64,000 nt of DNA from Sialis fuliginosa (taxonomy: Eukaryota; Arthropoda; Insecta; Megaloptera; Sialidae): positions 13,702,001-13,766,000 of the forward strand of contig OY540812.1 in assembly GCA_961205875.1 (NCBI GenBank). The letters are read 5' to 3'. Shown piece by piece: positions 1 through 64,000 of this stretch; within the stretch, counting starts at the first letter, position 1, and every line of letters starts with the position of its first letter. The notes beneath the pieces are model-generated. The model had not been told where the DNA came from, did no database searches, and saw nothing but the letters and a program-made list of their open reading frames with translations. The position numbers were made by a program, and so were the translations under genes.

Positions 1-1499
1 AAATAAAGGTAATGCATAATGTGGGTCCGTTCTAGTAAATATATCTACTCGTTTAGATTATATATGTTTATTATTAAAACTAAAAATTTCAAATATAATT
101 GAAATAGATTATATATAGTACTTGTATACAATAATATACAAAAACACCCAAGACGTATTATTCGTAAGTTAAAAGTCCTACTTGCGCGAAGAGAACCTTC
201 ATATTATTTTTATTGGAAAATCAAAATAAATATAAAATACATAAAAATATAACATTTCCATATGTTTAAAATAAATTATAATTTATGTGTGTGTACTAGT
301 AACTGTAGTAAAACCTCCCTAAACTTATAAACTTAGGACCTGACAACCTCTTACTTAAAAGTATATTTACCCTTAACCCCGATATACATTTTGGATCAAA
401 TTACACTATATAGTTATTTAAAATTTAACTATTTTTGGTTTATATTAATAGTATAACTCCCAGTTTCAATAAATTCGCTTATTTAGCCTTGTTCATCTCC
501 AAATGAATCAATCAGGACACAAAATTTATTATTTAACAGATGGGTACCAAGCCATCAGTACAAACATACTGGTAATATAGATTGGTGAAATTGGGTCTAT
601 GTATGATATTTCCATTTAAAAATAATTAAACAGTTACAATCATGTCCGGTATTATAAAAGACCTAGCAAATTTGTTAGCTAGCAAGCACTTTCAAGTGAG
701 ATATCAAACTTATATGACAGTTCTTTTGGAGTTTGTTGAAGACTTTGACAAGTTTCGCGCACGCGTTGTAGGTAAATACCAACGGTATTAAAATAGTGGT
801 GATATTATGAAAATTATTTTATACGGTGAAAGATGCCAACCGTGTTACAATTAGTTGAAGTGTCACTGCTCTAAATTCCATAACTAATCCATAGATACTA
901 GTACAGAATTAATACCCCATTTGAAAGTAATTGCTAGCTAGCAAATTTTGTTAGCTCCTTTATAATACCGGACATCAATGTTACAAAGTTATACATAAAT
1001 AACCTCAAATAATATACGTTTAGACATAGACATAGAGCATGGATCGCACATCTGACTTGAAAACAGAGTCTTGATACTTGTTCTTTTTTAATCTCTCACT
1101 GTTTTGGAGAAATGTTACACCATTATGTTAATACAGAATACGTGGTCCTTGCTCTATGTCTATGCGTTTAGAGAGGTTAATACGTTTATACGTATAGGGA
1201 GTCTACTTAATTAAAGAGAGGTTGTACTGTATATCATAAATTCGTAAAAAATTTACAGCACAATACAACTTTTCTGCTTGAATCTGCATATAAAAGTCAT
1301 ACTTGCATAACATCATACATGTACATTATTGAACATATATTGCCCCATTTTTCACACTTCCTATAGTTCTTATGAATATTCATTATATCTATTCTCTCTT
1401 AATTAAAACCTAATATGTATACAAAATTCCAGCAGTATTTCAGATCATCTGTATATCAAATGAATATTAAACTCTAAACAGTTCTTATTTTTCTCGTAG
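1..1499. other. Upstream intron of the IR gene
   Basis: AT-rich DNA with no recognisable exon apart from the MITE at 643-974. A 1013-1171 stretch carries an imperfect inverted repeat (TAGACATAGACATAGAGCA against TGCTCTATGTCTATG), probably another small repeat. Since the exon at 1500 starts with a clear acceptor, this stretch is inferred to be intron, and the rest of the receptor lies to the left of the window. Confidence 0.5.
643..974. mobile_element. PIF/Harbinger-like MITE, copy 1
   Basis: A 332-bp element with terminal inverted repeats starting TGTCCGGTATTATAAA and ending in the complement (TTTATAATACCGGACA). It is flanked by a 3-bp direct duplication TCA (640-642 and 975-977), as expected for PIF/Harbinger transposition. 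It is about 90% identical in the same orientation to 36864-37195, which has the same length. It carries no transposase. A short internal reading frame, also seen in copy 2, ends in KFRAR-V-GKY-RY but is probably only conserved because the elements are related. It lies in the intron upstream of the IR terminal exon. Confidence 0.8.
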
Positions 1500-1718
1500 T
1501 TGACGCTTAAACAAGTGCAGAATGTATTCCTTTTGTATTTCGTGGGACTGGCATTAGCTACAATTGCATTGATTTTGGAATTACTTGTTTCAAGATACCA
1601 ATTGTTATTTATTCGAAAGAAACAAACAAGGCACGTTCTGGGATCAAATATGAATTTCATAATACCAAATTCTACAAAAAAGCGAAGTCCGTTTGCATTT
1701 CATGGATTCAGAAATTAA
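1500..1718 (+). CDS. Ionotropic receptor (IR), last exon
   Basis: This is the C-terminal exon of an ionotropic glutamate-receptor-like chemosensory receptor. It follows a pyrimidine-rich acceptor (TTATTTTTCTCGTAG, AG at 1498-1499) and encodes 72 residues to a TAA stop. The beginning, LTLKQVQNVFLLYFVGLALA, then TIALILELL, is the typical last transmembrane helix of insect IRs: a short 'L-L--(V/L)Q--FLL---GL-LA----LLEL' block after the second half of the ligand-binding domain. A basic cytoplasmic tail of about 35 residues follows. The ligand-binding lobes, pore and earlier helices must lie upstream, outside the window. IRs act in dendrites of olfactory or gustatory neurons as cation channels; which subfamily this belongs to cannot be told from the tail. 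The exon phase is 0 at its start. Confidence 0.75.
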   Translation: MTLKQVQNVFLLYFVGLALATIALILELLVSRYQLLFIRKKQTRHVLGSNMNFIIPNSTKKRSPFAFHGFRN

Positions 1719-2331
1719 TTTAATTAATTTCAAGTTGTGTGATGCAAAATAATGCAATTGAAAATTAAAGTAATTTTTTGGTGTGTATTTTTTCCAACAA
1801 TACACGCATTAGTCCAAGAGCTGATGATATATTTTTCTGCATCATCTGAACATTAGACTCATGAAAAAAATAGTCTCAATCCCCACACCCAAGGATGTGA
1901 TAAAAGTGTGAAATCTCCTAATGAACAATTAATAATAAAGTCATCACAGAGAGTTAGTTAATGAAAAATTACAACTATTTTTTCTATGATGTAGATACAG
2001 TACAACACATGATAGGATAATAAATATGCCATCAGTTCTTAGACTATATCATTTATTTTCTAATAGTAGATAGACATTGATTGATATTTATAAAATAAAT
2101 AGGAAACTATACATTATATCTTAAAATAATACTGTTTTTAAATAGGATTCAAGGCTATTACTATGATATATAGAGCAGGTGTTTAAAAAAATACATTTTT
2201 TTAAATATATTATGACTTGTATACATAAGTCTAATTGCATTAAATTGAATGCATATTTTAACGTCTGATTATAGTAAGAAATTATAATTGCAATATTATT
2301 TATATACCTTTTTGCTATATTTAACACTGAC
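1719..2331. other. AT-rich stretch after the IR stop
   Basis: Contains the presumed 3' UTR of the IR gene and, on the other strand, intron of the candidate gene whose exon ends at 2332. I see no other coding sequence. Confidence 0.4.
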
Positions 2332-5300
2332 CTTAATACTTTCCTGTAATTTTTGGCACTCTCCACATTTTGTTACTCGGTTGCGGCTTTTTACGTCTTT
2401 GTCTTTCCTTTTGTTACGATGTTCTGTAAAACATAAATATTTATGTTATCGATAATATGTTCTGTGTTTCTTAATTACATACTATGTGAGCATAATCTTT
2501 TAGTTCAAGTGTAACCAAATAATTTTTTTAATTTTTTACAAAATATAAAATTAGTTTTATATGTATTTTATAATCAGTTTTATTTATATTTATATATACT
2601 TTACGTTGTAAAAGTTTTATTGTACATAATATAATGATACAAACTATTTCACAAATAATTGAAACTAACAAATAATATTTTATTGGCTATAAATCAATTT
2701 CTCAATTTTAGTAAATGTCTTTATATTTTTTTCAGAAAATCATAATTTTTTTTATTAATATTTATTATTTTATTTTTAATCATTTATTTGATACGTTCAT
2801 CTATAAATTATACACGATTATTTTATAGTTACAGTCATTTTGTTTATCTATGTAATTCAATTTAATAACACATTATAGGTACTACGCTCGTCTTAATAAA
2901 AAAAAAATAAAATAAAACAGCCAAGTGTGTGTTGGGCACATTATAGGTTTTCGTATAGTCATTACGATTTATAAACAAAAGTTATTTCAATTTTTTTTAT
3001 AAACTGAAGGATTAAAATCAAAAGATCTTTTAACATTTTTTATTGTATTTTAGGAGACCTATCTAATGACATCCCACTAAATGGGATATGTGAGTTCACT
3101 TTTATAATTTTCAGTGGAAGTACTAATTAAAAGCTACATTCTCGAATTTTTTCAGATTTTTTGAATAGATAGTTTAGAAATTAAGGGTGGGGGCGCGCTC
3201 TGATAACGACTTTGAACGCAAATATATCATGACTGAAGGGTTAAAATCAAAATGTCACATAACATTTTTTATTGCATTTTAGGAAACCTATCTAATGACA
3301 CCCCACTCAATGGGGTAAGTGAAAAAAAAAGTGAGTTTAATTTTCAGTCTATGGAAAGGGGGTCCAAAAATGTTTTTTTCAAAAATCTTATCATTTCTGT
3401 TTTTGTCTTATCAGTCTTCGTCCGTATACCAAATTTCATCTTAATCGGCTTAAATTTTTTGAGGACGAACATAGCGGAACTATGTATAAGGTTTCCTAGT
3501 TTTCTACGGAAACCTTAAAACGGACAAGTGCGAATAGGACTCGCGCCCTGAAAATGGATCCGATTCTCAAGACGTCTTTACGTAGAACGTATGAAAGAAA
3601 CCGAAAACTATGTTTGTCATGTACATATTAATTCCACATAGAATTAGAAATTAATGATTTTCGGATTTCTTCCTTTGCTTGTCCTATGAGACCTTCCTTC
3701 TTGCCAAATTTCAAGATTCTAGGTCAATGGCAAGTACCCTACAGGTTTCGATGATCAGTGAGTCAGTCTGTCAGTATCAAAATACGCTATACTATGAGAC
3801 TGTATTTGATATTAATTTCAACTTGATACCTCTAGCAATTCCTGAGAAAAGAGGTCTTGACGGACAAACAGACGAACAACAAAGTGATCTTAAAGAGTTC
3901 CGTTTTTTTTCATTTTGAGGTACAGAACCCTAAAAACTTGTTCTTGGATAGATACATATAAAATTTTTAATAAAAGTTGTTAAATTAAAATCAATTATCT
4001 TCATCCAATTAAGTGCATCAAAACTGTGAACGTGAGAAACATTTTTGGCTATGAACGTGTTTAATTAATAATAAACTTTTGTATTTATTTCAATTTTCCA
4101 TATTTGCATGACTTGATAATCCAATGATTCATTACAAAATCCGATAGTAAATTAGATTTTATGAACGTAAACTGTGACGACCTCGCAATTGAGTCCAATT
4201 CATACATGAATAAGGTTCAATTATAAACGTGATGCGGTAATGAGCTAAAAATACAATTACTACACGGTATGCGCAAAGTGGACGTCAGAACCGGCGAAAA
4301 GTAACATGTGAAGGAAAAACAAGCACGATTTAGATGTATTGGAAAATAAAAATATATCCGGGATGTGATATAACGTGCGTAGTAGCTTCGCCTATTACGA
4401 CACAGGATTTTGTACTAGAAAAATATCTTAATTGGAACGTCTAGAATTTTTAACTTGGATGGTTTTACAAAATATAATTTCATTGTATAGTTCAGTGGTT
4501 CTTAACCTTTTCAAAGTCTCAGAACTCTTTTATTGGTAAAAAAAATTGTGGAACACTATCTTACTGAATCATTAAGGTCCTTAAACAAACAATAAAAATA
4601 TGTAGATATAAATATTTTTTTATTAAAAACTACAGCTAACGTATTAATTTCTAGTCAAATATTAAAAATTTAAATTTGTAAAAGCCTAATCAACATAATT
4701 CGTAAAAAAGTAACTCTTGTAAAAAATATAAGTCAAATTTAACGTGAGATGCTACCATTGCTACCTTCATTTCTTTATCAATCAGGTCTTTCACGTTTTT
4801 AGGTTTCCGTAGAAAACTAGGAAACCTTATAGTTTCGCCATGTCCGTCCGTCCGTCCGTCCGTCCTCAAAAATTTTAAACCGATTAAGATGAAATTTGGT
4901 ATACAGACGAAGACTGATAACCCAAAAACAGAAATGATAATATTTTTGAAAAAAAAATTTTTTTGGATCCCCTTTCCATAGACTGAAAAGTATTTTCAAA
5001 AAAAATTTTTCACTTAATCCATTAAGTGGGGAGTCTTTAGATAGGTCTCCTAAAATGCAATAAAAAATGCAATATGACATTTTGATTTTAACCCTTCAGT
5101 CACGATATAATTGCGTTCAAAGTCGTGATAAAAGTGTCCCCCCCCCCTAATTTCTAAACTATTATTATTTAAAAAATCTGAAAAAATTCATGAATGTAGC
5201 CTTTAATAAGTACTTCCACTGAAAATTATAACGAACACTGTCAAAATTATTTTGGCCCAAACTCCCATTGACTGAAAAATGAACTCACAATTTTATTTTC

Positions 5301-8300
5301 ACATATCCCATTGAATGTGATGTCATTGGATAGGTATCCTAAAATGCAACAAAAAATGTTAAATGATCTTTTGATTTTAACCCTTCAGTCACGATATATT
5401 TGCATTTAAATGTCGTTATCAGAGCGTCCCCCCCCCCCTTAATTTCTAAACTATCTTTTCAAAAAATCTGAAAAAAATTTAGAATGTAGCTTTTAATTAG
5501 TACTTCCACTGAAAATTATAACGAACACTGTCAAAATTATTTTGGACCCCCCTCCCATAGACTGAAAAATGAACTCACATTTTTTTTTTCACTTAACCCA
5601 TTGAGTGGGATGTCATTAGATAGGTCTTCCAAAATGCAACAAAACTTGTTAAATGATCTTTTGATTTTAACCCTTCAGTCACGATATATTTGCATTTAAA
5701 TGTCGTTGTCAGAGTGTCCCCCCCACCCTAATTTCTATTCAAAAAATCTGAAAAAAATTCAGAATGTAGCTTTGAGTTAGTACTTTCACTGAAAATTATA
5801 CCGAACACTGTCAAAATTATTTTGGACCCCCTCCCATAGACTGAAAATTGTTCTCAAATTTTTTTTCACTTAACCCATTGAGTGGGGTATCTTTAGATAG
5901 GTCTCCTAAAATGCAACAAAAAATGTTATATGACCTTTTGATTTTAACCCTTCAGTCACGATATATTTGCATTTAAATGTAATTATCAGAGCGTCCGTTG
6001 AAATAATTCTTGTTTATAAATCGTAATGACTACGGAAACCTATCATGTGCGTGCCCAACACGCACTTGGCCATTTTATTTTGTTTTAATGTTCGTAAATG
6101 TTGAAAAGTCCAGTTCACGCAAATATGATGTTGAAAACAAGCTTGCACAAAAATTCAAAATTATTCAAAACCAGTTCAGAAAAATTTCAATACGATCTGT
6201 CGACAAACTAACTGCTACTTCATGAAATGAAAATTCGTAATTCGACATATAGGTATTAACTGCAGCAAATGGATTTCGAATCCAATCGTAATTTTCTTTA
6301 TTTAGAGAAAAAAAGTAATTTACAATATTATTTTCTTCTAATAATGATCTAATCACTTATTGTTCTGGGAAACGACTGATGGATAGGATGAAAATCGGGC
6401 TTAGTAGCGCTGCTTGTAAATTGTTTTTATTTCGCGGAGCACTTGTAACATATTCGCAGAACACCGGTTAAGAACCACTTGTATAGAGCTTCATGTCGAG
6501 ACAAGATTTTTCTCGGTCTCGTCTCGTATACGTATTCACAATTCTAATGAGATTCAATGGATTTAAAAAAAATAATAGTATTTTATTTCTTCTAAATAAT
6601 TTTTAGATAATTGAAGTAAAAGATTTAAAAATATTTATTTTTTGTATTAATGTATCAATTTGGCAGTGTTATTAAGTGAGGATAGTACCTATATCAAATA
6701 TTATTTACTTATATTAATTTTTTTGAAAATAAAAAAATCCACTCAATCAGTTGTATTTATGATTATTTTTTTCTACAACCGTTTAAATAAGTAGTTTTTT
6801 GCATTAAAATGTTAGTGCGTAGTACAGTGGCGTAGATAGGGGGGTGATTGAGATGATTAATCACCTCCCATGAGTTTAGTTAAAGATATTTCTTTTTAAA
6901 ATTTTCCAAATATGAACAAAATTGTAGAAGTAAATTGGAAAAATTTGGTAAATTAAAAAAAAAAAAAAAAGATCATTCAATTTAACATATTAATAATTTT
7001 TTTCGCGTATTTTAGGGGCCCCTCAACCGCCACTTGTCATATCGCCCCCCATCGTAAAAATCTATCTACACCACTGGCGTAGTAATACACACATTTTTGC
7101 ATTTATTTACGATTAATGATTTATTATTTATTTATTTTTCACACTCGAGTGATGTTACACTCGGCTAGCGCCTCGGCAAACAAACATTCACTCTCGTGCT
7201 AAAAAACTGTAATTTTACACCCTTAAATTGTTACACAAATAACTATTAACGTTATAAAATCAAGCATAAATGTTTAGATATAAGTATTATGCATTGTAAA
7301 TATATAAGATTAAAAATTAATATAATAAATAGATTATCGCCACGAAAGATATAAATAATAATTGTTTTCTTAGTTATAGTGCAGTTTTAATTTAATTAAT
7401 ATTGTTATCAAATTAATACATGTTTACTTATATGTATAGATAACTCAAAAATTGTATTATTAACTTTAATAATAATTCTTTTGGCACATATCCAATTAAT
7501 TCATTTTAAGCAAAACATTTTATTACTCAAGTCTATTTATAATAAAATCATAAGATAAAATTTCTTGTAAAAACATTTTTTCTTAATTTTAAAAATAATA
7601 AATATTTCTTAATTTTTGAAATCCTAAACAGGGCGAACAAATAAGGTTATTAATTTGTACAAAAAATTAAGGAGATAAAAAATAAAGAAACATAATATTC
7701 ATAAATTGACCCTGCATAATTTGTCAAACATTAGAAGCAGTGTAGTGGATAAAATAATGTCAGACATTTATTTCCGCTAGTTATTAAGAGTAATTGACAA
7801 AACTGTCGTCATGCAATTTACATCCATGTAGGAAATGATATATACAGTTAATTTTTTTTATAAAATATTTATTAACCGTATTTATTTATTTAACCACTGA
7901 AAGTAATCGAATATACTCGTTAACTGTTGTCTTAATTTTAAACATGTGTCGTTCTTGAGATATCTTGAAAAAATAAATATTTTGAGATGACACCTCTCAC
8001 TCTTAGACACGATTTTGTAATTTTGAAATGGGACTGTCCTCAAGACAGACCCAACCATCCAACCAAGTTTCATTAGTATCAGTACCTAGTTAATAAGTTC
8101 TACGTGTGATAAGGATTAAGGGGACAGACAGACACACACACACACACACACAGACAGACAGATACGAAACGAAAATTGTTTGTCTTGACAAAATCAATTT
8201 AAAATTTTGAAATCGAAGAATAATTTTTTTATCTCGTTCTTAAACAATCACAAAGCTTCTCGTATCTTCGATATTGCGAGGAAGCAAAACAAAAAAATAC

Positions 8301-9210
8301 AATTTTTTTATTAATTGTGTGGCACGTAATATTATTATTATTATTACTAAAACATTTTACTGGCATACAGCATAAAATATGTGGACTATCCCCCTCCCCG
8401 CCATTAGGGGACTTCCAGCAATTTAAAGAATAATAAAATATTTAAAAATAATAACCAAATTAAAATTAAATTGTAATCATATATAATTAAACAGATTATT
8501 TAATGTTTCTGTAATATGTAATTCAAGGTAAACATATTTTAAGAACATCATTTGAAACATTACAAAATATAAAATTTGAATTAATATTTATTAATTTTCA
8601 TAACTCTCTACCAAAATATATATTTTTAATTCTCCCCCTAAATGGACCGCCATCAAATTTTCACACGAGGTCTTTGGATAACTAAATCCGGCCCTACATT
8701 GTTATTTTTTATAGATGGCTACATTGACGTACATCTACGAAACGAGACGAGACTAGGTTAAGGTAAATCTTAAAAAAATGTATTATAAAGAATAAAATAT
8801 TATAAATATTATAAAGAATAAAAAATGGTGGTTAACCACTGTGTAATAAATTTTAGCAATTTAGTTTCTATACAAATACAATTCGACACCTTGTAGAAAG
8901 CGTTTGCTTAGATTTTGGTTTAGACAAAAATATTTATATTACCAAGCACAAATCGAATATTATTACAACTGCGTAATAATGGAAAAATATATTTTATTTG
9001 AATTAGTTGAAATAATTTCTTATCTTTAATTAAAAACACACTTAATAATAAATAATACATAAAAAATATAAACACTATTGTTTAGTGTTTTATCACACAT
9101 ATAGGTAAACACGTGTTTAAAAACTACACTTTTACTTTGTGCCACACACATCGTAGGTACATACTTATATTTGATAATATAATATAAACATAAAACTGAC
9201 CATTTTCCAT
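2332..9210 (-). CDS. Candidate unrecognised gene, first two coding exons
   Basis: Two exons on the minus strand fit together. Exon 1 ends ATG-GAA-AAT-G before donor GTCAGT (ATG at 9210, last base 9201, phase 1). Exon 2 (2423-2332) follows a TTTTACAG acceptor, is open only in the frame that needs one incoming base, and ends AAG before a second GTCAGT donor (phase 0). The joined start is MENEHRNKRKDKDVKSRNRV followed by TKCGECQKLQESIK. It is basic and hydrophilic, with a Cys-x-x-Cys (KCGEC) that faintly recalls the beginning of CXXC zinc fingers, but the third cysteine is absent and no family can be assigned. Later exons would lie left of the window, perhaps antisense to the IR gene. The intron (9200-2424) is filled with transposons. 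The evidence is splice consensus, phase match and GC content only; it could be wrong. Confidence 0.4.
2910..3945. repeat. Dispersed GTCC-type repeat, copy 1
   Basis: Starts with AGCCAAGTGTGTGTTGGGCA, a motif that recurs inverted at 6040-6075 and 37730-37760, and carries blocks such as GACATCCCACTAAATGGG. The same blocks are found inverted in 4800-6080. The right part ends with ACAGAACCCTAAAAAC and includes a GATCAGTGAGTCAGTCTGTC stretch. Reading frames here are repeat-derived. Confidence 0.6.
3946..4492. other. Intronic/unassigned stretch
   Basis: No gene or clear repeat boundaries seen. Confidence 0.3.
4836..4865. repeat. (CCGT)n microsatellite
   Basis: Short run of CCGT units inside the dispersed repeat family; a similar shorter run occurs near 37258-37272. 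Confidence 0.8.
5080..5990. repeat. Minisatellite of ~290 bp units
   Basis: The phrase CCCTTCAGTCACGATATA recurs at about 5091, 5381, 5671 and 5948, so units are about 280-290 bp. Each unit contains a poly-C run (GCGTCCCCCCCC), a CCATAGACTGAAAA block and a CCCATTGAGTGGG block. It lies inside the hAT-like element. Confidence 0.7.
6825..7076. mobile_element. hAT-like MITE with perfect 8-bp target duplication
   Basis: 252 bp, ends CAGTGGCGTAGATAG on the left and the complement of CAGTGGTGTAGATAG on the right. Perfect 8-bp direct duplication GCGTAGTA at 6817-6824 and 7077-7084. The end sequence and the 8-bp duplication are the hallmark of hAT elements. No coding capacity. Confidence 0.85.
7925..8300. 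repeat. Dispersed repeat ending GATATTGCGAGGAAGCAA
   Basis: Contains CCCAACCATCCAACCAAGTT, a (CA)n/(CAGA)n microsatellite at about 8128-8163, and the end CTTCGATATTGCGAGGAAGC. The same order of blocks occurs at 44935-45315, and a degraded copy near 11020-11110. Confidence 0.7.
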
Positions 9211-9400
9211 TGTTGGAGATTTATTTGCTAGCGTAAAAAGCCGCACCCGGCCAACAGTCGTACTTAGCGCAGACTAAAGCGCCGATTTGGCGGCACTCCC
9301 ACCAGCCTCCGCGATCAACGCCAAAAACATTACATTCAGTGGTGTGCTGCTAATTTTTAATCCGTCAAACATCCTGCAGAACACCATATGATATGTGTAC
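9201..9400 (-). promoter_or_regulatory. GC-rich 5' region of the candidate gene, with uORF
   Basis: About 150 bases (9230-9380) are far richer in G+C than their surroundings, as expected for a promoter-proximal 5' UTR. An upstream reading frame (9372-9274, -) codes for 32 residues, beginning MFDGLKISSTPLNVMFLALI and ending in TAG before the proposed start codon at 9210. It may be a uORF or a chance frame. The segment GTGCGGCTTTTTACGC (around 9252-9237) is complementary to coding bases in exon 2. Confidence 0.4.
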
Positions 9401-9954
9401 AATGTATCAACAGGTTCTATGAAGCATTACCGGATATTAAGAAAGACCCCACAGTAGGGGTGGCCCCATCCAATACATTGAAAAAATAAAAATGATAATC
9501 TATTATTGAATTGGTATAGCTAGAATATTCATGTAAAAATTATATTATTATTAAAAAATAGTTTTTACTTTTCAAGATTTGGTTAGGTACTATTTTTTTT
9601 TACTTTTTAAGATAAATAATACTTACCATCTTCAATATGATCACCAAATATAATTATTAAAAAAAAAATCCTATGTGAAGAAAGAGGGTGGGGATCTAAA
9701 TATGTTAATTGAAACCCTACGTTAAGAAATAAGGAGGAGTCACCTAATATTCACGAATCCTTACAAAAGTAAGGGGAGAGGGTCGAAAATTTCGAAATTC
9801 ATCCTTACGTAATTAATAGACGCTCCCAAATGAAAGTATTATCTAATACTTACAATTAGTCTTTATTAAAAAAGTACATAGTTATATACATATTTATACT
9901 GAACTGAACATAATATTTATTGTATTCACATATTCGTATTTTAAGTAAAACACT

Positions 9955-11932
9955 TTAATAGGTCAAGTCAAAATTGTTATTACTAAAACTTGTTAATTTA
10001 TTATTTTTTCTTTCCATAGAATTACCGGCACTAAAACTTGAAAGCGGTTGTTTAGATATCGGATTTTTGTTCATACCAATGCTGAAAAAGAACATATGAT
10101 TGTTATATTTAAATTAGTTAATCTCTTAAATTTTAATAAAAAGAGGACATAGGTAGTCCATCAATAATAGTATATTTAATGATTTGATTTACATAGGGCA
10201 AAGTTTTCCCCAAAATTTCTTTTTCTTTTTTAATGACCAAAGACACTTACGATTCTTTATTTAGTTCCAAAGTGTTGCTACCAAACACACTAAATTCTTT
10301 ATCAGCATTTTCATCGTCCATACTGAAAGAAGAGTTCGCGTAAGATTTAGGTGATTTCACTCTTCTGTAAAAAAAATAATTAAATTTAATATTTTTAGTT
10401 TTTAGAACAAACGATATGTAGGTATTTTATAATTATACTTCTCTTAAAAAAGACATAATTCAGAGCTCGAATTGAAAAAAAGGAGAGTGGAGGAGGTAAC
10501 TAACTAATAAGTAGGTCTTATTAGTTATAAATGTAATCTTGATGTAATTGAATGTAATTTTGTATTGGTTTTAATGTGGAAATATACAATCTTAAATAAA
10601 ATTTTAATCAAATGCGTAAATATTGATTTAACTAGACCTTACACATTTATACAAGACAAAAAATATAAGTACATTTTAACTCCACACTATAACTACAAGG
10701 GACATTTTTTATAAAAAATATTCCTTGGAGCGCCTACGAACATTTGTTTTTGTTATGATACTCGAAAAAATGAATAATTATAAAATCGAATGATTCATAC
10801 AATCGTGCATATATACAGGGTGAGTCATATCATGTGGAACAAACTTGAACAGTTGATTGAGAAAAATATTTCAAGAAAAAAGTTCATATAAACATTTGTC
10901 CAGAAATTCTTCGTGAGGGAGCTACAGGTCCCCAAAGATTTAGCTTAAAATTTTAAACACGTATTAATACTAAACAGATTATAATATTTGTATTTGTATT
11001 GACCTGAAACGGAAAGATTGAATGAAAATTTTAAAATCGAGGAACATTTTTTTTCTTTTTAAAAAACGATCACAAAACTTCTCATATCTTCGATAATAAA
11101 ACAACTCATAACAAAGATACAACATATTAATTTTGTTCATTATTGAATAAAAATCACAATAGCCATGAAAAACTAAAGCATCGTGTCAGCCAGCCAATGC
11201 AATATTAAATTCAAGTAAAGTAAGCTTTGGAAAAAAGAATGGTTGATATTTGAAATTTTTATATAAATTAAAATTCGTTACTTATTTTGTGAATGTATAA
11301 CAGCAATACCGCCTTTAGGGAGAGAGGCTGGGCGACCGCCCGGGGTGTCAGTTCAGAAGGGGCGGCGAACGGCTACATGGAGAAAATCTTAGCTTAAATT
11401 CTAGATTTTTTTTTCTTTAAAAAACAATCACAAAGCTTTTTTTTGCTCGAATTATTTATCTCAATCAACTGTTTGATTGTTCCACCTGATATGACTCATC
11501 CTGTATAATACAGTGGTAAACTGTGCCAGGCTCGTAAGTGCCTATTGTTAGATTCTTATGAAACCGAATTCATTGTTAAAATGATTATGTATTTATTTAT
11601 TTCAACTAAAAACTATAGATATTTTTTGTAATATAAAAAAATTACACACGAAAACGAATATATTAATATTCTAAAAAAACATGTTCAAAATACCACTAAT
11701 CTATATGTATTAAAAGTACCTGTAAAATTAATAATTAATTAAAAACTTACTTTATTTTAATTTCAGGAAATGGATCTGGTTTTTCTTTTTGAGTTATTTT
11801 AAATTTTAATCTATGCACTATGATAATAATGTAAATACATAGACACAACAATACGAGAATTAATCCTGAAAGCACTCCTATTGCTATGTATAATTGTGCT
11901 TGTAACTTTTCATGATCACTTTTTCCAACATC
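9955..11932 (-). CDS. Unidentified single-pass membrane protein, C-terminal three exons
   Basis: Three exons join in frame: 11932-11751 (acceptor TTAATTTAG, donor GTAAGT), 10364-10251 (donor GTAAGT) and 10081-9955 (stop TAA). Phases 0, 2 and 2 all agree, giving 140 residues. The order is a short extracellular stem (DVGKSDHEKLQAQLY), one transmembrane helix rich in I/L/V (about residues 15-40, IAIGVLSGLILVLLCLCIYI and on), then HRLKFK stop-transfer and a Ser/Asn-rich cytoplasmic tail of about 100 residues ending NFDLTY. The layout suggests a type I receptor or adhesion molecule, with the ectodomain encoded upstream. I could not find upstream exons between 11.9 and 16.3 kb, where transposons dominate. 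The family is not recognised. Confidence 0.6.
10814..11505. mobile_element. TIR element with TA duplication
   Basis: 692 bp in the intron between the first and second of the three membrane-protein exons. The left end is TACAGGGTGAGTCATATCA, the right end is the complement of TACAGGATGAGTCATATCA; the inverted match continues to GTTGATTGAG. TA flanks both sides, as in Tc1/mariner-type insertion. No transposase. Confidence 0.75.
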
Positions 11933-13553
11933 CTAAATTAATAGAAAAATAATTATAAAATTTTTACATCACATATTTTATTAATATATTTTCCAGTTAA
12001 AAATACAAATATATTATCACAGATTTATTTATATTACAAATATTTAATATTTATATTTTATGTACATACCATTTTGATTTAAATAAACTTATGTTGTAGT
12101 GAAAATATTTAAAATGTTCTAGCATAGCATGAAAACAATAGGAAAGACTTATAGATAAAATATTTCTCATAATATGTTCTATTCCCTGTAATACCCTATT
12201 AATCATATATAGATAACACAAGATACTAGTTGACATGAAAAGTAAATAAAATCCAAGTACAGGTGTAAATAAATAGACAATTCAATAAAATATAATAAAA
12301 ATAATAATTATTATCAATATCCCATTCAGATTCAGTTTCTTATACATAAGATCATTATAAAAACAGTTATAGGTATTACAAAAATTTTTTTTGGAAACAA
12401 ATATGTACCTATTTATTTATCAAAGATATGTCAATCAAAAAGAATTACTGATGAAAACAAAACTAATCACACTAATCAGTATGGTTTACTAATAAATACA
12501 TTAATACAGTGGCAAACAAAATATTGGTTACCAGGGGTGGAATGTTAATTATGCACTCCTCTTAATTGCAATTGTATTATCTTTTTTTAGTCCTCGTCTC
12601 TTATTTAATCCTCATCAAACTCTACCCCTCATTTTGACAACCCCCTTTACCTTGGAACCTGGGATAAACTCCCCCCCCCCCTTCCTAGTTGAACACTGCA
12701 CTTGACTACTAGTGTTTCTCAAATATTAAAGATTCATTACTAATTGTATGCAAATAAGGCATTGAATATAAATAATATTTCAAATAAGTACCTATATTAT
12801 AAATTTAATCTTAGGTTTTAAAATATTGTCAGAATAAATAAAAAATATATAAAACTTGCTCAAAATCAAAAAAAGTAAATATAAATTAAATTTAAAAAAA
12901 TATAAATGGTAACAATTTTTATTTGTCAAATATAAAACACAGTGTTCAAGAAACAATTTTATATAACATTTTTTTGCAGATGTAAATTTTACAAACATTT
13001 TTTTAGCATAATAATTAATTACAACTGTATATAAATGTATATAGTTATTATGTATGTGCAGTATTGTGCAGTTTACAAGAATGCACTCTATTTTGTAAGA
13101 AATACTATATATGTAAATATTATTATACACATATTACGTACACAAATACGCACTATTGCACACATTATACATACATATATATATATATATTATATTTCTT
13201 GAACATCATAAAAAATAAATATTTGTTTAACAATTAATATCATAATAAATATATATTTTATGTTTGTTTTTAAGGCAAGTTGAATTATATTTGTAAAATA
13301 TTAAATAATAAAAAATATCAATTCTTGATTTTAAAATATACAACATTTCAACTTTTTACTATACAAAAATATAAACTTTAATTACTGCAACAATAAATTA
13401 AAATTTACTCTTTGTCTTAAAACATTATAAAAGTGTGTACTGCTATCAGAGGCGTCTTAAGTGGGAGTACAAAGGCAGCTAAGTATTGGATGTTTATCTG
13501 TACGTATACAGTATACACGCAACAATTGTTTAAATGGTTGTATTGATTTTAAT
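11933..13553. other. AT-rich stretch upstream of the membrane-protein exons
   Basis: Very low-complexity AT-rich DNA, including an (AT)n tract near 13175-13190. No convincing exon on either strand. Confidence 0.4.
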
Positions 13554-13558
13554 ATGTA

Positions 13559-13865
13559 CAGGGTGTCCACTGGTTTTTGGAAATAAAATTCCCTGACTTT
13601 TCCCTGAACACAGATTCAAAATTCCCTGACTCAGGGGGACCCCGGGGCAAGAATGTGCAGAAATAAAATTTGAAGACCTTTTTTTTGTCATAACTTGAAA
13701 ATTTTACACTTGTTACTTACTTTCAATTCAATTACCTTTTTCTTTTTGTTGCTCGTCAACTTAAATTTATACACCTTTTTCGCTGACTTCAGAATTTTAA
13801 ATAAATTCCCTGACTTTCCCTGACCACTTTAGGCTTCCCTGACTTTCCAGAAAGTGGACACCCTG
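13559..13865. mobile_element. CAGGGTGTCCAC element
   Basis: 307 bp with ends CAGGGTGTCCACT and the complement of CAGGGTGTCCACTTTC. It is flanked by a perfect 5-bp duplication ATGTA (13554-13558 and 13866-13870). Inside are repeated CCCTGACTTT motifs on both sides. No coding capacity. Confidence 0.75.
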
Positions 13866-14050
13866 ATGTAAAACAAGACTATATAACAAGTATTAACAGA
13901 TTATTCTAAGGTTTTTAAGATTGATAGTTCAAGAGCACAGAACATTATATTTAATGTTCTGTGTTCCAGAGTTACTAAGTCACTAAACAGGAAACTAAAT
14001 TCAGTATTGGTATATAAATAATCCAGAAGGCGACAGCACATAAAACTTTT

Positions 14051-16183
14051 AGTACGTCTGGTTCGTGGCAAATAAAGCCAAAACGCTGCACTTTTTGATT
14101 GGGGTATGCCACTTTCTGTGGTCATATATAAGGTCAAATGAAAGATTTTCAGATAGAGAGCCACTTTAAAATCCGTGTAGAACACTGTTATATCGGCTAT
14201 TAAAGATGGCCCCCACGGTTTTTATTAAATTGGCTGTATCTCAGCTCCTAATCATCCGATTTCAATTTTATTTTGTTTATTTTAAAGTTCTTATTAAAAG
14301 AAATCTTTTTTATCATTATTCATTTTTCTCTAAATTTTAAGGGTTCCCCACAATTTTCCGAAATCTGAAGATTTCACTTTTCTTACAAACTTAATTGTTA
14401 TATAACTTGTTTATTGTGTCCAATAAATTTTTTTTACTTCATATAAAAAAGAAAGATATTTTTTTCTGCGTTCCATTGATAACTAGATAATACTGTTTTA
14501 CTTAACAACTTCTTTGGAAATAGCGTGTTAAACTAAGAAAAATAGATTCTTTTTGGATCATTCCAAGTCAAGTTTACCTGTATTGGTTTCTCGGATTCGA
14601 GATTTTGATGGAAATGTTCATTTATACCTTCCCTGAATCAATTCTGACTATTTTTATCATCATGTCTGTCTGTCTGTCTGTGTGTGTATCTGTTTGTCTG
14701 TAAACGCTGGAACTCAAAAATGGCAGTACATAGAGGGGTAAAATTTTATATTAAGGATTAATTTGTTTTAAAAAAGAAAACCAGATGTTTTTAAAACCGG
14801 AAACGGATATTTACTCTTGTAATTTTTGTAATTATTCGAAATATTTCTGAAACGGTACGTGTTGGAAGAAAATGTTTAAATAATAATTTACTTATAATAT
14901 TATTATTTATAATTTATGTTATGTTCAATTCCTCTCAAAAAAAGTTTTTGAGGTTATAATCGTTTTTTTCAATTATATTCGAAATGGTTTAAAGCAGAAA
15001 TAAATTATTGAAATAAAAGTTGTAGAGTACGTTATTTTCTTTAGTTTATGTTCCATTAATTTTTTTGTATCTTTTACCAATTAAAAAAAAATCTTTTTTA
15101 TTTAATTTTTTATTTTTTTTGAACAAGTTCATGACAGAATGAAATGTTTATAACAAAAAATGTAGACAACGTTATTATCTATAGTTTATGTTCTATTAAT
15201 TTTTTTGTATCTCTTACCAATTAAAAAAAAATCCTTTTTATTTAATTTTTTATTTTTTCCATTTTTTTTTAACAAGTTCATGACAGAATGAAATGTTTAT
15301 AACAAAAAATGTAGAGAACGTTATTTTCTATAGTTTATGTTCCATTAATTTTTTTGTATCTCTTACCAATTAAAAAAAATGTTTTTTATTTAATTTTTTA
15401 TTTTTTTCCATTTTTTTTAACAAGTTCATGGCAGAATGAAATGTTTATCACAAAATATGTAGAGAACGTTATTATCTATACTTTATGTTCTATTAATTTT
15501 TTTATATCTGTCATCAGTAAGCCAAAATTATTTGTTTTATATTAGTAGATACACGTACATTTTTTTATTGTATAAGAAAGTTCAGTGACATCCATGACAG
15601 ATTTTTCAATTTTTTAGCTATACCATATGAGAAAATTGATCCCAACATAAAATTTCATATGATAAAAGGTAAACATGACATGGAATGATCCAAAAATAGT
15701 CGATTTTTCTTAGTTTAACACTTTTTCCAAAGAAGTTGTTAATTAAAACAGTATTATCATGTTATCAATGGAACGCAGAAAAAAATGTCTTTCTTTTTTG
15801 TATGATGTAAAAAAATGATATTGGGCACAATAAAAAAGTTATATAAAAATTAAGTTCGTAAAAAAAGTAACATTTTCAGATTTTCGAAAATTGTGGGGAA
15901 CCCTTAAGATTTAGAGAAAAATGAATAATGATAAAAAAGATTTCTTTTAATAAGAACTTTAAAATAAACAAAATAAAATTGAAATCGGATGATTAGGAGC
16001 TGAGATACAGCCAATTTAATATAAACCGTGGGGGCCATCTTTAATAGCCGATATAATGGTGTTCTACACGGATTTTAAAGTGGCTCCCTATCTGAAAATT
16101 ATTCTTTTGACCTTATCTATGAGCACAGAAAGTGTCATACCCCAATCAAAAAGTGCAGGGTTTTTTTACGTACCAGACGTACT
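14051..16183. mobile_element. 2.1-kb foldback (palindromic) element
   Basis: Two inverted arms of about 600 bp. The outer left arm begins AGTACGTCTGGT and has CTGCACTTTTTGATTGGGGT; the right arm is its complement, ending near 16183. Other matched blocks include AGCTCCTAATCATCCGATTT and AGGGTTCCCCACAATTTTC. The centre holds direct repeats (about 15010-15520). Frames in it are not genes. Confidence 0.85.
15010..15520. repeat. Tandem repeat of ~150 bp inside the foldback element
   Basis: Three to four copies of a unit that starts AACAAGTTCATGACAGAATG and contains GTTTATGTTCYATTAATTTT. They sit between the two long inverted arms. Confidence 0.8.
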
Positions 16184-16310
16184 ATTTGCACCCCAACGGT
16201 AGATAAGCTAGAGCAGTCCCTGACAGTTATAACCATAAATATTTTTATATAAATATTTTCATATGTTACCTCGTGACACTGATTTAAAGTAGTTCAGATA
16301 AAGGTTTAGA

Positions 16311-17017
16311 CTAAACATTTTCAATATTAACTGAAAAGCTAAATTGCTGAACTAATTCACTAGTATATTTTAAACCAAATATAACAATATATGGGATAGC
16401 AGCTATTAGAAATAAATATAAAGGATATGTTAAAGGAGGTGTTGATCCAAACGGACATAGCCAATATCCTCGTCTCACAGCATCTCGTGTATGATGACTC
16501 ATTGTTGATGCAACGATTAACCACACGTATCGATATGATTGCAACCAAACTAACGACACAAATAAACAGAGAGCTAATACAATACTAGTACAGTGAAAGG
16601 GAGGTCTTCCTTCAATTGATATTGCAGCCTGCAAAAGAATATATGTTTAAAATATATTATATTTTTATATAGGATATTAAGAAAAGCTTTTCTAAAACTT
16701 CTAAGAAAGACTATATTATAACTTACCTGTAATTTTAACGATTTAGCTTTTAAAAAATGATCCAAATCTATAACAGATGCTACAAATGTTGCCAATAAGA
16801 CTTCAGTAAAAGTATTAAAATAAATTCCAGACTTTATTTTTAATGCTACAATCAACCAGGTCAATCCACCGATAAAAGCATGTGTAGTGTTGTCAGCTAT
16901 GGCTCGAATAATATTTATGTTTGATATTAAAACTAAATAGTCACCTAGTACTGCAACAAGTACTATTAAAATTGCAAATATTATGTTTGAATCGATGTAG
17001 GTTTTTATTGAATACAT
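16311..17017 (-). CDS. TMEM267: Transmembrane protein 267 homolog
   Basis: Two exons, 17017-16727 (donor GTAAGT) and 16628-16311 (acceptor TTTTGCAG), phase 0, make about 202 residues, close to the length of vertebrate TMEM267 (215). The signature stretches are visible: IRAIADNTTHAFIG, FVASVIDLDHFLKAKSLKLQ joined to AAISIEGRPPFHCT, then SHHTRDAVRRGYWLCPFGST. These correspond to the family's DN-xH, ASVIDxDHF, RPPFHC, SHHxRDxxRxGxWxCPFG motifs. Several hydrophobic helices are present. The family has conserved His/Asp residues, but its biochemical role is not established. It faces Asterix head to head with 660 bp between start codons. The two separate frames that read through the intron are artefacts. 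Confidence 0.9.
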
Positions 17018-17677
17018 TTTATTTTAGCAAATGATTTATGTATAATTTTAAATGTTTGTATTATTATTATAATAATAAAAAATGCTTAAACTTTTGGTTT
17101 TCATATTAGATATGAATGATTATGTTTTTATGTACAGCAATACAAGAAATTTTTGGTTAATAATTATATTTCCTATTAACTTCTTTCTATTACTCTATAA
17201 ATTGCAGTTTACTTATGGTTTATTTATTCATATTCACTTTTGTATAAAACTGATTATTAATTACCCACATAAAAATTGTATCATAAAAATTAATTTCAAC
17301 AAATCACTGATTTTGACAGCTGTCAATACTGTATTTGTTATTGTTACATATTATGTTGATTGTTATATATTATTATTTGATGTTTTATTATTTTAAACTA
17401 AATAAAAATGTATAATAGTTATAATTTATTGATTTTCTTGAAGTATTTTTTTTACTTCAAATTACAATATTATTTATTAATTAATTTCCCGCTTACTATT
17501 TATAATATATTTGTGTGTAATCAGTGATAACCACAGATAATATACGTGACAATTACAACATCTTTGGTTTGATGACAGTTCTAATTAAATGGTCTTGTGT
17601 CACTTGTACGGTCAATGCCGTCAATTCACTTTAGAATTTGAAAAATTATTAGGTACATATAAATTATAAGTCAAAAA
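17018..17677. promoter_or_regulatory. Divergent promoter region TMEM267 / Asterix
   Basis: The 660 bp between the two start codons must carry both promoters and 5' UTRs. It is AT-rich. A 104-codon frame at 17082-17396 has no recognisable features and is taken as chance. Confidence 0.55.
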
Positions 17678-18083
17678 ATGTCATCACCAATTAATATCCA
17701 TGTTGACCCTAGGCGACCAGACAAACAACAAAGGTACTGTTAATTAATTGATTTACATATTTTGAAATTTTCTAAAAATATATTTTTTAAGGTACAAACA
17801 ACCAGTTAATGGAAATAATACTGCCCCAGGAACAGAAGATTTAACTCCAGACTACATGAATATTCTTGGAATGATATTCAGCATGTGTGGATTAATGATG
17901 CGTTTAAAATGGTGTGCGTGGGTTGCACTGTATTGTTCCTGTATTAGTTTTGCGAACTCTCGAAAATCTGATGACACTAAACAAATTTTGAGTTCTTTTA
18001 TGTTATCAGTTAGTGCTGTTATAATGTCATACTTACAGAATCCTCAACCAATGCCACCTCCGTGGGCAAATCCCATTCAATAA
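17678..18083 (+). CDS. WDR83OS: Asterix / WDR83OS, PAT-complex subunit
   Basis: Two exons, 17678-17733 (donor GTACTG) and 17792-18083 (acceptor TTTTTTAAG), with a 58-bp intron in phase 2, encode 115 residues. The family's length is about 106. The N-terminus [20 protein letters not shown] and the central block [36 protein letters not shown], ending [11 protein letters not shown], are diagnostic of Asterix. Three short hydrophobic helices are predicted. In the ER membrane, Asterix binds CCDC47 to form the PAT complex, an intramembrane chaperone that shelters polar transmembrane segments during multipass protein insertion. Short AATAAA signals lie near 18262. The ATG chosen is the only one giving the conserved N-terminal DPRRP. 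Confidence 0.95.
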
Positions 18084-18386
18084 TTAAAATTAAAAATCTA
18101 AAATTTATTGGTTCAAAGAAAATACATAAGGATGTTCTTTTTTAATGAGGATAAGATTGTATATACCTACTAGTTAATTTGATTAAAATTTAATTTTTAT
18201 TTCATATTTTCCATTTTTCAATAGTTTATATTTGATTATGATATTATATGTATTTAGTTGATAAATAAATAATAAATTAAGTCAAATATATATATTCATG
18301 TAATAATCAGATGTGAATTCTTATTATTCTGGTCAATGGAGCATATTTAATTGATTTTTTTGTCAGCATATTATTTATTTTCTTAA

Positions 18387-18895
18387 CCCTTAATCACCTA
18401 TAATTGCTTTTTCAATTATATAACATAGCGTCGGTCATAGTGACTGTAACAGTTTTATATCCTATAGAAATACTTATAAAAGTGAAAGGAAAAAAATAAA
18501 TTAAATTCGTATGTACGTATTCATATTTTTTATTTAAAAAACAATGCTTCTCCTTATAATGACATCAAAATAGTTAGCTATTAAGAAAGTGCAAAAATAG
18601 TCCTTATCTATATAAATTTAGGAATACCTATTAATTTTTTATGAAATTGCATAGCAAATAGGTAGGTATACAGTACAAAAATAATTTTATAATCAATTAT
18701 CATCAGTCACTGTGACCATGCATTTGCTATTTGACTTACCTCCAGTGAATCTGTGTACGTGTATATTCGGCAAATACGCACAATTGTAAAATTAGCCATA
18801 GCACAAAAATCTAGAATTTAGATCTTATATCTATTGAGATACAATGAAAATAAAAATGCTTATGGTCTCTGTGACCACACATAGATGGTTACGGG
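18387..18895. mobile_element. TTAA-flanked (piggyBac-type) MITE
   Basis: 509 bp. Ends are CCCTTAATCAC on the left and GTGGTTACGGG-type (complement CCCGTAACCAT) on the right, flanked by TTAA at 18383-18386 and 18896-18899. It carries subterminal GGTCACAGAGACC-like repeats. TTAA target use is typical of piggyBac. No transposase. Confidence 0.75.
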
Positions 18896-20266
18896 TTAAG
18901 AATCTAATTGAATCTACAAACATTTTTTGGAGCTCCAGGGTTAAATTTATTTACATAAATTAATATATATCCAAGTACATATAAAAAACCTTTCAAGAAT
19001 TTTGGGAATACTGCATGGTTTATATTATGATTCTCAATAGAGCTTGGTTCAACTTTTGGTTGCATTCTTATAATTTTATTTTATAATTAAATTAAAATTA
19101 TATAACGGAATCATGAAATTTAAGAAATAGTAGGTAATCACTGATGAAATGTATGTAGATGTTTATTTGGATTGTTAAATATATTGAAATAAAAAAATAA
19201 AGATATATGAAGTATTTGTTTTGCGTGAATTTTTATTTATGTGCTGAAAATTCAATATAGTTATTAGGAAAAGGAGTAAAATATTTTTTGAATATTTATT
19301 AGAACAAATGTATATTTAACATTAATTTTATTTTAAACATTAAAATTGCAACAGTTTTATTGTCATTTATTTCATTATCACATCAGCAAGAAAAACTTTA
19401 ATGTTCTATAAACATTTTAAATATTACAACATAAATAAATATATACGGTATTTAATAAAGCAATAAAATTAATAAATTATTAACAATAATATTTTGGGAT
19501 GTGAATATTATGTCTCATTTCGATACACTTTATAAATACTTCAAGGTAAAATACTGTTTTTTTAAACTATATTGTACAGAGTACATAATATTATATTGTA
19601 TATAACAAACAATGGGAAGACAAGTATTTTTGTATTTGTACAACAATTAAAACTATTGAATAATTATTGTCTTTCTTATAACATTGTGGCTATCACATCA
19701 AAAACTACTTCTTAGTTTTAAATGTTTCTTAACTTTATCACAATAAACGTAACTAGGATTAACAGATAAATAAGATCCTGACAATATTTTTTTACAATAA
19801 AAAATACAACATTCATAAACTTTTAGTTTGATTGTATAACTTCTTAATTATTTATTATATATTGCTTTTTAATATTCCCTACTTAATATTCTTGAATAAT
19901 AAATTGACATATCTTAAAACCGTCAAGCCTAGTAACTAACGGAACAAATATATATATTATTAAATATTCATTTTCCATTACGTCTCATGTATTGCATCAG
20001 ATATATAGATTTGTAGATATTGTTGTTTATGTACACATATTGTGCTGTTTGAACACATTTATCAACATAGTTTAAGAACGATAATTGTTGGAATGTAATA
20101 AATATTTAATTCTATCATCACATATAAATGTCTTCTACAAGCTTTTATTCTCAACAAACTATGTGTTAAAATACTGAGCAAACACAACCACATAAATATC
20201 ATCCTAGTCTAGTGGTTCGGACTGATGAGTATTTCTGAGTTAACTATATTTCAAAAACTACGATAT
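18896..20266. other. Spacer between Asterix and FLVCR
   Basis: AT-rich, no gene seen. It includes the 3' UTR of FLVCR on the minus strand; an AATAAA signal in that orientation at 20144-20149 lies 118 bp beyond the stop. Confidence 0.4.
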
Positions 20267-21026
20267 TCATGGTTTGGAATGTGCGTGCGCTGCTTGTCTT
20301 CGTAAATTTGCTTTTATTGCAGCAGTGATGAGAACACCCACAAATAGTGCTATACATAAGGCAACGTTTGCCCACATATCTCCAAATTCAGTGAGTAGCT
20401 CTGAATAAAGTGCAGTAAAAGCGATTCCAAAAACCTAAAATATAAATGTAATATTAAAGCACAAATAGTGTTATAGTAACACGAAAATATTTTAATAACA
20501 AATTTAAACTACCTGTGATGCGGCATTTAATAATCCTGCCGATGTTCCTTCTGGTTCTGGGTACGTAAGTTCTGCTGCAAATTCAAAACCCACTGGCAAA
20601 AATCCGGTCATAAAAAAGCTAAAATATAATCGTAAATACATTAATGAATTCTTTCTGTAAACAATTACATTATTCGTATTTACCCTAAGAGACCAGAAGC
20701 AACGTAGACAACAGCGATATATCCACAACTAAGTGTGAAAGTGTATACTATCATTCCAACCAATGAGAATGTGTATAAAGCTAATGTTGTTTCCCTAATA
20801 AACAAAATAATTTAATTAAATATCATTCAGTGATTTTAATTAATTAGAATGACATATTTTCATATTATTTTAAAATTCTATAAATCAGAGGATATTTGAA
20901 AGTAATTAAAATAATTTCTTACTTAAAACGATGAGTTTTATCCAAGACAATACCAGATACAACCGAACCTAACATTCCTGCCAAAACAATTACCAATCCT
21001 ATTCTTCCGGCATCTTCTTCTCGACC
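20267..21026 (-). CDS. FLVCR: FLVCR exons 5-8
   Basis: Four small exons separated by introns of 128, 65 and 78 bp. They encode [20 protein letters not shown], then [20 protein letters not shown], then [19 protein letters not shown], then [14 protein letters not shown] to [15 protein letters not shown] and stop TGA. These are helices 8-12 and a short basic cytoplasmic tail, much shorter than in vertebrates. Confidence 0.95.
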
Positions 21027-24000
21027 CTGTAATATCAGAAACATTTTAATTTCATGAAAATATCTTTTTTTAAGAACAAGTGCAGTGCAAAGTGCGCTGA
21101 CAAAAAAAAATACAGTTGTGGGCATGTGGTGCAGTATGCAATGCAGTTTTATGCAAACAGGCAAAAATATGTACAAATAAACTTGTAAAAATTGATAACT
21201 TCAAATTGATGAAAATATTTTTCTTGTGCGCAATATCATTTACATTTGCCATACCCAATTTGAAGTACGGATGTTGATTCCAAATCGAACTATTATACTA
21301 AACGTAGACTATAAATTATTATATTAAGATATGCCTTTTTAAGCACGTGGACTTCAATTCTTGTGATTAGCTGTGAAAGAAAATGATTAACCTTTCTTAA
21401 GAATTTATAGAAATACTGTTAGAACAGATTTCACTAACCATGATAGGTATAGCATTAAGTTTTATTTATAATTATCCTTTTAAATCTGTCATTCAATAAT
21501 TTGATAATAACATTTTAATAGACTTCAAACTTATTGTTTTTAATATAGGTACTTGTGTATAAATTATTAAAATATGAACTTACGGGATAATATTGAAGAA
21601 CAATTTGATTGAGTAATGTTGATATTGCATAAAATACCCCAACATTTATTCCATATGAAACAAGTAGAAGCATGTAGCCTGGATTAAGAGCTAAATGTTT
21701 AACTGATTGTTTAAATGGTACTTGAGCTGTTTCTAATTTTTGAGCTTGAGCAGCACTGACAGGTTCTGGAGGAGCCGCTTTGAAAACTGAAATTAGTTTG
21801 AAATAAAATAATTGTAAAATAGGAAGATAACAAATAAATTAATACAATACAAAATTCTTTTATTCCATAAAGTTATTATACAATTTTTAGCTGTAAAATA
21901 AATCAAAACTTAAACATTGAATATTTAGTTAAATTATAATACAAAAATGTATTAATAAAAATTTCATAATTTAATTCAGCATTGTAGGAGAACATAAATT
22001 TCTTTATGAATAATCATTTCTAATAAAGATTTAATCTAAGTTATATATCTAAATTGTGATAAAATTATTATAAATATGTGGATACTAACTGAAATGTATT
22101 TATTTTATGATATATATAAAATAAAATTTTAAACCATTTGCAAATACGTATGAAAAAAATTCACTAAAAGTAACAGTAGTAAAATCTACTTGTTTCTAAA
22201 AAATTTACAAAATAAAATCTGTGATACTTAAAACCTAATTATATATTAAGTAAAATCGATTACATTAACAATTCGTTGTCAATGAAGTGTACGTTTTTAA
22301 GATATTAAAAATTATTGTGCACTGAATAAAAGCATTTAAAACAAATTATATATAAAAGCACATAGTCAACAAAAAAGTGATTCACATGTACTTTTGACAT
22401 TTTTGTACATAACATATTATAAACAATTATTACGTTCATTTTTGTCAAAGTCATATGGCTTTGTATAGTTAAGTACAACAGTGAAATAATTTAGAAAATT
22501 CACTTGCACTTATTCATTAGGTAAATTTTAGATTTGGACAATATAAAAGATTATTTTTATTATTTAAAATGCCGATTAATTAAGTATATTTCATTAAAAA
22601 AAATTATGAAATGAGTAATTGTTATTCAAGTTTCTAACTTTTCTTAAAAAATACTGATTTCTGAAAAATACAAAACTTTATGACGTTCATTCATACTTGA
22701 TGTGGACATGGGCAACTATGTTTTCAATTATTTTCAAGCTTTATTCATTCATTCAATATACACAAACTAAAACGTCATGGTCTTCGTAAAATAAACATTT
22801 AGAATTACGCAAATACAATTCTGACATTGCACTTCACACTGTTTTTATTCGAAATTGGTGTTAAACATATTTAAATCTTCAAACGTTGATGCAGCTCCTT
22901 GATCAGACAGCATTTGTAGCATGTCTGTCATATCATGACCAGCTGTTGAACCAGGCTGTACAGGAGCACCTGCAACTGAGGTCACCGTTTCAGATCCTTG
23001 ATTTGTAGTTGTTTGCTGTTGTGGCCAAGCCCACATGCCGGATTGAGTGGACGGTACACCGGTTGCTTGGTACGGAGATACACGAGTACCTCCACTCAAC
23101 TGAGTGTAAGTCGGACCTCCTCCACCTGGAGAAGAACGAGATGTCGGACTGTTCAGTTGACTGTATTGGTATCCCTCAGTCACTACAGCCTGCCTCCACG
23201 CAGTTTGGGCTGGTAATGGTCCCGGGCTACTAGTGTTGTTTTTAGACATACGTCCTGTGTTGGTCGGTACTTGCGATGGTGATCCGTATGCAATCGGAGA
23301 AGGCGTAGGTTCGTAGTTTCCGTACACAGGTTGCTGATTGCTGGTCGGACGTGCTTGCTGAATATTGTGTGTGGAATTGTTAGAAATCATGTGTGGAGCG
23401 TACATAGAGGCTGAATGAGGTTCTCTACGAGCTGGGACACTGTAGTCGAGACCTAGCCCACTCGGAACTTGTGATTGATATCCGATTTGATCTGTAGTAG
23501 AACTTGATTCACTTATTACTGTTGCTTCAGGAGCCACACTGTTATGTAGTGCTTTTGCTGTTGTATTTGTACATATTATATATTCCACTTCATCTGTATA
23601 TGGATTCAGAAAAGCAAAAGCTGAAGTTCTTAACCAAATCCACTCTCGGTTTTTGGCCCGGAATCGATACATTACAGACATTACCTGTCCTTTTAGTTTT
23701 AAAACTTGTTCAAAACTTTCTTTCATGTGTGTTTGATCTTCTAGGTGGAAAAAATCAAAACAACTTTTGCCCAGAAGTTCCGGAGGTGAATAACCTAATA
23801 ATCCGATTACACGTTGATCGACAAAAGTAAACTTTCCATCCATAGAATGACGGGATATGAATTCATTATTGTTATTTGAACCTGTTAAATCACTCGTGTT
23901 TGGAGAAGAGGTCACTTGTAATCGACCAATAGCAACAAGGCAGCAGTGCGAGGTAGAATGTAAATCATCTTCAGATTGAACACCTGTTAAAATAAGATTG

Positions 24001-27000
24001 ATTTAATTAATTTCTTTATTGAACTATCAAAATAATTCAATTACATCAAGTAATAAAACAATTAACTTACCTTGAAACATGTCTGTAGGTGGCCAGTTTT
24101 TAATATAACCTGTACAATGAACAACAGCGTAACTCTGTCCGTCACGTGCTGGACCTAATGTATTTCTTTGCTTCAATCTACTTAAATGACCCAATGACAT
24201 ATTTTCAGGCGCCACATCACCGATTTTCAATCTACATATAAACCCTCGCCTAGAACCCATACAAAGTCTCATTGAACTCTGATGGCCTTCTTTTTTCACA
24301 GTTCCAGTTTTTAGATCTAAAATACGTCCTGTATTTTGTGGTTCTTGTGTTGACAATTGTTCACGAACCTTTTCCACATCATCTGGATGAAGACTATCAT
24401 AAATGCAAGATCCGTACCACTCGTTTTGATTCACATTTAAAACGGGAGTTACTGAATCAGAAACGTATATAACGCGACCAGTATCACAGCTAACAACGAA
24501 CAAAAACCCATCTGCTGCTTCCAGAATTAGATGCTTTAATTCTTGATCTGTTAAAAAAGATGGTTTATATGTTCCATCAGTGCTCGTGTTGCCAGTACCA
24601 CGTAATGCTTTCATATGCGCTACGGCCATCCGTAAGATGGTGAGTTTGTCAGGTTTTCGTGCCAAAGCACTACAAGTGGGTACCATGTCTGAGAGTTCTG
24701 TAATATAAGCGGTCATTTTGTTGCGTCTTCTTCGTTCAATTTCACAATGATTTTCACGACTTGCAAAACGTTCTTTATCTTGTATACTTTCGTCTTCCAT
24801 TCTTCCAGTTCTGGGAAATTTACTCCTATTTAGGTCGTCTTCATCAGATGTTATACTTTCAGCACGACGTTTCGTAAGTGTAGTATTCGGTATTGGATAC
24901 GTTACCGTAGACATTTGATGTTAATAAATTCATAAGACTGTAGACATTAATTCACCGTATGTTGTAAAACAATGCACCAAACAATAGTAATCAACTATTA
25001 ACCTCAACATTCATTTGACGTTAACACAAACAAAGAACTTCATTGAACCGTTTGTGTAACTGAATTGTATATAAAATATTATAAACAAACATAAATATGA
25101 TAAAATACTAAAAAGAAACTACAACAACGTTAGTTTTGACTTATATCACGTAATTAAAACGGAAGAAATCGCAGCGTACAATATTCCACACAATCACTCT
25201 AATGTGAAGATGGCAACAATCGCATTGTACAGTTGACCAAGCAAATCATAGATGTCGTCTGAAGTTTTAAAATCGGTACAAAAGCGCTGTATATATAAAA
25301 TGTTTTGAGCATGTTTTCATCATTTTATACAATTAAAAAAAAATAATACGTATATAAAAAAATTAGAAAATAAAACTGATTTTGTACATAATATAAAAAA
25401 ATTATAAAACATATTTTATTCCATTCTACGTAAAATAATATTTTCAGAATTTGAAATGTTAATACAGAAAACATAAAGCAAAATATTTTAATTTTAAAAT
25501 ATATCAAAGTAAATAATAAAAGTAATTATTATTGAATTATGAAAAAGAAATATTAATATGAATATAGCAGTAAGAAGTTTAGAAAGTGTGTTTGTGCATA
25601 TTGAATAATGAGTTGGACGAGTTGTCGTTATCAGATTTACCAGTACGTGTCTCGTGAGCTTGAGTCTTTTGCTGTTTGTATCTGATTATCTGCCACGTTT
25701 GTTTATGGGACTTTCAAGTATATACATAAGAATTATGCACGTGTAAAGTACAGTGGAGTTGGGATTTTGTACATTAATGAGACTGTTGAAGCGTGTAAAA
25801 ATTATTTTACATAATATTCTATTTAAATTTACCTATAATATATGAACGCTGTTTTGAATTTTATTAATTGCAATTATGTATTATGATAATGATACCTACC
25901 AATTTTGTAATACTATTTTTTTAAAACATCCAATTAAAATGTTTTATGTTGATTTCATTGTTTAATTAATTTAAAAAATTGGGTAAAGTAGAGCGATGAG
26001 TAATTACACAGTAATTAAATTTAGGATTCAGTGATTTAAAATACGTTTTACTCTGTTATATATTATATAATATATATTATACGTACTATTATAATTTTAT
26101 AGTTCGAGTAGGTAGGTATTATTGATTTTGATAAATTTGAACGATATTTCACGGGAAATATAATTGTGGCGATATAATTAATAGCTCATTGTCAAATTTT
26201 CCGGTATTTATCCGGGCCACGGGCTCATCCGCCTTAGAATTATTGAAGAGTAGGAGTTCATGCTGAGACGAGACTATTTTTGGGTCTAGATCTAGATGAT
26301 ATCATATTTATTTATAATTCTCGCCGAAAGTATCGATTTTAAAAGAGAATGAAATAATTATAATAAATTATTGATAATATAATATTTTATATTACGACAT
26401 GGTTCTAGGTTCTTTAATGACTTGTAAGATACATTGTAAATTATATATTAAATAATATTTATCAAGATATGCTTAGATTAAAATTTGACGTGATGAAACA
26501 GAGACTAGATAAATTATCACGAGCCGAGACGAGACTTACCTAAACCTAGTGTACTCGTATCGTATGAAGCTCTAGTGAAGAGTTTTCAATTAAACTTTGA
26601 TAAAGAATTAAAATATTTATATATTGTATTTTATAAAAAAATAACAATAAAATTGTATACTTACGTAACAGAACTAAAATCAAGAGAACTGATGTCAGAG
26701 CAGCGACTGAATAAAACATTATTTGCAGATCTCTTCCAATAAGATCTAAGTCATCGTGGTTTTTAACAATCATTGGAGGCAATAAAAATCCCATTGCTAC
26801 ACCTAGCTGAAAATATATTAAAACAATTTGATAGTAGATACTTAATTTTTGACCTTTGGTACACTAAAAAAAGTATAATAATTAATAGAAACAGTTGATC
26901 ATTATTATAGGGCTTCATTTACGTCTAGGTATAACGATAACCAAGCGCTGGGAACCCTCAAATATATTATAACGTAATCTATATTAATAATTTATTAGTC

Positions 27001-30000
27001 ACATCCTACTAGTGTAAATAGACAACGTTGCGAAATAGTTTTTTAATACTCAATGAGGTCTTACTTAATCCGACATTGATTATTATTATTATTATTTTAT
27101 AACGTCAAGTTACTTTTGTTTTCTAAAGAAATTATTGGAAGTTTGGATAAAAAATCGCTGTGTTTACCCAAAATAAATATCAAATATAGCTAGCTAACTT
27201 GGCATGTTAAAACCTGGAAATATATGAGCTGAATAGTAAAATGATAAATGTATTCAAGAAAACATTTTTATTAAAATGTGCTTATCGAGAAACAATAATT
27301 TAATCATTTACGTGACAAACACGATAACAACCCCAATATGAATTATATTTCATTCTACCCTTCAGTATATTTCTGATCATAACTTGATTATTTCTACGTA
27401 TACAACTTATATTGTGCACGGATAACAAAAATAAAATTACCCCTTTTAACATTTATAACATTAAAAAATAAACAGCTATAACGATCACTGTGAAAATAAG
27501 AAAGTGTATTAAAAAATACAATTGAAAATATTGTTTGGAAAAATTGTGGTCTATTCACTTGACTGCTACATTATAAGAAAGTTATTTTTTATAATTTTTG
27601 GTGTTCAGTAATTTAGACATCAGTATTATATTCACGTAGTATACCTGTACATATTCGTAGAAATCCATGCGTAATACAATAGGGCATTTAAAATAAGTGT
27701 AGATAACTACATAATATTTACATATATATTATGTTTTATGTATGTCTGTGTATACGTGTGTATTCAAGAGGTTAGAGTTTACAGATTAATACAAAAGTAG
27801 AAGAAATAGTTATAACTATTACAAGGAAATAAACAAAATAACCTGAAACTCAATTAAAAAAAAGCTTGTAATAAATAAAACCTCTTATTATTAATGCATT
27901 ATTGTTTATCTATTCATTTTTTGATAAATGCTATTTTAATTAGGCAAGAAAATAATAAAAAATCGGTCAAGATATACACGGGGGTACGCCATAAGTGTTC
28001 CGATGTACGTAGGTACTACGAAGACAGGTGCATTTTTGGGTTAGAAAAAAATATAAAAATATATTCATATTCTATTAATTGAGATCTACATTTTGACACC
28101 CCACATGCCTAGATATGAAAAAAACTCTATGACGCCCCTCTCTATTACTCAAAAATTTGAAACGATATTGTTGATTTTAGTATTTAACGTTGGTAGTCTT
28201 ATCAAAACCCCTTTACCAATTTTTTTCAAATTTTTTGAGCGAGTAGTTATTAAATTAGTAGGGGGGGGGGGGGGTGGGCAAAATAAATAATTACTTGCAG
28301 ACGCCATTTTTGATTTAGAAAAAAATTCCATTGGTTTGGTTATTCATTTTGATTTGCCACATGTCTTGGTATAATTTTTTTAGTGCCCCTCCTCTGAAAA
28401 ATTATTGTTCTAGTTTTTTTACATCACTTTTAAAAATTCTATGTACCATACTGTAGTAAAATTGTATAACCAATACATCAGGACCATACTTAGACATTTT
28501 GAGGCCTGAGACACAAATAAAAAAATGATGTGAGGTCCTTATTTTCACAAGGCCCCTCAAATAGTGCTTCTTGCGCCTGTTTATAAGTACGGCTATGCTA
28601 TGCATAATGCATAATGCATGTAAATATACATATACCAGAAAATATGTATACTAAAAGTTTTATATTCTAAAAGTTTGAGTTTATTAATTAAAATTATCAT
28701 ATAGTATTTTTTATAGAATAGTATACGTTATAAATTGTTGTAAGGAAGGCATATTTTGTTTGTATTATTTATATATAATAATAATATTTATTTCATATAC
28801 TGTAGTACAGTGTAAAATAAGTCAAAAGAAAAAAAAACAAAATTCACAAAAACAAATACGGTTCTGTTCTTAACAGCAGACTGTTTAAATTGTTCGCGTG
28901 CACCCTAGATTCCTTATTAGACTGTTGTTACATAAAATTTATTGAAAATAAATGCCATAATAAAGCTCTGATCATGTATAATGTTTAAATAAGGATTTCC
29001 TCTAAGCGCGCGTTCATTCATTACATAATGGGGTTCTTGTATGTCTATACTGATGCTGGCCTATACAATTATATGCAATTTAATACTGTCATTTAACAAG
29101 AACACTGAAGGGGGACATACAGTCCTTATCTGCAGTTATAGGTAACAATTGACGACAGAAAAAAAAATGTTTAATGTCCGGTATTATAAAGGAGCTACCA
29201 AACACTTTTAATGTGGTATTAATTCTGTGATATTGTCTGTGATTTGTTTTGGAATTTAGATCAGAGAAACTTCAACTTATTTTAATACAGTTACTATTTT
29301 TCCATATTGAAATTGTAGTTTCCTATGTTTAAAACCGCTACAGCTTCAATTATTTGTTTTATATACGTTGACTTTTCTGCTTGAAAAACCCTAGCATACT
29401 TATGAATAATATACAATGTGAAATATAATTATAAAAATGTATATGTATCATGATGTAAGTCGGTATAATAAAATATGTTATACACATTTTTTACAGACAA
29501 TTTTGTTGTCGTAATAAAGTTGATGAAGTCAACAGGATATTCATAAAAACGCACACAAACACACAGATCGTATGTTTTTCACATTTCTTTTTCAATAAAA
29601 TCAATATAGCACACATATACTGAGATATATTTTGATAGTACGTTCCCGTATCTTCTGTGTTACAATCTTCTATTTTAATATTATCTTCCGCAGTTGCGTG
29701 AAAATAGTTTTATATGTGAGAGGAAATATTGTATTATTTTAATTTTTTAATATCCCGTTTTCACAAAATATTGATTTTATTTAAAGGGTTGTGAGCGTAA
29801 AAATAAGTTTTATTGATTTGAACTTTTTATAAATAACATTGACATTATTTGATGTCTATTTAAAAGATTAATTTTAGTTTATATAGAGTAAAGTAAAATT
29901 AATTAAAATCTTGTATTCATAAATTCCAAAAAATCGATTTTTGTGGATTTTTAAATTTAACTTTACGAATATATTGATTTAAAAATCATTATGAAAGCAT

Positions 30001-33000
30001 ATTAATACCTAAAGAAAATTTAAATCGTCTGAAATATGTGAAAACAGTGAGTACATACATGACTATTCACTATTACCTGTAGGTACAATAAGAAACGTTT
30101 TAAGAAAAAAATAAAATAAAACCGACTTAAAAAAACTTAAAAACACTGAAAAGTACATATTATTAAATTTAACAGTTTTTGAAATTGATTTTATTTTTTC
30201 ATTCTTTAAAAGTTTTTTATTGGTTAGGCACCGACTTCAAAAACTGTTTAATTAATTGATTTTCTTTAGTAGATTTTATTTTTCTCTTATGAGAGGCGTA
30301 TCTTCGAAAAAATTTCGATAAAAGTTATAGGGAATACTTCAGGAGTATACTCTGTCAAACAAAAAAAAAAACAATCGCCCAAATCGGTGCATATTTGTTG
30401 GAGTTACATACATAAAAAATATCCACCGCCGAATTGAGAACCTCCTCTTTTTTTGAAGTCGGTTAAAAAACAAATGCCTATTTACCTGATTTCCGAAGAC
30501 ACCTATGGAACAAGCTGAGCTGACTTGATCCGGGCCGAACCAGACGGCTGCAAGACGCGCCGGGACGCTAAGAATAAATATTTGGCTAACGGCAACAACA
30601 CTCTGGCCGAGAAAACCAACCCAGAACAAGTTAGGACCGACAGAAAGCACCTTGATCCACGACCCAGTGCATGTACCCATCGCACCGATTATCACGCACG
30701 TACGTAATCCCTGCAAAGAAAACAATACTATTAATTACTATTAATACCGTTAAGACTTACAATTAGTTATAATTTAAAATATAGGTAATTAAGAATTTAA
30801 ATTTGTCAAATCAAAAGTTACCAAAACTGTTAGAGATAATTGTTGTTATCGAAATCGGACATTTTTTTTTTAGTTGGGTATTCTTATTACATTACTTACA
30901 TTAAATACACTGTAATACTGTGTTTAGACAAAAAATAGCAATACGGTGTTTTAAAACACTTCGTATTTAAAAATGTATAGGGTTTGTTGCACTTTTGTCA
31001 AAAAGACACGATGTTGCTGTTTTGTTTTTTCGGTCTAAACACGGCATAATGCGGTGTTCACACCAAAGAAAACAAAACAGCAACACGGTGTTTGAAAACA
31101 CGTCGTATTTAAAAATGCATAGGCTTTATTGCACTTTTGTCAAAAAAACACGATGTTGCTGTTTTGTTTTTTCGGTCTAAACACGGCATAATGCGGTGTT
31201 CACACCAAAGAAAACAAAACAGCAACACGGTGTTTGAAAACACGTCGTATTTAAAAATGCATAGGCTTTATTGCACTTTTGTCAAAAAGACACGATGTTG
31301 CTGTTTTGTTTTTTCGGTCTAAACACGGCATAATGCGGTGTTCACACCAAAGAAAACAAAACAGCAACACGGTGTTTGAAAACACGTCGTATTTAAAAAT
31401 GCATAGGCTTTATTGCACTTTTGTCAAAAAGACACGATGTTGCTGTTTTGTTTTTTCGGTCTAAACACGGCATAAGAATTACAGTTTTTCCTGTCTACCC
31501 CGGATACTAAGCAAAAACATATAATATTTTACTCTCTGAAACTCAATATAAATCAATGGATAAACTGCAAACATTACAGCCTAAAATTATATTATTACAG
31601 TTTCAGACAGTAAAATATTATATATTTTCGGTAACTAACTGGGATAGACAGGAGAAATTGTAATTTTTACAGTAAATTTTTTTCCGTGTAACAATAATAA
31701 TAACAAAAGATAAATAGGTTTAATTAAGTGTGTTTTTGATTAATAACGGAAACTTATTTGAATACCTACATTATCTAAGTACTTAAATTATACAATACTT
31801 ATCAAATTTATCAGTGGCATAATCTGTGGTATCGTAAAATTATGTTGTCAAGAGTTCTGTAATCTTAGCACGGTGCTCTGGAAACCAACTTAAATAAAAA
31901 AATTGATTACCTATGATTTTTTTTGTACAATGAAATTCTTTAGTATTTAAGGAACATTTTAAGACCAAAAAGAAAAAAAATCGTCTTGGCGCTTTTTTAA
32001 TAATTCGTAAAACAAAAAAATACATAAATCGTGTACAGGTCAGAACGCGATTTTTTTGTATTATTTATTGTTTATTAACTTTTTACTCCACAAAAAAAAA
32101 AATTAAAAAATTAAAAATTATTGGGATTCGAACTCGGGACCCATTGTTTAATGATCTTTTATAATTTTTTGTAAATTTTAAATATAAACCAAACGGTATT
32201 TTATATCGAAAAATCATAAGAAACACAATAATTTGCTTTTATTAAGGGGACTCCAAAACATATTTTATATTATCGATCCGATAATTAATACCCGAGATAT
32301 GAATTATTTTCAATTTTGAACGGCCGCCATTTTGAAATTCATAAAGAAATTCCGCAAACTAACGAACTTAATTGAGGTATTTACAAGATCGATTTTTCTA
32401 CCAAGTTTCAAAAAGATCGGAAGAATACCTGAAAGGCTAGAGAGTCCGCAAGAAAAAGGTCTTATAATAAAATTGAAAATAGTTCATATCTCGAGTACTA
32501 ATTATTGAATCGATAATATAAAATATGTTTTAGAATCCTCTCAACAAAACCAAATTATTGTATCTCTTGTGATTTTTCGATATAAAGTACCGTTTGGTTG
32601 ATATTTTAAAATTTACAAAAAATTATAACAAATCTTGTAAGTCCTGAGTTCGAATTCCAATATATGATTATTTTTTATTTTTATTTTTTCTTGTAAGCTA
32701 ATAGTCTCATGTTCGAATCCCAATAATTTTTTTTTTTAATTTTTATTTGTTTGTTTATTATGTAGAGTAAAAAGTTAATTTACAATAAATGCTAAATAAA
32801 ATTCGCGTTATAACTCCCCAGTAATCGAAAAAGTAATCAAACAGAATCATATTTTGACGTTTCATTCCGGAATCTGTTAAATTCCGTAATCAAATGTAAC
32901 AATTTCAATCTGTTTAATTATGATTTAATACGATCAAGCGGTCTGAAGATGTTTGCAGTACTACCAATCCATGATACAATTTACCAATACACATTGCCAA

Positions 33001-36000
33001 CCTTTCTTTTAACTGTAAATTTTGATTTCGATTTAGTTCGAATGATTACGTTGAATCCGTATCGTTCCGGTAAACGACATTCAGTTTGAAAATATTCAAT
33101 ACGTATTATTACGTTCGGTGTTTTGAATCCGGTTTATTATGTTTTAAGGAATTCAGATTGGAGGTTTCGAATACGGATCATTATGGTTCTCAACTATGTT
33201 CGTTTTAATACGTTTTTTGGAACTGAATCGTAATTAAACAAATTCAGTTTACTGAATGTCAGCACTAAATGAATACGGTTAATAACGAAATGATATTATC
33301 ATTGTAATTTTCAAAACGTAGCATTTGAACGTTAATTTAATAGTTTACATCACCTTTTTTTTATTATATCACGGGGATGACATGATAAAATTTGAGTCGT
33401 TTGGCATATAAGAGGTAATAGAGTGTTTTGCAAAATAGTACAACATTGATACAATTGAAGACGCCATTTGCTTCACATTTGCTTTTTCTGTTTTCTTAAA
33501 ATGACGCAATTACTTAATGTCGACACGTATTATCCGTATTATACTCTGTAAATAGTGTTAAAAAATAATTATGAGTTTACTCGATTTTAAAACTATATTG
33601 AACTAAAGTTTCGACAAAAATGTGACGAGAAACTGGAAACTGTGGTCACAGAACTTTGAAAATTGAAATATTCCGTTTGGTTATGATTGACTATTACAGA
33701 ACTTTCGAATACAAGAAAAATGAAGATATCTCTCTTATTTTCAATATATTATAAAAGGTAAAGGGCTATGGAATTTTTTATAACAATAATATGTACATAA
33801 TTTTATTTAGATAATTAATTTTCAACAAATAAATGTTTTTTTAGTTTCCAATCTGACAAAGAAAATAAGAAGTGATTATTGAAATTTATATATTAATAAC
33901 ACATGAAGAATGTCAGTTGAATTTTTGACGGAGTCCAGTAGTTTGAGAGCAGAAAACAGTACATCGAGCGTAGTCCACGATTAATTATTAACCTTTAACT
34001 AGTGAAACGAACAGGTGCCGTCTGTGAAAGTGATAATTTTAAGGACAAAAAAACGTTATTCTAACAAAATATCTTGAAACTATTAATATAACTTGAATGT
34101 CTGGCTAATACGGAGTGTATGGGTGTCCGCTGTCAGATTTATCAATAATCACGTAAATAATTATTCAGAATAGAGTTGATGCTCTAATAATATACATGTT
34201 AACTGTCCTTGGTTAGAGTTGATTAGCTTTTATTAGGTTCGGTTAGGTTAAAAACGGAGAATCAATCTCGGCCACAACAAACTGTTTTAAAATAATTTTA
34301 TCAATTAAAATAAACATGACGGTAAAAATGTTCTAGTCATGCATGCGCATAAACTATTCTAAATTACTATATATGTAATTTTTAACAATTCTGACAGGGG
34401 ACACGCATACACTCCGTATTTACCGAACGTCTAAGTATTATTTTTTACTAAATTGTTAACAGAAAAATTTTAAGAAAAAAAAGCTTACTAAAAAATCAGT
34501 TGATCGTATTAAAATATGATTAATTGCGCATGACTATTTCAAAGCACAAAACAGTACCAAATCAAATAATAGGTATCATTTCAACTTATTTTTATATAAT
34601 TTACAAGTAAAAACAGTTTAAAAACCACTAATTTTTGTTTTGCACCCATGCCCGATATATCAATGCTAATATATCTATCCTTGTTTACATAACCTATAAA
34701 AAAATGTCAATATATGTATTAAATGATGTGAATATTATGTATTTATTGTTGTTTTTTTGTAAAATATTATATTGAATGTGTATTTATTGTATAAAATAAA
34801 TTTCAGGTGAAATTATTTAAATAAATATTAATTTTATCACGCGTCAATTACACCCATAGACTTATATTTGTACTCGCGTCATTTGCACCCATAGACTTAT
34901 ATTTGTATCGTATTTCCTGAATCCGGTAATATTCGTTTTAGTTCGGTTAGTTTGATTTCTCATTCCGTATTAATACAAAAAATGGAATTCAGATTCCGGA
35001 ATAAAACAGAATGGTATTTCATTCTGTTTGATTACTTTTTCGATTACTGGGTCTGCATACGGTTTCTTATTTTATGAATTATTAAAAAAGCGCCAAGGCG
35101 ATTTTTTTCTTTTTGGTCTTAAAATGTTCCTTAAATACTAAAGAATTTAATTGTACAAAAAAATTAGAGGTAATCAATTTTTTATTAAAGTTGGCTTCCA
35201 GAGCACAGTATTAGATCATCTAAGTTAATTTAAACTCATATAGTATTTTTGCACTCAAAGTATAATTTATAAAAGATAATAAAATAAACTATATCTATCA
35301 TAAAATAACATACAAATGTATATATTTTTATCTATAGGTAACTAAGGTAAAGGCACCAGTTATGGCCGCTATAAGAGCAAGTTTTCGTTTTTTTGGATTA
35401 ATGGGCTTGTTTTTTTGTAATTCTCATGAACTCATTTATTTAATCAATTTAATTACCAAAGTCACCAAATATAGTTTGTTTTTAAATTATAAACTTTAAT
35501 TTTGTTCATGTTTATTTCTTCAGTAATGGCAAAGGTAAAACCAGTAATGAGCACGCAGTGATGGACACTTGCTAATGATTACAAAATGATAAGTACTACT
35601 AAACAAAAGATATAAAAGAAAGAATTATCAAATTTGAAACAACGTAAAGCAGTTGCTATGATAATATAATAATTAATAAATAAATTATACTAATAATTAG
35701 TTTAAATGTCCACCATTTTGACACCTATTGGCCGATTGTCATCAAACCACGTTGTAAGACAGTTATATGTATATCGATTAATATTCAGAAATGTTGATAA
35801 ACAAATATTTTACACATATTTCTAATTCAGTACATTTAATTAAAAATTTGCCATTACTGGCGTCCTTGTCAAGACTGGTGCCACTACCTTATAATAATTT
35901 ACACATCTATAGGCCAAACTAGTACATAGAATCATGTGAATGTATGAGTAATGGTCGAAGATCGATCGAATAATTTATATCAAAAAGTAAAGAATTACGC

Positions 36001-39000
36001 AAAGCAATAAGCCAAAAAGCACATAAAACTAATAAATCTGTTGGCAGTTTTTGCCGCTAGTTTTTGTTAGTTCCACAGTTTTGTGTTTTCATCCCTGACA
36101 CATTCGTATATCACTTAGATGACAGCTATATCACGTTGATATGTATGTGCATGTTTCTAAGTTACTATACATACACATATGTATGTACATACATTTGTAC
36201 ATATATGTATGTGTATGTGACATATATGTATGTGTATGTGACATATATATGTATACTTAGAATGTTACTGGAATGAATGATATTTGAATGTAAAATACTT
36301 AGGGTATTTTTTTTTATTTCTTAAAGAAAATAAAAACAGAATCATAGTTTCGTGTATATGTAAATTTTACATACTATATGTTATATTTCGAAAGGTTGTA
36401 CGTTTGAATCTTGATGATGTAACAGCTTGAGTTCTCTAATGATCTTATTGAACATCAGAATCCTTAATAATGTACATGTAACATTTATTTAACCTTTCAA
36501 TACTGTAGCTTTTATATGCGTAGATTGACCGGATTTTTTTTATTTAGATATACTTATTGTTAGATATACATAAATTAACTTTTGTTATAAGAAGAATATA
36601 ATTTTTTTTATTGTTAAAATATTAACTATTTCATGTTCAGTGGTTCAAGTTGCTGATTTTCTAGTTATTAATAAAAATACAAACATATGTCATTTGCTTT
36701 GATAAAAAAATTAAATTCATTCTGAAAGGAATAATTGAATCACTTGAGACTTGAGACGACAACGCAGGAATTTATTATATACATTTGATCTTTTCAAATT
36801 CAAACGAATGTAAGTACTATACGCATGTAGTTCGTAAATATTTCATACAAATTACAACTGTAATGTCCGGTATCATAAAGGACCTAACAAATTTGTTAGC
36901 TAACAAACACATTCAACTGAGATATCAAACTTATATGACAGTTATTTTGGAGTTTGTTGATGACTTTGACAAGTTTCGCGCACGCGTTGAAGGTAAATAC
37001 AAACGATATTAAAACAGTGGTGATGTTATGAAAATTATTTTGTACGGTCAAAGATGCCAACTGTGTTACAATTAGTTGAAGTGTCACTGCTCTAAATTCC
37101 ATAACTAATCCATAGATACTACTACAGTATTAATACCCCATTTGAATGTAATTGCTAGCTAACAAATTTTGTTAGGTCCTTTATAATACCGGGCATAAGA
37201 ATTATTAAGTATACCTAAATATATGTTACTACGTTTTTATTAGTATTCCGTCGCTCTGTTCGTCCGTCCGTCTATATAAAATTTATACCGATGAAATTTG
37301 GTATACGGATGTAGATTGATAACCCAAAAACAGAAATGATGAGTGGGGTGTCTTTAGATATATCTAAAAACAGAAATGATGAGTGGGGTGTCTTTAGATA
37401 TATCTAAAGACACCCCACTCATCATTTCTGTTTTTGTTACATTTTAGGATACCTATAGGTATCCTAAAATGTAACAAAAAATGTTTTAGGACCTTTTGAT
37501 TTTAACTCTTCAGTCACGATATATTTGCGTACAAATTAGTTATCAGAGCGTACCCCCTCTATTTTTGTAAACTATCGATGTAAAAAATCTGAAAAAATCC
37601 AGAAAGTAGATTTTAATTAGTACTTGTACTGAAAATTATTACAAACACTGTAGCAAAAATTATTTATGAAAAATTTTGGAATAACTTTTTTTTATAAATC
37701 GTAGTGAGAATGACAACGGAACCCTATCATGTGCGAACCCAACATGCATTTGGCCGTTTTATTTACAATAATTTCCTACATAGAACCAGTTATATTATAG
37801 ATATTGTATAATTAATTAATGTATTCTATAAAAATATGAGTCTTTTGATATTATAGAAAAATTATAGAAATTAATATTTTAAAGGCTGTAGCCGGGTAAG
37901 CATGCAAAACATGCCTTTACATGGATTTGGCTAATTATTTTTTTGGAAGTCACATTCTATTAAACATTCAACCTGACCAAATATTAGCTCCCAAAAATTT
38001 ATAGTTTTCGAAAAAAAAAATTTTTTTTATTTTCAAAAAAAAATTTTTTTTTGATAATCTGTCATTCGAATTTGATGGTGCTTGAAATATATTATAGAGG
38101 CACTTATGACTCATCAGAGGTAATTTTATTATGATCCTCTGTACATAATAAACCAGAAAAAAAATTAATAAAATTTAAAAAATCAAAAAAGACCATGTTA
38201 GCTTCGGAGGGCAATCACAATTTTTTATATATTATACCTTGTATGTACCCAAACAACATATCAAAATCCCAAATTGATACAAAGGGTATAACATACTCGT
38301 ATAAATTCGCATGCGGTCGTATCGGAATGGCGCGAGCGTGGCGCGGCTGAGTGCAAGTGTCTTAATACTTTTAAAATATCTCTAATTTGTTGCTAAACAG
38401 GACTGGGCTAGCCCAGAGGCATATCAAAAATTTGACGGGGCCCATAGTCTGACAAAAACAAAATATAGAGGCCGTAGACGGAAATATATGGGAACTGCTC
38501 CATTGAATCAATTTAACAAATTTTTTTCTCATAGGTTGCTTTTTAAGTAAAATTAAATCGCCCTAAATGTCTGTGCTTCAATATATTTATTTTTGCTCAG
38601 ATAATTTTTATTAAAAAAAAAAAATCTTGTCTATCGTTTTTAATGGAAGAAGATTCGCTAGTTCACAGTGGAAATGTGATTTGTTACTACTAAAGTCGAT
38701 TATAAACATTTCTAAGCGATTTGGGGCAATTTTTATTACTTAAAAAACAACTTATGAGAAAAAAAATTGTAAAATTAATTCAATGGAACAGTTCCCATAT
38801 ATTTCCGGCTACGGCCTCTATATTTTGTTTTTGTCAGACTATGGGCCCCGTCAAATTTTCGATATGCCTCTGGGCTAGCCCAGTCCTGTTTAGCAACAAA
38901 TTAGAGATATTTTAAAAGTATTAAGACACTTGCACTCACCCGCGCCACGCTCGCGCCATTCCGATACGACCGCATGCGAATTTATACGAGTATGTTATAC

Positions 39001-42000
39001 CCTTTGTATCAATTTGGGATTTTGATATGTTGTTTGGGTACAAACAAGGTATAATATATAAAAAAATTGTGATTGCCCTCCGAAGACAACATGGTCTTTT
39101 TTGATTTTTTAAATTTTATTATTTTTTTTTTCTGGTTTATTATTTACAGAGGATCATAATAAAATTACCTCTGATGAGTCATAAGTACCTCTATAATATA
39201 TTTCAAGCACCATCAAATTCGACTGACAGATTATCAAAAAAAAATTTTTTTTTGAAAATCAAAAAAATTTTTTTTTTCGAAAACTATAAATTTTTGGGAG
39301 CTAATATTTGGTCAGGTTGAATGTTTAATAGAATGTGACTTCCAAAAAAATAATCAGCCAAATCCATGTAAAGGCATGTTTTGCATGCTTACCCGGCTAC
39401 AGCCTTTAACTTTAGCGTGTTGATAACAAATCAAATATAATAAATACAAAATATATTAAAATATAAAGTGATCGTAAAAACATAGATTATTTTCATATAC
39501 CTATAAGTCCTATATCACATCGAAGTTGTAAAGGAAGCCATGGCATTGACAATTAATTACTAGTGATGTAACTAAAACTTTGTATTGAGTTAATACATAG
39601 TTACCTATATGTATATACACATTATTATACACACATGTTTGTAGAATCGCGTACACGTGTTTTGTAAATTTCAAATCGCTCGGAAAAGACGTTTAAAACC
39701 AAACACAAGATGATGATATGCAAACAAAATCTTTTAATTAAAGTAAACATGTTTCAATAGATTAAACGATCTCAACAGCCCATTCATGAAAGTTATGAGT
39801 TTGCGGTTTCCACCTAGCGCGTATACCTTTAATTTAAACTTCTCTAAACTTGCCATACATGTATCTTCAGTGCCGGTTCGAAAGTTATGGGTGTGAAAAT
39901 TCTACTTATCAGGTATTCAGTTATCCAAACTAATGAATTAATAGGTTTGGGTAAAATATTCTTTTAACCATCTTGTGGACATTAGAGGGTTGGATTATAG
40001 GATTTAATGAGTTTCCACGTTTTCATCATGGCAGTTACATGCCTTTTATAAATATAGATTTTTGTATATTAGAAGTAGGTTATTTAAGTTCATTAAATAT
40101 ATAATAAAATGTATAAAATACATAAGTGCAATATATTTCTTGAATTTATATTTATGCATAACTTGAATATTATGTAGGTACATGTATTGATAAGTTAAAA
40201 ATAATTTTTGATTTATTTTTCATGGTCATTATTTAGAATATAAGTAAAATTGGAATCTATATTGCAAATCAGATCAAAGATGAGGTTTTTAATCTAATAA
40301 AGTTTATATGAGATTAGATTTTTTATTTATTTTTATCAGTGTAACATGTTTTTTTTAATTATATGATTTGTGAATCATTAATATGAACAGATCTAGAATG
40401 CCTCATATAAAGTTAGACCGTCTATCAAAAAATATAAATTACGTTTATTTTACTACTTGTTTAATACAGAGCGAAATATTATTTTAAAAGATGAAAATAA
40501 CTAATAAATCAATCAAATTTTCATTGACTGCGTGCCTAGGTCCGGCTCTGTTTGTTCTACACGTACAGACACGCGTTTGAATGTGGTTAACGCTAATGGT
40601 CTTTATCGAAGTCACCAATCTTAATGCGGTTTCAAATGATTCATGGAGATCGTGCTCAGAAGTAGGGTCCCGATAACGCTCGCTATCTGAAAATCACGCG
40701 AACTTTTATATAAAAGGTGAAATTTGGCGTTTTTCTTCCATCGGACGTTTTTGTTGTATGGAAGAATTATTGTTTTTCTTTTAATATAAATCTTTCGTAA
40801 TATATTTTGTTTGTATGGAAGTAATCGTTTATGTAAGAAGAATGTGAACAATTATTTAACATCTTTTAGATGTTAACATTGATAGACGGAAAATAAGTTG
40901 ATTTTTATTAATTAAATCAAATAATTTTTGTTTTTCTTTGTTTGACAAGAAGTTACATCTAATGTATTAACTAATTTTTAACCATATTTTATTGGCATAA
41001 ATGATGTACAAACATCTTAAAAATGATATACAAAAGGAATTACTTAATTAATAACGATTTTTTTGGTGAAAGTGGTGAAAAATGAGTGATAATGAGTATA
41101 TGGTAATGTATAGGGGCACCGTATTTTGGTCTCAAGCCAAAACAGAAGTAAAATAAGCAACCTAAAATCGCCAAATTGTCATAGTTTCCAAATCACTTTC
41201 CATCACTATCGTTGAAGTTTGCATATAGTAAAACAGTTTTCTTTAAACTCATTTTTATGGAAAACACAGGTTTTAAAAACTGCGGAAAACGTATCTTGGA
41301 CATTTTGCATCCGATCGACTTGAAATTTTAACTGTAACTTCTTAGATAAATTTTACATCGGAGTACACATGATTTTTACGATTGGTTAACAATTACGGTT
41401 TTTATAAACAATTGTTTTTTTCGTCAAAAACGCGATTTTTTGTTCGAAATAATACAAAATACTCGATATTTTTTAATAATTCTGTGTACTCCGATGGGAA
41501 AACTCATGTAAATAACTATACTTTTTTGTTTTTTTGTTCTGGATATTGATCTATGGAAGTTCTGTTTTTCGCAGTGGAGCACATAACAAAAAAGATGCAC
41601 TCATTGTCAGTGTAGCATCGCTAATCACCGTTTTATTTTATATTTCATTAAAAAAAAGTTTTTTGTATGTTTTGAGACATATATGTATAATAAACCCTCC
41701 AAATTTCATTTACTTGCTTTTTCTATTATTCTAAAAAAAATCCTCGTTCTCCGAAGTGACGATTAGATGTACCCCTTAAATCTTTAATGTTGTTAATGAT
41801 GGTGTTAGTATTTACTGATAGTAAGATATCATACAATGAAATCAAATCTATCTGGTTACATGATCAGTATTTTTGTGTAGGTGTAGCCGACCAGATTTGA
41901 TTCAATTAGATGAATTTATAGTTTGCAGTAACTACTGCGTGTACGAGAAGTACGTGTGGCAAAAATCTTATTTAAAATATTTCTAATTTACTTTATCTAA

Positions 42001-45000
42001 TGTTAATTATTTCAAAAGATATATTATTATGTATTTATAATAATTTATATATATGAGCATTTCCAGTAGTTTTTTAAAAAAACAGGGCGCACGTATGTCA
42101 CCGATTTTGCTCCCAATTTTTTTTCTCAAAGTACATTTCAAAAAAACATGTTTCCCAAAATCTTTTCCCACCGCGCCCTTTTTTGGCCGAATTACGATTT
42201 TTTAAACTTTTGAAATCGAGCGAAATTAGACTTTTTTTGATAGTACCTTATTTTCCAAAATGTCCCTTATTATACATGTTATAGGGCTCATTTTCTTCGT
42301 TTTTTATTGATCTTTCATTTGAAATCGGTTTCAGAGCCGAATATTCAATTTTGGCCGAATGCGGTACCAAAACATTAAGTTTGATTTTTTGTAAAAATAG
42401 TCGATTTTGAAATTGCCGCCAAATATTGTGGTTTCAACCAGAATACTTCCGATAAAGGTAATTTTATTCTATTTTTTATGTAGTTTCCAAATATTTATAG
42501 ATTTTTTAATTTGGTCAAAAACTTTTAAAGTTACACTTGTTTTAAGATGTCTTATTTTTCAAAAAGCGCTATATTCACACCATTCAAACTTTTTTCTCTA
42601 TACTCCAAATTGCACCAAATTTTGGCAAAAGTTTCCTTTCTTTATTCTTAAAACAACCCTAAACATTTTTTCATATTGAGCTCCTAAGTGAGATATAATT
42701 TTTATAAAACACCTAATTACTCGTGTATTAAAGATAAGAATTTACAGGAATTTTCAGTGTTTCTGAAATATCGGGGCTCCTGATAATCAAATAAAAATTA
42801 TACCACTTAATTCGTTATGAAATTCTCTACAAATCTACATAAGTAAAAAAAATTTAGATTAATTACAAAACCTACAAATAAATAAAAACTTTGTACATCG
42901 ATTCCTAATTTATTTAATAACAACTTTAAATGTAATAGTGTCTCATAACTTCGTTGTTTAATAGGTATGTACTCATTTCTAAGACTGGCTCGCTTGCGCT
43001 CGCTCGGCTTTTATTTTTTTATAGGTTTTTTAATTAATCTAAAAAAAATTAACTTATGTAGATTTGTAGGGAATTTCATAACGAATTAAGTAGTATATTT
43101 TTTATTCTATTATCAGGAGCCCAGATATTTCAGAAACACTGAAAATTCCTGTAAATTCTTATCTTTAATACACGAGTAATTAGGTGTTTTATAAAAATTA
43201 TATCTCACTTAGAAGCTCAATATGAAAAAATGTTTTTTGAGGGTTGTTTTAAGAATAAAGAAAGGAAACTTTTGTCAAAATTTGGTGCAATTTGGAGTAT
43301 AGAGAAAAAAGTTTGAATGGTGTGAATATAGCGCTTTTTGAAAAATAAGACATCTTAAAACAAGTGTAACTTTAAAAGTTTTTGACCAAATTAAAAAATC
43401 TATAAATATTTGGAAACTACATAAAAAATAGAATAAAATTACCTTTATCGGAAGTATTCTGGTTGAAACCACAATATTTGGCGGCAATTTCAAAATCGAC
43501 TATTTTTACAAAAAATCAAACTTAATGTTTTGGTACCGCATTCGGCCAAAATTGAATATTCGGCTCTGAAACCGATTTCAAATGAAAGATCAATAAAAAA
43601 CGAAGAAAATGAGCCCTATAACATGTATAATAAGGGACATTTTGGAAAATAAGGTACTATCAAAAAAAGTCTAATTTCGCTCGATTTCAAAAGTTTAAAA
43701 AATCGTAATTCGGCCAAAAAAGGGGGCGGGGGGAAAAGATTTTGGGAAACATGTTTTTTTGAAATGTACTTTGAGAAAAAAAATTGGGAGCAAAATCGGT
43801 GACATACGTGCGCCCTGTTTTTTAAAAAAACTATGGAAATGCTCATATATAAATTTTATTTTTTATTGTATAATAGTATACGTTAAAGATAAGTAAATAA
43901 ATTATATATTATTATACTGATAATATTATTTATTACGATAATAAATGAGTATTAAAATAATTTTCTTATTATCCAGCTCTTTTCCGTAAACAATTTTTTT
44001 GCATTGTTATTTAAAAAGTATAGAAAATTGTTTACAGTTTATTAAAAAAAAAATTGATTCAATTATAATTATTTCGCTTAAATACCCTTTATAGAAACTG
44101 TTTTAGAAACAGTAAATACTTACTCTTAATATGTGTTATATGTAGTATCATGTACGTTAAGCTTATACATATATGTGAAAATAATGTAATGTAAATTAAA
44201 CCAAAAAGCCTCGACTCTAATCAATTACCTGGGGCCCGTCAAAGAAAGCGCTTAACCGCACCCGGCGTGGTGGATTGCAATAAAACTAATTGGGGTTTGA
44301 ATAATTTACCCCGCTGTGGTTATAATCCCCGCTAAAAGGGGCGGAGATGTAGTCTGTGTACAAGCCTAAAAATAGAGCACTCAATTCTGATTCTGTTGGG
44401 CGTTCTCGTTTGTGCGAATGATACGAACATTTTTTAAATAAAATATGAGTGATAATCAGTGAGTGGACTTGTTTATATTGTTTGATATAATATGAGAAAC
44501 AAAACATCTGCCAAGTAAATGCACAGTGCTTCCTCGTGCTAAATTCACTAAAACCGATAGTGTTCAGATAAATTGCCTGGCATTGGTTAACCATTTAATT
44601 TTTATACAAATACTAAAAAATCTTAGTTCGAAATTTTTCTTAAAACGCACCTGAATATTTTTTCATATATTTTTAATTTTTTGACAATTTCAATTTAAAT
44701 CTAAATTTATGCAAAATGACATTTAAAACGTCAAAGTGACATTTAAAACGCCAAATTGACATTTAAAACGTCAAAATGACATTTAATATATCCAATCAAA
44801 TATCAATTTAGAAAAACAAAACACGAATTTTTAAAATAAATTGAGATAAATCTTTGTAAGGGAATATTTTACAACAAACGTAGTAGACCCATATTATAGA
44901 AAATTTAATGCTCTACAAAAAATATTCTATAAAATTTTCTCGTAACATGTGTCATTCTTGAAATATCTTGAAAAAAGAAATATTTTGGGGTGTCACCCCT

Positions 45001-47646
45001 CCACCTTACACATGATTTTGATGATTTTGAAATGGGACCGTTCTCAAACCAAACCCAACCATCCGACCAAGTTTCAATAATATCGGTTCAGTGGTTCATG
45101 AGTTATGCGTGTGACAAGGATTCAGAGGACAGACGGACGGACGGACGGACGGACGGACGGACGGACAGACAGACAGACACGGACCGAAAAGTGTTTGTCT
45201 TGACGTGAAACGGATAAATAATTTTAAAATTTTGAAATTAGAGAACTTTTTTTTTGTCTCAATCTGAAACGATCACATAGCTTCTCGTATCTTCGATATT
45301 GCGAGGAAGCAACATACATTTTTTGTATGCAAAAATAAGTTTTAATATTTAATATTTTACTAATAATAAGTGCTGAGAATTTTTTGTCAAGTTTTTTTAC
45401 TTCAATTTCCAACAGATACTTTTTTATTTTTAAAGAATTTTTTTGTACTATAAAGGAAGATTCTGCAGCTGATTGAAAGTTTTCTTATGCAAGATTTATT
45501 TTTGAAAATTACTTAAGTAATATAATATGTAAATTATTATCGTAGTATTTAGTATTAATCAGGATTTTATGAAATATGAAAAACGAAATGTACACATTTT
45601 TCAAACTAAACATTATTTTGCAATGTCTATACCTTTATTGTATGTATTTATATACGAATGTTTTAGTATTATATTTCAAATGTATTATTTCAAATTTGAT
45701 ATTGATATATGTATAGATTAATGCATGTATATTGCTTATCGTAGATAATGGATTTTTATTTATTATGTTTAAATTTTATTCTATCTGATACAAAATTATA
45801 TTGATTTTAATTAATATCTAATACAAATGTTCTGAAAGTTTTGTTTTTAAATCATATATGTAGATTGTAGATATATGTATGTATTTAAAAGATGAATACA
45901 AAGAACAATATATAAGTACATACCTACATGTAAAAAATTGTTTAGGTATATAAATAAAAATATCATGTATTTTAAACATTATTTACATATTATATTTTAT
46001 GCATTATTATAATACTGATAAGAGTATAAGATTTATTATCAGAATTATATAAAATTATTTAAATGTTTGTTATAAGATAACTATTGTTTAAATTATCTTA
46101 TATTTTATTTAAATAAAAAACAAATAAATTATCGTTTGATTTGATCAATAGGATAATGTAACCGTAAATTAAATTTTCTTATAGCTAATAGATCTATGCC
46201 AATTTTTTGTATTAAAAAAGGAAAAAGTTCATTCATTCAAACGAAAAGAAAAATCTAACTTTTTTCCCGACTTGACAGTATTTTGCATACACTTTCCACT
46301 CCGAGAAGTTTCAAGTAAATAATCGAATATAAAACTTTTATAAACAAAAGTGTAAAGAAACAAAAATACAACAAAGTTTTATAGGAAGAAGCTACTGTGA
46401 ATTGTGTTTACACAAACATGAAAATCAAGTAAAAATATGTGGTGAATATCTCAAGTAAACATAGGAAAGTTAAGTTTTTTATACGAAGAAGCCAGAATAT
46501 TTACAATACCGTTATTGGCATATTAAACAATATTTCACCGTTCAAAAAACATACACTGTAAGTTGCGATAAGATTACATATATTATACTTATTGGAACAT
46601 TATCAAAACTTTTTCAAATTTTTATATTCTATACTCGTAGTCTTATACTACCTAGTTTGTCTAAAATATTGATTCTCTCTATAGTGATAACTGACAAATT
46701 AGTTTTTTAAATTAAGGTTATTCGATCATTAGAGATATGTATTGATAAAAGTCTAAAATGCTAATATGTTATTTATGGATAGCTCATATATTTTAAAAAT
46801 TAAAAAAAAAATATTGGATGTATGGTTTTTGAGTAATTGGATATTAAAAATAGAGTTTTTAATACACGGTAAATGAGAGAACTCACTGATTATTACCCTT
46901 TTAAATGCTATAAAATTTATAAAACACATAGATTCACGTGTTGTTTCAATTTTAGGTTTATTCAAAGGTATGTAAAGTACAAGGTATCCTCAGTAGCTAG
47001 GTGCGAGAGAGGGAAATACGTCATCTGGGATGCCCAAATGTGGAGAGGGGAAATGATGCGCCCAATCATAACAAATATAGCCTTGTAACTCGACGCGAGA
47101 AGGAGAAAATACGTCTTCTGGGGTGTCCAAACTGATTGATAAAAAGCTACTGAGGCAACCTGTGTATTTACTAATCTTGGGAATTTGAATGAAACCTGGT
47201 CGACCACTTCTGCATGCGACTCTATATATTTAAATAATCACTCCTGTTTTCATAATTGACTGAACACTAACCTTCTTATCTAAAAACCAACTAGCGGGGA
47301 AAATCAACGGAATGTACGTAATCATATAAATCATCGACGTCCAATCGACGGCCGTCGTATTAACATCGTAATATTTGACAATGATATTTGCGATAATGGA
47401 GTACTGTATCCATTGCATGGCGTTTGACGACGAGTACGCAACGAACAGGGCAAGGATCAACCACCGACGTCTGAAGACGCGGTACTCGACCGGCGGCCCG
47501 ACTCCGGGAGTTGTGGCAGTACTAGCGGCGCCGCTCTCTAGCGTCGCAGTCGAGGTCGTCAATGTGAAGACGTCGATCGACTTGTCCCGCTTCAGCGAGT
47601 CCACGTCGCCGTCTGTTGGTGTCTGTCCTGATACTTGCAGAGCCAT
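20267..47646 (-). CDS. FLVCR: FLVCR-family MFS transporter (choline/heme), whole gene
   Basis: Eight coding exons: 47668-47272 (ATG at 47646), 30710-30486, 26806-26665, 21786-21584, 21026-20923, 20794-20684, 20618-20513, 20434-20267. All junctions are GT-AG and phases (0,0,1,0,2,2,0) agree, giving 477 residues; vertebrate FLVCR1/2 have 526-555. Twelve transmembrane helices of the major facilitator superfamily are expected. Conserved FLVCR blocks are [85 protein letters not shown] and [34 protein letters not shown]. Family members move choline, ethanolamine or heme at plasma or mitochondrial membranes. Relative to vertebrate FLVCR, the loop after helix 6 is short. Intron 1 is 16.6 kb, and intron 3 holds the complete tango gene. 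An in-frame stop lies upstream of the ATG in the predicted 5' exon. Confidence 0.95.
21584..21786 (-). CDS. FLVCR: FLVCR exon 4
   Basis: Encodes [19 protein letters not shown], a short cytoplasmic loop, then helix 7 with [20 protein letters not shown] and [13 protein letters not shown]. The YG-N-G-FYA-STLLN pattern is conserved across FLVCR proteins and contains a helix-7 tyrosine belonging to the substrate pocket in that family. Confidence 0.95.
21787..22844. other. FLVCR intron 3, left part (tango 3' flank)
   Basis: AT-rich sequence with the presumed tango 3' UTR and polyadenylation region. No additional exon seen. Confidence 0.5.
22845..24914 (-). CDS. tango: Tango / ARNT bHLH-PAS transcription factor
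   Basis: Two exons, 24914-24071 (donor GTAAGT, phase 1) and 23983-22845 (acceptor TTTTAACAG), give 660 residues; fly Tango has 642. Residues about 51-106 form the bHLH, with basic region [13 protein letters not shown] and [24 protein letters not shown] follows from about 120 ([20 protein letters not shown]); PAS-B runs about 305-415 ([40 protein letters not shown]). The C-terminus is Ser/Pro/Gln-rich activation sequence ending in [12 protein letters not shown]. Tango is the shared nuclear partner of Sim, Trachealess, Sima/HIF and Spineless/AhR. An RK-rich stretch near residue 15 (TKRRAES) and KFPR near 32 may help nuclear import. The gene lies complete within FLVCR intron 3, same strand. An AATAAA signal lies near 22740. 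Confidence 0.97.
24915..26664. other. FLVCR intron 3, right part (tango 5' flank)
   Basis: Must contain the tango promoter and 5' UTR. The 24,930-25,290 part is closer to balanced base composition than the rest. The right end holds a repeat (26258-26575). Confidence 0.5.
26258..26575. repeat. GAGACGAGAC dispersed repeat
   Basis: About 320 bp, with GAGTTCATGCTGAGACGAGAC-like left end and CGAGACGAGACTTACCTAAAC then CGTATGAAGCTCTAG on the right. The GAGCTTCAT and GTCTCGTCTCG motifs also appear at 6487-6530 and 8730-8755. Probably a non-autonomous element. Confidence 0.6.
26665..26806 (-). CDS. FLVCR: FLVCR exon 3
   Basis: [20 protein letters not shown] to ILVLL, leaving phase 1. Completes GNQ/LG and encodes helices 5-6. 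The tango gene begins 1.75 kb downstream of its donor. Confidence 0.95.
26807..30485. other. FLVCR intron 2
   Basis: 3.7 kb. Holds a poly-G tract near 28261-28276, a remnant of the Harbinger-like MITE (29175-29305), and no recognisable exon. Confidence 0.6.
29175..29305. mobile_element. Remnant of the Harbinger-like MITE
   Basis: Starts TGTCCGGTATTATAAAGGAG after TAA and then matches the complement of the right half of copies 1 and 2 (GGAATTTAGATCAGAGAAAC aligns with GGAATTTAGAGCAGTGACAC). Similarity fades after about 29305, so it is truncated and more decayed. Confidence 0.6.
30486..30710 (-). CDS. FLVCR: FLVCR exon 2
   Basis: 75 codons, [20 protein letters not shown] to SIGVFGNQ, phase 0 both sides. 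Encodes transmembrane helices 3 and 4 and ends inside the conserved GNQLG motif. A 142-bp satellite lies 213 bp from its acceptor. Confidence 0.95.
30924..31474. repeat. 142-bp satellite array
   Basis: Four units of 142 bp, the first diverged, the last three nearly identical. Each contains GACACGATGTTGCTGTTTTG and, inverted, AAAACAAAACAGCAACACGG, so the unit has dyad symmetry. It begins about 213 bp from the FLVCR exon 2 acceptor. The repeated 61-codon frames are by-products of the periodicity. Confidence 0.9.
31478..31690. repeat. Inverted repeat beside the satellite
   Basis: GAATTACAGTTTTTCCTGTCTACCCC is mirrored by GGGATAGACAGGAGAAATTG further right, ending TTTTTTTCCGTGTAAC. With the satellite it may form one larger non-autonomous element. 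Confidence 0.5.
32044..32810. mobile_element. 770-bp foldback element with tRNA-like box
   Basis: Left arm AACGCGATTTTTTTGTATTA..TTAACTTTTTACTCCA is mirrored on the right. Inside the arms, GGGATTCGAACTCGGGAC and GTTCGAATCCCAATAA resemble the T-loop/B-box of tRNA genes, in inverted arrangement. Confidence 0.65.
32817..35051. mobile_element. Element with 31-bp inverted ends CCCAGTAATCG
   Basis: 2.2 kb. Left end begins CCCAGTAATCGAAAAAGTAA and the right end is its complement without mismatch over about 30 bases. Subterminal TTACGTT/CCGG-rich motifs recur. A ~36-bp direct duplication with CACCCATAGACTTATATTTG is at 34837-34907. No transposase frame seen. Confidence 0.7.
36160..36255. repeat. (ATGT)n-rich microsatellite
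   Basis: Degenerate TATGTATGTGTATGTGACAT units; the open frame across it is low-complexity. Confidence 0.75.
36864..37195. mobile_element. PIF/Harbinger-like MITE, copy 2
   Basis: 332 bp, the same length and orientation as 643-974. Ends TGTCCGGTATCATAAAGGAC and the complement TCCTTTATAATACCGGGCA. Flanked by the 3-bp duplication TAA (36861-36863 and 37196-37198). Confidence 0.85.
37240..37765. repeat. Dispersed GTCC-type repeat, copy 3
   Basis: Contains CGTCCGTCCGTC, GAAATTTGGTATACGGATG, ACTCTTCAGTCACGATATAT and ends with CATGCATTTGGCCGTTTTAT, matching the family at 2910-3945 and 4800-6080. It includes two perfect palindromes (37366-37480). Confidence 0.7.
37366..37480. repeat. Two abutting perfect palindromes
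   Basis: A 70-bp perfect palindrome (37366-37435, centre AGATATATCT) overlaps by five bases a 50-bp perfect palindrome (37431-37480, centre CCTATAGG). The left half of the first is also a direct duplicate of 37326-37365. Confidence 0.95.
37883..39405. mobile_element. 1.5-kb palindromic TTAA element
   Basis: Begins AGGCTGTAGCCGGGTAAGCA and ends with the complement, flanked by TTAA on both sides (37879-37882, 39406-39409). The two arms, about 740 bp each, are nearly identical throughout and meet near 38640. Arm content includes a CG-rich stretch GGAATGGCGCGAGCGTGGCG. No coding capacity. Confidence 0.9.
39406..40948. other. Intronic stretch with GC-balanced island
   Basis: Mostly AT-rich. 40510-40690 is much less AT-rich (CGTGCCTAGGTCCGGCTCTG, GGGTCCCGATAACGCTCGCT) and may be a regulatory block or an old repeat. 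Confidence 0.35.
40949..41775. mobile_element. TTAA-type element, copy A
   Basis: About 827 bp, same order and orientation as 58992-59859: CTAATGTATTAACTA, GGTGAAAGTGGTGAAAAATG, AAGCCAAAACAGAAG, CATGTAAATAAC, GTGGAGCACATAACA. Right end TACCCC followed by TTAA; left end decayed. Confidence 0.75.
42052..43847. mobile_element. 1.8-kb palindromic foldback element
   Basis: Arms of about 800 bp in inverted orientation; outermost TATGAGCATTTCC and GGAAATGCTCATA. The identical peptide frame in both arms (42407-42679 + and 43275-43493 -) shows how little the arms have diverged. The centre is near 42960. No gene. Confidence 0.9.
44205..44410. promoter_or_regulatory. GC-balanced island in FLVCR intron 1
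   Basis: About 200 bp stands out from AT-rich surroundings. It contains TCAATTACCTGGGGCCC, CCGCACCCGGCGTGGTGG, TGTGGTTATAATCCCCGCTA, and several homeodomain-type ATTA/TAATTG sites. No coding frame or repeat partner was seen; a conserved enhancer is possible. Confidence 0.3.
44711..44788. repeat. 20-bp tandem repeat
   Basis: Four copies of a unit like TCAAAATGACATTTAAAACG. Confidence 0.85.
44935..45315. repeat. Dispersed repeat ending GATATTGCGAGGAAGCAA, copy 2
   Basis: Same block order as 7925-8300, with a (GGAC)n microsatellite at about 45131-45168 in place of the (CA)n tract. Ends CTTCGATATTGCGAGGAAGC. Confidence 0.75.
46977..47165. repeat. Small inverted-repeat element near FLVCR exon 1
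   Basis: Left AAGGTATCCTCAGTAGCT and right AGCTACTGAGGCAACCT are inverted; inside, GAAATACGTCATCTGGG and GAAAATACGTCTTCTGGGGT repeat directly. It is 107 bp from the exon 1 donor. Confidence 0.5.
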
Positions 47647-47668
47647 GGCAACTTTGTCTGGGTCTTCC
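47272..47668 (-). CDS. FLVCR: FLVCR coding exon 1
   Basis: Starts after acceptor TTTTTTGCAG; ATG at 47646 is followed by a hydrophilic N-terminus (about 50 residues, rich in T, S, D), then [19 protein letters not shown] and helix 2. It ends LDKK before donor GTTAGT, phase 0. Strikingly GC-rich compared with the introns. Confidence 0.95.
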
Positions 47669-47843
47669 CTGCAAAAAATGAATTATTAAAAAAAATTAAC
47701 AATATTTACAAGTCTTATTTATATTATTTTATTATTTACTTCATTATTATTTTAAAATATTATCAAATCAAAATCGTTACTGGTTATAAATACTATTATT
47801 AACCTTCATATAATAAGGAATAAGGATTCTGCGAGGTCCTTAC

Positions 47844-48000
47844 CTCGCAGAATCCGTATGAGAAACGGCTCTCGGTCAAACTCTTTGAAACTTTGGATTC
47901 TGATAGTTCTTGATGAGTAGATCAATAGTCTCAATGGGCACTAAATCCTAAAAACTCAAACTCAAACTCTGAATTTGGGAATCATGCTTGTCTTTAATTT
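47844..48000 (-). promoter_or_regulatory. Predicted FLVCR 5' UTR exon end with hairpin donor
   Basis: A strong donor (GCGAG|GTAAGG, last exon base 47844) lies 175 bp upstream of the coding-exon acceptor. It sits inside a perfect 14-bp hairpin (47824-47855, loop of four). Joined to exon 1, the frame has a TGA and no ATG before the MALQ start, consistent with UTR. The exon's 5' limit is unknown; the end coordinate given is arbitrary. Confidence 0.45.
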
Positions 48001-51000
48001 ACAATAAATGTTTTTGTAGAACCTTTATTTTCGCACAACTTTTTGTATGTGTTCCCAAAGATTTATATAATCGATTGCCACTATAAAAAACAGGTTTTAT
48101 CTGTACAATGATTTTTTTGTTTATACATATACATGATAATGTTTTTAAGGCAATGTATTCCATTTTGATAATTTGAGAATTTTTTCTGTCTATCTGTTTG
48201 TTTGGCCCAACTTGACGCGAAAACGAATACCATTAAAATCGACACACGATTAGGGTTGCCAGAAACTCAATATGTTAAAAGATAACTATTTCATTTAAAA
48301 AAGAAAACAAATAGAGGACAGACAGAAAAATAAAAATACCTTTTAGGTCTAGATTCTCATTTATATATTTGGCTAAAAAATATTATTTTAATTATTAATC
48401 TTTTATTATAGTTACGTTTTTATAAACGTTTAAACTAAAAATAGTTTACAATTTATTCACTCTGTCAACCTTTTTGTACATTACGGCTTTTTTGATTAGT
48501 AAAAAAAACTCACCAGGTGCAAATTATAAATATCGGTATCAGATGGGTACGTATATTTGATAGTTTCTCAAACTTTGTATGAAAAATGAAAATTATTGTA
48601 TATACGAGTAAGCGAGAGTCCTCCTTCAGGGTGAAAAAAATAATAAAATGTCGTTTCTTTTCATAGTAAAATATAGCTCACATATTTACGAATACAAATT
48701 GAAAAAAAATTAGTCAAAATATATTCAATTAAAAAGAGAACAAAATATAACATTTTAATACAAAAAAATTAACAGAAAGATCAAAGCTAAAAAAGAGAAC
48801 ATGTTCTCATTTTTAGAAATGTTCTAGCAATCATATACATGATTCATTATTAGAATGCTTAGGACTTAGAACTATTAGTATAAGCTCAGGAATTAAAACT
48901 GGTATGTGATACGAAGAATGTTTATTGATATTTTCTAATAAAAACATATAAACATAAAAAGAAAAATTTAAATAAATAATTGTTATATTCTTATTTTTAT
49001 TACAATTAATGAACCATAACAACAATTTATATTGAATAATTAGACCAGGTAAAATGTATAATAATGAATTATGACGTCGACATAAACGCAATTGAAGTTA
49101 CGGGGAATTTTTTATTAGTTTATTTCTAGTATTTCTTACTGATTAAATTATGTAATTATTATAGTGTTGATATGATATTCATAATAAGAAACCTTTAAAA
49201 TATAATGTGGTTAAAATTATTTTGTTAAGTAATTTAAAAAAAGAGGTGAATTTTGATTTGAAATAATAATAATAATAATAAATACTTTTTAAAAGCCCGT
49301 TTTATATAACAGTATTTAAATATAATTAGATAAGTATATATGTAAATAGATACATACGTGAACTTCAATAATAACACACAATTGGCAATAGTGTAAGCCT
49401 TGGAACACGTATACGTATTTCCTGAGAAATTATTATCAGTGCAAAAATAATAATGAGGTTAAAACATCGATATATCTATCCTATACGTGCTTTTGTTGTG
49501 TTATGCACAAAAGGAATCATTTAAGTAGTCATCATTATAAATATTTATGTGTTTTTGTATTCATGTAATTAATATTTTAGATGATTGAGATGTATATTTA
49601 TTACTTTATTTATAATTTTATTGGAAATGATATTCAGTAAAAAGAATAACAAAAATATATGTTATTTTGTTTATATCAGGGCTGGCGTTCCCCTCTAATG
49701 GGGCAAAGGGGCAATTAATTAATCGGAGTTCACATGTTGATTTTGTTAAATTATGTTAGCAAATAAAATTAATGTCACGAACTTCAATGAATTATGTTGT
49801 TTATTGGAAATATGTAGATTTGAAAAATTATTGCTTTATGTTATGTTATGATAGCGAATTTGAAAAATGTATATTGTAGATGTATTATGACGACAAATTA
49901 ATCGTTCTATAGCTCAAATTATAAAATTGATATATGTAAATAATTACTAGTTGAATAATTTTTCTATCAAATATATTATAAATCCAATAATCCAGGATTG
50001 TTTAATGTAGATAAAATATTATTAATATTGATAATGTTTCCTATTTATTTTTTCCTATTTCTTGGGCCCCTTTACAGCAAGAGCTTTCTCCCTTGTGGTT
50101 GGGTCACACACAATAAGAATTAGAGATGTACATATATGTAATATGTATGTTCTGTATATAACATTATAACATGCATTCGTACCATTTTCTGTACATTGAT
50201 GAATCATAAGTTTTGAATAAATAATTTGAGAAATTATAACTATACTCGATCATTGTGAATCACGATTTTTAATATTGTTAACATTATCAATTTTGCCAAC
50301 AGAAATATTAATAATAATTAATATTATACACATATTATGTTCTGTGTAATTCATTGAAAATACATTTTTGAAAAAAAAAATGTATAATTTTAAATAAACC
50401 ATTTTTTGATAAACAAAACACATTAAAAATATAACTCTAAATAGTATGTTCAATGAATAATATTAAATAAATCTTCTAGTATAAAATATTTATATATTTT
50501 TCCGTTGTTTTATAAAAATATTTTGTTCCATATTTGTGAATATATCAGAATTTATGATTTCAACTAAACACAGCTTCAGCAAAAAATGGACCACATACTA
50601 TTTTGTTTACAATGGTTTATCCAAACTTTTTGTTTGTTGAATTGTTCAGTTGTGAAATAAAGATAACATATTAAGAAACTATGTATGTATGTGTTTTGGT
50701 TTAATAAAACTTAAGAAATAAAGGAAAATAGAAAAACCACAGAAGTAGCAAACTTAAGAAAAATAAAATACAATAAAAAGATTTTTTAAATCATTCAAAG
50801 GATTCCAAAAATTTGTAAGCCTGCAGGCTTTTACATAATTGTGGACCATCTTCATCTGTAAGTTATTAGTCATTTTATGCAGTAGGTTCTTATATATTGG
50901 AGTTTATCAAATGTGATTTATACGTTTATATTTATTTAGAAATCATACCATGAAAATCTTTTGTAAACATAAACATATGTGTGTATTTATAAATGATTCA

Positions 51001-54000
51001 GTAGCACTATGAATACGTTTCGGTATAAGAAAGAAAACACAAAATATCTAGGACATCAGAGCGCGTCTGCTTGACATCTAAATTTAAATTTAAAGACATA
51101 TAAACAAAATATTTGTGAGAAAGGAACAATATTTGTATTGTATATTAATGTTATTGCTATTAGCAAAAAGCACTGAAAATAAGTGTTTTCTATATTTAAA
51201 ATTATTTATTTATTAAAGTGCGATATAGCCTATTTCTTTGAAGAACTTTTTTGTCTGATAAAGCTGTGTGACAAGAAAATTGCGAGGAACTGACCTAACA
51301 AAATATGTAAAGACCTATGTTATGAATACATATACAGTTAAATAAAGTTTTTGAAACTTCTGCGATTTTGTCCATCATTTTGCATTTACCATTCTGAATC
51401 TCGTTAAACTAATATCAAAATCGTCATTAGCGATCTGAAAAACACGCAGACAATAAAATTATGATAAAGAAATGTCGTCAAAGCTGTACATGAGTAGCGT
51501 TAGGTGAGCATTATGCTAAAATTTTTAAATGCGTTTTTAACTTTTAACCTTAAAACGCCTTGTTAACCAAAATAAAAAAACACGTGTTTAATGTTTTTAG
51601 ATCTACCTACTACATGTGTGCAAAGTTTCAAGAATATTGGCGAGTGGAACTTGGGTAGTGTTACTTGTTAAGTAGTGGATTTATTTTGAAAAATATAGGT
51701 GGTTTGTTCTTGGTTATTTTTACAACTTTGCTTATAAAACACCTTGTAGAAGACCAAATCAACTAATTTTGGTATACGTTATTTTATATCAAGCAGGACT
51801 CGATCCTCAAATGTCATTCCGAAATTCGAATTTTTCATTACACTTCTTGTAACATCTATACTGGGGTACACTGTTTATTAAAATACCTATACATTTAAAA
51901 TATATGATCATTTGACTATTGCAATCAAGTATACATTTAATACTATTGTACTAACATTGTAGTATCAGATATTAAAAAAAAACAATAACAAACAATGATA
52001 ATTTATTTCAATGCATGTATACGATAAGCGATATTTTCATAACGAGTGGAAAATAATAAAATGTTTTCAGATATGAAAAAATGCAGTAAATACAGAACGA
52101 ATATTATTTATACATCGTGTGTCTGGCGCGTTTAATAATCATAAAACATTGTATATAAAAAATAAAAATATGCTTAGGTATGTGGAACAGCGAGAGACCC
52201 ATATATATGTCAAATACTGAATATGAATATGTTGCATTTTATGGTGTGTAGTTTTATATTTCACGTGATACTCTTTAAAATATTACGTATAGAGGTTGCA
52301 TCAGTGGCGCCATGTGTAAAATAATAAACAGAGAAACTCCTCTTTACTTATATCATTAAATACACATACGCAAACACACACATACACTTATTGTGTGAAC
52401 ATTTTACCTTCTAGTCTTATTTTTTTAATGAAATTCAATTTGCTAAAACGTTTTCGCCGAGTAATGCTCTTATAAAAAATCAGAAGGTATAAAATAAAAA
52501 ATATTCGCAGTTTTATGAGCGTTTTTATTGTTCGCGAAAAGTGTTTGGCATGTGTGTAAGTAAGTAATTATCTACATAGTTTTACAATACTATCTATTGA
52601 TTATTTTTAAAAATGTATAATAATAGAGACAATAGTATATTGAAAATTTGTATTTGTTTTTTGTTTTGTTCATTTTTAATTCGAAAATCATAAAAAATAT
52701 AATTATATTTTATTAATTCGCTGTTATGGAATACGTCACGCAACAATAAATGAATTATAAAAAACACAAATAAAAATATTTTAGGATTAGTTTCATCCAT
52801 GAATTCTTGTAAATACATTTATCCAACAAGAGTGATTTTAGTTTTTTATTTTAATTTAGTCAAAGGTAAAACTCACAAATAGTTAATAGTTAATATCTCA
52901 GCTTGGCGCGATCTTATAGACTCAATTTTTTTTTTAAATATAGCATACACTATTAACTTTAAGTGTGTCAAGTGTCCAGAGACCATCGCGACCCCCTTCC
53001 CCTATTATAAACAAATTAAAATTGATAAATTAACAATAAGTTGAATAGTTAACAACACATATTTCTAATTCAGTATATTTAATTAAAAAATAGCCATTAC
53101 TGGAGTCATATTCAAAAATGATGCCAGTACCTTATATCTTCTAGGAAAATAATTAGTTTAAGTTATACTTCAAGTAATATAGTATTTGGGGTCTGAAGGG
53201 AAGGAAACAAACCTTTTCTTTGCCAAGGATTTCGACTTATTGAGGTTTGATTAATAAAGGTTCAACAGTAGAACTTCTACTGTATATGTATATAAGCCCA
53301 AAACTATTTACAATAATAGTTTTGGGCTTTATATTATTTATTTCATGAACAAGCCACCACTGCTGTATAGTTTATTTTTTCAAGTTCATAAAACTTGCTG
53401 AGGAATACAAAAATCGTTGCTGACTGTTTTTATATATATATTTCTTTTCGTGTTTGGCACAAAAAGGAACTCAAATAAGTATTAATCGGATATGAACAAA
53501 ATTGATTTATACTAGAATATTTTTTTATTGATTTTTAATGCGTGATAATTCTTCGAATACACTTCTGTATAATATCCGGTTTAATTATTTTTTGTAATAC
53601 AATGAATATTATCGATAAAACATTAATTCAATGTAGCACTGGTTTGTATCAAACGGTTTATCTTTGCCGGTTTTATTTTGTTTGTGATTTACAATTCAAC
53701 TCACATTCGTCGAACATTTTATTCAACAATGAGTTTATTTTCCGAAAATTAAGATAATGATACAAAACAAGTTGATTAACATTTTATTTATTTTTTGTAA
53801 AAAATTACAAATAAAAAAAACAACATTTTATTGAGTTCTCGTTTTATGGGGTTAGATACTTTAGTTTCTAAGATAGTGATATTAATATAATATAAAGTTT
53901 AATTTAGTCACTTGCCAATGTGACTAACAATAAGCCTACTTCTTGCCATTTTACTTAGCGCAGCACATTCCAGAAAACCAAACAAAATCTCTTAATATTT

Positions 54001-54989
54001 GGTATTATTGTTAATGAATTGAAATGCATTATTTAATTTCTCTTTTAACTAAATGAAAAGTAGGTTTATAAAACATCAATTTTGAATGTTTAATCAATAT
54101 TAATATGTCAATCTGTCTGTAAAGTGAAGATATTTTTGTTACGTGATTTTATGGACAATATAGGTAACTTATTTTGATAAAGTTTTTAGAATTTGTGTCT
54201 CTGTCTGTCTGTTAATTATAAATATCTGCCATGGGAGCCATGAGACTCTCTAATACGTAATACTGACAAATGAATAAAAGATAGAATAAAATGAATGGGA
54301 CTTAAATTATAGAAAATAATATTCTCTACAACATGTATCAATTGATTTTTTTAACGACTGTATAGAAAGGGGAAATTTTATATTTATGAATAATTTTCGT
54401 TTGGGAAGACAACCATCCACATTTTAAAACGATCACTAAGCCGGAAACGGACGTTTACTCTTGTCAATTTTTGAATTTTCCAATTATTTTTGAAATAAGA
54501 AAAAAAAATGCTCAAAATAATCTGTTTGAAAAATTGTTTTCAAAAATAGGAGGTTTTCTTCCCAGACAAAAAATAATCTTAAATATAAAACTTCACCCTT
54601 CTAAGATTTATCGTATTTGAGTTACAGCGTCTACAGACAAACCGACCGACAGACATACAGATATCGTGGTGAAAATAGTCAGAATGGATTCAGGAATGGA
54701 TAATTCTATCAAAATTCGGATTTCGAAAAAATCATCAAATATGGGTATAAAAATAAAAAAAAATTATTTATATTTTTTTAAATTATTATATTTTTAAAAA
54801 TGTATACATACATATTAAAAGGTCTTTCAACGGCAGTTATTGATGCAGCCAATTTTGAAATACACGCAGGCAAAACCGCCAGGAAATTCTAGTAATAATA
54901 ATTATTTTTAAAAATTTATGCCTACCTAGTATCAAGATATAATATCATATTAAAAAATACAAAATCAATATTAACACAAACTCCACGGA
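47845..54989. other. Sequence upstream of FLVCR, no gene recognised
   Basis: AT-rich throughout. Contains a perfect 15-bp-stem hairpin at 53294-53329 and assorted repeat fragments (for example 54400-54740, an inverted relative of 14600-14860). No exon recognised on either strand. Confidence 0.4.
53294..53329. other. Perfect hairpin
   Basis: AAGCCCAAAACTATT and its complement, 15 bp without mismatch, separated by TACAAT. Confidence 0.9.
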
Positions 54990-55450
54990 ATACCGTTTAA
55001 AATGCTGTAACGGCTGTAACCTTCGATACGTGATTGGTTTCTATTCACCGCAGACAGATACAGAAAATGGGAAGTAAAATAGTAGGTCGATTAAAAAAAA
55101 TATTGTGGAATATTCCACAATAAATCCTGGCTGAATTGTATTTCCATGTGACGGTTACGTAGACACCAGTAAATCACCCCCGTCGGGTTTGTAGGCGTTT
55201 TTTGAAAAGTACAAACGATTTCAAAGATACAATAGCGTGAATGAGACGTCGTTCTAGATATGTTCTTGTCGGGGTGGTTTTAACTGCAATATGCCAACTA
55301 TACACTGTCGTTGTAAAATGATAGATGTCTTGTGACTTATACTTGAAGAAATATGTTTCCACTTATACGAATGTTTGACAGGGGATAATGTATGTATAAT
55401 ACATATATATCGAAACACTGGGGGAATCTTCCTCGGCGGAAATTTAATTT
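54990..55450. promoter_or_regulatory. GC-balanced island upstream of FLVCR
   Basis: Less AT-rich than its flanks (CCCCCGTCGGGTTTGTAGGC, GTTCTTGTCGGGGTGGTTTT). Could be a promoter, a 5' UTR exon of FLVCR or an old repeat. The 62-codon minus frame (55174-55362) has no recognisable features. Confidence 0.25.
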
Positions 55451-55784
55451 TAATATTAAATAATAATTTATAGACTTATTTCAATAAGTAATCCAAAATA
55501 ATACAATTGTTAACAATATTGATAAAATGATATTTATATTAATATTTTAATTTAATTTAATTTTTTTTTGTAAACTGAAATGTAATTCAATTATAGAATT
55601 AAAAAAGAAAGTAAAAATATATAAATTTTAGTAGTGGACTTGATAACTCACTTCAAACCATAAAATTCAAACAGTTAGTTGATTTTATAATCTCTTTTAA
55701 AAAATTTTGGAGATAAATATTAAAAATTATTTATTGAACCTTTTAAAAATATATGGTTTCCGTTTATATCCATGAAAAGGTTCG

Positions 55785-55885
55785 GATTTAGGTTCAGGTT
55801 CGTTGACATTGAAATATAGCGGTTCGGTTCGGGTTCATGTTCATGAAAAATGCGGGTTTTTTCGGGTTCGAGTTCGGATTCAGGT
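55785..55885. repeat. Degenerate (GGTTCG/GGTTCA)n repeat
   Basis: Short hexamer-like units GGTTCGGGTTCATG; a related GGTTCC-type patch is near 60170-60195. Confidence 0.7.
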
Positions 55886-57194
55886 TAATATTAATTTTAT
55901 ACAAATATATTACTTTATAACAAATTTCTCAATATTGCTATTTATTTTGACATATGACGCAAGTAGAGGAAACATTTTAGGTAAGAATGAAAAATGAAGG
56001 ATTCTATGTTGTTTTCTTTGTAGGAATACCACTTAACAATAAATAAGGATTATAAAGTTTAAGTTTGTTACGAAATTCATGCTCTTTCATATTTCATACT
56101 TTTCTTTGACGTTAGTTTGTATGTAGTATGTTATACGTTACAGAAACTACTCCTTAATCTTCGTATAATATGAAAGAAAACGTCAACAAAATGAAATAAA
56201 GCCAAAACTTAATATTTAGTTATATGTGTGCTATATATTTTTATAATACAATTTTATAAGAAAAATGTATATTTTCAATAATATACAATATTAAATTTTA
56301 ATTCATATATTGAAATTTAATTAACAGTAGATTTAAAATAATTTTTAGTGGTCTATTTAAAAAAAAATAAAAAATAAAGTTATTAATTATAAACGGAAAT
56401 AAACAAAAATAGTTAGAAAATGTTAATAAAATGTTGCCAAATTTAATCAAGTGAAATAATTATATTATCATTGTTAGTTGGTACGAGTATAGGTATTGTA
56501 TGTACTGCACTGATATTTTTATTTTGAATTTTTATTTTGAATTAATAACAATGTTCCATTTTAAATTAAATGTATGTTTTGTACATTCATCTTAACTACA
56601 AGAAAACAATGTTACTCGACACGTGTTTCGACTTCACAAGAAGTTCTCATCACACGTGTCTTGTGACATTGTTTTACTATGGTTAATATTTAGTTTTAAA
56701 AGAAACCACCGTTACTGGTATCATAGATTAAAATAGTATTATAAGTGTTTCTTACTTATATAATATGATTTATCTTTACTAAAATCATTGTATCAGAAAG
56801 GGTTAATATGTGTAATAATTTCGTTAGAAATTTCCACTATTTTGAACATGAAAACTTACTTTGATGTCGTTGTGTTCAGAACTACTGAAGTCTTAATATT
56901 GCAAAATATGCATCATTAGAGAATGTGTACAGAAAGCAGATAATGTGATACACATTACCTAAAGCTCGTATAGTCAAATTATTGTAAACATTTGCAAATA
57001 AGAGTTCTGACTTTCTTAGTGTAAACTGCGGTTCATAACATGATTGAATATTTAATGGAAAACGTCGTTAAAAATTGTTTTTTGATATAAATGATTAAGA
57101 AAACCATTCTACTGCAGATAAATAATATTTAATTGTTTTGTTGTTAATATGAATAATGTTCTAACGATAAAAAAATAATAATAGGTACATAATA

Positions 57195-57966
57195 TAATAA
57201 ACATGTCCCGACTGACTAACTGACTGATTCATCATCGCCGAGCCGAAACCACTGGACTTAGAAACGTAAAATTTCAGGGATGTCTTCCTTTTATAACGTA
57301 AGTATCCATTAAGAAAGGATTTTTCGAAGTTCAACCCCTACGGGGGTAAAAGGGGGTGTCAAAGTTTATATGGGAAAACATATTTTTTTGGTTGGATTTA
57401 CTTGAAACAATACAAATAATATAATACAAAATTCAACCGTAAGGGGTTGCAAGGGGATTGAAAAGTTTGTATGAGAATTTTTTTGTCTGTATTCACTCGA
57501 ATGAAACATGGTACACATTGGTGTTGATATTTTTATGTACATAACTGTTTATAATATAATAAATTCGGACAAAATAAATTCAATAAAAATTAAAATTTCG
57601 ACATGCAACCCCTAATAACATTGAAGGGGGAAGAGGCTTCGTTATTGATAAGTTTTACTGCATTGCTGCTAAAGTTATAAACGTAAATTCGGACATAATA
57701 GTCTTCTATTAAAATACAAATTTCGATATTCAACACCTAATGGTAGTGGGAGAGGGGGTAGGTTTTGATATGTTTATCTGCATAACTGCTTTAGTAATAA
57801 TAGATATAATGAAAAATTTGGGCAATATAGTCTTCAATAAAAATGTAAAACAGTGAAAAACAGAAATATACTATGGGGGTAGGTCACCAACTTAAAATAA
57901 TATTATTTGTGTTGATAACATTAAAAAACCATATAACGCGGGCAAAGTCGCAGGCAAGTCCGCTAG
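57195..57966 (+). mobile_element. Possible Helitron-like element
   Basis: Ends CGGGCAAAGTCGCAGGCAAG then TCCGCTAG before TTTT, like the CTRR ends of Helitrons, and begins near CCCGACTGACTAACTGACTG. It has repeated CAACCCCTA-GGGG blocks. No Rep-helicase frame. The left boundary is uncertain. Confidence 0.4.
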
Positions 57967-58134
57967 TTTTAAATATATTAGTAGGTATAAGGTTCGCATA
58001 AACCAAAAAATAATAAATAAAAATATTAATCAAGTTTTATAAAAAAATCTGTTCATTTAATTTATGATAAAGAATTTTTTATTTTAAATACACATCTATA
58101 TGCACGGCTTCTTCATTTTAAAAAGCCGGAAATT

Positions 58135-58480
58135 CTGGCAAATTTTCAATAAACGCAATAAATATTCCATTAGCGACGGTCAGTTGAAAACGACTCACCG
58201 ATAATTGGATTTAAAATAATCAACACCTTTAAATTAAACCCTGTTCAGTTCGATACGGGGCAGAAAAATCTAATTAATTCACAGATTCGCAGATTTGTGC
58301 GCGTTCGAATAGCGATATATCAAAAACCTTCGTTTTCAGTGGAGCGGCAATAAATTATTATGCTTTTGGAAACCATCACTATCGATTCAAACGGTGACTG
58401 GAATGAAGAGGGTTTTATGCAGCAAGTGCTTGGTGGCGGTGATTGCCGCAGCTTTTTGCTAGTGACGCTTAACTGACAAA
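58135..58480. promoter_or_regulatory. GC-balanced island, possible conserved non-coding element
   Basis: About 340 bp with near-balanced composition in AT-rich DNA. Includes CGATACGGGGCAGAAAAATC, AGATTTGTGCGCGTTCG, GGCGGTGATTGCCGCAGC and several ATTA/TAATTG sites. No reading frame spans it and no second copy was noticed in the window. Confidence 0.3.
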
Positions 58481-58991
58481 GTCATTAGCATACACTGAGT
58501 GAAAGAGATTAAACAAGATTTATGAAATGACAGTTTCCTTATTCCTAATTGAAACTATATATGTATACACATATTATACATAAAGATGTTATAAATTACA
58601 TAGTGTATAAACTATTAGAACCTTTAGAAAACAAAGTGATAACAATGTGTATACAAAAGATAATACTATATACATAATACATTAAATGTGTAGATATCAT
58701 AATTATATAAATAATATTAGCATCGCATTTTATAAATTTGAATAACTTTTCAAAATATAAATATGCTATGATTTTACTGAAAGTTATCGTTTAATTTTAT
58801 GGTTAAATGGACAATTAAAATTTAATTCGATTACTTATAAAAATAAATATATTAAAATCATACTGTAGTATACAGACCAATTATGTAAATATCGAATTGG
58901 CTAATACATGAGTATTTGAATTAATGACACATCTTGTTTTTAAATTTAAACACTATTTTATATATTGCTTCAGTTATTATCTTTATCTTAA

Positions 58992-59859
58992 GGGGTTACT
59001 TCTAATGTATTAACTATTTTTTGACAATTTTTTATTGCCTTAAATGATGTATAAACATCTTAAAAATGATATTCAAATGGAATTATAAGCAAAACATTTT
59101 TTTTCCAAAGTGTCTTTGAACGAACGAAACAACCTAGATGGTGAAAGTGGTGAAAAATGAGTGATAAGGAGTATATGGTAATGTAAAGGGGTATCGTATT
59201 TCGGTCTTAAGCCAAAACAGAAGCAAAATAAACAACCGAAAACCGCCAAACCAACATAGTTTCGAAAAAAAGTCGGAACTAACGTCGACGTTTTAAAACT
59301 TTAAACTCTTTTTTATGGAAAACACGTTTTTAAAAACTGCGGAAAACGTATCTTGGCCATTTCCATCCGATCGACTTGAAATTTCAACTGTAACTTCTTA
59401 GATAGATTTTACATCGAAGTACATTTTTTATTTTGTATGATTGGTAAACAATTACGGTTTTTATAAACAATTTAAGGTAGTTTTTTTCGTCAAAAACGCT
59501 ATTTTTTGTTTCAAGTGATATACAATTTGCAAAAATCGATATTTTTTAATAATCGTGTGTATCTACTTCGATGGGAAAACTCATGTAAATAACGAGAAAC
59601 ATTTTTTTTTGTTCTGGATGTTGATCCATGGAAGTTCTGTTTTCTGCAGTGGAGCACATAACAATAAAGATGCACTTACTGTAGCAACGCTTAAGTCACC
59701 ATGTTGTATTATATTTCATTAAAAAAAATGTGTTGTGTGTTTTGAGACATGTACAATAAACTCTCCAAATTTCACTTAATTGTTTTTTTTTATTATTCTA
59801 AAAAAAATTCTTTAAAAAAGTATCATTTTCCGAAGTGACAATTATGTAGTTGTAACTCC
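58992..59859. mobile_element. TTAA-type element, copy B
   Basis: 868 bp, ends GGGGTTAC and GTAACTCC, flanked by TTAA at 58988-58991 and 59860-59863. Matches 40949-41775 along its length. Non-coding. Confidence 0.85.
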
Positions 59860-59863
59860 TTAA

Positions 59864-62800
59864 GAAATATTATTTCCATAAGATATACACATTGATATAA
59901 TAACTTTTACAAGATGAAAAATTTAGTCTCACATAAAAAATTTAAATGAAAAAAGTTTGACATCTTAAAATATTAAGTTATTTAGGTAATGTTAAATAAA
60001 CTACTCATAAAAAGGGAACTTATTAAATGTTTAAAGTTTTCCAACAAACTTTCAACTTCTAAACTTACAGAAAAACCATTAGTGCTTATTGCATACTGTA
60101 CTGAAATTAAAAATTCCATTCCACTGCATGTATTTCTTACTATGTTTGTTCATATTGTATAGGAGCGTATCGGAATTCCGGTTCCGGTTCCTGCCAAAAC
60201 TGGTAAATTCCGGTCATATTTTGCCGGAATTTAGAAATTTTATCATTACTCTCTACTAAAAAAATCATTATTAATATACGTTATTTTTGTTAAAAAAATC
60301 AAACATATATATAATAATTATGATATAACAACATTTTATTAACAAAAATTTTAATGGAAACAATCATTTCATAACACAAATGCAAATTTTTTAACATTTT
60401 GTTTGGCATAAATGCTATAAATTTCAATTAAATGTACAATACTGCTTGCAAGTTCATTGAATATTTTATTACTTTAAATTAGATAATCATTTATAGAAAT
60501 GAAACGGAAATTATTCAGTGAACTTTAACCGGAACTGAGCACAAGACAATTTGATTGGTAGTAGAATTAGGTACGCTGGGTTATTCAATGTTGAATAAGG
60601 AAATTATTAAATCATAATGCTGGTTTACTAATAGGTATGTTTATAATATATTTGTGATTTGATTTTCATTATAAATAGATTATCGAGAACTCAAGCCTGT
60701 ATTACACTTTATTCATCAATCTTATGTACTTAAAGTTGGTCGATTGTCAATTATTTCAATAATGTATTTGATTTAATACTCAATGCCAACGTAGAGAAAT
60801 TATATAGAAAAACAAAATCTTAAAATAAACTTACTTGTTCAGAAGCAAAATACACAAAATAATAATTAATAATTCCTAACAAATTACAAACAAAAATTAC
60901 AATAAAATAGAACATCCAAATAGACATTTTCGTCAATAAGTTGAACTTAAAATTGGACGGAAAAATTGACAAGCTTAATCTATATTCATTAATTTCAAAC
61001 ATTTGTTGTTAGTTTGAGTAAGTTTTATTTTTTAAGGATTTCCTTATATAAAATAAAATAAATGTAATAATATTTATATTCATTTGGTGCTTTTAATGAC
61101 TATTAAAAATGATGAAATCGATAGTTTAATAATTAGTTTTAAATGTTTGTACACAACACATATATAACATTTACTTTTAATTAAAAATACAGTGTACAAT
61201 TTAAAACCGATGATTGTAATTAAATGAAAATTAAAAATAAACACCGATTCAATTTATAATGAACTGGAAAATATATAGAGTATATGTTGACGGTGATTAA
61301 ATTATTGTCAATATTTTATAAAATTCATATCAAGAGTAAATAATTTAAAAAAAATTGAAAATATAATTTTTTTATATTATTTACATATTCAAATATAATA
61401 AATATTAGGTTTTTGTAAAACAGTAAATTGGACGAAAAAGTATTGGAAAAAAATCCTCACAAAGATAATCTCTATTAGAGTTGAGCTAGGGCCGTGAATA
61501 TTCCTGATCTCATAATGTGTAAATATAATCTATTATAACACCTTTTATATCAAAAAAGACAGTATAGAAAATTTACTCAAAAACGTTCTTCAAAAAAGGT
61601 AAATTTGCTTTGATTCTTTTTTTCGTTTCTACTTGGACAAAAAATGCACTAAAAAAATTAGTTCTGTAACCGTGAGTGTAATAAAAAATATTTTCTTCGT
61701 GAACGTGCGTGATCGTGAGAAAAATTTACTTACGTTCCCAGCTTTAATAAATAATACATACAATTAAATTTAATAAAATTGTATATTTCATAGCACTTAT
61801 ACTTTTGAATGTATAAACTATTATTCTAATCAATTTTATTAAGCATACATAATATATACAATAATTTAATCTCTGTTAAGAAAAATAATTGTAATGTTTA
61901 TAATAATTCAGTATCTAGGTGTATATTTTTAGTTAAATTTCAATAACATCCGGATGTAATTTTTTAACACCAAACTACATTTATCTATTTCCAGCAGTTA
62001 AAATTACGTTTGACCTTCAGTGGAAAATAGAACGGTTCATTATTAGAGAGGATTTAAAGGCATAGAAATAAGCTTAAATATGTATATATAAATAGTTTCC
62101 CACATGTTCATTAAATCTAATGTCTACAAAACAATATACGAGTAAAAGTTAAAAAACACAATAAAATTGTATATATGTATATATTTTGTGTGTTTTAGAT
62201 AAGGAAATTATATATACATATATGTACCTACATATATATAAAGTTTTTTTTGTCGTTAAATTCGCGGTATTATTGTTTTTTCCTTTACAATTAAATAAAG
62301 ATCAACTTTTTTTGAAATGACGTAATGAAAAACCCCATAATTGCTTCACATTTGCAACGAATCGATCATAACATATTGAAAAGCAGTTTTGTTATTTTGA
62401 ATTAATTAATATTGTGAATTGCCGCATTGCAAACGACACTAACACCATCTATGCGATGACAGTTAAAGTGTTAGTTATTAATTACTCTTTTTAAATTTAC
62501 GCACCACTTTATTTTGTCCTGCGACGAAAAAAAATGTTGTTTGTTAACTGGCTATTGTTCTAGTTTTTTTGTATAAAAGTTTTCATTCGAAAATAATCCT
62601 TTGAAATTTAGTTTCAGTTTCATTTAATAAAACCTACATATTATGCTTCTTCATTAAAAAAATAATTTTAAGTATATTTATATTGTTAAAAATATTTTAA
62701 GTTATATGTTTAATGTTTGATTGTGTTAGATCATAACATGATATCTGACATTTTGGTCATTTTTTGATAAATAATTATTGCGAGTTGATTTTGTATTGCT

Positions 62801-63640
62801 TTCTTTCGTTTGGTTTATACTCGTATATGATATATGTATTCATTTGAGGAAAATGTTAAAATAAATGATACTTTAATGATATTTATGATGCCTGAATAAA
62901 ACAGACACACTTTAAACTTCCAAATCGCTTTCTTTTTCACTTTTATTCAGTAATTATGGTTTTAACAATTTCGAAATATATTATTAATTGATAAATGCAT
63001 ATGCATTAACTTATTAATAATATCACAATTCATTCACACAAATAATAATTTTAATTTATCTGTTACGAGAAAAATGATAAACTTTAAATTGAATTGTTTT
63101 AATCTTAATAATATTTCACTATTTGTTTTTAATTAATAGAAATACATAAATGTATAATTATTAAAAGTGGTTATTTTTTTTTTAAATTCGCGTACAATTT
63201 ATTTTATACATATTTATGAGTTATAACTCATTAAATACGCATATTGTTAAAAACGTTATAAAAATAGTTTATCATGATTAATATACATAATATTAACAAA
63301 TAAATAATAAAACTAACAAATTGTCTATTTAAATATTTTTTAAATCATTTTATATATATTCGAAAATACAATTGAATAAAGTTTAAATAAAAAGTTTTAT
63401 CAGAATTAAAACATATCTTTTACATCTAGACCTTTTTGTTAAACGTAAACAATAAATTTTGATTAAAATCAATAAATATGAAATATTAAACGCAATACAA
63501 TATATTGTTCATTTATACAATTATTTTTGTTCAAAATATGACATACATAACAATATATGTGTTCAGTATTTATGAAAGTTCAAAATTGAAAATTTATGTG
63601 TATATATAAACATAATATATCATTAGTACAAAAGCCTTAA
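59864..63640. other. AT-rich stretch, no gene seen
   Basis: No exon or RNA gene recognised. A slightly richer block near 62330-62470 contains inverted ACTAACAC / GTGTTAGT. Confidence 0.4.
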
Positions 63641-63745
63641 CACCCAATTAAATTTCCCGCCAATGATCCACCGTTCTTGCAGACGCACTACGGTCTAGCT
63701 GTAGCTATGGCAACGAAAAGCGAATCAATATATCCACCAAGGCCT
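63640..63745. promoter_or_regulatory. Short GC-balanced, promoter-like island
   Basis: Contains TTTCCCGCCAATG (an E2F-like site plus CCAAT) and GTAGCTATGGCAAC, close to the RFX X-box. A 17-codon frame starts inside it. It could be a promoter for a gene lying to the right. Confidence 0.25.
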
Positions 63746-64000
63746 TTAGACATATTATAAGACTTTTCACACTAGAATATTTTCAAAAAAATGAATGACA
63801 TGTTCTTTTTTCTATTGGAAAAAAAATTACAATATATTATTTAATTAATTTAAATAATTTTATTTTTGAGTTTGTAAGTTTTAGCACTGACAGTATATAT
63901 ATATGTTTATTTGACATATCAACAGGATGATGTAAAAGTTGTTCGAAAAATAAAAAAAAAATAAATAAGTTTATAAACATTTACTAAAAAAATATAAAGT

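Follow-up and report, generated by a model that had tools for sequence, protein, structure and literature searches.

Of 1651 nested genes in Drosophila, 727 have been reported to run in the direction of their host, and intronic polyadenylation (poly(A)) signals have been reported to be used very rarely in flies (PMC3890989). From two host/nested pairs, the authors of that study concluded that the nested poly(A) signal is ignored by the host, and in a reporter the deletion of the donor splice site restored the use of the nested signal. In xl6-nop5 and ytr-eIF6, as in the FLVCR/tango locus described here, a complete gene lies in a host intron and its own poly(A) signal is intronic to the host, although these are other genes, for which the nested signal has been reported to be ignored, whereas for FLVCR/tango we infer as much (PMC3890989). 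The 2mit gene, nested in tim2, likewise has two exons and lies in an intron of an unrelated insect host, a nesting described for 21 species of Drosophila and for the honey bee, but, unlike tango, it is located on the opposite strand (PMC3786989). In the mouse H13/Mcts2 pair, also a gene nested in the intron of a multi-exon host, transcription of the nested gene is reported to drive intronic polyadenylation of the host; Mcts2 is an imprinted gene that arose from Mcts1 by retrotransposition, and interference has been shown there, whereas for FLVCR/tango it is a proposal only (PMC13309782). Finally, F8A1/HAP40, in intron 22 of the factor VIII gene, resembles tango in having few introns and in lying within an intron of an unrelated host, and the authors who described it infer retroposition and loss of a multi-exon parent in amniotes; however, HAP40 is single-exon, with three human copies, and has been compared across many species, while tango has one intron and one copy and is known here from one genome (PMC7725122).

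The window, i.e. the whole stretch of 64,000 nucleotides analysed (Sialis fuliginosa, contig OY540812.1, 13,702,001 to 13,766,000), has a G+C content of 27.7 % and contains no N. It encodes a full-length 477-aa product in eight coding exons on the minus strand, with GT-AG boundaries at all seven introns between them. Exon numbers here, including the exon 3 of the original prediction, are those of coding exons.

47272..47668, minus strand: FLVCR coding exon 1 (ATG at 47646)
30486..30710, minus strand: FLVCR coding exon 2
26665..26806, minus strand: FLVCR coding exon 3 (ends in phase 1; donor GTAAGT)
21787..26664, minus strand: FLVCR coding intron 3, host of tango (4878 bp)
21584..21786, minus strand: FLVCR coding exon 4 (in-frame join with exon 3)
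20923..21026, minus strand: FLVCR coding exon 5
20684..20794, minus strand: FLVCR coding exon 6
20513..20618, minus strand: FLVCR coding exon 7
20267..20434, minus strand: FLVCR coding exon 8 (up to the stop codon)

Judging from comparison with solved structures, the host is FLVCR (SLC49), a full-length MFS transporter that matches FLVCR1/2 best. All five PDB sequences listed at E <= 0.001 are FLVCR1 or FLVCR2 chains (best E 2.9e-142, the best stretches lying within residues 35-473), and the product also matches MFS_1 (E 4.9e-28). In a genome search for the MFS family, 9 of 210 candidates were scored; FLVCR was not among the matches listed, and the search is silent on FLVCR copy number. A good acceptor (attttttgcag) stands directly before coding exon 1, so a further 5' non-coding exon probably lies upstream.

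The gene within intron 3 consists of the following parts.

24071..24914, minus strand: tango coding exon 1 (bHLH, PAS-A)
23984..24070, minus strand: tango intron (87 bp, phase 1, GT-AG)
22845..23983, minus strand: tango coding exon 2 (PAS-B and C-terminal region; stop 22845-22847)

Its 660-aa product carries Pfam HLH and PAS domains and has ARNT as its best PDB match (E 3.9e-176), with bit scores of 590 for ARNT vs 371 for BMAL1. By this similarity, the nested gene, with its bHLH and two PAS domains, is tango/ARNT, nearer to ARNT than to BMAL/cycle. In a single six-frame search of the 392-Mb genome, in which all 19 candidates were scored, no full tango match other than the nested copy itself emerged; the next best was a cycle/BMAL-like gene on C5, with 64 % identity over the bHLH stretch. 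Relatives were also sought in prokaryote genome contigs, in which one of 52 pattern matches was confirmed, on a Rheinheimera contig (37 % identity over residues 22-92 of a 233-aa query), and was taken as chance; no match was found among the viral contigs searched, and the Rfam search of the window returned no match at the gathering threshold. Another contig of this genome, C20 (15,590 bp), is mitochondrial, with open frames recognisable as COX1-3, ATP6 and ND2. In a permissive ARAGORN run, whose list includes false hits, its tRNAs follow the order I-Q-M ahead of ND2, W-C-Y, L between COX1 and COX2, K-D and A-R-N-S-E-F; this corresponds to the order ancestral for insects and speaks against ditrysian Lepidoptera. 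In open-licence literature, the titles and abstract beginnings listed yielded no description of FLVCR/tango nesting. The word tango occurs in an insect FLVCR paper, in the text available, only inside a reference title (PMC5801409).

The claim that a complete tango gene is nested in FLVCR intron 3 in the same orientation is borne out, as the whole coding region (24914-22845) lies within a single FLVCR intron (26664-21787), both are on the minus strand and both reading frames are full length and intact. The predicted join of exon 3 (end at 26665, phase 1) to exon 4 (start at 21786) also holds, the FLVCR2 alignment being gap-free across it. The GTAAGT donors of FLVCR exon 3 and tango both rank in the top three of the 278 GT sites of the region, and the acceptors of FLVCR exon 4 and tango, each scored without its own intron, come 15th of 219 and 21st, respectively, in an unstable ranking built on only eight introns.

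The original prediction had also considered that tango might have been placed between the FLVCR exons by an assembly error. This concern is lessened, without being removed, by the genome search, which revealed no full tango match besides the nested copy. The contig extends over 35.8 Mb, the window is free of N, and the longest of the direct repeats listed in 20200-27200 measures 35 nt at 71 % identity (20 of 23 families listed). A repeat-mediated misassembly was rejected, as the repeats listed (20 of 23 direct families, 25 of 55 inverted pairs) include no long ones at the borders; misplacement of tango by the assembly is considered extremely improbable.

The tango intron shares phase 1 with FLVCR intron 3, so exons could be swapped between the two genes in frame either way. 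FLVCR exons 1-3 joined to tango exon 2 leave an open frame of 626 aa, and tango exon 1 joined to FLVCR exons 4-8 one of 511 aa. These open chimeras speak for alternative splicing between the genes, or for FLVCR exons 1-3 and 4-8 being separate; however, phases agree by chance in about 1 in 3 cases and the natural product of each gene is a complete known protein, and we consider such an arrangement very unlikely.

The locus is most probably an ordinary same-strand intronic nested gene, with FLVCR and tango as two separate transcription units. FLVCR transcription would pass through tango, and exon 3 would be spliced to exon 4 over it. By analogy with the Drosophila work and the U1 work cited there, recognition of the exon 3 donor would silence the intronic poly(A) signals, including that of tango. 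The tango promoter presumably lies somewhere between 26664 and 24914, and the tango transcript would end at its own signal, which could be used there because it is exonic in that transcript. A candidate for this signal is the following.

22740..22745, minus strand: candidate tango poly(A) signal AATAAA (about 100 nt past the stop; hexamer match only)

Other AATAAA hexamers near the end of tango are found at 22849 (overlapping the stop) and 22561. It had been proposed that FLVCR must skip or suppress the signals of tango. This stands insofar as the FLVCR primary transcript would carry the tango splice sites and poly(A) signal, but same-strand nesting as a special burden appears overstated in view of the frequency of host-oriented nested genes in Drosophila and the reported disregard of nested signals (PMC3890989). 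A special AATAAA load in intron 3 was rejected, the nine hexamers found vs 8.1 expected being at chance level. The seven FLVCR introns contain 79 AATAAA hexamers, which makes the tango signal just one among many; 59 of these lie in intron 1, vs 35.8 +/- 5.6 expected.

Active tango transcription might nevertheless end FLVCR early in intron 3, as in H13/Mcts2, an effect that would be compatible with two separate units. Read-through of the exon 3 donor would add 39 residues to 247 FLVCR residues before a stop, giving a 286-aa product that comprises the first transporter half, and AATAAA hexamers are located at 26312, 25865 and 25420, between exon 3 and tango. The chance-level count in intron 3 and the very rare use of intronic signals reported in flies (PMC3890989) argue against such early ending, which we regard as unlikely.

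The possibility of linked regulation of FLVCR and tango, raised in the original prediction, has found no direct support. Tango dimers bind sites with an ACGTG core, and three sites with this core lie upstream of tango.

25645..25743, no strand assigned: three ACGTG-core sites upstream of tango (one CACGTG; weak candidate sites)

This small, weak cluster is the only triple within 110 bp among the 58 sites of the window, but it was sought after the sites had already been noticed and is reached by 2.7 % of 2000 shuffles; the count in the tango flank (five) is also unremarkable, being reached in 0.14 of shuffles and equalled in two of 36 window pieces. As a partner of hypoxia and xenobiotic factors, tango could act on its host via sites in intron 3, which would again be compatible with the preferred reading of two separate units. 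One PDB entry, 4zp4, contains chains of ARNT together with EPAS1, which we take to be HIF2alpha. In Caco2 cells, HIF2alpha is reported to bind the Flvcr1 promoter and to be needed for the hypoxic induction of Flvcr1a (PMC10998817). Regulation of FLVCR by tango through intron 3 is nonetheless judged quite improbable.

The coding region of tango has a single intron, in codon 282, which falls within one continuous match to the tango paralogue cycle. The cycle matches break near tango residues 133, 206, 303-321 and 346-360, where tango is continuous, although these are breaks in matches and not modelled exons. The gene is also flanked by an imperfect direct repeat.

25065..25088, minus strand: upstream copy of a 24-nt imperfect direct repeat (flanks tango; possible old target-site duplication)
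22403..22426, minus strand: downstream copy (22 of 24 identical)

This repeat is A+T-rich and nearly palindromic, and its significance is borderline: the three controls attain its score in 0.5 %, 1.7 % and 6.0 % of cases, the last control comprising 300 pairs of unrelated segments from the window. In the 545 bp that follow the tango stop, no poly(A) tract exceeds five A. A retrocopy beside a surviving parent was rejected because the genome search revealed no second full tango match; all 19 candidates were scored, and no intron-bearing parent appeared among them. The single full match, the paucity of introns and the flanking repeat fit, without proving, a retroposed tango that outlived its parent, and arrival of tango by retroposition or another intron-losing move, followed by loss of an intron-richer parent, has in our view a little less than an even chance. 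Pea aphid tgo is reported to have a basic-region intron (PMC3281481). For tgo of the ant Harpegnathos, no intron is listed in the bHLH motif (PMC3527142), which suggests by analogy that insects may simply have had an intron-poor tango for a long time.

FLVCR/tango offers a clean, well-delimited example of a single-copy regulator sense-nested in a transporter gene, useful for annotation and for testing the effect of nested transcription on host 3' ends in an insect. If tango proves to be an orphan retrogene, a core developmental regulator would have survived solely as a copy with few introns within another gene. A joint reading, in which the only tango is an orphan retrogene that replaced an intron-rich parent, lies under FLVCR transcription and switches FLVCR between its full form and a truncated half, is given very little credence; if true, it would link an oxygen/xenobiotic regulator by feedback in cis to FLVCR, a choline/heme transporter that has in mammals a counterpart driven by HIF2alpha, itself a partner of ARNT.

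FLVCR, a membrane transporter gene, comprises eight coding exons on the minus strand (47668 to 20267) separated by GT-AG introns. Its spliced 477-aa product matches the MFS_1 family and, over nearly its whole length, FLVCR1/FLVCR2 chains in the Protein Data Bank (five of five listed sequences, E 2.9e-142 to 2.2e-140). A good acceptor lies ahead of the ATG in the first coding exon, and therefore at least one further non-coding 5' exon is likely. The third coding intron harbours a second gene, whose two exons, separated by an 87-bp intron, encode 660 aa with HLH and PAS domains; the best solved relative of this protein is ARNT (E 3.9e-176; 590 bits vs 371 for BMAL1). An in-frame stop is found a short way 5' of its ATG, and the nested gene is a complete tango.

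Features of FLVCR intron 3
26664 to 21787, minus strand, FLVCR coding intron 3 (4878 bp)
24914-24071 and 23983-22845, minus strand, the two tango exons, in the same orientation as FLVCR
25088-25065 and 22426-22403, minus strand, 24-nt direct repeat around tango (22/24 identical)

The original prediction of a complete two-exon tango on the same strand inside FLVCR intron 3 is borne out, and its coordinates and phase-1 join of FLVCR exons 3 and 4 are correct. Since both proteins are full length and conserved, the exon structure cannot be a product of chance.

Base composition changes along the host gene: exons 1 and 2 (47272-47646 and 30486-30710) have 52 % G+C and CpG observed/expected ratios of 1.61 and 1.12, while exons 3-8 spliced (26806-20267) have 38 % (35-43 % singly) and 0.62; the ratio is 0.44 for exon 3 and 0.17 for exon 4, which hold few CpG each. 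Exon 3 is the first with the lower values, and the shift does not coincide with tango. FLVCR intron 1 contains a 142-bp unit in 3.8 copies (30932-31475, 97 % match). Downstream of the FLVCR 3' end, on the opposite strand, an open frame matches the PAT complex subunit Asterix (17766-18083, plus strand; Pfam ASTER, E 3.5e-43). At 16311-17023 (minus strand) two open frames overlap, one of 111 aa and one of 149 aa; neither has a Pfam match, and both resemble exons of a gene for a membrane protein. Tandem arrays occupy 4954-5996 (290-bp unit, 3.6 copies) and 15021-15509 (148-bp unit, 3.4 copies), and similar open frames in opposite orientation (3237-3518, plus; 4690-5095, minus), one of which gave no match against Pfam, are probably copies of one repeat element.

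Nesting of this kind is already known. A Drosophila survey reports 865 hosts with 1651 nested genes, of which 727 share the orientation of their host (PMC3890989), nested genes are put at ~6 % of fly genes (PMC3786989), and human nested genes are reported on the opposite strand in ~63 % of cases (PMC3192792); sense orientation is therefore a large minority class. Fly hosts are reported to ignore the poly(A) signals of nested genes, which were used again in a reporter with the donor site deleted (PMC3890989). The sequence at FLVCR/tango is compatible with such behaviour: the FLVCR exon 3 donor, GTAAGT, ranks second or third among 278 GT sites in the region, the tango donor ranking first. Intron 3 contains nine AATAAA (8.1 +/- 2.9 in shuffles), and tango adds little to the host's existing load, as the FLVCR introns hold 79, 59 of them in intron 1. 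In that intron (47271-30711, transcribed strand) the 59 compare with 35.8 +/- 5.6 in single-base shuffles. The acceptors of exon 4 and tango rank 15 of 219 and 21, respectively, with their own intron left out, and both rank first with it kept; given these strong shifts and training on eight introns only, the scores do not decide which acceptor wins.

FLVCR intron 3 and the tango intron share phase 1, so an exon swap in either direction would keep an open frame: 626 aa if tango exon 2 followed FLVCR exons 1-3, and 511 aa if FLVCR exons 4-8 followed tango exon 1. The chance of such agreement between two introns is about one in three. Read-through beyond the exon 3 donor would yield a 286-aa half transporter. 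These chimeric and read-through products are possibilities on paper.

Linked regulation of the two genes had also been suggested. According to a review, HIF2alpha binds at the Flvcr1 promoter in Caco2 cells and is required there for hypoxic induction (PMC10998817). The stretch 25645-25743 contains three ACGTG-core sites in less than 110 bp, the sole such triple among 58 window sites; it was equalled by 2.7 % of 2000 flank shuffles, the sites having been seen before the test. The flank does not stand out by its number of sites (0.14 of shuffles), and together these observations support no claim of linked regulation.

The origin of the nested gene was considered in terms of retroposition. The direct repeat around tango has no other counterpart within two mismatches in the window and, as the best flank-to-flank match, scores 18. 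In shuffles this value occurs in 0.5 % of 400 at second order and in 1.7 % of 300 at third order, but 6 % of 300 pairs of real segments taken from unrelated parts of the window attain it too. The motif has a high A+T content and is close to a palindrome. No poly(A) tract was found after tango, the longest run being five A.

The 660-aa protein was searched in six frames against the 392-Mb genome (20 contigs). All 19 candidates were scored, and of the 12 matches listed two are the nested exons themselves. The next lies on another contig, C5 (64 % identical across the bHLH stretch), with four more within ~8 kb; this gene looks like cycle/BMAL. The remaining five, at four other places, are weak (E 6.2e-8 to 7.5e-4). 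One further contig, C20, is mitochondrial (15,590 bp; tRNA order I-Q-M, then ND2). The C5 gene (933-9060 of the fetched stretch) matches tango in five pieces, with breaks at about tango residues 133, 206, 303-321 and 346-360, as seen in matches rather than splice-site models and leaving aside one row that pairs tango PAS-B with PAS-A of the C5 gene; the paralogue is therefore apparently interrupted by introns at positions where tango is continuous. The tango intron (codon 282) falls inside one continuous match.

A single ARNT is given for the compared insects in one bHLH survey (PMC5126786) and likewise in six columns of a table in a second (PMC3527142). The basic-region intron reported for pea aphid tgo (PMC3281481) is absent from the tango described here, whereas for ant tgo no intron is listed in the bHLH motif (PMC3527142). 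The intron-poor state may therefore have arisen locally, or it may be old. For HAP40/F8A of amniotes, retroposition to a new locus with loss of the multi-exon parent has been proposed, and in humans a copy lies inside a factor VIII intron, which gives a proposed precedent for such a route (PMC7725122). That tango arrived by retroposition, or another intron-losing move, with an intron-richer parent then lost, is a reading we find credible while stopping slightly short of calling it probable. The most interesting part of the arrangement is that the nested tango is both single-copy and intron-poor.
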